Virus record (IMG/VR): IMGVR_UViG_3300022200_000111 | Span: 1 to 41,691 of that record | Direction: 5' to 3' (one strand) | Source of the DNA: a virus | DNA length: 41,691 bases | Shown: positions 1 through 41,691 of the stretch, in pieces | Position numbering within the stretch: position 1 is the first letter of the stretch | Layout of the letters: the number at the start of each line of letters is the position of its first letter | The notes under the pieces: generated by a model | Seen by the model: only the letters and a program-made list of their open reading frames with translations | The model's database searches: none | Told to the model about the DNA's origin: nothing | Made by a program: the position numbers and the translations under genes

Positions 1-2
1 AT

Positions 3-755
3 ATGAAATTTCCAAAGATCAGTGGCTTCTCAAGTGCGGTATATAATATCAATGCGAAATTTGGTATTGGTCAATTGCCCGAACTCACATATTTTCCTAA
101 AATCAAAATTCATGGCAACAATGCCGGTGTGAGAATTAATCCTCGTGGTACTGGTCGCGGACTGGACTCTGATGTGATTGCTCAATCCCGCCGAGAAGAC
201 GTGACATCTGGCCACTATGGGTTTGCCGAATGGCTTTCAGTTCGCAAGAAGACCTTTCTTGGGATTGCCAATCGCGTCCGGGATGATGCTGACGAAGACT
301 CTACTGTTATCGTATACGGCGAATGGGGTGGACCGGGTGTTCAGGCAAAGGTCGCAGTTTCGAAAATTCCTCATAATGTATTTTTCATCTTTGGGATTCG
401 AGTCATCACAGAAACCGAGGATTATTTTATCCACAATCCACAGGTACTTGACTCGTATTTATTGAGTCGGCCCTCTGATATCAAGATCATCCCTCACATG
501 ACTCCGATCATTATTAACTTTGATGATCCTCAGTCTGTAAGTGCTGCTGCCGAAGCAATGAATGCTGCGGTCGATCAGATTAACATTGCAGACCCGTACA
601 TTCAGAGTGAGTTCAATATCACTGGTGCTGGTGAAGGTCTTGTGTTCTATCCGGGGTCGGCCTTCATGTGCGATACCGAGGCTCTTGAGCTATTTGGGTT
701 CAAAGTTACGGGTAATATCCATGCATCAGGAACCAATGGTGCTAAGGAAAAATAA
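3..755 (+). CDS. RNA ligase, T4 Rnl2-like
   Basis: ATP-dependent RNA ligase of the Rnl2 nucleotidyltransferase family, which seals RNA nicks through a lysyl-AMP intermediate. The motif I lysine is K35 in KIHGNN; motif IIIa is YGEWGGPG (105-112), motif IV is EGLV (211-214) and a motif V-like FKVTG lies at 233-237. At 250 residues it is the catalytic domain with little C-terminal extension. The start is two bases from the window edge, so a longer N-terminus cannot be excluded, but MKFPKI is a plausible family start. It is followed two bases later by a membrane protein gene. In a phage with this many tRNAs a role in tRNA repair is a reasonable inference, not shown by the sequence. Confidence 0.85.
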   Translation: MKFPKISGFSSAVYNINAKFGIGQLPELTYFPKIKIHGNNAGVRINPRGTGRGLDSDVIAQSRREDVTSGHYGFAEWLSVRKKTFLGIANRVRDDADEDSTVIVYGEWGGPGVQAKVAVSKIPHNVFFIFGIRVITETEDYFIHNPQVLDSYLLSRPSDIKIIPHMTPIIINFDDPQSVSAAAEAMNAAVDQINIADPYIQSEFNITGAGEGLVFYPGSAFMCDTEALELFGFKVTGNIHASGTNGAKEK

Positions 756-757
756 TT

Positions 758-1282
758 ATGGACAAGAACTACGTCAATCGCACAATCACGGACCACGAAT
801 CCCTAGTTCTTAACTTTGGATATCATTGGACCCACTTCATCAATAGGCGGCATGCTGTAATGGCATTGCTGCCTCATGGAGTTGGTCTGGCAGCACTTGC
901 ACTCAATGCAGTCATTGCCGGATCATTTGGATTGCTCGTATGGTGGGCGTTCATTCCTACAGTTATCGTGTGGGGTGTCGCAATTCGAACTTGGTGGGCA
1001 ATCATCACATCTAGCGTGCGAATTGTGACGTCCCGGAGAATCATCTACAAGACGGGTTTCCTTTCCAGATCGACCAATGAAATTAAATTGTCGGCTATCG
1101 AGGCTATCACTATCGATCAGGGCATTTTAGGCCGGATGCTCAGAGTGGGCACGCTAAATATCATTGGTCGAGGAGATGGTAATAGACTGCGATTTATTGC
1201 GGTCACTCGTCCAATCAGAACTAAACATATTATCGAGAATATTGATTGGCAAGAACCGATCACTAACAATCAAACCGGTTGA
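758..1282 (+). CDS. Membrane protein with bacterial PH-like (bPH2/DUF304) domain
   Basis: Two hydrophobic segments (about residues 32-52 and 55-77) are followed by a domain ending TSRRIIYKTGFLSRST, the typical start of the bacterial pleckstrin-homology-like bPH2 fold (YdbT/DUF304 family), through LRFIAVTRP near residue 160. The family is membrane-anchored and mostly of unknown function. SD AAGGA precedes the ATG. It is the last gene before the uvsX promoter. What a phage would do with it is unknown; envelope remodelling is only a guess. Confidence 0.7.
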   Translation: MDKNYVNRTITDHESLVLNFGYHWTHFINRRHAVMALLPHGVGLAALALNAVIAGSFGLLVWWAFIPTVIVWGVAIRTWWAIITSSVRIVTSRRIIYKTGFLSRSTNEIKLSAIEAITIDQGILGRMLRVGTLNIIGRGDGNRLRFIAVTRPIRTKHIIENIDWQEPITNNQTG

Positions 1283-1349
1283 CATTTCTCATAATATGTG
1301 GTAGCATAACTCAGTCTTAAAACAATAATAACAAGGACACGTATATGAG
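1279..1349 (+). promoter_or_regulatory. Early-type promoter with start-masking inverted repeat (uvsX)
   Basis: TTGACA (1279-1284), 17-bp spacer, TAGCAT (1302-1307). The spacer segment CTCATAATATGTG (1288-1300) is complementary to CACGTATATGAG (1338-1349), giving 12 pairs with one bulged A and one G.U. The second arm contains the uvsX start codon. RNA made from this promoter would start near 1314 and lack the first arm. Confidence 0.7.
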
Positions 1350-2418
1350 TCTAATGAAAAAGCTTCAGGCTAACACGACGCTGAAGCACACTAATCTTCT
1401 ATCAGATTCCAAAGTATTCGAAAAAGAATTTATCCAGACCCATGTGCCTATGATTAACGTGGCTCTATCAGGTCGGATTAACGGCGGGTTTAGCAGAGGG
1501 CTTACAGTCCTTGCCGGACCATCGAAACACTTCAAGACATCGTTTGCTCTACTGATGGCCGGTGCGTTTCTACGCGAAAAGCCTGACGGTATCCTGATGT
1601 TCTTTGACTCAGAGTTCGGTGCCCCCAAGGAATATTTTGAAGCCTTTGGTATCGACCCTGCCCGAGTTCTCCACATTCCCATCACGACAATCGAAGACCT
1701 TAAATTCGAACTTGCCAAGCAGGTCGAAAATCTGACTCTCAAGGATGATGTGTTTGTTCTGGTGGACTCGGTTGGTAATCTGGCTTCCAAGAAAGAAGTT
1801 GATGATGCACTGGCCGGAAGTGACAAGGCCGATATGACAAGAGCCAAGCAACTGAAGAGTGTGTTCCGAATGGTCACACCTCACCTTACTCTTAAAAACA
1901 TTCCTATGATGGTTGTCAACCACACCTACTCAGAAATGTCACTACACCCAAGACAGATCGTCTCTGGTGGTACCGGCATTTATTATTCGGCTGACACCAT
2001 TTGGATTGTCGGACGTAATCAGGATAAGAACACCACGTCCGGAGAGATCGATGGTTACGATTTCATCATCAATGTCGAGAAATCTCGATTTGTTAATGAG
2101 AAATCCAAAATCCCAATCTCGGTCAAAAAGAATGGTGGCATCCAGACGTTCTCAGGCCTGTTTGAGATGGCTGTAGAGTTTGGATACATCACATCCCCCA
2201 AGAAGGGCTGGTACCTCACTGTAGACCCTCTCACGGGCGAGCCAACAGAAACCAACCGTCGCAAGGCCGATATTGCCACCGATGGCCCATTCTGGCGTAG
2301 CCTCATCAAGCACACAAACTTTGCTGCTGATATTCAATCGAAGTTCGAGCTTAGTAATGTGATGCAATCTCTTCCCGGTGAAGATGAAGACGGGGAGGTT
2401 ACTGATGGAGGAGCATAA
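1345..2418 (+). CDS. uvsX: UvsX-like recombinase (RecA/RAD51 family)
   Basis: Strand-exchange ATPase of T4-like phages, used in recombination-dependent replication and repair. Walker A is GPSKHFKTS (58-66), FFDSEFGAP (87-95) holds the acidic residue after beta-2, and Walker B is FVLVDS (137-142). The length of 357 residues matches UvsX (about 390). The C-terminus is acidic (EDEDGEVTDGG). It has its own promoter and an AAGGA site seven bases before the ATG. The 3' end overlaps the next gene by 14 bases and carries that gene's GGAGG-type ribosome site. Confidence 0.9.
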   Translation: MSLMKKLQANTTLKHTNLLSDSKVFEKEFIQTHVPMINVALSGRINGGFSRGLTVLAGPSKHFKTSFALLMAGAFLREKPDGILMFFDSEFGAPKEYFEAFGIDPARVLHIPITTIEDLKFELAKQVENLTLKDDVFVLVDSVGNLASKKEVDDALAGSDKADMTRAKQLKSVFRMVTPHLTLKNIPMMVVNHTYSEMSLHPRQIVSGGTGIYYSADTIWIVGRNQDKNTTSGEIDGYDFIINVEKSRFVNEKSKIPISVKKNGGIQTFSGLFEMAVEFGYITSPKKGWYLTVDPLTGEPTETNRRKADIATDGPFWRSLIKHTNFAADIQSKFELSNVMQSLPGEDEDGEVTDGGA

Positions 2419-2728
2419 GGACTATATGATCCTTCCTGATCCTGATGACGACAAAGGTTGTATCATCGAAGTCAGGGAGGGAATATATGCTGGTGTCCAG
2501 TTTCGATATGGACGCATGCAGGTAACAGAATTCGAAGACGACGACTACGCGAAAATATCCATCGAACATACTGTCGTGACCGGAAAAGAATTGATCCTTC
2601 AAGAGGAGGATTTCAATTCTCTGGTTGGCCAAATCTTAGACAGTATATTATTCAACCCTCAAAATGTAAAGTACACTGATGACGATGGAAATACAATCAC
2701 TGGTGATCCGGAACCTGATCAAGAATGA
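2405..2728 (+). CDS. Acidic hypothetical protein between uvsX and helicase genes
   Basis: 107-residue acidic protein I do not recognise. The start at 2405 is preferred over the in-frame ATG at 2378 because GGGGAGG sits just upstream of it, inside the end of uvsX. It begins MEEHKDYMILPDPDDDKG and ends in another acidic tail. It overlaps the helicase gene by 50 bases. Its place between a recombinase and a helicase gene suggests a small replication or recombination accessory protein, but no motif supports this. Confidence 0.75.
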   Translation: MEEHKDYMILPDPDDDKGCIIEVREGIYAGVQFRYGRMQVTEFEDDDYAKISIEHTVVTGKELILQEEDFNSLVGQILDSILFNPQNVKYTDDDGNTITGDPEPDQE

Positions 2729-4085
2729 CACATACACTAGAACCGTAAGTCCTCATCTAAAACGTGAGTATTTTGATAATGACCATGCGGCACTATTCAA
2801 AGTTGTTGGTGATTATACAAGAACCTATAACTGCCTTCCTGATAAAGACGCTATCGTTCTAGAGGTTAATAGTTCCCCACATATTACGGCAGCGATGCTC
2901 CCTAGTATCAATGGAATCATCGACACTGTGTTTGATGGAAAGGCCAACAAAACAGATTGGATGATCGACGTTACCGAGAAGTGGTGCCAAGATAGGGCAT
3001 TGCAATTGGCGATCATCAAATCGGTTGAAGTGATCGACGGCAAAGATAACAATCTGACTAAGGATGCACTGCCGTCGATCCTTCAAGACGCATTGAACGT
3101 GTGCTTTGATAAGAATGTCGGGCATGACTATTTTGCTGACGCTGCTGCCAGACACGATTTCTATACCAGACACGATGCTCGAATTCCATTCAATCTTAAT
3201 ATCCTTGATGATATAACAGAAGGGGGTCTACCAGACAAAACACTTAGTGTGCTTATGGCTGGTATCCATGTCGGTAAATCCCTATCGATGTGTTCGATGG
3301 CTGCCAATAATCTTTCGGATGGAAAGAACGTTCTATATATTTCTTTGGAGATGTCTGAAGAGGAAATTGGTAAACGAATTGATGCCAATCTCCTAGACAT
3401 CAATATCAACTCCCTGAAGACTACCTCCAAAGAACGTTTTATGGGAAAGGTCGGGCAGGCTCGATCTAAATCTCAAGGCGAATTGAAGTTTAAGCAGTTT
3501 CCTACAGGTTCAGCCCATGTCGGTAACTTTCGGGCACTGCTAAATGATCTATCGATGAAGTCGGACTTTGTTCCTGACGTCATTTACGTAGACTATATCA
3601 ATCTGATGGCATCATCTCGCCTCAAGGCTTCTTCGGCTTCGGACTCATACCTGTACATCCAGTCCATTGCCCAAGAGCTTAGAGGTCTGGCCATTGAATT
3701 TGACTTGCCGGTAGTGACGGCTACTCAGGTTAATCGTACCGGTTATGCAATGTCCGATGTTGACATGACAAACGTGGCAGAGTCATTCGGACTTCCGGCT
3801 ACTGCTGACTTCATGATCGCTATTACCACAACCGAGGAACTATCCAAGTCAGGTCAGTTCCAATTCAAAATCCTGAAGAACCGTCTCGGTGATACCGGCA
3901 ACTTTGAAAAGTTTGTGATGGGGGTTGATTATTATAAGATGAGACTGTATGATGTCGATGCTAAAGCTCAGACATTAACAGGAACCGGAAAGTCTTCCAA
4001 GCCAGCACCTGACATTCCTGTCATGGACTTGGGTCGCAATGCAGAACTAACAGACAAATTTAAAGGCTTTAAATACGATGAGTAG
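2679..4085 (+). CDS. Replicative DNA helicase, gp41/DnaB-like
   Basis: 468-residue hexameric helicase of the RecA-fold superfamily 4. The N-terminal helical domain (about 1-150) is followed by the ATPase core with Walker A GIHVGKS (195-201), SLEMSEEE (222-229) and Walker B VIYVDYINLM (301-310). VVTATQVNRTGY is a typical sensor/H4 region. It should unwind the fork and load primase in the T4-like replisome. ATG codons at 2679 and 2685 are both possible. Stop TAG; overlaps the next gene by 8 bases. Confidence 0.88.
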   Translation: MTMEIQSLVIRNLIKNDTYTRTVSPHLKREYFDNDHAALFKVVGDYTRTYNCLPDKDAIVLEVNSSPHITAAMLPSINGIIDTVFDGKANKTDWMIDVTEKWCQDRALQLAIIKSVEVIDGKDNNLTKDALPSILQDALNVCFDKNVGHDYFADAAARHDFYTRHDARIPFNLNILDDITEGGLPDKTLSVLMAGIHVGKSLSMCSMAANNLSDGKNVLYISLEMSEEEIGKRIDANLLDININSLKTTSKERFMGKVGQARSKSQGELKFKQFPTGSAHVGNFRALLNDLSMKSDFVPDVIYVDYINLMASSRLKASSASDSYLYIQSIAQELRGLAIEFDLPVVTATQVNRTGYAMSDVDMTNVAESFGLPATADFMIAITTTEELSKSGQFQFKILKNRLGDTGNFEKFVMGVDYYKMRLYDVDAKAQTLTGTGKSSKPAPDIPVMDLGRNAELTDKFKGFKYDE

Positions 4086-4605
4086 AAAAATGTTCGATTT
4101 ATTCCCCCAACAAGAAGTCACCTCAGATGCTATGAAGATCAGGTATCTCTACTTTAAATTCACAGAGTCTGAGAACACAACAGAAGCACTGTTTGCTCCC
4201 GAGGTTGAGGTCGAAACTGAATGGTGTAGCGTTGAAATATCTTCAGTGGATGTTAAACTAGAGGATTTTATGTCTGAGGAAGATTGTAGTCAGATCATCT
4301 CTGACAGAATAGCCGCCGAAACTATTGAATGGACTCAACCTCACGAAGATGCATATATGAACGAGTGTGAACTGAGGCGGGCAGGTGCTAAGATTGGTAT
4401 GGCTACTAGACGTGGGATGGGAGAGTATATTCCGGAACACAATCTCGTTGCTTACATTGGTAGGCAGATCGACTCTGAGGTTATCAATTATGATTCTCCC
4501 ATCATAATTGCAAAGTTTGGTGATAAATATTTCCCGTATTTTACTCCAACATGGACAGATTATATCATTAGGGTTGCTCCAAAGGAATTTAATAATGACA
4601 ATTAG
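4078..4605 (+). CDS. Hypothetical protein upstream of thyX
   Basis: 175-residue protein, not recognised. It is acidic in the first half, with a mixed beta-like C-terminal part (SPIIIAKFGDKYFPYFTPTW). It starts inside the helicase stop (ATGAGTAG) and overlaps thyX by 11 bases, so it is translationally coupled to replication and nucleotide genes. No signal peptide or membrane segment. Confidence 0.7.
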   Translation: MSRKMFDLFPQQEVTSDAMKIRYLYFKFTESENTTEALFAPEVEVETEWCSVEISSVDVKLEDFMSEEDCSQIISDRIAAETIEWTQPHEDAYMNECELRRAGAKIGMATRRGMGEYIPEHNLVAYIGRQIDSEVINYDSPIIIAKFGDKYFPYFTPTWTDYIIRVAPKEFNNDN

Positions 4606-5593
4606 TGCTGAAGTTATTGCGGACTCTATCTCTCCGGATGGAGTTCGTATCACAACATTTGAACTGGAATATCCCCGGTTCATCCATGCCGAGCTAATGA
4701 CCCATCGGGCATTCTCTCGAAATGCTGCATCCAGTCGGGCCATTCCTGTTGCTCGTATGATCGAGCTGGTTAAAGAAAATCCGGCAATGCCTAATCATTG
4801 GGGAAAGAACCAGCCGGGAATGCAGGCCAAGGAAGAGTGTAATGAGCCAGTTTCATTATATCTCAGATGGGAAATGGAAGAAGATGATCCGGATATGATG
4901 CAGACCGCAGAATTTACTGGAACCAGAGAGGAGGCTTGGTTGACCGGTCTTAATTTGGCAGTTGAAGTTGCTGAAGGGTTTGCAACTGGTGGGTATCACA
5001 AGCAAATCGTCAACCGATTGCTGGAACCATTCACTCACATTAAGGTTGTGGTAACTGCCACATCATATGATAACTGGTGGTGGCTTCGAAAGCATCCTGA
5101 TGCACAGCCAGAAATTAATGATCTTGCCGAAGTCATGTGGGAGGTTTATGAAATCAGTAAACCTGTTCTTCTTGATGGTCCTGATGATTGGCATCTTCCT
5201 TATTATAAGGATGGCTATCTGAAATTTGAAAACCATGATCATTGGGAACAAGAGAAGGCCGAGGCATTGGCTATCTCTGCATCATGTTGCGCACAGGTAT
5301 CATACCGGAAGCTGGATACGAGTCCCGAGAAGGCTGCTATGATCTATAAGCGGCTGATCGAGTCTACACCATGCCATGCTAGTCCATTCGAGCATCAGGC
5401 GTCTCCCACTACTCTACATGTAACGGATATGAACGCACTGATGCCTATGGGATTTACTCACATAGCACCTGAGAAGCTTCAGGCCAATGACGCCCCTCAA
5501 AGATGGGAAATATGGTCAGGTAACTTCCGGGGATGGATTCAACATCGTCAAATGATTCCGGGAAATGTGTGTACTGAGTATACCAATGATTGA
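4595..5593 (+). CDS. thyX: Flavin-dependent thymidylate synthase ThyX
   Basis: Makes dTMP from dUMP with FAD and folate. The ThyX signature appears as HRAFSRNAASSR (37-48), and the dUMP/FAD-binding parts continue through HKQIVNRLLEPF and SCCAQVSYRKLD. At 332 residues it is longer than most bacterial ThyX (220-250); an insertion between the signature and the HKQIVNRLLEPF region accounts for part of this. AAAGGA precedes ATG 4595, inside the end of the previous gene, and is preferred over the longer frame from 4508. Nucleotide supply fits the flanking replication genes. Confidence 0.87.
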   Translation: MTISAEVIADSISPDGVRITTFELEYPRFIHAELMTHRAFSRNAASSRAIPVARMIELVKENPAMPNHWGKNQPGMQAKEECNEPVSLYLRWEMEEDDPDMMQTAEFTGTREEAWLTGLNLAVEVAEGFATGGYHKQIVNRLLEPFTHIKVVVTATSYDNWWWLRKHPDAQPEINDLAEVMWEVYEISKPVLLDGPDDWHLPYYKDGYLKFENHDHWEQEKAEALAISASCCAQVSYRKLDTSPEKAAMIYKRLIESTPCHASPFEHQASPTTLHVTDMNALMPMGFTHIAPEKLQANDAPQRWEIWSGNFRGWIQHRQMIPGNVCTEYTND

Positions 5594-5765
5594 TCTTGTG
5601 GACTGGACTGACACCAACCCATACATTTGGGAACTTGCTGAAGATATGGCAATCGAAGTCAATGGTGGATCATGGGAGGACTATGCCGAACACCAAAAGC
5701 GTGGTTGGTATTTGAAGGCCGCATGGTCATGCCATAAATTTTCGGTGGAACTAGACCTAGCATAG
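5586..5765 (+). CDS. Small hypothetical protein after thyX
   Basis: 59 residues, starting in the thyX stop region (ATGATTGA) and therefore probably coupled to it. It is rich in Trp and acidic residues (DWTDTNPYIWELAEDM). Not recognised. Stop TAG, after which a late-type promoter begins. Confidence 0.55.
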   Translation: MIDLVDWTDTNPYIWELAEDMAIEVNGGSWEDYAEHQKRGWYLKAAWSCHKFSVELDLA

Positions 5766-5772
5766 CCAATAG

Positions 5773-5806
5773 TATAAGTAATCCTTGATTGATCATTGAG
5801 GACTAC
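5773..5806 (+). promoter_or_regulatory. Late-type promoter with RBS-masking repeat
   Basis: TATAAGTA (5773-5780), a close match to the T4 late octamer TATAAATA. Bases 5778-5785 (GTAATCCT) pair with 5799-5806 (AGGACTAC, one A.C mismatch), covering the GAGG ribosome site of the next gene. A transcript starting about 6 bases after the octamer would lack the first arm. Confidence 0.55.
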
Positions 5807-6679
5807 ATGGCAAAATTCATTAAATTTCTAAAGGAAGCCCCGGTTGCTGATGTTCAGCATGTCGGGGATTTCTCTAAATCCAGTAGCTTCCGAAAAGAGG
5901 CAGACCGAAGAATGGTATCTCGTCCTAAGATGGTCGAACGTATCAAGAAGTCATTCTCCAATGTCGATGAAAATTTATACCTATATTTTGTGAATACGCC
6001 CAAGGCGAATCAACACACAGAGTTGGGTGAAGTCAGCCTAGATTTTGTTGAGAAGAATCTCGATGAGAAACTCTACAAGATGGTCGAGAAGGATTTTGAA
6101 AAAGACCCTGATGGCATCTTCATCATCTACACGAATAATAAGGGGTCTGAGTGGAAGCCCATGACGCCGTGGATGATCGCTCATAGATTTGGACATGCCC
6201 TTGCCAGAGCCAGCTACAGGACCGGCAGGATGCAACAACAGTTTCCGGGATACGAGGAACTGTCAGATTATATCAAAATGGCAACTCAGACCCTTCTGGA
6301 TGACGGTGAGTTCAGCATTAAATATAATGACACCAAGCGTCACATATACTCGAACAATCACAGACAGGTTCGCAATGACGAACTGACCTTCAAGGGGTTC
6401 TGGACTGCCCATGCCACTTTCAAGTCTGCCCGTGATGGCAAGATCAGAGATTGGTTCGAGGTCATCAATGAGATGATCGCTCAGTATATGGTAACCGGCA
6501 AAGTTAAGATCAAAGACACTCCCCAAGTCTTCAAGGTTCGGAATTCAAAATATCATCCTAGTGCTACCGGGGACCAGTTGAAAGATTTTGCTGATGCTGC
6601 CGGTATGTATGGTCGTGATATTGAATACTATATCGACAATCTAATCAGCAGTGCTTCTGGTCGAATTCTGGTGATGTGA
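5807..6679 (+). CDS. Hypothetical phage protein, MAKFIKFLKE start
   Basis: 290 residues, not recognised. GAGG before ATG 5807 decides the start. The N-terminus MAKFIKFLKEAP resembles that of another window gene at 31599 (MIKFITFLTES). A histidine-rich stretch AHRFGHALARA (about 123-133) looks superficially like a metal site but lacks the glutamate of HExxH. It has its own late-type promoter, so it may be a virion or late protein. Its stop overlaps the start of the kinase-like gene. The last codons (RILVM, stop) recur as an untranslated remnant before the next paralogue. Confidence 0.75.
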   Translation: MAKFIKFLKEAPVADVQHVGDFSKSSSFRKEADRRMVSRPKMVERIKKSFSNVDENLYLYFVNTPKANQHTELGEVSLDFVEKNLDEKLYKMVEKDFEKDPDGIFIIYTNNKGSEWKPMTPWMIAHRFGHALARASYRTGRMQQQFPGYEELSDYIKMATQTLLDDGEFSIKYNDTKRHIYSNNHRQVRNDELTFKGFWTAHATFKSARDGKIRDWFEVINEMIAQYMVTGKVKIKDTPQVFKVRNSKYHPSATGDQLKDFADAAGMYGRDIEYYIDNLISSASGRILVM

Positions 6680-7338
6680 TGGAACTTCTACAAGAATTAG
6701 ATAAATTATCCGCCAAGCGAATTAAGAAGTCCCTCAAAGAGACGTCTATCGAGGAGTTTATGAAAACCCTCACAAGAAAATACCACGTCAAGAAAATTGG
6801 TTCTGGTATGTATTCCAATACCTATGTGGCCCGCGCTAGAGATGATATATTATCATACTTCTTCGGATTTCCTAAAAAGTTTATCCTGAAGATTAGTAAG
6901 TCAGATAATTCCAAAAGAGATCGATGGGCTGATTTTGTTAAGATCGCCCAAGCAGAATATCCAAAAAATAAGATGTATCCCAACATCATTGCCCATCAAG
7001 AGCTTTCTTCCGAATCCGGTAAGGTTATAGATGTCAGCATTGTCGAGTATGTCAATGTCACCAAGCGCAGTTTCGGTTTTCGAAATGCCATTGAAGTTTT
7101 TCTTGGGGACACATATTATTATCTTCGTGAATTTGGTCCTGATGGTCCACCACCAGACCATAAAGATATTGATAAATATTATCGTTTACATCATAATCTC
7201 GACTTGTTTAATATTAATCACGCGGAAGCTATCGATTTAATGCAGACAGTGTATATTAATCACAAATTTGAGTTCGATCTTCACCTAGATAATTTTGGAT
7301 TTCGTAGTGACAATAAAGTGGTGGTCTTTGATCCATGA
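6679..7338 (+). CDS. Kinase-fold protein (APH/protein-kinase-like), short form
   Basis: 219 residues. It has a glycine-loop IGSGMYSNTYV (40-50), a beta-3 lysine K71 in FILKIS, and a catalytic loop FDLHLDNFG with D200 and N205 spaced as in APH-type kinases. A DFG-like aspartate (D218) is in the final VVVFDP. The protein ends at that aspartate, so the usual C-lobe after the metal-binding motif is missing. It starts at TGATG, overlapping the upstream stop; GTG 6676 is an alternative. It is clearly paralogous to the C-terminal half of the next gene. Substrate unknown. Confidence 0.7.
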   Translation: MELLQELDKLSAKRIKKSLKETSIEEFMKTLTRKYHVKKIGSGMYSNTYVARARDDILSYFFGFPKKFILKISKSDNSKRDRWADFVKIAQAEYPKNKMYPNIIAHQELSSESGKVIDVSIVEYVNVTKRSFGFRNAIEVFLGDTYYYLREFGPDGPPPDHKDIDKYYRLHHNLDLFNINHAEAIDLMQTVYINHKFEFDLHLDNFGFRSDNKVVVFDP

Positions 7339-7366
7339 TAAACTCTCTAGAATTCTGGTGATGTAA

Positions 7367-8779
7367 ATGCAAATTATTCCAATTTCAGAAAAATCATTCT
7401 TTGGTGATGATAAGCTCAAGATGATATCCTATGCTGTTGTGATAGCCGAGATGTATTCCCGTGCCCCAACGGTAGATTCGAGCGTCAGGGCATCATATGA
7501 CGCCAGCGTTAAGAATATCGAACACCTCTATAAAATGATCCATACGAAGCTTGGCATCAAGGTAGTCAATTCTGAACATGATCCGTATGGGTCTGACGAA
7601 GAGATGATCAAGGACGTCCATAAGAATAAAAGAATTCTGGTGTATACTGGACATACTGATCATCCCGTATATAGTCCTGACATCAATATCAAGTTCAGGG
7701 CTGTTCATGACGTGTTCTCTCATTACGGTCCTCATAAACTCAGGGTGATTGACGGAAAGGTGAACTTCAAGGGATTCGACTTCACCTTTCCGGGAGAACT
7801 TGATTCATATTACGTTCACTCCAAATACTCCCCCAAGGCATGCCATGCCGCATACTTTTCTGAGATAGTCGGGCAAGTATCATATGAAGTGGTTACCGGA
7901 AACTTTGGTAAACAGAAGGCTGTGTCATTCGGAGATGATGTTGATATCAATAGAATTGGTACATTGCGGGGGCAAGCACTAGAGCGGCAGTCTGTTGTCT
8001 ATGCCGCCCTCAAGGGTAATCAGGATATTCCCAACTCGCCACTCCGAATTTCAACTAAAAAGCTTTTGGCCAATCCCAAATTCACATCAAAGACCACGAT
8101 GTCCGAGGCTAACACAAACATCGCCAATAAGCTCAATAGTGATGCCCTCGTAACATGGGAAGATTTCAAAGCCCATCTTAAGAAATATTATAGGATCAAA
8201 AACATTGGAAACGGTTCCAATGCTTCTGCGTATCTGGTCCGCAATAAGAATCTTGTTGGGTTGATCGCTGGATATCCAAAAGAATTCATTCTGAGAATTG
8301 ATGCAAGCGGTATCAATACAGATAATTATGATAAATTCGTGGCACTGGCCAAGTCGAACCCCACGAACAAAATGTATCCTGATATCATAGTTCATCGAAA
8401 TTTTAATTCCTCAGAGCTTGGCCACAAAGTGACCATTACTGTTATGGAGCGAGTTTCGGTTGAGGCGGATTTGATGAAAGGTTATCATCTTGGGAACAGT
8501 CTTGCTACTCTGGCATCATATTATAAAGAGTTCGGGGATGACGGACCTCCCAAAGATATAGGCACCAAGGGCAGTAAATATACCATTGAGAGTTGGGGTC
8601 GATATTCGGATTACGTCAGCCATGTTAATTTTATAACTAGAACAGGTATGAAATTATCTGAATTGTATGATTTGTTCAAATCTCTGTATTATGGTCCGAA
8701 GGCGTTTAAGAGGTTTGATTTGCATCAGTACAATATCGGTCGTCGAAAAAATGGATCATGGGTCGTGTTCGATCCGTAG
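7367..8779 (+). CDS. Two-domain protein: VHDxFxH domain fused to kinase-like domain
   Basis: 470 residues. The N-terminal part (about 1-230) has KFRAVHDVFSHYG (109-121), like a family of phage and actinobacterial proteins of unknown function with RAVHDxFGH. The C-terminal part (about 262-470) is a paralogue of the preceding gene: glycine loop IGNGSNASAYL (280-290), D451 and N456 in FDLHQYNIG, and a terminal VVFDP. The beta-3 lysine position is Arg (R310, FILRID), so phosphotransfer may be lost or altered. The gap before it keeps a copy of the RILVM-stop tail of the gene at 5807, showing a tandem duplication. Confidence 0.7.
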   Translation: MQIIPISEKSFFGDDKLKMISYAVVIAEMYSRAPTVDSSVRASYDASVKNIEHLYKMIHTKLGIKVVNSEHDPYGSDEEMIKDVHKNKRILVYTGHTDHPVYSPDINIKFRAVHDVFSHYGPHKLRVIDGKVNFKGFDFTFPGELDSYYVHSKYSPKACHAAYFSEIVGQVSYEVVTGNFGKQKAVSFGDDVDINRIGTLRGQALERQSVVYAALKGNQDIPNSPLRISTKKLLANPKFTSKTTMSEANTNIANKLNSDALVTWEDFKAHLKKYYRIKNIGNGSNASAYLVRNKNLVGLIAGYPKEFILRIDASGINTDNYDKFVALAKSNPTNKMYPDIIVHRNFNSSELGHKVTITVMERVSVEADLMKGYHLGNSLATLASYYKEFGDDGPPKDIGTKGSKYTIESWGRYSDYVSHVNFITRTGMKLSELYDLFKSLYYGPKAFKRFDLHQYNIGRRKNGSWVVFDP

Positions 8780-8791
8780 CAGCTTTTTGCC

Positions 8792-8833
8792 TTGACATGT
8801 TAGATGTGGTCATGTATACCATACTCATCAACA
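8792..8833 (+). promoter_or_regulatory. Early-type promoter
   Basis: TTGACA (8792-8797), 17 bp, TATACC (8815-8820), just after the preceding stop. TGTTAGATG (8798-8806) in the spacer can pair with CATCAACA (8826-8833) with one bulge. This arm lies upstream of the start region, so masking is less clear here than at other promoters. Confidence 0.7.
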
Positions 8834-8854
8834 ACCCTTATTATGGAATCAAAG

Positions 8855-10021
8855 ATGACAAACAAGACCCATATCATTCATTCTGGCGGTCACTACAAAA
8901 TCAGTCCTGCCCAAGAGTTTGATGTATTTTCCGAACTCCCAATTCAGACATATAGCGTCGTGTATGACGAACGCAATGATGTATTCTCTCTTCAGAAGAT
9001 TGAGAACATGTCAGTGCCTTCAAAGGTCTATGGCGATGTCACATCAACCACTAAGCGCATCTTGGATACCTTTGGGGATCGCCCTCATGGTACGGGAGTC
9101 CATCTCGATGGCATCAAGGGTAGCGGTAAGACACTGCTGGCTAAAAAGCTTTCTGTCGAAGGCCTGAAGCTTGGATATCCTACCATCATCATCAATCAGC
9201 CATTCTGCGGCGAAACTTTCAATAAGTTTATGCAGAGCATTAATGTTCCGGCAATCATTCTTTTTGATGAGTTCGAAAAGGTTTATTGCGACGAGGCCCA
9301 AGCACGAATTTTGACTCTGTTTGATGGTGTCTATAAAACCAAGAAGCTCTTTGTCATCACGACAAATGAATCCTATCGGGTATCTCAATTCTTGAAGAAC
9401 CGGCCCGGTCGGATGTACTATTCCCTTAAATTTGATAACCTGTCTCCGGAATTTGTTCGAGAGTACTGTGAGGATAATCTTATCAATCAAGATCGAGTTG
9501 AAGAATTCGTCCGGTATGTTGATATGTTCCGAGGAATCAATTTCGATATGATGGCCGCTGCTGTCGAAGAAATGAACCGATATAACGAATCTCTTCGGGA
9601 TGTCTGCAAGTTCTTGAACGTGTCGCCACAAACCGCATTCGACATGTATGACATTAGCATCAGCGTCAATGGTGGTCCTGATAAGGTCATCCAAGAACGG
9701 AAGGTGGTTGATGATCTTGAGAGTTTGGAATATTCGATCAATTCCAATCAAGTAAAGGCATATTTCAAAAAAGAGGTTGATCTCGATGTTCGGAGAAATC
9801 CGGAGAATGCGGAACTTCATGATAAATATAATGAAGTTGTTCGTAAGTTCTTCCCGGAGAATTCTTGGATGACCTTTGATATTGATAGCTTGTTTGAGTA
9901 TGACTCTAATTCCGGAACGTTTGTATATAAGCGGTACGGTCTTGAAGACAGTATCCTTCTTCTCAAGGTTAAGCGCCGGGAGTATGGTGCTGTTGGTGGG
10001 ATGGAATCTCTTATCGCCTAA
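8855..10021 (+). CDS. AAA+ ATPase
   Basis: 388 residues, with Walker A GIKGSGKT (86-93), Walker B IILFDEFE (134-141), sensor-1 TTNE (169-172) and arginine-finger-like RPGR (183-186), followed by a helical lid. The C-terminal third is not recognised. ATG 8855 has GGA at suitable spacing; ATG 8843 is an in-frame alternative, and the earlier ATG at 8804 lies before the likely transcript start. Single AAA+ genes of this kind occur in large phages. The function could be remodelling of replication or virion complexes but cannot be told from sequence. Confidence 0.8.
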   Translation: MTNKTHIIHSGGHYKISPAQEFDVFSELPIQTYSVVYDERNDVFSLQKIENMSVPSKVYGDVTSTTKRILDTFGDRPHGTGVHLDGIKGSGKTLLAKKLSVEGLKLGYPTIIINQPFCGETFNKFMQSINVPAIILFDEFEKVYCDEAQARILTLFDGVYKTKKLFVITTNESYRVSQFLKNRPGRMYYSLKFDNLSPEFVREYCEDNLINQDRVEEFVRYVDMFRGINFDMMAAAVEEMNRYNESLRDVCKFLNVSPQTAFDMYDISISVNGGPDKVIQERKVVDDLESLEYSINSNQVKAYFKKEVDLDVRRNPENAELHDKYNEVVRKFFPENSWMTFDIDSLFEYDSNSGTFVYKRYGLEDSILLLKVKRREYGAVGGMESLIA

Positions 10022-10046
10022 TCAACAATCAGTATTGGATATCGAG

Positions 10047-10409
10047 ATGACGACATATACCAAAGATGACGTAGCCCATAAAATTGCCAAGGCATGGGCT
10101 ACGTATGTGGTGAGTAGCAATCATCCAGAACGCTACAGCCACATGATGATTTGTCCTCGTGAGAATGTGTCGTCATTACTCGATATCCATATTGTCGATT
10201 CGAAGAAATCTATATTCAAGCTTCCGGCATCGGTAGTTGTGGAATCGATCAAGGCTGGTATGGCTATGAGGATGCCCGTTTCCATTGCAGTTCAATGGAA
10301 GGATCACTTAGGACTTTTTGCACTGATAAGTCCTGATACTCTTGAAGTTGATCTTGAATCGGAAATGGTTTCTATCGACCCTCAAGATTTTTATCTGATC
10401 GAGGGTTGA
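10047..10409 (+). CDS. Hypothetical protein
   Basis: 120 residues, MTTYTKDDVAHKIAKAW start, not recognised. It is mixed alpha/beta with no membrane segment. A GGAT-rich stretch precedes ATG 10047; the longer frame upstream overlaps the ATPase gene and is unlikely. The next early promoter begins within its last codons. Confidence 0.65.
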   Translation: MTTYTKDDVAHKIAKAWATYVVSSNHPERYSHMMICPRENVSSLLDIHIVDSKKSIFKLPASVVVESIKAGMAMRMPVSIAVQWKDHLGLFALISPDTLEVDLESEMVSIDPQDFYLIEG

Positions 10410-10461
10410 CACTGATCGCCAGTAATGTATAGTAGTAATATAATCAATTGGAGAATCCCTC
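10401..10461 (+). promoter_or_regulatory. Early-type promoter with possible leader repeat
   Basis: TTGACA (10406-10411), 16 bp, TATAGT (10428-10433). GAGGGTT (10401-10407) can pair with AATCCCTC (10454-10461) with one bulge, ending next to the ATG at 10462. Only 7 pairs, so weak on its own. Confidence 0.6.
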
Positions 10462-10842
10462 ATGTGTAATTGCGGTACAGCATTCGTTGAATTGAAATCT
10501 GGTGATATTGAATTCCGTTGTGAGACGGCTATGAAAAATATCAATAAGGTTTACAATGATCGGGAATCCCGCCAGATCGCTGAGTTGGAAATTCATTATC
10601 TAGCCAAGCGGCGTTATTTGTTTGGTCCGTATAATACGTCCGAACAGGCCACCGAATTGGCTAACGAAGACTATTCCTCTCCGGGGGACATTCATATGAG
10701 TCGTAGATTTTGGACTGAGTTCCATCGTAAGGACCAATTGTCCAAAATCGAAAACCTATTGCGAGCTTCCAAACAGAACACTGATACCGTAGTAATTTCG
10801 ATGGAAGTGCTTGAGCATTTATCCCAATGGGAGACTAAGTAG
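10462..10842 (+). CDS. Hypothetical protein
   Basis: 126 residues beginning MCNCGTAFVELKSGD. CxC at residues 2-4 is the only visible motif, and the rest is helical and charged. It is driven by its own early promoter, with TTGGAG before the ATG. It is the last protein gene before the tRNA region. Function unknown. Confidence 0.7.
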   Translation: MCNCGTAFVELKSGDIEFRCETAMKNINKVYNDRESRQIAELEIHYLAKRRYLFGPYNTSEQATELANEDYSSPGDIHMSRRFWTEFHRKDQLSKIENLLRASKQNTDTVVISMEVLEHLSQWETK

Positions 10843-10849
10843 TATACTG

Positions 10850-10936
10850 GGAAGGTTGGCAGAGTGGTAATGCATCGGACTGCTAATCCGTGGACCTTAA
10901 CAGGTTCCGAGGGTTCGATTCCCTCACCTTCCGCCA
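10850..10936 (+). tRNA. tRNA-Ser(GCU)
   Basis: Perfect 7-bp acceptor stem GGAAGGT/ACCTTCC, anticodon loop CTGCTAA, long variable arm as in class II tRNAs, T-loop TTCGATT and encoded CCA. Confidence 0.95.
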
Positions 10937-10944
10937 TACATCAT

Positions 10945-11021
10945 GGGCGTATAGCAAAGTGGTCTAAAGCCAGCTCCTCATAAGAGCCTGATCCTAGGTT
11001 CGAATCCTAGTGCGCCCACCA
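10945..11021 (+). tRNA. tRNA with CAU anticodon (Met or Ile2)
   Basis: Acceptor GGGCGTA/TGCGCCC, anticodon loop CTCATAA, T-loop TTCGAAT, CCA encoded. Whether it reads AUG, or AUA after lysidine modification, cannot be decided here. It lacks initiator features, unlike the CAU tRNA at 15223. Confidence 0.9.
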
Positions 11022-11050
11022 ATTTAGTATTTAATCGTGAGGAATTTATT

Positions 11051-11128
11051 ATGAACACGTATGCTTGGATTAATTTTGTAGCACTCAGGGTTCCGGAACT
11101 TGTCGCATTGGTTGTGGCTCACTGTTAG
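11051..11128 (+). CDS. Small ORF, 25 aa
   Basis: MNTYAWINFVALRVPELVAL begins seven bases after GTGAGGAA, a strong ribosome site. Short, mostly hydrophobic peptide; function unknown. Confidence 0.45.
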   Translation: MNTYAWINFVALRVPELVALVVAHC

Positions 11129-11152
11129 CCAACATGTGATAGTATTCTAGTA

Positions 11153-11183
11153 TTCTACATCATATAAGTATACCGATGTAGAA
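11153..11183 (+). promoter_or_regulatory. Late-type promoter inside a 9-bp inverted repeat
   Basis: TATAAGTA (11163-11170) lies between TTCTACATC (11153-11161) and GATGTAGAA (11175-11183), a perfect 9-bp repeat. The second arm runs into the GAAGGGG ribosome site of the PAS gene. Confidence 0.65.
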
Positions 11184-11196
11184 GGGGTATGACACA

Positions 11197-11724
11197 TTGC
11201 CAATCAGTAAAAATTTGAGTAAGCGAGAGCTTGATCAATTTGCAGACAAAATTTGGGACATTGGGTTCACCGGTAAAGCTCTGGTAAGCAGAGACGGTAC
11301 CATATTATCTGCCAATAAAATGTTTTGCACCATCACCGAATATACTGAATACGAATTACAGCAACGTAAATTCCAAGATTTCACCATCCCGAATGATGTC
11401 GAAGCCGATGAGGAAATGGCAAGAAGAGTTGCTGACGGACGTGCATACTCATACGATATGGTCAAGCACTATATCACCAAATCAAATGTTATAATTCAGG
11501 TGGCCTTGAGAGTATCGAGGCTTGAGAAGGAAGACGGAACATTCGATAGGTTTCTGAGTGAAATTACCCCACTGACTCATGTGGGTGATAAGACTGCCAA
11601 TATAATTAAGCCTAATCTAACAATGATGTGGTGGAGACGTAATTGGGCAATGATTGCAGGATGGACCGCAGCATTAGGAGCAGGCCTTGCAGCATTTCTT
11701 GATAAGTGGCCATTTGATATATAA
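11197..11724 (+). CDS. PAS-domain protein with C-terminal membrane anchor
   Basis: 175 residues from a TTG start, chosen because GAAGGGG is about 10 bases upstream. A PAS sensor fold covers roughly 20-130 (LVSRDGTILSANKMFCTITEY), and one hydrophobic segment follows at about 150-168. PAS domains bind small ligands or mediate dimerisation. There is no kinase, cyclase or HTH output domain, so it may act through binding at the membrane. Late-type promoter. The stop codon abuts the next tRNA. Confidence 0.75.
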   Translation: MPISKNLSKRELDQFADKIWDIGFTGKALVSRDGTILSANKMFCTITEYTEYELQQRKFQDFTIPNDVEADEEMARRVADGRAYSYDMVKHYITKSNVIIQVALRVSRLEKEDGTFDRFLSEITPLTHVGDKTANIIKPNLTMMWWRRNWAMIAGWTAALGAGLAAFLDKWPFDI

Positions 11725-11799
11725 GCCTCTGTAGCCTACTGGTAAGGCAACCGCTTCTAAACCGGATATATGTCAGTTCAATTCTGACCAGAGGCACCA
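11725..11799 (+). tRNA. tRNA with apparent CUA (amber) anticodon, or Arg(UCU)
   Basis: Acceptor GCCTCTG/CAGAGGC, D-stem GCCT/AGGC and T-arm GTCAG-TTCAATT-CTGAC are all canonical and CCA is encoded. Counting positions from the D-stem gives stem ACCGC/CCGGA (three good pairs; 27-43 A.A and 31-39 C.C mismatched) and loop TTCTAAA, hence anticodon CUA. Sliding the loop by one gives CTTCTAA (UCU, Arg) but then no stem forms. A separate well-formed Arg(UCU) tRNA exists at 27818. Confidence 0.75.
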
Positions 11800-11856
11800 T
11801 TTTCGTAAGCAGCTAAAGGAATACGTTATGACGTAGATATTTAATAAAATTCCCCC

Positions 11857-11913
11857 TTGACACAGACTCCAAGATTTGAAATACTTTATCCCATATCACA
11901 TGTAACTTTGGAG
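11857..11913 (+). promoter_or_regulatory. Early-type promoter with SD-masking repeat
   Basis: TTGACA (11857-11862), 17 bp, AATACT (11880-11885). CTCCAAG (11867-11873) pairs with CTTTGGAG (11906-11913) with one bulge; the second arm is the SD GGAG of the next gene. Confidence 0.6.
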
Positions 11914-11920
11914 AATTCCT

Positions 11921-12235
11921 ATGAATACACTTAACGAAAATATCGATAACTTCCTCAACTTGGACGTTACGTATAAACCCCTTTCATTCAGCAACAGTCA
12001 GATCACGTATCGGACTTTCCGTACTGATTGGAAGAGCCACTATAAAACTCTCAGCCAGTCAATTCGAGACACTCGTTCTTCGTTCAAGAATGAGCAACGC
12101 AATTCGGGTGGATTCCCAACTCGGGAAACTTCGGTTCAGCTTGAGATGAACAAGGCTCAAGCACGGGACATGCTGATTACCCTGCATGTTACCAAGGCCG
12201 AGAACAAGGCTCGACGGATGCATGGTGGCCTCTAA
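11921..12235 (+). CDS. Hypothetical protein
   Basis: 104 residues, basic and helical (TFRTDWKSHYKTLSQSIRDTR), not recognised. TTGGAG precedes the ATG. It overlaps the Pth2-like gene by 14 bases. Confidence 0.65.
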   Translation: MNTLNENIDNFLNLDVTYKPLSFSNSQITYRTFRTDWKSHYKTLSQSIRDTRSSFKNEQRNSGGFPTRETSVQLEMNKAQARDMLITLHVTKAENKARRMHGGL

Positions 12236-12608
12236 GGCTGATCAGTTAGTGTTGGGGATCGTCATTCGTAATGACATCCCTGACATGACACCCGGCAGGG
12301 CAATCGCTCAGGGTAGCCATGCTACTTCTGAATTTCATGCAGAGCTTAGTACCGAGGCATATCGCGAATGGGCCGATGATGGCTACTTCGGGACTGCCTT
12401 GGTGTTCTCTGGTAACGAACGTCAGCTTCTGGACATTATTGCATCATCTCATAAGACCGGCACAACTATGCACGGGATTACTAAAGATCGATCCTATAAG
12501 GTCGAGACTGACGGAGATATTCAATATGTCCCCATGATTACAGCACTATGGATTTTTGGTCCGAGGAAAGATGTTTCTCGGGTATGTAAAAAAGTTCAGT
12601 TATTCTGA
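12222..12608 (+). CDS. Peptidyl-tRNA hydrolase 2-like protein
   Basis: 128 residues. LVLGIVIRNDIPDMTPGRAIAQGSHA (about 9-34, family-like throughout) matches the start of the Pth2 fold, in which the Met-x-x-Gly-(Lys/Arg)-x-x-Ala-Gln segment lies at the active site. Pth2 enzymes release peptides from stalled peptidyl-tRNA. The usual Lys is Arg here and the C-terminal part is more divergent, so activity is not certain. It sits among tRNA genes and a tmRNA, which supports a translation role. Confidence 0.65.
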   Translation: MVASKADQLVLGIVIRNDIPDMTPGRAIAQGSHATSEFHAELSTEAYREWADDGYFGTALVFSGNERQLLDIIASSHKTGTTMHGITKDRSYKVETDGDIQYVPMITALWIFGPRKDVSRVCKKVQLF

Positions 12609-12618
12609 AAATAGTTGT

Positions 12619-12666
12619 TGACCTTTGTTTCGGTGTGTCCTATACCTTGATCATCGAAACAAAGGA
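12619..12666 (+). promoter_or_regulatory. Early-type promoter with 11-bp SD-masking repeat
   Basis: TTGACC (12619-12624), 17 bp, TATACC (12642-12647). CCTTTGTTTCG (12623-12633) is perfectly complementary to CGAAACAAAGG (12656-12666). The second arm contains the AAAGG of the AAAGGAG ribosome site; the first arm is in the promoter spacer and would be absent from the local transcript. Confidence 0.75.
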
Positions 12667-12674
12667 GCGACATC

Positions 12675-13295
12675 ATGGCTTACATCTCAACCGCAGCAGT
12701 CAAGGTTATCCGCGCCGATCTTAAGGCAGCGTTTCCTGATTGGAAGTTTTCTGTTCGCAAGGATGTCAACAGTCATTCTTCGATTACCGTTTCCATTCTG
12801 AAGTCCGATCTCGATTTCCAGTGGAGCAGCGGATATGCCAACACCGAACAGTATATGTCGATCAATCACTATCATCCTCAGGTCACCTTTTCGGGCAACA
12901 GCCTGACTCTGATCAAAGAGGTCATCGGTACCATCAACAAGGAAAACTGGGATCGTTCTGATATCCAGACTGATTACTTTGATGTTGGTTTCTATGTGAA
13001 TGTTGAGATGGGTCGGTATGGTCGTCCTTATATCAATGCTGGCGGCACTGTGCTGGATTACAATGCACCGGTCGAGACAATTAAAACCTTCACCGAAGTT
13101 GAAGAAGTCGTTGAGTCCAGCAAGGTCGAAACCCTTGACGAGATGTTCGATGATCAACCAGAATCGGTAGAGATGGTTAATGCCAAGTCAGCTCTTGATA
13201 TGTACCTTGAGCAGCACGGCACCATGATCAACCAGATCGCTGAACTTGAAAAGAACATCGAAGGTCTTGAGTGGCTGATCGCTAACGCAAAGTAG
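12675..13295 (+). CDS. LPD29-domain protein
   Basis: 206 residues. VIRADLKAAFPDWKFSVRKDVNSHSSITVS resembles the LPD29 domain found in large polyvalent proteins and alone in phages and plasmids (family recognised from the FP-x-x-KFSVR and SI-x-V pattern). The C-terminal 40 residues form a likely coiled coil. Function of the family is unknown. Strong SD AAAGGAG and its own promoter suggest high early expression. Confidence 0.65.
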   Translation: MAYISTAAVKVIRADLKAAFPDWKFSVRKDVNSHSSITVSILKSDLDFQWSSGYANTEQYMSINHYHPQVTFSGNSLTLIKEVIGTINKENWDRSDIQTDYFDVGFYVNVEMGRYGRPYINAGGTVLDYNAPVETIKTFTEVEEVVESSKVETLDEMFDDQPESVEMVNAKSALDMYLEQHGTMINQIAELEKNIEGLEWLIANAK

Positions 13296-13304
13296 GAGTT
13301 TGGT

Positions 13305-13805
13305 ATGTTCAAGATCAAACAAAAACCCAAGTTCAAAGAGCTTCCTGATGAAGTGATTGAAATTCGTGTTATGGACTATTATGGTTCTGGTGGCATCGAT
13401 CTTAACCGGATCGTTAAGGAGATGTTAGATAGGCTACATGGTCAGAATGCGTATCATGTCAACATCGCTGTACCAGACACGATTGATGTGTATAAGTTGC
13501 AGTTCGAAGCTACCACAGATGACTATGATTATGGCGCTCATCCTTCTCCCTACCTAAAAGTGACATATCAGGTTCGTCCGTCTGATCGTGTGTGTAACGA
13601 TCATCTGCTTGCATATGAAAAGAAGCTCAAAGAGTTTGAGAAATGGGAAGTGGATAATAAGGATAAGATCGCCGCTGAATTGGTGCGACGAGCTGAACAG
13701 GAGAAGCTTGATAAGATTCGTGCCAAGGATCGGACACAGGCAAATCTGAATGAGGAACGTGCCCGACTGCAAAAAAGACTTGCAGAGATCGATAAAAAAT
13801 TGTAG
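13305..13805 (+). CDS. Hypothetical protein with C-terminal coiled coil
   Basis: 166 residues, not recognised. The N-terminal two thirds is mixed alpha/beta (MDYYGSGGIDLNRIVKEML). Residues about 105-166 form a long charged coiled coil ending ARLQKRLAEIDKKL. It follows the LPD29 gene by 9 bases with TAGGAG in the gap, likely one operon. Confidence 0.7.
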   Translation: MFKIKQKPKFKELPDEVIEIRVMDYYGSGGIDLNRIVKEMLDRLHGQNAYHVNIAVPDTIDVYKLQFEATTDDYDYGAHPSPYLKVTYQVRPSDRVCNDHLLAYEKKLKEFEKWEVDNKDKIAAELVRRAEQEKLDKIRAKDRTQANLNEERARLQKRLAEIDKKL

Positions 13806-13841
13806 GGTACGTCATCAACATAACATTGAGGAACACACATC

Positions 13842-13925
13842 ATGATCACATTGACAGAAGATGAAGTTCGTACTGCCCTCGAACAGGGTGGGTTTTCCGA
13901 GATGAAAGGCGTGATTCCTTTTTAG
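13842..13925 (+). CDS. Small ORF, 27 aa
   Basis: MITLTEDEVRTALEQGGFSE... preceded by TTGAGGAACACACATC. Its TAG stop overlaps the first base of a tRNA-like element. Function unknown. Confidence 0.45.
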   Translation: MITLTEDEVRTALEQGGFSEMKGVIPF

Positions 13926-13994
13926 GGCCAGTAGCTCAACGCCAAGAGAGCATCGGAATGCCGAAGGTTGCCCCTGCAAGCGGGGTCTGGTCCA
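13925..13994 (+). tRNA. tRNA-like element with shrunken anticodon arm
   Basis: Acceptor GGGCCAG/CTGGTCC, D-stem GCTC/GAGC and T-stem GCCCC/GGGGT are intact. The anticodon arm is reduced to TCGG-AATG-CCGA with a 4-base loop, the D-loop lacks GG, and the T-loop is TGCAAGC. No CCA is encoded (ATCA follows). Probably a degenerate tRNA or a tRNA mimic, not a decoding tRNA. Confidence 0.5.
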
Positions 13995-14016
13995 TCAAAT
14001 TAAATGCACATGACGC

Positions 14017-14044
14017 TTGACAATTACTGATCGTCGTGTATAAG
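14017..14044 (+). promoter_or_regulatory. Early-type promoter before GIY-YIG gene
   Basis: TTGACA (14017-14022), 16 bp, TATAAG (14039-14044). The -10 also reads as the late octamer TATAAGTA (14039-14046). Confidence 0.5.
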
Positions 14045-14084
14045 TAAATGTTCAGGTTCTTTGACAATTGAATATGATTTTTAG

Positions 14085-14156
14085 CGAGATTGGTGGTACA
14101 TCTGGTATAAGTAACTTGTATGAGTTACTATACTGTGTATCGTACCACCAATCTCG
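14085..14156 (+). promoter_or_regulatory. Nested hairpin and late octamer enclosing the GIY-YIG start codon
   Basis: CGAGATTGGTGGTAC (14085-14099) is perfectly complementary to codons 8-13 of the gene (14142-14156). Inside, GTATaAGTAACT (14105-14116) pairs with AGTTACTATAC (14123-14133), leaving the ATG (14120) in a 6-base loop. The late octamer TATAAGTA (14106-14113) is in the inner 5' arm. Confidence 0.7.
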
Positions 14157-14578
14157 TCAATCAAAAACAGTACATCGGTCACCATAAGACCGATGATCTT
14201 GATGATGCATATCTCGGTTCAGGATCAGTCCTATCTCATGCCATTAAAAAGTATGGTAGAGAAGCGTTCCAGAAAGAGACATTATTTGTCTACGATAATC
14301 ATGATGACATGATCAAGAAAGAAACAGAATTAGTAAACGACATTTATTGTGCCCGCCAAGACACGTACAACCTCATGGAGGGCGGTAAGGGTGGCTTCGG
14401 TCACATCAATGCCCAAGGCTTGAATAACATAACTAGAAAGCTCTCGAACGAAGTTATCGAAATCCGAAGAGTTGTGTTGATCGCCTGTGGTGGTAATAAC
14501 AGAGAAACTGCTAGATATCTAGGTATTGATGAGAAGGCAGTGAGAAAATTTAGAAAAAAGTATTTGACACCAACATAA
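14120..14578 (+). CDS. GIY-YIG homing endonuclease
   Basis: 152 residues. The GIY-YIG module spans about 3-85: YYTVYRTTNLVNQKQYIGHH supplies the first (YTV) and second (YIG) elements, LGSG follows, and E69 lies in KKETELV. A basic HTH-like tail (NNRETARYLGIDEKAVRKFR) probably binds DNA. Such phage enzymes cut intron- or endonuclease-less alleles and spread by repair. There is no usual SD, and the start is folded into a hairpin. It resembles the gene at 26191 in the catalytic half only. Confidence 0.88.
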   Translation: MSYYTVYRTTNLVNQKQYIGHHKTDDLDDAYLGSGSVLSHAIKKYGREAFQKETLFVYDNHDDMIKKETELVNDIYCARQDTYNLMEGGKGGFGHINAQGLNNITRKLSNEVIEIRRVVLIACGGNNRETARYLGIDEKAVRKFRKKYLTPT

Positions 14579-14592
14579 CGGTGTGGTATAAA
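14564..14592 (+). promoter_or_regulatory. Strong early-type promoter for the RNA cluster
   Basis: TTGACA (14564-14569), 17 bp, TATAAA (14587-14592), at the end of the GIY-YIG gene and directed into about 1.1 kb of tRNAs and structured RNA. Confidence 0.8.
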
Positions 14593-14598
14593 GAGATC

Positions 14599-14771
14599 AT
14601 GAAATTGCATAGAATGTCGTCGATCACTTGCTTAGAGATGCATATCGAAGCGGGTGGAGAACGAACAAAGCGGGATAAACGTCAGGCTTTCACCCGCCAG
14701 CCCTCATGTTAGTGGTCATCCCCGCGCGAGATGACTAGACATAGAGACTGGGAGCTGCCAATTGCATAATT
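14599..14771 (+). ncRNA. Structured untranslated leader of tRNA cluster
   Basis: No ORF. GCGGGTG and CACCCGC form a 7-bp stem around 14651-14698, TGGTCATC/GATGACTA another around 14712-14738, and CCAATT-GCAT-AATTGG sits directly against tRNA-Asp. May be only a processed tRNA leader, or a small RNA. Confidence 0.4.
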
Positions 14772-14847
14772 GGACCTGTAGCTCAGTTGGGAGAGCGCTT
14801 CGTTGTCAGCGAGGAGGTAGTGGGATCGAAACCCATCAGGTTCGCCA
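14772..14847 (+). tRNA. tRNA-Asp(GUC)
   Basis: Acceptor GGACCTG/CAGGTTC, anticodon loop TTGTCAG, T-loop ATCGAAA (unusual A54), CCA encoded. Confidence 0.92.
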
Positions 14848-15222
14848 TAATTAATCGCCCGACTAAAATATCGGAACAAGGTAAAAAAGATTCTTGCTTC
14901 CCACCACAACGGGACAATGCAGTGAGCAGACTGCACCGAGGCGATTAGCATAATTGGTTACGCATGATATGCGCATTAAATTGGTGATCGATATCGCCAG
15001 CCAAACTAGCTGAGACGGGTTTTTGTAGCAACCCATTTAGTTGCGTGGAGATCACCCAACCTAAATTCGTCTCGGAAGAATAAACACGCATGACTGATCT
15101 ACCCAAGAGTAAAAGAGGGATGAGGGTAGAAGATATGAATATATGGTCATTGATCAAACCGCTATGCAACCCGAGCTAGGCAAATTGGCATAATGGCCCC
15201 ATGTGTGTTTATACCATTTTAA
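14848..15222 (+). ncRNA. Structured non-coding region between tRNA-Asp and tRNA-Met
   Basis: No gene in 375 bases. A 13-bp helix joins 15080-15092 and 15200-15212 (one G.U). CTGAGACG (15010-15017) pairs with CGTCTCGG (15068-15075), and GGTGATC (14983-14989) with GATCACC (15050-15056); these two helices cross, as in a pseudoknot. GCAAC/GTTGC (15028-15044) makes a 5-bp, 7-base-loop hairpin. GGCGAT...ATCGCC (14940-14997) looks tRNA-like but has no T-arm. Unknown RNA. Confidence 0.5.
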
Positions 15223-15301
15223 TGCGGGATAGTAGCAGTCCGGTCAGCTCGTCAGGCTCATAACTTGAAGGTCGGGGGTTCGAATCCCTCTCCCGCAACC
15301 A
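15223..15301 (+). tRNA. tRNA-Met(CAU), initiator-like
   Basis: Resembles bacterial initiator tRNA: CAGTCCGGTCAGCTCGTC D-region, CTCATAA loop, GAAGGTCG, and end CCCGCAACCA with A72. Position 1 is T, so 1-72 is a U-A pair instead of the usual mismatch, and the anticodon stem has only part of the GGG/CCC pairs. One or two extra bases lie in the D-arm. Confidence 0.85.
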
Positions 15302-15347
15302 AATACTATACTGTCCGTACTTTTTTCTTCAATTTTAGGTATGGATA

Positions 15348-15384
15348 GTGCTGGTGGAATGTTCTCCATGTTCGCGACCAGCAC
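15348..15384 (+). other. 8-bp hairpin between tRNAs
   Basis: GTGCTGGT (15348-15355) pairs perfectly with ACCAGCAC (15377-15384); no T-tract follows. Probably a processing or small-RNA element in the spacer 15302-15393. Confidence 0.4.
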
Positions 15385-15393
15385 CTAATTTAT

Positions 15394-15469
15394 AGTTCCA
15401 TAGCTTAGTTGGGAAAGCACTCGTCTGATAAACGAGAGAGCAGTGGTTCGATCCCACTTGGAACTACCA
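15394..15469 (+). tRNA. tRNA-Ile(GAU)
   Basis: Acceptor AGTTCCA/TGGAACT, anticodon stem CTCGT/ACGAG, loop CTGATAA, T-loop TTCGATC, CCA encoded. Confidence 0.94.
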
Positions 15470-15472
15470 TAA

Positions 15473-15567
15473 TTACTGGTGCGGCAGAAGGTGGTAGCAG
15501 AAAGCCTCCAACACGTTGTCCCACATGTCGAAGATTGTTTGAGGCAAGTCTTCCTTGGCATCAGTAA
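15473..15567 (+). ncRNA. Structured spacer RNA closed by 10-bp helix
   Basis: TTACTGGTGC (15473-15482) pairs with GCATCAGTAA (15558-15567), one G.U. Inside, GAAGATTG and CAAGTCTTC form a second stem with one bulge. It fills the gap between tRNA-Ile and tRNA-Leu. No ORF. Confidence 0.45.
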
Positions 15568-15577
15568 GCATTTAAAT

Positions 15578-15662
15578 GCCTGCTTGGCGTAATTGGTAGG
15601 CGCGACAGACTTAAAATCTGTTGACTTCGGTCGTGCCGGTTCGACCCCGGCAGTGGGCACCA
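15578..15662 (+). tRNA. tRNA-Leu(UAA)
   Basis: Class II tRNA with acceptor GCCTGCT/AGTGGGC, CAGA-CTTAAAA-TCTG anticodon arm, variable arm TTGACTTCGGTCGT and CCA encoded. Confidence 0.94.
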
Positions 15663-15682
15663 TCATTTGAAAGAGATATGTT

Positions 15683-16096
15683 ATGAAAAATTTGCCAAAA
15701 ATTGATGTGCGTAAATTAGCACCACGAACGATTTTATATCGGTTCGAGACTAAGCAGCATTATTTTCACGACAAGATACATAAGGTGATTGACCACGAGG
15801 ATTGGTTCCGCTATGAGAAGGGTCTGAAAACAGTCGAGTTTACTGAGTATGAATATATCGGTAAGATAGAACCAAAGTTTATCGGTGCGGCCACACATCT
15901 GGCAGCTCTCAAAGAGGTCAAGCTTATCAATGATCCGGAGAGTGTTGTCTATCTCTTTCGGAATACCGTGACTAATGATTTTGATGAGTTGAACATCCTT
16001 AATGATTTGACAGCGGTGTTTACCGAAGCTGAAGCAATTTGTGTCAAAGATGAATACGATTTGTATTGGTACAAGAAAAGAAACGGTATCGAATAG
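15683..16096 (+). CDS. Hypothetical protein upstream of tmRNA
   Basis: 137 residues, not recognised: MKNLPKIDVRKLAPRTILYR start, no membrane segment. AGAGATATGTT precedes the ATG. Its leader (ATCATTTGAA, then a purine run, then ATAT-TTATG) is nearly the same as that of the gene after the tmRNA. The stop lies at the start of the tmRNA acceptor piece. Confidence 0.7.
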   Translation: MKNLPKIDVRKLAPRTILYRFETKQHYFHDKIHKVIDHEDWFRYEKGLKTVEFTEYEYIGKIEPKFIGAATHLAALKEVKLINDPESVVYLFRNTVTNDFDELNILNDLTAVFTEAEAICVKDEYDLYWYKKRNGIE

Positions 16097-16099
16097 AAT

Positions 16100-16183
16100 T
16101 GCGGTGAAAGCCGTAGTATGCACTCGTTTGAAGACGAGCAAAAGTATTTCTGGACGCGGGGGCAGTACCCGCCGTCTCCACCA
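16100..16183 (+). ncRNA. ssrA: tmRNA acceptor piece (permuted ssrA, 3' part)
   Basis: Ends GCGGG-GGCAGTA-CCCGC (T-arm, 16156-16172), CGTCTCC (16173-16179), A, CCA. CGTCTCC pairs over 7 bp with GGGGACG of the coding piece at 16320-16326. Upstream hairpin CTCGT-TTGAAG-ACGAG (16122-16138). The gene order acceptor, then coding, is that of the circularly permuted two-piece tmRNA of alphaproteobacteria. The 5' boundary is approximate. Confidence 0.85.
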
Positions 16184-16319
16184 TGAACATATAGCTGAAG
16201 TAGGTACTCGGGCTGCATAATGGGCAGCAGAGATTAACTGAGGCGTATCACCTATGATACGAGGGTTTTTAGGATAACGTGATGGCCTAGTTTGCGTTAT
16301 CAGTCTATATGTTCTTGCT
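16184..16319 (+). other. tmRNA intervening segment
   Basis: Lies between the mature CCA end and the mature 5' end and should be removed. GAACATATAG (16185-16194) and CTATATGTTC (16305-16314) are perfectly complementary, extending the acceptor stem in the precursor. Inside are hairpins CGTATCA-CCTA-TGATACG and GATAACG/CGTTATC. Confidence 0.75.
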
Positions 16320-16505
16320 GGGGACGAAATAGGATCGACAGGATACGAGTAGGTAAATCTGAGAGTGCCGGGTGAAGCCCGTCATAGGTTCAAAAATAGT
16401 AAATGCAAACACACCTGCATACAATGAGGGCTTTGCTCTAGCAGCATAAGTCTTCGGGGTTCCCGTGGTTCCTTGCAACAGAATACCACGGACTAATCAT
16501 TTGAA
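16320..16505 (+). ncRNA. ssrA: tmRNA coding piece (permuted ssrA, 5' part)
   Basis: Begins GGGGACGAAATAGGATCGAC, the typical tmRNA 5' end with its short D-like loop, then a GCCGGG/GCCCG pseudoknot-like stretch, the tag frame, and a terminal hairpin CCGTGGT/ACCACGG (16465-16494). With the acceptor piece it rescues ribosomes stalled on broken mRNAs and tags the products for proteolysis. The 3' end is not defined. Confidence 0.85.
16405..16449 (+). other. tmRNA proteolysis-tag reading frame
   Basis: GCA resume codon followed by codons for ANTPAYNEGFALAA and TAA. The C-terminal ALAA is the ClpXP-type degron expected for a tmRNA tag. Confidence 0.88.
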
Positions 16506-16515
16506 GGGATATATT

Positions 16516-17022
16516 ATGTTCGGATTATTCGAAAATAAAAAAGAAATTGAGCATATTGCATCGGTAGACCGAGCCAACAAAATCGTTGAGGCTTTGGAGG
16601 ATTATTGTTGTTATGATAATTGCTACTTACCTATCCTGCATGAACATTCGATCTGGCCCGATATTGATACTGGTGTGAAGTGGTATTATATTAGAAACAT
16701 TAGCGGTGAAGTCGTTGAGATGTTTGAGACTCGGAAAGAATGTGATGATTTCGTCAGAGGTCCAGATGAAGCTGCCAAAGTTGAATATGCCGAGAAACTT
16801 CTTATGTGGAAAAATACCGTAATAGGCCGAGTGGAAATATTCCGCGACACAGCTTCTGGATATTCGACAGAAGAATTGGCGCAAGTCGTCCGCTTGAAAA
16901 ACAGCATACGGTCGTCACATGCTGGCACTATTACTCGTATTGCAAATTTTATTGAAGACAGTTCAATGCAAGACGAGCTTGATGTTATTGACGCACTATA
17001 CAATGAAAGATGTCTTGACTAA
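16516..17022 (+). CDS. Hypothetical protein downstream of tmRNA
   Basis: 168 residues beginning MFGLFENKKEIEHIASVDRA, helical and acidic, not recognised. The start has GAAGGG eight bases upstream; the longer frame from 16465 would cross the tmRNA 3' hairpin. Ends a few bases before tRNA-Pro. Confidence 0.7.
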   Translation: MFGLFENKKEIEHIASVDRANKIVEALEDYCCYDNCYLPILHEHSIWPDIDTGVKWYYIRNISGEVVEMFETRKECDDFVRGPDEAAKVEYAEKLLMWKNTVIGRVEIFRDTASGYSTEELAQVVRLKNSIRSSHAGTITRIANFIEDSSMQDELDVIDALYNERCLD

Positions 17023-17030
17023 TAGTTCAA

Positions 17031-17105
17031 CAGGGTGTAGCTCAGAGGCAGAGTGCTTGGTTTGGAACCAAGAAGCCGGGATTTCAAAATTCCCCATCCT
17101 GACCA
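17031..17105 (+). tRNA. tRNA-Pro(UGG)
   Basis: Acceptor CAGGGTG/CATCCTG, anticodon arm CTTGG-TTTGGAA-CCAAG, CCA encoded. Confidence 0.94.
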
Positions 17106-17122
17106 ATAACCTTATGGACGAC

Positions 17123-17260
17123 AGAGACAGGGGCGCGTCCCGGATGTCTCTTGGTAAGCGATCATATCTAGCCCTATACTCTCCGGTTCGCGACTGGTAT
17201 TAGGAGTGGTATGTTTCCGGCCCGCGACGACAGTGGGTGCCGTAAGGATTATACTTTCAA
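17123..17260 (+). ncRNA. Structured spacer RNA after tRNA-Pro
   Basis: AGAGACA/TGTCTCT (17123-17151) encloses a GC-rich GGG/CCC stem; CCGGT-TCGCG-ACTGG forms a second hairpin near 17182-17196. No ORF in 17106-17278. Function unknown. Confidence 0.4.
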
Positions 17261-17278
17261 CCGATAAAGGATTTTATT

Positions 17279-17497
17279 ATGGAATATTTGATTGGTGCAT
17301 ACCTGCTGTATTTCGCATACAGCGCATTTCTCACATCCTACTCGATTGTTGCAGATGGTCTTCAATATTGGGCTGTTCGCGGCACTAGAAAGCATCGCTC
17401 CATTTCATGGTGGAAGCTTGCTTATGCCTTGACAATAGGGCTGTTCGTGACCACACCAATTCATTGGAACTGGTCGGCCTATAAGGAAATGACATGA
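17279..17497 (+). CDS. Small membrane protein
   Basis: 72 residues with two hydrophobic segments (about 3-26 and 45-60) separated by a basic loop (RGTRKHRS). AAGGA precedes the ATG. Overlaps the next gene by four bases. Function unknown; holin-like topology is possible but not specific. Confidence 0.65.
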   Translation: MEYLIGAYLLYFAYSAFLTSYSIVADGLQYWAVRGTRKHRSISWWKLAYALTIGLFVTTPIHWNWSAYKEMT

Positions 17498-17691
17498 CTC
17501 ATAATGTTATCGTTACTGACAATCCTAGTGGTGGTGTTGATCTCGAACTTCGATGCATTAATGATGAGAAGTATGTCGATGCTAAACCAACAGGTATGGT
17601 CTGTGCCAAATGGGACGAAGGTACCTGTAAGTGTCGCATCGACGAACGAGCGGCCCGCCAAGCTCGCATAGATGCAAGGAAGTCCCCATGA
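17494..17691 (+). CDS. Small hypothetical protein with CxC motif
   Basis: 65 residues; C33 and the CKC pair near residues 45-47 could bind metal or be structural, and the C-terminus is Arg-rich (DERAARQARIDARKSP). Coupled to both neighbours by ATGA overlaps. Confidence 0.55.
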   Translation: MTHNVIVTDNPSGGVDLELRCINDEKYVDAKPTGMVCAKWDEGTCKCRIDERAARQARIDARKSP

Positions 17692-17996
17692 CCTTAGACG
17701 AACTTGTTGCCAAGATGCGACCATTCCACAATCACATTTGTATCGCCCATGATATGAAGCTGTGTCGTTTGGTAGGTATTGGTGAAGATGATATGGATTA
17801 TTATTATATCGTCCAGACTCTTGACACACCGATGCATAAGCATCAATGGTACAGTGCTGTTGGAGCTTGTGAGTCGATAAAGGGTTCATACGCTCGTTAC
17901 GATATTGTTGAGAGTATGTTCACCATTAACGGCCATGAGGCAACTCAAAACTTTTTGGTGATTCCACATGAGAAGAAATTAGCCTCCAAAACATAA
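17688..17996 (+). CDS. Hypothetical protein overlapping tRNA-Thr
   Basis: 102 residues, MTLDELVAKMRPFHNH start at the ATGA overlap, His- and Tyr-rich centre (DDMDYYYIVQTL), not recognised. The last 15 bases, including the stop, are also the first 15 bases of tRNA-Thr. Confidence 0.65.
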   Translation: MTLDELVAKMRPFHNHICIAHDMKLCRLVGIGEDDMDYYYIVQTLDTPMHKHQWYSAVGACESIKGSYARYDIVESMFTINGHEATQNFLVIPHEKKLASKT

Positions 17997-18056
17997 GTGG
18001 CGATGTACCGGTTTTGTAATCCGGAGAACTTGGTTCGATTCCGAGTGGGGGCACCA
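17982..18056 (+). tRNA. tRNA-Thr(UGU)
   Basis: Acceptor GCCTCCA/TGGGGGC, D-stem ACAT/ATGT, anticodon loop TTTGTAA, T-loop TTCGATT, CCA encoded. Position 8 is A instead of T. Its 5' end lies inside a coding sequence. Confidence 0.88.
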
Positions 18057-18064
18057 TTTAATAA

Positions 18065-18142
18065 GGGCAGGACTCTGGTAGGGAATCCGGCACGACCGGT
18101 GAACAATCGCAAACCCCGTGGGTTCAATTCCCATCCTGTCCA
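18065..18142 (+). tRNA. tRNA-like element, anticodon unclear
   Basis: Acceptor GGGCAGG/CCTGTCC and T-arm GTGGG-TTCAATT-CCCAT are canonical. The middle does not fold as a normal D plus anticodon arm: CTGG/CCGG could be a D-stem, or CCG-GCACGAC-CGG an anticodon arm reading ACG but with C33. CCA is not encoded (ACTA). Confidence 0.5.
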
Positions 18143-18168
18143 CTATTTTAACACGGAGACATTATATC

Positions 18169-18612
18169 ATGAGTAAATTCCCAACTAACGAAGAGCGACT
18201 AGCCCTTAGCGGCGCTCAGGAAATTCTGGATTTCGCAACTGAACAATTTGCATCTATGACCAAATTCAGTAACGATGGGATCGTATGCTCATACAACATT
18301 CCCAAGAAGTTTCTTGGAATTACTGTTGGGTGTGAGAATCAATGTATTGTTGGTCGCATGATTACACCATCAGAGCTGACGGCAATGAGTCATTATGTTC
18401 GATCTAGTACGTTTCCTATTAATAGGATTCCGGCCAGTGAACTACCGGTAAGGCTAAAAGATCATAGAGATTTGCTTAAATCGCTGCAACTGGTCCACGA
18501 CACCCATGATCATTGGGATGATCATGGTTTCATTGGATGGGATCAGCTAGCCAAGGTTGCTCACGGATATCACTTGTCAGACACAAAAATTCGTGCTAAA
18601 GGTGGTTTCTAA
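18169..18612 (+). CDS. Hypothetical protein
   Basis: 147 residues, not recognised. It has a His/Asp-rich segment VHDTHDHWDDHGFIGWDQ (about 112-129) that could bind metal. CGGAG precedes ATG 18169; the earlier ATG at 18118 lies inside the tRNA-like element. Ends eight bases before tRNA-His. Confidence 0.65.
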   Translation: MSKFPTNEERLALSGAQEILDFATEQFASMTKFSNDGIVCSYNIPKKFLGITVGCENQCIVGRMITPSELTAMSHYVRSSTFPINRIPASELPVRLKDHRDLLKSLQLVHDTHDHWDDHGFIGWDQLAKVAHGYHLSDTKIRAKGGF

Positions 18613-18620
18613 TTAATTAA

Positions 18621-18695
18621 GCCGGGTCAAGCATAAAGGTGATGCGCTTGATTGTGAATCAAGAGAAGGTGGCTCGATACCACGGCCCGGTACCA
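18621..18695 (+). tRNA. tRNA-His(GUG), alphaproteobacterial type
   Basis: CTTGA-TTGTGAA-TCAAG anticodon arm; acceptor GCCGGGT/GCCCGGT with G1.U72, discriminator A73, CCA encoded. The base before G1 is A, so the near-universal G-1 is not encoded. This combination is known from Caulobacter and relatives. Confidence 0.92.
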
Positions 18696-18715
18696 ACAAC
18701 AAAGGAGTATGACCA

Positions 18716-19186
18716 ATGACTGATCGAAACTTTGAAGCTGCCCGAGATGCTATTGCTGCATCAAGCGAAGAGTCTTCGATCTACATCGGATGCGACTCTC
18801 AACGATATAAGAGCAAGGAAGGGAAGCGTGTTGCCAAGTATGCGACCGTTATCATCCTGCATAATGACTCAAAGCATGGTGGACAAATCTTTCGAGAATT
18901 TGAAACCCATGCTGATTTCGGAAAGAAGACTGAATCAATTCATGTCCGACTGATGAAGGAAGTTGAGTTGAGTGTTAAGGCCGTCGAAGCTATCATTGAT
19001 GTTATTGGTGATCGTCATGTGGAAATTCATCTTGACATCAACCCCAACGTAATGTATGCTTCCAGTTCAGTAGTTAATGCTGCTATTGGTTACGTACGAG
19101 GGACAACTGGTTACGAGCCAATGGTCAAGCCGGATGCATGGGCTGCCACTCACTGTGGCGATCATGTCGTCCGAAACATGAATTGA
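18716..19186 (+). CDS. DUF458/YkuK-like putative RNase H-fold nuclease
   Basis: 156 residues. SSIYIGCDSQRYK (about 20-32) with D27 resembles the first strand of the DUF458 RNase H-like family. VEIHLDINPN (D106) and KPDAWAATHCGDHV supply further acidic and His residues. The family is predicted to cut nucleic acid but is poorly studied. AAAGGAG ribosome site. A role in host or tRNA processing is conjecture. Confidence 0.7.
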   Translation: MTDRNFEAARDAIAASSEESSIYIGCDSQRYKSKEGKRVAKYATVIILHNDSKHGGQIFREFETHADFGKKTESIHVRLMKEVELSVKAVEAIIDVIGDRHVEIHLDINPNVMYASSSVVNAAIGYVRGTTGYEPMVKPDAWAATHCGDHVVRNMN

Positions 19187-19193
19187 GGTTATT

Positions 19194-19448
19194 ATGAATT
19201 ACTCTAGCTATCCTAAACGGACGTTTTGTGACGTTCTCGCAGAAATTCGTAAATGTCACAAAACGTCCAACTATAGTTACATGCCGGGACTGGTAGAAGA
19301 ACTTCAAACTATTGGTAATCGGATGGAAGCCCATCTTGATCAGAAGAGAGAATATTTTGAGTTGCGGGATGAATGCCGGAAACTTCGGAAGAAGCTTAAA
19401 GGCCTGAAATCCAAACTCTCGGATTCAACAGATGATAAGGATACGTGA
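19194..19448 (+). CDS. Small coiled-coil phage protein
   Basis: 84 residues; RTFCDVLAEIRKCHKTSNYSY followed by a charged coiled coil (RDECRKLRKKLKGLKSKL). The N-terminal pattern is common in T4-like phage hypothetical proteins. GAGG site; follows the nuclease-like gene by seven bases. Confidence 0.65.
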   Translation: MNYSSYPKRTFCDVLAEIRKCHKTSNYSYMPGLVEELQTIGNRMEAHLDQKREYFELRDECRKLRKKLKGLKSKLSDSTDDKDT

Positions 19449-19449
19449 T

Positions 19450-19782
19450 ATGCCAATGCGACTTTTGAGAGAAGATTCTGAAGGCATCTATATCCAGTGT
19501 GAGGGTAATAAATACCGTCCCTGTGATAATGTGTCAGGCCTGTCCCATGCTTGCAATACCGGTGATCCGGGTCTGGTTGCGGGAGAGAAGGTTAATTCCA
19601 ATCCTGCATGGGGTGGTGGTTCTCAGTGCCTCAAGCTTATAACATCGGAGGGTAATTTTTATTGGGCCTCTGAGTATAGGCTTGAACAGCAACGAGCTTC
19701 TGCCGCAATGGCCCGAGTTCCTAGTCCGGAACTAGATGCCCTGTTCGGTCGAATTCGAACCGTGAAGGTAGTCGGTAGCTGA
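19450..19782 (+). CDS. Hypothetical protein
   Basis: 110 residues with six Cys/Gly-rich turns (CNTGDPG, PAWGGGSQC), not recognised. The start at 19450 follows AAGGATACGTGAT and lies just after the upstream TGA; an in-frame ATG at 19432 overlaps the previous gene. Confidence 0.6.
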   Translation: MPMRLLREDSEGIYIQCEGNKYRPCDNVSGLSHACNTGDPGLVAGEKVNSNPAWGGGSQCLKLITSEGNFYWASEYRLEQQRASAAMARVPSPELDALFGRIRTVKVVGS

Positions 19783-19836
19783 TATCCGCCAAGAGTGGAT
19801 CGATTAAGTATAAAGGACATATGTAGGATAATGTTA

Positions 19837-20232
19837 ATGGACGTCGAAATCGCTAGATTAATCATCGAAGAACATGGGGTTCAACTGAGAGCAATCAAAT
19901 TGCATCAGGTAGGGTCTTCATGGTCTTGCGATCCTCCACCAAATCCTGTGACAGATGTGGACTTTCTCATGTTGGTTCCTGATAGGTCTGACGTAACGGG
20001 CACAAAACTACACGATCTAGGATATGTCTTAGATGACGGTAATGTTCATTATGATCCAAGTGAGGGTGAGTTTAATTCTTGGAGACGAGGAAAACTTAAT
20101 CTTATCCTAACCGATTGTGAAGAATTTTATGAAAGTTTCATGTTAGCATCAAGGGTGGCCAAGAAATTGAACCTGCTTAACAAGAAAGATCGAATTGATC
20201 TTTTTCAAGCAATCCTTTATGGTAACAGTTAA
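19837..20232 (+). CDS. Nucleotidyltransferase-fold-like protein
   Basis: 131 residues. VGSSWSCDPPPNPVTDVDFLM (about 24-44) has the GS...DxD arrangement of the polymerase-beta nucleotidyltransferase fold, with acidic residues D39 and D41. It may be a minimal transferase, possibly an antitoxin-like or tRNA-modifying one. TAGGA is nine bases upstream of ATG 19837; ATG 19831 and GTG 19795 are alternatives. Followed by tRNA-Cys. Confidence 0.55.
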   Translation: MDVEIARLIIEEHGVQLRAIKLHQVGSSWSCDPPPNPVTDVDFLMLVPDRSDVTGTKLHDLGYVLDDGNVHYDPSEGEFNSWRRGKLNLILTDCEEFYESFMLASRVAKKLNLLNKKDRIDLFQAILYGNS

Positions 20233-20248
20233 ATAATTTGATGACCAA

Positions 20249-20322
20249 GAGCCGTTGGTAAAATGGTAATACGTGGCCCTGCAAAGGCTGAGTTGTTGGT
20301 TCAATTCCGACACGGTTCTCCA
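20249..20322 (+). tRNA. tRNA-Cys(GCA)
   Basis: Acceptor GAGCCGT/ACGGTTC, loop CTGCAAA, discriminator T73 as expected for Cys, CCA encoded. Confidence 0.93.
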
Positions 20323-20333
20323 TCAAATAAGTC

Positions 20334-20364
20334 TTGACATCATAAAAACGAAAGAGTATGATGT
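20334..20364 (+). promoter_or_regulatory. Strong early-type promoter for orphan RNA
   Basis: TTGACA (20334-20339), 17 bp, TATGAT (20357-20362). ACATCATA (20337-20344) and TATGATGT (20357-20364) form a perfect inverted repeat over the promoter elements, possibly an operator. Confidence 0.75.
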
Positions 20365-20368
20365 TGAG

Positions 20369-20740
20369 GTAGATCACAAATATCGGGGGCGGGAAGGTTT
20401 CTCGCATGTCGATATTACATTGAGTATAGTGCTAGGGGTTACCTTAACAAGGTGTAGTTTTTGAGAAATTACGGTCCCGAACATTATACTTAATACTAAA
20501 ATTGTGTACGGATACATACCGTAGTGATCACGGGCAGAAGTTAAGCATTTGAATCAGCGCGAATTCTCGATAGTTGACAGAAGTTTAACCGCGAACAAGT
20601 AAGTGTTGAGGCTTCACGCACCTCCCGTACACATAACGCATACGCATACGCAAGCAAGCAAATAGTGAGCAGCCGATAGAGGCAGTAGGTTATATCATCG
20701 AGATGATATTTTTGGGTGCAAATCCCTCCCTTGCGAATTT
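20369..20740 (+). ncRNA. Orphan structured non-coding RNA region
   Basis: No gene in about 450 bases behind a good promoter. TGTGTACGG (20503-20511) pairs with CCGTACACA (20625-20633), enclosing TACGG-ATACATA-CCGTA and CGCG...CGCG stems. Earlier, ACCTT-AAC-AAGGT; later, ATATCAT-CGAG-ATGATAT (20692-20709) and a T-loop-like GGG-TGCAAAT-CCC with CGCAAG/CTTGCG ends. Could be one or several RNAs. Confidence 0.5.
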
Positions 20741-20774
20741 ATAGTATCTAAGAAATAGTACTAAACTAAAACAT

Positions 20775-20814
20775 ACGGGTTGGGGGAGGAACACCCGTGT
20801 CACAAGTTCCTCCC
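20775..20814 (+). promoter_or_regulatory. H-type pseudoknot in leader of wHTH gene
   Basis: ACGGGT (20775-20780) pairs with ACCCGT (20793-20798) and GGGAGGAAC (20784-20792) with GTTCCTCCC (20806-20814). The order and loops (3, 0 and 7 bases) fit a classic H-type pseudoknot. It ends 14 bases before the GGAG site. Confidence 0.6.
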
Positions 20815-20839
20815 ATATAATTTAATAATGGAGTTTATT

Positions 20840-21040
20840 ATGGCACCACAAAACGCCCAAGTCCTAGACATCATGGAGAAGTTCGGTTCGATCACTCCCC
20901 GAGTTGCAGTAGGATATGGCATTTATCGTCTGGCCGCACGTATTCACAACCTTCGGGATGCTGGGTATCAGATTGCGACGGATCGTCTTGAGGCGTCCAG
21001 TGGTGGACGCTATGCCAAATACTCTCTGTTGACCTCGTAA
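20840..21040 (+). CDS. Winged-HTH phage protein
   Basis: 66 residues. QNAQVLDIMEKFGSITPRVA followed by YGIYRLAARIHNLRDAGYQI and a beta-wing (SSGGRYAKYSL) is the common phage helix-turn-helix domain of this type, probably DNA-binding. GGAG eight bases before ATG 20840 decides the start. The leader pseudoknot suggests control of translation. Confidence 0.75.
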   Translation: MAPQNAQVLDIMEKFGSITPRVAVGYGIYRLAARIHNLRDAGYQIATDRLEASSGGRYAKYSLLTS

Positions 21041-21183
21041 TGATAGAAAAGTTTATATTTGGAGCGATGATTACGGTAGCGACTATCTCCGGTATGTTTA
21101 TCGTCTATCTATGGATGACTATACCGGCAGATGCCTTCAACAGCTATAATGAAAGTAGGTATGAACAATGCCCATCAAGGTGA
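21040..21183 (+). CDS. Small single-pass membrane protein
   Basis: 47 residues with one hydrophobic segment (about 5-29). The start overlaps the previous stop (TAATG) and its end overlaps the next gene by 16 bases. Unknown function. Confidence 0.5.
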   Translation: MIEKFIFGAMITVATISGMFIVYLWMTIPADAFNSYNESRYEQCPSR

Positions 21184-21578
21184 GAGATAAGTGGATTACA
21201 ATCAAAGATTGTCGGGATGCTCCCGATGAATATTTTATCTTTGGGGACAATCTTGAGCGATGGGGTAAAGGTGGTCAGGCAATCATTCGTGACGAACCTA
21301 ATGCCATAGGTATCCCAACCAAGAAGTCTCCGAGTGAATATTTCACTGACGAAGATAGTGTCTATGATAATATCGTACCGGACCTTAAGAAAATTGTTCT
21401 ATTACTCGATGCTGGTAAGACAGTATGGTTCCCCAAGGATGGTATCGGTACCGGACTGGCCAAATTGAAAGAAACAGCACCTCAGCTATATGACAGTCTG
21501 TATTTTCTTATCGATTTGTGTTTCCATAATCATGGTGATGTCGAGGAATGGCAGCCAGTCTATGAAGTTTTAAAATAA
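21168..21578 (+). CDS. DUF7831-like hypothetical phage protein
   Basis: 136 residues; EYFIFGDNLERWGKGGQAII and NAIGIPTKKSPSEYF match a widespread phage protein family with FGDNL-x-R-x-G-x-GGQA. It recalls macro-domain-like nucleotide-binding loops, but the role is unknown. Start lies within the membrane protein gene, with AGTAGG upstream. Confidence 0.65.
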   Translation: MPIKVRDKWITIKDCRDAPDEYFIFGDNLERWGKGGQAIIRDEPNAIGIPTKKSPSEYFTDEDSVYDNIVPDLKKIVLLLDAGKTVWFPKDGIGTGLAKLKETAPQLYDSLYFLIDLCFHNHGDVEEWQPVYEVLK

Positions 21579-21583
21579 GGATG

Positions 21584-21591
21584 TATAAGTA
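21584..21591 (+). promoter_or_regulatory. Late-type octamer before tRNA-Gly
   Basis: TATAAGTA only eight bases before the tRNA 5' end, so the transcript could start at about the mature 5' end. Confidence 0.45.
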
Positions 21592-21598
21592 AAGACAT

Positions 21599-21669
21599 GC
21601 AGGTGTAGCTTAATGGTAGAGCAACTTCCTTCCAAGTAGAAGACGAGGGTTCGATTCCCTTCACCCGCT
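21599..21669 (+). tRNA. tRNA-Gly(UCC)
   Basis: Acceptor GCAGGTG/CACCCGC (one A.C), loop CTTCCAA, T-arm GAGGG-TTCGATT-CCCTT. Anticodon stem has three pairs. CCA is not encoded. Confidence 0.78.
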
Positions 21670-21674
21670 CATAG

Positions 21675-21748
21675 AGAGCATTAGAAGTATAGGTAGTTCC
21701 AATGGGTAAACCTACGGATACTTCTAATGCTCTACACAATTTATAAGG
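21675..21748 (+). repeat. Partial copy of homing-endonuclease leader hairpin
   Basis: AGAGCATTAGAAGTAT (21675-21690) and its perfect 16-bp complement (21718-21733) enclose a loop almost the same as at 26155-26181. It continues with ACACAATTTATAAG, the second to sixth codons of the GIY-YIG gene at 26191, then diverges. Stem bases differ from the other copy with compensating changes. Confidence 0.75.
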
Positions 21749-21820
21749 TTCCTACACTGCCACGATGCGAAGCCAGTAGGATTAAATTAATCGGATGCGT
21801 TCAGCCTTATAACATAACAT

Positions 21821-21858
21821 GCCCTCGTGGTGAAATTGTAAAAGTCGCTTCCGTATAA
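21821..21858 (+). pseudogene. Possible tRNA 5'-half remnant
   Basis: GCCCTCGTGGTGAAATTGTA resembles the acceptor and D-arm of a class II (Leu-like) tRNA. No matching CGAGGGC 3' half follows; the HNH gene begins instead. Confidence 0.35.
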
Positions 21859-21889
21859 GTACCTATGTAACCCAATTACGGAGCATAGG
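21849..21889 (+). promoter_or_regulatory. Late octamer and two alternative SD-masking hairpins before HNH gene
   Basis: TATAAGTA (21854-21861). TTCCGTA (21849-21855) can pair with TACGGAG (21877-21883), or CCTATG (21862-21867) with CATAGG (21884-21889). Each would hide a possible SD (GGAG or TAGGA) before ATG 21891. Confidence 0.6.
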
Positions 21890-21890
21890 A

Positions 21891-22379
21891 ATGACACACA
21901 GGAAAGAAGTTCTTGAAGAGGCTGCGAAAATATCCAAATCATTCTCTGATATAGCAAGGCATTTGGGTAGAAAGCCGGTTGGTGGTACTATCAGCAATAT
22001 CAGCAGAGCATGTAAAAGACTTGGAATTGATACCAGCCATTTTATGGGACAGGGCCATAACAAAGGGAAGGTTGCCCAGAATAAGAAAAGACCTGACCAA
22101 ATTTTGGTACTCGACGATTCTAAACTACCTCCAAGGTCAAAGCGAGTGCAGTTAAAATACGCATTGCTTGAAATTGGCATTGAATATAAGTGTGATGTGT
22201 GCGAACTAACCGAATGGAATGGTGAAGAACTCACATTAGACATTGATCACATCAATGGTAAGTATTGGGATAGTAGGCGAGAGAATTTAAGATTCATTTG
22301 TCCTAACTGTCACAGACAGACTCCGACATGGGGGCGTGGTGGAATGGCAGACACATCAGCTTTAGGTGCTGACGCTTAA
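21891..22379 (+). CDS. HNH homing endonuclease
   Basis: 162 residues. The N-terminal part (EEAAKISKSFSDIARHLG) is HTH-like. The C-terminal HNH nuclease has CDVC (about 103-106), LDIDHINGKYWDSRRENLRFICPNCH with the DH pair and a second Cys pair, typical of I-HmuI/T4-like free-standing enzymes. The final ~16 residues (GRGGMADTSALGADA) are read from the first 50 bases of tRNA-Leu, so the gene has come to lie hard against, and into, the tRNA. Late-type leader as for the two GIY-YIG genes. Confidence 0.88.
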   Translation: MTHRKEVLEEAAKISKSFSDIARHLGRKPVGGTISNISRACKRLGIDTSHFMGQGHNKGKVAQNKKRPDQILVLDDSKLPPRSKRVQLKYALLEIGIEYKCDVCELTEWNGEELTLDIDHINGKYWDSRRENLRFICPNCHRQTPTWGRGGMADTSALGADA

Positions 22380-22413
22380 CAGCATGGGAGTTCGAATCTC
22401 CCCGCCCCTACCA
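22330..22413 (+). tRNA. tRNA-Leu(UAG)
   Basis: Acceptor GGGGGCG/CGCCCCT, anticodon arm TCAGC-TTTAGGT-GCTGA, short class II variable arm, T-loop TTCGAAT, CCA encoded. Overlapped by the end of the HNH gene. Confidence 0.92.
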
Positions 22414-22549
22414 AAATTTATGAACTATGATGATAATTTTTTTGATCTGGATGAACGTATAAAATACGATCTAGGTAGTGACTAGATAGAGGTGGTGGCG
22501 AACCTTGATAGCGAAGGACCATCACTGGTTCAAATGTTGCTGGTTCTCG

Positions 22550-22605
22550 GGGGAGTGAATGGGAGGTGAAGGTGATCGCACCGAATCCGATGAAAGACAC
22601 TCCCC
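22550..22605 (+). ncRNA. Hairpin closed by GGGGAGTG/CACTCCCC
   Basis: A perfect 8-bp stem (22550-22557 with 22598-22605) encloses GGTG-ATCG-CACC. Part of a gene-free stretch 22414-22619 in which I see no convincing tRNA or ORF. Confidence 0.45.
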
Positions 22606-22619
22606 ACTGAAACATACAC

Positions 22620-22648
22620 TTGACAGTTTATACTCGGTAGCGTATATG
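22620..22648 (+). promoter_or_regulatory. Strong early-type promoter
   Basis: TTGACA (22620-22625), 17 bp, TATATG (22643-22648), 30 bases before a 51-codon gene. No clear start-masking repeat found here. Confidence 0.78.
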
Positions 22649-22677
22649 TAGATCATAGACATTGTAAGGAGATTGTT

Positions 22678-22833
22678 ATGCGTAACGGCTATACTAAACT
22701 TTCTAATTATGGTCCCGGTGGTCGCACTTGCACTTGTTGCGGGCCATCACCCAAGCAGCGTCCCCACCATGATCGTATGGTTAAGCGCCGTGATCGGCAA
22801 ATTGTCGCCAAGGAAATTCAAGAATACCCATAG
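22678..22833 (+). CDS. Small Cys-rich protein, 51 aa
   Basis: RTCTCCGPSPKQRPHHDR (16-33) has CxCC followed by HH, a possible zinc site, and the rest is very basic (MVKRRDRQIVAKE). AAGGAG before the ATG and a strong promoter argue for a real, well-expressed gene. May bind nucleic acid. Its TAG stop shares two bases with tRNA-Val. Confidence 0.65.
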   Translation: MRNGYTKLSNYGPGGRTCTCCGPSPKQRPHHDRMVKRRDRQIVAKEIQEYP

Positions 22834-22906
22834 TCGGTTAGCTCAGAGGCAGAGCATCTGTTTTACATACAGAGGGTCGGGATTTCGAAATTCCCACTGA
22901 CTACCA
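22832..22906 (+). tRNA. tRNA-Val(UAC)
   Basis: Acceptor AGTCGGT/ACTGACT, anticodon arm TCTGT-TTTACAT-ACAGA, CCA encoded. The first two bases are part of the preceding stop codon. Confidence 0.94.
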
Positions 22907-22908
22907 AA

Positions 22909-23010
22909 TTTAGAGAGCGTTAAAAAGCTACGGGGAGATTAATTACCTTCCCTTCCCACCAACAGGGAGATTTCCAGTAGGCCGGATACTGGACGATGGT
23001 TGGCTCTAAA
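22909..23010 (+). ncRNA. Structured spacer RNA after tRNA-Val
   Basis: TTTAGAG (22909-22915) pairs with CTCTAAA (23004-23010); TCCAGT/ACTGGA forms an inner hairpin (about 22972-22993). No ORF. Confidence 0.38.
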
Positions 23011-23050
23011 ACCAATACCCTTTTGTTAGCATAAACTCTAAGGAATTCCC

Positions 23051-23596
23051 ATGTCGAAATATGTTAGTATTCTCAGTGAAGACGGCCATGTGGTCGATAT
23101 CGACCATGTATATGATGCAATGATAAACATTGATCCAATACACCATCTTATCCACGAAGGAAAATTTTTCGGAACTTATATGCAGGACATTTCAGTCGCC
23201 AATGACGGGAAGCTTGAAATGTACATTATCGTGGGATCATCCCCAATGCATGTACGGGTCACAGGTGTAACTGGTGGATTTGGGACACTGGAAATGTTCG
23301 AAGGAAGCACTGCATCCTCAAACGGCACTCCATTGGTACTAACCAATCGTAACAGGTTGTCATCAAACACCGCCGATGGCACAGTATATAGTGAGCCGAC
23401 CGTGACGGGGGATGGCACCGCAATATACAAAACTCTTATCATAGGGGGGTCCGGACCCAAATCGACTGGCGGCATTTCTGCTGGTGGGTATGAAGAATAT
23501 ATTTTCAATCCCGGTGAAGCATATTTGGTAAGAATCACCAATCTGGCGGGTAACAATCAGCCGCTATCACTGGAATTGAATTTTTACGAAGTCTAA
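23051..23596 (+). CDS. Putative virion structural protein
   Basis: 181 residues, beta-rich. VRVTGVTGGFGTLEMFEG, TLIIGGSGPKSTGGISAGG and FNPGEAYLVRITNLAGNNQP resemble a family of phage head or neck accessory proteins with a beta-sandwich fold. AAGGAA site. It lies alone among tRNAs. The structural role is inferred from family resemblance only. Confidence 0.55.
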   Translation: MSKYVSILSEDGHVVDIDHVYDAMINIDPIHHLIHEGKFFGTYMQDISVANDGKLEMYIIVGSSPMHVRVTGVTGGFGTLEMFEGSTASSNGTPLVLTNRNRLSSNTADGTVYSEPTVTGDGTAIYKTLIIGGSGPKSTGGISAGGYEEYIFNPGEAYLVRITNLAGNNQPLSLELNFYEV

Positions 23597-23613
23597 ACCC
23601 AATACCCTTTATT

Positions 23614-23689
23614 GGGGCTGTAGCTCACTTGGGAGAGCGCCTGCTTTGCAAGCAGGAGGTAGTCGGTTCGATCCCGTCCAGCTCCACCA
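23614..23689 (+). tRNA. tRNA-Ala(UGC)
   Basis: Acceptor GGGGCTG/CAGCTCC, anticodon arm CCTGC-TTTGCAA-GCAGG, T-loop TTCGATC, CCA encoded. Confidence 0.95.
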
Positions 23690-23697
23690 AACTTTAT

Positions 23698-23767
23698 GGC
23701 GGGGATAAAAGGTTATCTGTGTGTGACACTACGCACCTAGCAGTTTCAAATGCTGCCCCTGCCACCA
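23698..23767 (+). tRNA. tRNA-like element with reduced D-arm and 8-base anticodon loop
   Basis: Acceptor GGCGGGG/CCCTGCC, T-arm GCAGT-TTCAAAT-GCTGC and CCA are canonical. The D-arm is ATAA-AAGG-TTAT, and the anticodon arm GTGTG/CGCAC carries the 8-base loop TGACACTA without T33. Decoding ability is doubtful. Confidence 0.55.
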
Positions 23768-23785
23768 AAATCAAAGGCTTATATC

Positions 23786-24220
23786 ATGTTCAGTCCAGAA
23801 AGTATTGCGAAAATTGAAAAGGTCAAAAACGCCAAATATGTTGGCACCTATGATTTGGATCGTGGATCGATGGACGTGACTATCAGTGGCCCGGTGTTCT
23901 ATGTGGAGAACCCTGACGTGTCACAAGGCCATAGTAATTATTTCGCACTCTTCTATGATATGACAGGTCAACTGCTTATCACTGGTGCCAGTCACTTGAC
24001 CGAAAAGAAATATCCTGCTATTAAGTTTGGCGAGGATGATTATCTGGTTTCTCGGGGAAGACATGATTGTGTGACTAGGGACGGTGCCATGCTTGATGGT
24101 GGTGGTTCTGGATACACTAGAACCAAACCAGACCATCCAATCACGCACTGGATGCGTATTGTTGATGGTAAAGAAGTTTTTGAGGAGTTTGATTATGGAC
24201 AATCTAGTTACCGGACTTAA
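23786..24220 (+). CDS. Hypothetical protein
   Basis: 144 residues, MFSPESIAKIEKVKNAKYVG start, beta-rich (VTISGPVFYVENPD), not recognised. Begins 19 bases after the tRNA-like element and overlaps the next gene by 26 bases. Confidence 0.65.
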   Translation: MFSPESIAKIEKVKNAKYVGTYDLDRGSMDVTISGPVFYVENPDVSQGHSNYFALFYDMTGQLLITGASHLTEKKYPAIKFGEDDYLVSRGRHDCVTRDGAMLDGGGSGYTRTKPDHPITHWMRIVDGKEVFEEFDYGQSSYRT

Positions 24221-24617
24221 GCAGCACATTCGAGGCGCTCGTGTTCTTCGGGAGACGGATATCGCAATAAAGCTGAATACGGTCCTGTCCGAGGCTCAGG
24301 CCATCGCCAAGGCCGAACTCAGAGAACTTACTGAGGATGACGTGTCCAAGACGGCAGAGAAGTTCATTCGAAATCTTCGGAAGACTCTTGACGTGGTTAC
24401 AGACCCTGTTGTTGAGGCCAGTATATTTGAAGAGATCGAGTTATATCACGATTATGTGATTGTCGATCCATTGGCATCTTTGAGCCTGATAGAACTGATC
24501 GAGCATTTCAGTGCTGAGAACGAGAACGCTCACGAAAAGAAAATTGCTGGGTTGGTCATGAGGACTACCAAAGGAAAATATAAGATGGACGAGGTGCTTG
24601 AAGCAATCCGTTCATAG
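24195..24617 (+). CDS. GatB/YqeY-domain-like protein
   Basis: 140 residues. AIKLNTVLSEAQAIAKAELRELTEDDV (about 24-50) and the tail GLVMRTTKGKYKMDEVLEAIRS follow the layout of YqeY proteins, which share a helical domain with the tRNA-binding tail of GatB. That would fit the translation theme, but the resemblance is moderate. ATG 24195 lies in the end of the previous gene. Confidence 0.5.
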   Translation: MDNLVTGLKQHIRGARVLRETDIAIKLNTVLSEAQAIAKAELRELTEDDVSKTAEKFIRNLRKTLDVVTDPVVEASIFEEIELYHDYVIVDPLASLSLIELIEHFSAENENAHEKKIAGLVMRTTKGKYKMDEVLEAIRS

Positions 24618-24633
24618 AACGAGGAATACTTCA

Positions 24634-24861
24634 ATGCATAGAGTCACAGTAGTTACAGCCGAAGGCAAATATTCGATTGATCATTCATATTTTTATGATA
24701 ATCAACTTGAGGAATTCTTTGTCTATATGAATGGTAGGCGACTCCCCAAGAAGGGACCGATTGTCCTTAATGGTGAACTCTGTGAAGTTAGAGATCATAT
24801 TAAGAACATGGTAATCGATATCGCCGGATCGGATGATAGGGTTTCGAAGGTTGGTGCTTAA
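24634..24861 (+). CDS. Small hypothetical protein
   Basis: 75 residues, beta-rich (MHRVTVVTAEGKYSI), not recognised. GAGGAA eight bases before ATG 24634 decides the start. Ends four bases before tRNA-Lys. Confidence 0.6.
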   Translation: MHRVTVVTAEGKYSIDHSYFYDNQLEEFFVYMNGRRLPKKGPIVLNGELCEVRDHIKNMVIDIAGSDDRVSKVGA

Positions 24862-24865
24862 TAAT

Positions 24866-24941
24866 GAGCCGGTAGCTCAGTGGTCAGAGCAGTGGGTTTT
24901 TACCCCATGTGCCGTGGGTTCGACCCCCACCCGGCCCACCA
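24866..24941 (+). tRNA. tRNA-Lys(UUU)
   Basis: Acceptor GAGCCGG/CCGGCCC (one A.C), loop TTTTTAC, T-loop TTCGACC, CCA encoded. Confidence 0.9.
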
Positions 24942-24942
24942 T

Positions 24943-24950
24943 TATAAGTA
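24943..24950 (+). promoter_or_regulatory. Late-type octamer
   Basis: TATAAGTA directly after tRNA-Lys and 30 bases before the next ATG. No masking repeat found. Confidence 0.5.
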
Positions 24951-24980
24951 CTCATATGTCACTAACCTCAAGGATCGACC

Positions 24981-25283
24981 ATGGATTCCATCACTAAAAT
25001 TTACCTTACCGAAGTGTCAGACCTTCACAAGAATGCCGTATTGATTTCAACTCTGATGGATTCGTTTCGCAATTCGAACATCCCATCCCGAGTACTGACC
25101 GGCACGGTTCTTATTGTCGGAGAGTTTGATGAACTGACAAAGTTCCAGAAACATAAGTCGATTGTTTCCGGGATCGTAAAGTCAGCAAGTGATGCTTCCG
25201 GAATAACTATTCGCTTGACTGGGTTCGAGAAAGATGGTAAGTATTCATTCAGAGTTGATACCAATCCTGAAGAAGAAATCTAA
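24981..25283 (+). CDS. Hypothetical protein
   Basis: 100 residues, alpha/beta (MDSITKIYLTEVSDLHKN; GTVLIVGEFDELTKF), not recognised. AAGGA site and a late-type octamer. Confidence 0.65.
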   Translation: MDSITKIYLTEVSDLHKNAVLISTLMDSFRNSNIPSRVLTGTVLIVGEFDELTKFQKHKSIVSGIVKSASDASGITIRLTGFEKDGKYSFRVDTNPEEEI

Positions 25284-25298
25284 ACCGAAAGATTGATT

Positions 25299-25514
25299 AT
25301 GACCAAGGATGAATATACCGATATTATTTGTAGAATGTCACCAGAACAAAAACAAGCACTGAAAATTCATGCTGTGGCCTGTTGTCTTGTGATTGATGCT
25401 GATGCTGGTTCCGCCCCCATATCAGATATTCTTGATGCCGCTATTGCTGCTGAAGAATATCGTAGCTGGTGGCCTCATGCCAAACTGCACATTTCTCTGG
25501 GTGATAAGACATGA
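25299..25514 (+). CDS. Small hypothetical protein
   Basis: 71 residues, helical, MTKDEYTDIICRMSPEQKQAL, not recognised. Overlaps the next gene by four bases. Confidence 0.55.
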   Translation: MTKDEYTDIICRMSPEQKQALKIHAVACCLVIDADAGSAPISDILDAAIAAEEYRSWWPHAKLHISLGDKT

Positions 25515-25768
25515 TTATTTCGGCACTCGTATCGTTGACACTGGTTCAGGCAATCTCGCCCCCAGAAATTAAAACCGAATGGCTGCACCAATGCACTAAT
25601 GGTATGTCTTCGGTAACAATTGCTTCGGACAGTCCCGTAGTCTGGGAAGATGGTAGTTATGTCATCGAAGATGTTATTCTTGTCACCGGAGATCGAGTTG
25701 ATAGAATTGTCTTGACAGGAGCAAATTGGTCCTGTATATCTATTCAAGACTTGGGTGATCCTGCCTAA
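25511..25768 (+). CDS. Small exported protein
   Basis: 85 residues with a short hydrophobic N-terminus (IISALVSLTLVQAIS, cleavage possible near 15) and two Cys in the mature part (C28, C75). Probably periplasmic; unknown role. Starts at ATGA overlap. Confidence 0.55.
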   Translation: MIISALVSLTLVQAISPPEIKTEWLHQCTNGMSSVTIASDSPVVWEDGSYVIEDVILVTGDRVDRIVLTGANWSCISIQDLGDPA

Positions 25769-25785
25769 CTGATTGGAGATTTGTT

Positions 25786-26049
25786 ATGAAAAATATTTTG
25801 CTTATTGGCGTTGTTGCATTGGCCCTTGCTGCCTGTACAGCTCCCGACAAAGCCCATCTGGCCCTTGAGGCTGCCGGGTATAGTGAAATTGAGTTGACCG
25901 GTTGGGATATGTGGGGCTGTGGTGAGGATGATACCTACTCTGATGGTTTCGTTGCCACTGGCCCTACAGGTACCCGAGTTCGGGGTGTGGTCTGCACAGG
26001 TCTTTTGTTTAAAGGCTCTACTGTTCGAGTTCATGAACGAGTTCAGTAA
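25786..26049 (+). CDS. Small lipoprotein
   Basis: 87 residues. MKNILLIGVVALALAAC is a signal peptide with lipobox LAAC; the lipidated cysteine would be C17. Two more Cys could form a disulphide. TTGGAG site. Phage lipoproteins are often lysis (Rz1-like) or superinfection-exclusion proteins, but this one has no proline-rich Rz1 pattern. Confidence 0.7.
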   Translation: MKNILLIGVVALALAACTAPDKAHLALEAAGYSEIELTGWDMWGCGEDDTYSDGFVATGPTGTRVRGVVCTGLLFKGSTVRVHERVQ

Positions 26050-26058
26050 TAGAATTAT

Positions 26059-26133
26059 TGGTGAGTAGCAATCTAGGTGATCGCGTTCGGCTGTTAACCG
26101 AAAATAAGGTGAGTTCGAATCTCACCTCACCAG
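26059..26133 (+). tRNA. tRNA-Asn(GUU)
   Basis: Acceptor TGGTGAG/CTCACCA, anticodon arm TTCGG-CTGTTAA-CCGAA, T-loop TTCGAAT, discriminator G. CCA is not encoded (GCAT follows). Confidence 0.92.
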
Positions 26134-26139
26134 CATAGG

Positions 26140-26196
26140 GAGCATAGGAAGTATAAGTAGTCCTGATGGGTAAACCTACGGATACTTCCTATGCTC
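26140..26196 (+). promoter_or_regulatory. 15-bp hairpin with late octamer masking the GIY-YIG start codon
   Basis: GAGCATAGGAAGTAT (26140-26154) is complementary to ATACTTCCTATGCTC (26182-26196), which contains the ATG at 26191. TATAAGTA (26152-26159) begins at the end of the first arm, so a late transcript starting near 26165 cannot form the hairpin. Confidence 0.75.
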
Positions 26197-26805
26197 TACA
26201 CAATTTATAAGATCACAAATCTGACTAATTCGAAAGTTTACATTGGTAAGCATCAAACCGAAGATGTTGATGATGATTATGTAGGATCAGGCAAACTGAT
26301 CAAACGGGCCATTGAAAAATATGGGGTTGATAATTTCAGAAAAGAAGTTCTGTTTATCTTTAATAGCGAAGCCGAAATGAATTCTAAAGAGGCCGAACTG
26401 GTCACCGAAGAGTTTTGTGCCAGAGACGATACCTATAATATTTGTCCCGGTGGACAGGGTGGGTTTGGATATATTAATGAAAACGGTTTAAATGTGTATG
26501 TCGATCATCCCAAAGTCGCTAAATTAAATTTGCAGAAAGCAAGAGATCAACATCAAAAACTTCTCGCTATAGATGGCGAATATTCAATTAAAATCTTTAA
26601 GCGAATATCTAATGCTATGATGGGAAACACAAATAGATTAGGTACGAAACATACCGAGCTGGTCAAAACAAAACTCCGTAATCCTAAAAATCAGGGAACC
26701 GCAAATTCTCAATATGGTACCAAATGGATCACTAACGGCATGTCATCTAAAAAAATAAAAAAGATGGACAAAGTTCCAGATGGATGGTATTATGGTAGAT
26801 GTTAA
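26191..26805 (+). CDS. GIY-YIG homing endonuclease
   Basis: 204 residues. YTIYKITNLTNSKVYIGKH (3-21) holds both signature elements, GSGKL follows, and E69 in SKEAELV is the likely metal ligand. The C-terminal half has NUMOD3-like and TKWITNG...W-x-x-GR elements typical of phage Seg-type enzymes. There is no clear SD, and the start is masked by a hairpin with an internal late octamer. It sits between tRNA-Asn and tRNA-Glu. Confidence 0.9.
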   Translation: MLYTIYKITNLTNSKVYIGKHQTEDVDDDYVGSGKLIKRAIEKYGVDNFRKEVLFIFNSEAEMNSKEAELVTEEFCARDDTYNICPGGQGGFGYINENGLNVYVDHPKVAKLNLQKARDQHQKLLAIDGEYSIKIFKRISNAMMGNTNRLGTKHTELVKTKLRNPKNQGTANSQYGTKWITNGMSSKKIKKMDKVPDGWYYGRC

Positions 26806-26811
26806 AATTAT

Positions 26812-26889
26812 GGAACCTTCTTCTAATTGGAATAGGAAACCACACTTTCAATGTGGATAATGCGAGTTCGAGTCTCGTAGGTTCTACCA
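26812..26889 (+). tRNA. tRNA-Glu(UUC)
   Basis: Acceptor GGAACCT/AGGTTCT, anticodon arm CCACA-CTTTCAA-TGTGG, CCA encoded. Confidence 0.93.
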
Positions 26890-26904
26890 CTTTAAGGAAT
26901 TGTC

Positions 26905-27090
26905 ATGAGTAAATTTTTTGATGAACTTGTTTCATGGCTTCTAGCATGTGTACTCATATGCCTAGCATTAGTTGCTATGTATGTCTTGCTTCATTTTATC
27001 GGAGCGATATTAGTTATGGTCGCCGTGTTTGCAGCGGTAGTTACTGTCCTTCAAATCATAGCCACAGCCCTAGAAAGAATTATGACGTGA
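26905..27090 (+). CDS. Small membrane protein
   Basis: 61 residues, two hydrophobic segments (about 8-30 and 31-54). AAGGAA site. Its stop overlaps the GTG of the phosphatase gene. Confidence 0.65.
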   Translation: MSKFFDELVSWLLACVLICLALVAMYVLLHFIGAILVMVAVFAAVVTVLQIIATALERIMT

Positions 27091-27812
27091 CGATAAAGAA
27101 GTTTGATAAAAATACTGAAGGACGGGACTTCTTTGTTGGTGATCTTCATGGATGTGTAGAACTGCTTGAGGGTGAACTAGCTCGTATCGAATTCGACTAT
27201 GAGAAAGATAGATTGTTCTCGGTTGGTGATCTAGTTGATCGAGGCCCTGATAATGTTGGCACTTTGAAGTTGCTCACTGAACCATGGTTTCATGCCGTCA
27301 TTGGCAATCATGAAGTTATGATGGTCGAGCATTTCCAAGGAGCGCAGACTAACTGGCAGCATTCGTATGGGAAGTGGATCAACGAAGAGGATTACGATCC
27401 GGGAGAAGTGTTCTCGTTGATCGCCCTTGCCGAAGATTTGCCTTTGGGTATCGAGGTTGATACTGATATTGGTAAGATTGGCATTGTTCATGCTGAAGTC
27501 CCCGGCCTTGATTGGTCCCGAGTCGCCAATGCTGTTTGGACTGAACTTACTTGGGGAATTAAGAATGATTTCGATCTGTCCATTTGGTGCCGAGATGTGG
27601 TATTGAATGGCACTACAGTTCCGGTAGACGGTATTGATGTCGTGATCCATGGGCACACGCCAATGAAGCCACATGCCCGAGGAAACCGCGTCTATATCGA
27701 TGTTGGAACATTTCATACAAAAGTGTGTCGTGTGTTTTCGGTCGCTGAACTGAAATCATTACTTGACAATCAAACCGGTGGTGATCTATATAATATGAAT
27801 AAAATTCGATAG
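27087..27812 (+). CDS. PP2A-type serine/threonine protein phosphatase
   Basis: 241 residues from GTG 27087 (GTGA overlap). Metallophosphatase motifs in order: GDLHG, GDLVDRGPD, GNHE, GIVHAEVPG and HGHTP, as in lambda phosphatase and PrpA. It should dephosphorylate phosphoproteins with two metal ions. Possible targets include products of the kinase-like genes, but nothing shows this. The frame is open further upstream, but that would overlap the membrane protein gene. Confidence 0.88.
   Translation: MTIKKFDKNTEGRDFFVGDLHGCVELLEGELARIEFDYEKDRLFSVGDLVDRGPDNVGTLKLLTEPWFHAVIGNHEVMMVEHFQGAQTNWQHSYGKWINEEDYDPGEVFSLIALAEDLPLGIEVDTDIGKIGIVHAEVPGLDWSRVANAVWTELTWGIKNDFDLSIWCRDVVLNGTTVPVDGIDVVIHGHTPMKPHARGNRVYIDVGTFHTKVCRVFSVAELKSLLDNQTGGDLYNMNKIR
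27764..27792 (+). promoter_or_regulatory. Early-type promoter inside end of phosphatase gene
   Basis: TTGACA (27764-27769), 17 bp, TATATA (27787-27792, overlapping TATAAT), about 20 bases before tRNA-Arg. Confidence 0.65.
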
Positions 27813-27817
27813 TATAT

Positions 27818-27893
27818 GGCCCGTTGGTGAAATAGGACATCACGCGAAACTTCTAATTTTGAATACTGGGTTCGAATCCTAGACGGGCTACCA
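27818..27893 (+). tRNA. tRNA-Arg(UCU)
   Basis: Acceptor GGCCCGT/ACGGGCT, anticodon arm CGAAA-CTTCTAA-TTTTG, T-loop TTCGAAT, CCA encoded. Confidence 0.93.
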
Positions 27894-27909
27894 TTTTGAG
27901 GAGAATATC

Positions 27910-28095
27910 ATGTTTCAGTTTTTGGCATTTATTGGATTTCTTATCAGGTATGAAATCCTAAACCGCATTGGGATTTTCCTATTACTTGGGGGAATTATCC
28001 TTATGTTTGTCGGCCTTAGTGGCTGGGCGGTAGTAGCATTAGTAATGTCAATCATCTTCTCGGTGTTGTCCCTCGCCATTTTGATGTCGTATTAA
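27910..28095 (+). CDS. Small membrane protein
   Basis: 61 residues with three hydrophobic stretches (about 3-12, 20-36 and 38-58). GAGGAG site. Unknown function. Confidence 0.62.
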   Translation: MFQFLAFIGFLIRYEILNRIGIFLLLGGIILMFVGLSGWAVVALVMSIIFSVLSLAILMSY

Positions 28096-28105
28096 AAATA
28101 TCTTT

Positions 28106-28193
28106 GGGTAGGCTTGTGAGACGGTGGACACTGCCAGACTGTAAATCTGGACTCGTATGAGCGCTGGGGGTTCGAATCCCTCCCTACCCACCA
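28106..28193 (+). tRNA. tRNA-Tyr(GUA)
   Basis: Class II bacterial Tyr tRNA: acceptor GGGTAGG/CCTACCC, CCAGA-CTGTAAA-TCTGG, variable arm CTCGTATGAG, CCA encoded. Confidence 0.95.
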
Positions 28194-28201
28194 AATAATA
28201 T

Positions 28202-28276
28202 ATGCCGGTAGCTCAGTGGTAGAGCAGGGGCCTCTTAAGCCTCGTGTCGAGAGTTCAATCCTCTCCCGGCATACCA
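28202..28276 (+). tRNA. tRNA-Lys(CUU)
   Basis: Acceptor ATGCCGG/CCGGCAT, anticodon arm GGGGC-CTCTTAA-GCCTC, T-loop TTCAATC, CCA encoded. Confidence 0.92.
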
Positions 28277-28281
28277 AAATT

Positions 28282-28389
28282 CAGACAGGAGATGTTTATG
28301 TTCGTACCCTTTATTGTCGGTGTTGTTGTAGGTGCCCTAGTCGCTATCGTGATTAGAAGTGTCATGACCATAAACATCTCCTATGTCTG
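28282..28389 (+). repeat. Inverted repeat enclosing a 31-codon ORF
   Basis: GGAGATGTTTATG (28288-28300) is complementary to CATAAACATCTCC (28369-28381), and CAGACA (28282-28287) to TGTCTG (28384-28389), with a two-base bulge: 19 pairs. The left arm is the SD and start codon of the enclosed ORF. Confidence 0.75.
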
Positions 28390-28393
28390 CTAA
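28298..28393 (+). CDS. Small single-pass membrane peptide, 31 aa
   Basis: MFVPFIVGVVVGALVAIVIR then a short polar tail; one hydrophobic segment. AGGAG precedes the ATG, but both are folded in the long inverted repeat around the gene. Could be a toxin-like or regulatory peptide; no family recognised. Confidence 0.5.
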   Translation: MFVPFIVGVVVGALVAIVIRSVMTINISYVC

Positions 28394-28396
28394 TAA

Positions 28397-28476
28397 GTCC
28401 CGGTATACCCTTACGCTACGAACGTATTGAAAGGTTAACTGGATACATGGAGGTTCAAATCCTCTCCGGGACGCCA
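28397..28476 (+). tRNA. Non-canonical tRNA, candidate Arg(ACG)
   Basis: Acceptor GTCCCGG/CCGGGAC, T-arm GGAGG-TTCAAAT-CCTCT and CCA are canonical. TTACG-CTACGAA-CGTAT is a good anticodon arm (ACG), but only seven bases separate it from the acceptor, so there is no D-arm, and the variable region is about 21 bases. Confidence 0.55.
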
Positions 28477-28495
28477 ATTTAAAGTGAGTATAGTA

Positions 28496-28903
28496 ATGAG
28501 GAATGTTAGAACCAAAGTTCCAACTCTTTATGGGTTTCACCAATATGTTAATGGTCGTCGAGATGACGGAATGTATCCATCCATTGAATATGTCCCGTGT
28601 ATTGATCTAACGATCAAAACATGGATGCGTGATGGGTTGAGACATCGGGATAACGGGCCTGCTATAGAAATGTCTGATGGTCATAAGGAGTGGTGGTTAA
28701 ACGGAGAGTTCCAACGAAGAGAACGTTCGAAGGCATTTCTTGAATGGACCGCAAAGGATAATTGGAATAAGCGCATTCGAGTGACTCAACATTCTGAAGT
28801 ATATCTTGCAGAACGTGAATATAATCTCCGTAAATTTCTTATAAACTTGAAACGGAAGGTAAAAATGAAATGGGCCAGTGTATTAGCGTCTGTAAAAATG
28901 TAA
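28496..28903 (+). CDS. Small HR-D-N-GPA repeat protein
   Basis: 135 residues. GLRHRDNGPAIEMSDGHKEWWLNGE (H50; the part from HRDNGPA) is a single unit of the repeat that also fills the giant gene at 36936. The C-terminal part is basic and helical. GTGAG precedes ATG 28496. Function of the repeat is unknown. Confidence 0.68.
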   Translation: MRNVRTKVPTLYGFHQYVNGRRDDGMYPSIEYVPCIDLTIKTWMRDGLRHRDNGPAIEMSDGHKEWWLNGEFQRRERSKAFLEWTAKDNWNKRIRVTQHSEVYLAEREYNLRKFLINLKRKVKMKWASVLASVKM

Positions 28904-29127
28904 TCGCATCCAATAATAGGCGAGAATGGGTTGATCCTCTTCCTCCAATCAGAGTCTCGTCTTCGAAGGCAGGCAAAGTGATCGAACGTGGCCACACTGT
29001 GGGTATCGTCGATAAGGACGGGAACATCGTAGCCACTATCGTATCCTCGACGGACGGCAAGCCTGTTATTAGCTGTGGTGCCAAAGTTGGCATCTTCACT
29101 GAATATGACATTGTTCGCTTGAAGTAG
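28870..29127 (+). CDS. Hypothetical protein
   Basis: 85 residues, beta-rich (RGHTVGIVDKDGNIVATIV; CGAKVGIFTEYDIV), not recognised. Overlaps the previous gene by 34 bases with GGAAGG upstream. Confidence 0.6.
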   Translation: MGQCISVCKNVIASNNRREWVDPLPPIRVSSSKAGKVIERGHTVGIVDKDGNIVATIVSSTDGKPVISCGAKVGIFTEYDIVRLK

Positions 29128-29169
29128 TTGACACCTTCGGTTGTTACGGACTGGATGGGTAGTAACAAA

Positions 29170-36108: not shown

Positions 36109-36927
36109 ATGGCTAAGAAAACAAATATCTCTGAAATTATTGAAAGTCTGAACACCAACATTGCCTTTCTATTGGAAAAGGTCGATCCGGCTAAGACCGA
36201 GGAACAGATGGGTAAGAAGCTTGAGGCTAGAATGGCCCAAGACAACTCAGTTCGAGGCGCTACGGTCGCTGACGTCATCCAGAAGGCTATCGATGCCGAC
36301 CCTACCCCTAATGACAAATATGCACTTTGGATTCTCCGCACATATCTCAAAGGCGGCATCAAGCGTATCGAAGATTTTGGTCAGGTTACCAAGCCTCTTG
36401 AGATTTTTGATAAATTCAAGCAGCGTATGGAAATCAAGGATATTAATCAGATCAAGGATATCATTGCCCTTGAGAAGCTGACAGAGCCTCACAATGATGC
36501 CAAGTCTAACAAGGCAGCCAAGAAAGATGCTCGACAGGAATTTATCACCAAGGGCGAGGCCAAGGTTGTTCTGGATAACGACAAATATTCTGTTATCATC
36601 CCCAAGACCAAGGAAGCTTCCTGTGAGTTCGGTCGCGGCACTCGCTGGTGTACTGCGGCAGAAAATGATAACATGTTTGATCACTATGCCGGTGACGGCG
36701 ATCTATTCATTATCACCGACAAGAAAGATGTTGATGATAAGGGCAGACAGCGCAAGTGGCAGTTCCACTTTGAGACGAAGCAGTTCATGGATGAAGAAGA
36801 TAGCGACATCTCACTATATCAATTCTTCACTGATCATAAAGTGTTGCTCAAGGAAGTTAAACCATTTGCATTCTTCTTCGCATTCACTAAAGAAGGTTAT
36901 CGCCTGAGAATTCCCATCAAAAACTAG
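36109..36927 (+). CDS. Hypothetical protein with G-T-R-W-C-T-A motif
   Basis: 272 residues. The N-terminal half is helical and charged. RGTRWCTAAENDNMFDHYAG followed by GDLFIITDKKD is a pattern seen in many phage and plasmid hypothetical proteins (Trp-Cys-Thr-Ala plus a beta-hairpin), of unknown function. GAGG site. Lies just before the giant gene, possibly co-transcribed. Confidence 0.7.
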   Translation: MAKKTNISEIIESLNTNIAFLLEKVDPAKTEEQMGKKLEARMAQDNSVRGATVADVIQKAIDADPTPNDKYALWILRTYLKGGIKRIEDFGQVTKPLEIFDKFKQRMEIKDINQIKDIIALEKLTEPHNDAKSNKAAKKDARQEFITKGEAKVVLDNDKYSVIIPKTKEASCEFGRGTRWCTAAENDNMFDHYAGDGDLFIITDKKDVDDKGRQRKWQFHFETKQFMDEEDSDISLYQFFTDHKVLLKEVKPFAFFFAFTKEGYRLRIPIKN

Positions 36928-36935
36928 GAATTCTT

Positions 36936-39900
36936 ATGTCGCGATTAACATACCTGCAAGGCCTGAAACTTGATCAGTATCTTAAGGATGCTGGCATTCG
37001 TAAAGGCGAGTTTTGCAATATTGAATATTTCGATAAGGCAGGATCACCCCATCGAACTGACGGGCCTGCCTATATCCGACACACTGAACTGATGACCGTG
37101 CTTTCTTGGAAAGTTCACGGGTTCAATGTTAATCAAGATCAAGATCAGCCTCAATTGCTGGGGTTTGATCCTACCGGGACTCTGAAAACTGTGAGATATA
37201 ATGTCGATACCGACCATCCCAATGACATTATATTCGATGACCATCTATTAAGACCAGCAGCAGATGATCCTCAACATCTTGAGGTGTACAGAGGGGTTTC
37301 GTATATTGAATTTGGTGACTCCACCAGAGGCCGTAAGGCTATTCGACAAGGCGATTATCATAAAGATATTGATGAGTTTGCCGATATGGATTTTGAGGAA
37401 GCTTCCCGTGAGTCTAAAAAACTAACTCGCTTCAAGCGCAACACTGTCACCGAAGCTATCAATACCAACAATCCTCACTTCATTCCAAAGGTTCCGATGA
37501 AGATCGATCCCGAAGAGTTCAAAAAGAAGTTTGATCTCATCGAAGGATATGATAATTATCACTACGATTATCGTGGAAAGGCGATATGGTATATTCGGCA
37601 AGATGAGGGCAACGGATTTCGAGATGCCGGATACGTATTCTTATCACATATCGCCAAAGGCAATGAAGTATCATTTTATCGATATAAACTTACTGGTGAA
37701 TTGGTGTATTATAACGAGAGTGACACCCCCACGGATGACTATCGTCCTAATGAGTGGTTGTTAGACATACACCCTGATAAAATTATCAGTAAAAACTACT
37801 ACACTACCGATGAGGATTATTCTCCTAGAAGCTATCCTGATAGTATGTCACAGGCGGCGTATGAGAAGGCCGTAGACGCTGATCGTGCAAAGTTTGGTAT
37901 GCGTGAGGCCAAGGAGACAAACGGCTCTCCTGAAGCTCCTGTGGCGTTCCTACCGAAAGGGTTTGAGACACGCCCCAACCATATCTACAATCCAGATGAT
38001 GCAGCCAAAATCTACAAAGATAGTATGGCTCAGATCGACACCGATGCCAAATACGGTGAAAGATACTACAACAGGGATGATGCCCTACACCGATATGATG
38101 GCCCTGCTATTATTAGTAGGAACGATCATGTATGGATGATTAATGGCCGTAATGAAAGGCCTGATGCCGGTCCTACATACATATCACTACTGGAAAAATT
38201 GGTTGAGTATAGGACCGGTGACATTAGATCGATATCTCAACGTCATGTACATACCATATGTGAATTTCGAAATGGTGATATCGACATATTATTTCTGTCT
38301 AATGTCAACAACTCCTCAGTATACCATATGAAGAATGAGAGTAAGTTTTCATATAACGGTGATAGCGAACTTGTCCATTTCAGTCTGATTGAACTCAATG
38401 GCGTCCAAGGTGATGAGCATAATATCAATGGTCCTGCCGTTGGTAACTATGACGCTTCCGTCGAAGAGTGGAGCTTTATGTGGTATGTCCATGGGGAATA
38501 TTGCGGGAACACAAGAGGCTTTGTGGACCCTCCTCAAAAATGGATAGATAAGCGCTCCGGACTGCATGAAGAAACGACTCCTCTCTTGGAAGATGTCCAG
38601 AGCATCATGCCAGACTTCAACCCATCGGAATATGATAGTAAATATAATTACGGATATTACAACGAGCAGGGTAGTCCTCATAGAACCGATGGCCCTGCTA
38701 TTGTCGAACACAATAGATACGGTGAGCCTGTATTTGTTGGATTCTATAAGAATGGGCATCCCGATTGGAAGGAGAATGTTCCGGCCAAGGTGAGTCTTAT
38801 AACCTCCGGCCTGATGGCCATTGAATATGCAATGTTGGGGGTCAACCACAGAACTGACGGTCCTGCATATATCCATACGCGCCCTCATTATCCTGACAGT
38901 ATAATTCGTGCCGAATATCATCTCTTTGGGCTTCTACACAACACCAATGGTCCTGCTATTGTGTTCAACAATGCTGATCGGTATGCACTATTCGGTCAGA
39001 TTATGAACAAATCTGACTGGGAAGCCGCTCGTAATAGTCCCGAAACTAAAGCGAAGGAATCCGAACTAGAAATTACTTGGAAAAAGAATCTTGCCCGCAA
39101 TAATCTCAGAGAATCTGTGCTTAATGAAGAGATTGAGCTTACGGACGAGTATGCTGAAATTTATAATTACTCCAATCCCAAGGCCGGAGATGTCCTCAAG
39201 CTTCCTAGCTACACTGAAAATCATTATGCTCCCGATGGATATCAGACATTCGTATCAACTGTCAGTAATGGCAAGGGTCGTCGGTATGCTTGGCGCACTC
39301 GCACTTCAACTCCGGCCACGAGATGGTTTGACAATCCTGATAGAGGAGCCAAGCCTTCTAAATTTGACTTGGATAGAAATGGTCGTTTAGAATCATTCTC
39401 ATATGCGAACAATGGTCATAGGTCCACATTAGGACCATCAGAGTTTCGGGCAGGTTCTTGGCATTCTGAGGGGGATGATGCTGGTTCATATACATATCTA
39501 GGATCAGGTGGACAAGTGCTTGTGTATTGTCCATCGAATCATGATGAGCAGGACGAACATTCTCAGACTCATCGATCTGTTCTGGCTGATGCAATGAATA
39601 TGTATCTCTATGATTTCCGAGACACGAGAGTTGCCGATCCCGCTGATATCGACGAACTGCATCGCCTTGGATATATTTCTGATAGGCTCAAGGCTGACAT
39701 GCATAGTCGTGTGGACAATTCCAAACCAGTGATCAAGGAAGACGTTGAGCATAACGAAGATCAAAGCGAATACCGACAATTCGTAACCAGTGTAGCTCCT
39801 GATAACGGTATTCATGCCTATGACATCCCGGCCCTAATAGAATACGAGGGTGGTTATGTTGACACAGATACTCACTATTATGATAAGTCCGATAAGCCAA

Positions 39901-41691
39901 TAAAATACGTCATCCATGATAAACGATATCTATCTGTTGGGTATTATAGCACCAGATTTCCACGAGTTCCACGCGATGGTGTTATTATTCGCGATTTTGA
40001 TAATATCGGATACACAATATTTCGCGACACTGGGACAATTAGTCACCTATACTACTATAAAGATGATGTGGTTGTGGGTCAACAGGGCTACGCCAAGATG
40101 TTCCATATGGATTACGACCCTAAGCGAAAGATGTTTGAGTCCTATGTTGAACCTGACACTGATCTAGACTTCACTCGCTTTGATATGTTCATCACTGGAA
40201 AGGATAAGGCCGGTTATGTTACCTATGACGCCGAAAAGCTGGTTGTTCAATTTGGGGGCGAACCATATTCAGAATGTATGTTTTATGATAAGACCGACCA
40301 TGAGATTGGTGAGGTTGATCACTTTGAATTCGCTCGAACAACTGGCCTTCAGGTTCGCTTGGAAAGATTTGGGGAAAACGATCTAGAATTTGTGATGAAT
40401 AATGGCTCGATCAATCCTGATGTCGGTGGATATGTTTACGTCAATGGTGTGAAATTCTACGACGATGACAAGAAGCTTGAAGACATGACGGCCCTTACCA
40501 AGAGCAATCAGATTTCCGAGTCGTACGATCTTGCTCCACCCAATTATGAGCATGAGGATTTTTGGGTAAAGAAATTTGCCAAGTGGGAACTCCGTACAGA
40601 TGATGATGGCAACACTATCTATGATATCGAGAAAATTAAAAAGACATTCGATATAACATCCCCATCAATCACAGAATATTATAACGCTGACGAAACTCCT
40701 GAGGACGGACCATACCTAGCAATTCGTTCGAGCCAAACTAGTATAAAAATAGAATGGGAAGAATATGCTGATGATGGTGAGGATGAATCTCGTTCGATTT
40801 TCCGTCATCGGATAGTGACTCAACTAACACCGGCTGGTAAAATCGAATCCATGCATGTCTACCAGTATGGTAATTGGAAGAGACTTGTCACATGGCCGCA
40901 AACATTACACTCACGATCTAGACTGCGCCCCAATGAAATACCATGGGAACAACAAACTGAAGATGCTCCTCAGGCCAAAGAGTTTGATTATCTTCCGAAG
41001 GGTTTCGAGAAGCGCCCTGATCACATCTTCGATCCTAAGACTGTTCCGGAACTATATGCCAAATATCTGAAAATGTTTCCGTCAGATCAGAAGTATAGGG
41101 AACATCACTATAATAAACATGATCAGTATCATAGGACTGATGGACCATCCCTATCGACTCCATATAATTTGGAATATTCTATCGATGGTATTTTGAATAA
41201 ATACATTCGCTTACGGAATGATACGTCCGACGCAGTTATTAATATGTGGGATCGCGATGACGGCATTTCGGCTACTCTATCAATAAAGACAGACTCCACA
41301 ATACACATTAAGCCATACCATAGAACGTCACCTAGATCAGTCACTGTGACCAAACAAGGCGGCACTACATATCGTTTCGGGAGAAGCTATAATGGTGCCG
41401 ATACTGGTCACGATCATCCTCATTATGTCATATACAATGCAGCCGGTGAACTGCTCAAGTTCCGATATTATGTCGATGATAATACGTCTAGGAATAATGG
41501 TCCAGCAAGTGGCATTAAATCTCACGGTAGCGATGAGTGGAATTTCGATTGGTATTTGAGTGGCCATTATATGGGGAACACTGTTGGGTTTGCACAACCC
41601 CCTCCCCAGAAATGGATTGATGCTGAACAGGCCACAACAATGCCACCATACAAGAACTCAGCTCCCATCAAGGAGTCTGAAGAGAGCCGAT
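36936..41691 (+). CDS. Giant HR-x-(D/N)-GPA repeat protein (3' end outside window)
   Basis: Open frame of at least 1585 codons with no stop to the window edge, AGGAA before the ATG. Units of the form H-(R/N)-x-(D/N)-GPA occur at about residues 39, 385, 495, 582, 638, 668 and 1399, with a variant at 1518, each in a beta-rich setting (often followed by a Trp or Tyr strand). A module of about 200 residues is duplicated: LPKGFETRPNHI (339) to GNTRGFVDPPQKWID (about 530), and LPKGFEKRPDHI (1353) to GNTVGFAQPPPQKWID (about 1555). No signal peptide. A virion protein (fibre or injected) or a toxin-like polyprotein are both possible. Confidence 0.8.
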   Translation, partial: MSRLTYLQGLKLDQYLKDAGIRKGEFCNIEYFDKAGSPHRTDGPAYIRHTELMTVLSWKVHGFNVNQDQDQPQLLGFDPTGTLKTVRYNVDTDHPNDIIFDDHLLRPAADDPQHLEVYRGVSYIEFGDSTRGRKAIRQGDYHKDIDEFADMDFEEASRESKKLTRFKRNTVTEAINTNNPHFIPKVPMKIDPEEFKKKFDLIEGYDNYHYDYRGKAIWYIRQDEGNGFRDAGYVFLSHIAKGNEVSFYRYKLTGELVYYNESDTPTDDYRPNEWLLDIHPDKIISKNYYTTDEDYSPRSYPDSMSQAAYEKAVDADRAKFGMREAKETNGSPEAPVAFLPKGFETRPNHIYNPDDAAKIYKDSMAQIDTDAKYGERYYNRDDALHRYDGPAIISRNDHVWMINGRNERPDAGPTYISLLEKLVEYRTGDIRSISQRHVHTICEFRNGDIDILFLSNVNNSSVYHMKNESKFSYNGDSELVHFSLIELNGVQGDEHNINGPAVGNYDASVEEWSFMWYVHGEYCGNTRGFVDPPQKWIDKRSGLHEETTPLLEDVQSIMPDFNPSEYDSKYNYGYYNEQGSPHRTDGPAIVEHNRYGEPVFVGFYKNGHPDWKENVPAKVSLITSGLMAIEYAMLGVNHRTDGPAYIHTRPHYPDSIIRAEYHLFGLLHNTNGPAIVFNNADRYALFGQIMNKSDWEAARNSPETKAKESELEITWKKNLARNNLRESVLNEEIELTDEYAEIYNYSNPKAGDVLKLPSYTENHYAPDGYQTFVSTVSNGKGRRYAWRTRTSTPATRWFDNPDRGAKPSKFDLDRNGRLESFSYANNGHRSTLGPSEFRAGSWHSEGDDAGSYTYLGSGGQVLVYCPSNHDEQDEHSQTHRSVLADAMNMYLYDFRDTRVADPADIDELHRLGYISDRLKADMHSRVDNSKPVIKEDVEHNEDQSEYRQFVTSVAPDNGIHAYDIPALIEYEGGYVDTDTHYYDKSDKPIKYVIHDKRYLSVGYYSTRFPRVPRDGVIIRDFDNIGYTIFRDTGTISHLYYYKDDVVVGQQGYAKMFHMDYDPKRKMFESYVEPDTDLDFTRFDMFITGKDKAGYVTYDAEKLVVQFGGEPYSECMFYDKTDHEIGEVDHFEFARTTGLQVRLERFGENDLEFVMNNGSINPDVGGYVYVNGVKFYDDDKKLEDMTALTKSNQISESYDLAPPNYEHEDFWVKKFAKWELRTDDDGNTIYDIEKIKKTFDITSPSITEYYNADETPEDGPYLAIRSSQTSIKIEWEEYADDGEDESRSIFRHRIVTQLTPAGKIESMHVYQYGNWKRLVTWPQTLHSRSRLRPNEIPWEQQTEDAPQAKEFDYLPKGFEKRPDHIFDPKTVPELYAKYLKMFPSDQKYREHHYNKHDQYHRTDGPSLSTPYNLEYSIDGILNKYIRLRNDTSDAVINMWDRDDGISATLSIKTDSTIHIKPYHRTSPRSVTVTKQGGTTYRFGRSYNGADTGHDHPHYVIYNAAGELLKFRYYVDDNTSRNNGPASGIKSHGSDEWNFDWYLSGHYMGNTVGFAQPPPQKWIDAEQATTMPPYKNSAPIKESEESR

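Follow-up and report, generated by a model that had tools for sequence, protein, structure and literature searches.

The stretch of viral DNA analysed here, 41,691 nucleotides long and called the window below, carries a real and intact gene for a circularly permuted two-piece tmRNA in the middle of a phage tRNA array. A preliminary description, made from the letters, had named the gene rightly; phage two-piece tmRNAs as such were already known. The gene looks like a functional phage ssrA of the alphaproteobacterial permuted type that would be transcribed with tRNAs, processed, charged and used together with the SmpB protein of the host. We give this reading a probability of about 0.8.

Identity and anatomy of the gene

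The region was read directly and the window was scanned with ARAGORN and with all Rfam families. The search with the Rfam alpha_tmRNA model (RF01849), which the preliminary description had proposed as a check, gave a match at 16060-16494 (+) with 103.1 bits and an E-value of 3e-27 over model positions 1-355 of 355, the gathering cut-off being 50 bits. The tmRNA_permuted model (RF04321, cut-off 47 bits) matched 16121-16449 (+) with 104.3 bits over positions 1-213 of 213. Both models carry no pseudoknots, and in the coding piece only the 3' hairpin was looked at. ARAGORN placed a permuted tmRNA with the tag ANTPAYNEGFALAA at 16089-16540; in 200 shuffled versions of the window with the dinucleotides preserved, the program called no tmRNA. 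The gene consists of the following parts.

16060..16494, + strand: permuted tmRNA gene (ssrA), whole covariance-model match (RF01849, RF04321, ARAGORN)
16098..16117, + strand: 8-bp hairpin with a GAAA loop just 5' of P2 (fold)
16120..16183, + strand: acceptor piece, true 5' end approximate (sequence, pairing counts)
16120-16125, + strand: P2 5' strand GCACTC in the acceptor piece (sequence)
16144-16152, + strand: P2a strand in the acceptor piece
16156-16172, + strand: T-arm with the loop GGCAGTA
16173-16179, + strand: acceptor strand CGTCTCC, followed by the discriminator A at 16180 and CCA at 16181-16183
16184..16319, + strand: intervening spacer of 136 nt, predicted to be removed in the mature RNA (sequence)
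16320..16500, + strand: coding (mRNA-like) piece, 3' end approximate (sequence, Rfam, pairing counts)
16320-16326, + strand: acceptor strand GGGGACG at the start of the coding piece
16339-16346, + strand: P2a partner strand in the coding piece
16363-16368, + strand: P2 partner strand in the coding piece
16405..16449, + strand: tag reading frame with TAA stop (ARAGORN), resume codon GCA at 16405-16407
16463-16491, + strand: 3' hairpin enclosing the alpha-type CTTGCAACAGAA motif

The order of acceptor piece, spacer and coding piece, with a 7-bp acceptor stem between the two pieces, is of the alphaproteobacterial type, as had been proposed. The claimed pairing of the acceptor piece ending CGTCTCC-A-CCA with the GGGGACG start of the coding piece formed in 7 of 7 positions, as six Watson-Crick pairs and the G3-U70 pair, and the tag frame was open and reads ANTPAYNEGFALAA followed by the stop codon. 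Every pair formed in the acceptor stem, in the T-stem and at six positions of P2; the inner P2 segment of the covariance model was unpaired in the window. Among the 17 members of the phage clade to which the gene belongs (see below), the acceptor stem and the T-stem were paired in all 17, and at three of the six P2 pairs both sides had changed in 14-16 members with the pairing kept. P2a was supported across the clade at its base and at two inner pairs, not throughout, and the columns of the 3' hairpin aligned poorly. Both helices therefore rest mainly on the sequence of the window itself.

The alanine signal G3-U70 (G16322-U16177) was a G-U pair in 112 of 112 usable rows and is accompanied by ACCA at 16180-16183; the alanyl-tRNA synthetase of the host would charge the phage tmRNA through this pair. 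The T-loop GGCAGTA, which lacks TTC and had first been regarded as an oddity, is the ordinary alpha-type form and was ruled out as an anomaly. The Rfam alpha consensus carries the same form, and GGCAGTA or GGCGGTA was found in 96 of 114 rows of the collected genes, GGCAGTA being the commonest (67 rows, against 29 for GGCGGTA) in a count biased towards it because the bacterial set was fetched with the GGCAGTA pattern.

With 136 nt, the spacer is longer than the viral median of 77 nt and the median of 29 nt in the bacterial sample, and lies within the range of the cultured phages (88-142 nt). Its ends pair over 10 bp (16185-16194 with 16305-16314), with a fold of -43.6 kcal/mol. For maturation, host RNase P would cut at 16320, and 3' processing at the CCA (16183) and trimming by endonucleases would remove the spacer, leaving two RNAs held together by the acceptor stem, P2a and P2. 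The spacer also contains a terminator-like stem at 16244-16261. An ORF upstream of the tmRNA (15683-16183 region) ends in TAG, and its readthrough frame stays open for 29 codons over the acceptor piece, with a TGA right after the CCA; this open frame is probably due to chance.

Tag peptide and partner protein

The tag ANTPAYNEGFALAA-TAA has kept the hydrophobic C-terminus and the stop, and the last five codons (GCT CTA GCA GCA TAA) are identical between the window and its nearest relative, the contig L071. The start of the tag differs. ANDN was found in 36 of 37 deduplicated bacterial genes, whereas the window has ANTP, with TP at tag positions 3-4 in place of the DN of nearly all sampled bacterial tags. 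The tag of L071, ANDNAYIGDYALAA, starts with ANDNAY and has the same length, so the change in the window is a substitution. ANDN was also missing from 25 of 70 viral-contig tags, and a broader bacterial sample was more varied and included some bacteria without it. A search of IMG/VR for the same tag gave no match. The C-terminal ALAA of the tag is the part read by ClpXP, and adaptors such as SspB of E. coli and SspB-alpha of Caulobacter bind another portion. Judged by position, the changed part would be the portion bound by adaptors, with the C-terminus read by ClpXP kept.

It is conceivable, though we consider it rather unlikely, that the phage tmRNA acts by replacing the host tag. A tag with TP for DN would then be handled differently by the adaptors or proteases of the host, and ribosomes would be freed without a rapid loss of phage proteins, or the products would be sent to another protease. 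The ANTP start, the equally long ANDNAY tag of L071 and the viral tags that also lack ANDN argue for a replacement. However, the ALAA end is kept, a single divergent tag may be drift, and ANDN is missing from some bacteria of the broader sample as well.

A search for the partner protein SmpB (PF01668) gave no match in the window and none in 11 genomes of cultured phages, although 8 of these phages carry a permuted tmRNA; the same search found SmpB in 10 of 14 control genomes. The window is a 41.7-kb fragment, and smpB could sit elsewhere in the phage genome. Otherwise SmpB would be supplied by the host and would deliver the tmRNA, in the course of infection, to ribosomes that have stalled on broken mRNAs; there the tag (A)ANTPAYNEGFALAA would be added and the ribosome freed. 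Use of the tmRNA in infection would show that ribosome stalling limits phage growth.

A decoy or inhibitor that titrates host SmpB or competes with the host tmRNA, as reported for mycobacteriophage DS6A, is improbable. The DS6A gene encodes the tRNA-like domain only, and expression of an RNA of this type in E. coli leads to inhibition of tmRNA (PMC11915505, PMC4131195). In the window, however, the tag frame, the stop codon, the resume region, P2 and the 3' hairpin of the coding piece are all kept, none of which a decoy needs.

Lineage and upstream region

A tree built from 143 genes put the window gene into a phage-only set of 17 that includes Methylophilales phage Melnitz (96/90), next to L071 (99/93), and the 63 bacterial genes formed one separate group (100/96). 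The branch of the window is long (0.85), the bootstrap values were still unsettled and a T-arm pattern had served to select the bacterial sample, so the nearest neighbours are less sure than the separation from bacteria. The long branch also makes some loss of constraint possible. No near bacterial relative from which a host could be inferred was found for the window tmRNA, and the same 5' core had no match in the GTDB genomes. At least 120 IMG/VR contigs matched the alpha core, and 8 of 11 cultured phages, including Stenotrophomonas phage DLP_6, had a permuted tmRNA above the cut-off, which the records of several of them do not annotate. The Melnitz paper describes a phage two-piece tmRNA and counts 133 unique phage tmRNAs, of which 53 are predicted to be two-piece and 50 of these belong to marine or aquatic phages (PMC9004378); the tmRNA database paper lists 79 bacteriophage tmRNA sequences (PMC11915505). 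The phage-encoded, circularly permuted two-piece tmRNA of the preliminary description is borne out by the covariance models, by ARAGORN, by compensatory changes at paired positions and by the tree. That it is a recently captured host gene, or the remnant of an integration at the host ssrA, without a selected phage function is very improbable: the tmRNA gene is a frequent integration site of genomic islands (PMC11915505), but the copy in the window is complete and surrounded by the genes of a tRNA array, and in the tree it falls within a phage-only clade, with its best identity (66%) to another phage contig and with no bacterial gene as its neighbour.

Upstream of the phage genes a common element was observed. 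The exact sequence TATAAATA occurred in 61 of the 106 distinct regions upstream of phage tmRNAs, and nearly always stood 33-43 nt ahead of the T-arm GGAC. It was absent from this site in 57 bacterial genes, even with one mismatch allowed, and from the tmRNA 5' site in 289 alphaproteobacterial genomes and in 50 further sampled loci that included AT-rich ones; its absence from these genomes and loci ruled out a conserved bacterial RNA element. By its letters, TATAAATA corresponds to the T4 late promoter box, and TTGACA-N17-TGnTATAAA to a strong sigma70 promoter. A perfect TTGACA stood 16-18 nt upstream of 88 of 135 tmRNA TATAAATA sites, which include contigs fetched by the motif itself, but of only 6 of 253 other TATAAATA sites on the same contigs, and TGn preceded the box in 64% and 6% of them, respectively. 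Given this enrichment of TTGACA and TGn, a plain T4 late promoter was dropped. Since a T4 late box is joined with a sigma70 consensus, we read the site as a composite promoter, from which transcription would start no more than about 2 nt away from the P2 strand in the acceptor piece. The form TTGACA-N16-18-TGnTATAAATA was found 30-45 nt 5' of the T-arm in L071, L087, L098, L117, L205 and about 130 other viral loci. The TATAAATA promoter is scattered over the tree, and the supported branches demand at least five changes. Among the phage genes without TATAAATA, 12 of 58 had a sigma70-like promoter with at least 10 of 12 matches at the same place (0.9% in shuffles). The authors of the Melnitz paper placed an early promoter at that site with a sigma70 predictor (PMC9004378); a discussion of the composite form was not found in the literature searched.

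The window tmRNA has a bacterial-type 5' hairpin where most phage relatives have the promoter. Of 99 bacterial genes, 77 had a hairpin of at least 5 bp here (23% in shuffled sequences), compared with 11 of 136 phage genes with TATAAATA. No sigma70-like promoter was found directly upstream of the window tmRNA (best 6 of 12), and the two TATAAATA boxes of the window, at 32406 and 35711, each lie about 41 nt before an ORF. The nearest strong candidate is located before tRNA-Asp.

14564..14592, + strand: nearest strong sigma70-like promoter upstream, TTGACA-N17-TATAAA (consensus match 11 of 12)

The transcript that extends into the tmRNA may begin at this promoter. In the simplest reading, which is also the most likely course, an upstream promoter would drive the tmRNA jointly with the tRNA genes around it, and the transcript would then be processed.

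The tRNA array and known systems

The contig is a fragment of a T4-type phage that encodes UvsX, a DnaB-like helicase, an RNA ligase and a flavin-dependent thymidylate synthase. The closest relative of its UvsX was the UvsX of phage C48C1 (57%); identity to the one of Caulobacter phage Cr30 was 49%. The tRNA genes are interleaved with small ORFs; ARAGORN found 24 of them, and Rfam added a tRNA-His with a GTG anticodon at 18622-18691.

10850..31598, + strand: array of 25 tRNA genes that serve all 20 amino acids and include a CUA-anticodon tRNA, with the tmRNA inside (ARAGORN, Rfam)
11725-11799, + strand: CUA-anticodon tRNA, one of the 25

The CUA-anticodon tRNA lacks G3-U70, had no close match among the cultured phages and is possibly an amber suppressor. 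A recoding of TAG linked to it was unsupported, with 18 of 65 chosen ORFs ending in TAG. At 12675-13805, two ORFs of 206 and 166 amino acids share a frame, with only a few codons between the TAG that ends the first and the start of the second; they might be a suppressible fusion. Two related SegE-like GIY-YIG endonuclease ORFs lie within the array (14120-14578 and 26191-26805) and are possibly mobile elements. Outside the array, the adjacent ORFs 6676-7338 and 7367-8779 have 32% identity over 213 residues and are a tandem duplication. Near-identical contigs from other metagenomes (L002, L003) covered the flanking genes, not the tmRNA.

As part of a translation kit with the tRNA set for 20 amino acids, the tmRNA would help to sustain phage translation during the decay of host RNA. 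The preliminary description had suggested that a phage tmRNA may guard late translation once host mRNAs are cut, or may retag products; for this copy either role is a hypothesis. A phage that brings the full set of tRNAs and a tmRNA has almost every RNA adaptor used in translation and in ribosome rescue. Against a functional ssrA stand the tag that departs from the bacterial ANDN start, the missing promoter directly upstream, unlike most relatives, the unpaired inner P2 and the branch of 0.85. Beyond the known phage tmRNAs, the analysis adds the altered tag, the full set of tRNAs and the regular promoter of the phage family, which the copy in the window does not share. Through the promoter common to the relatives and the altered tag, the question why a phage keeps a tmRNA becomes two, namely when it is made and what becomes of the tagged proteins. 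A wider proposal, which we put forward tentatively and hold for somewhat less probable than its opposite, is that the two-piece tmRNAs of phages make up separate lineages with their own regulation. Most could be made both early and late from the composite sigma70 and T4-late promoter and would need no 5' processing; the window would be a variant with a bacterial hairpin, made with the tRNA array, whose ANTP tag may uncouple rescue from adaptor-driven degradation.

Compared with the Caulobacter-type tmRNA of Rfam RF01849, the window has the same piece order, T-loop, G3-U70 acceptor stem, P2, 5' hairpin and 3' CAACAGAA hairpin, but its score of 103 bits is lower than the 143-313 bits in the 86 bacterial genomes over the cut-off. 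The Ruegeria and Rhodobacter phages DSS3P8, DSS3_MAL1 and RcXuper (L204, L208 and L209) also have an alpha-type permuted tmRNA near tRNA genes and, like the window, no TATAAATA at the acceptor piece; their spacers are 98-109 nt long. Unlike the window, they lie on another branch of the tree and have the tags ANINNAPMEMAIAA, ANTNAAPMEMAIAA and ANENFAPMEMRLAA. In DSS3P8 (L204:2347-2780) and DSS3_MAL1 (L208:1268-1731), a GOLLD RNA was observed directly 5' of the permuted tmRNA. Another close system is Melnitz (MZ577097, PMC9004378), a T4-like phage of the same clade (96/90) with an alpha-type permuted tmRNA, no SmpB and a similarly long spacer (142 nt compared with 136 nt). However, Melnitz has the tag ANDNYVPVDYALAA and a glutamine riboswitch behind the tmRNA, whereas the window has ANTP and a surrounding tRNA array, and at the 5' end of the acceptor piece Melnitz has the promoter TTGACA-N17-TATAAATA in the place where the window has a hairpin.
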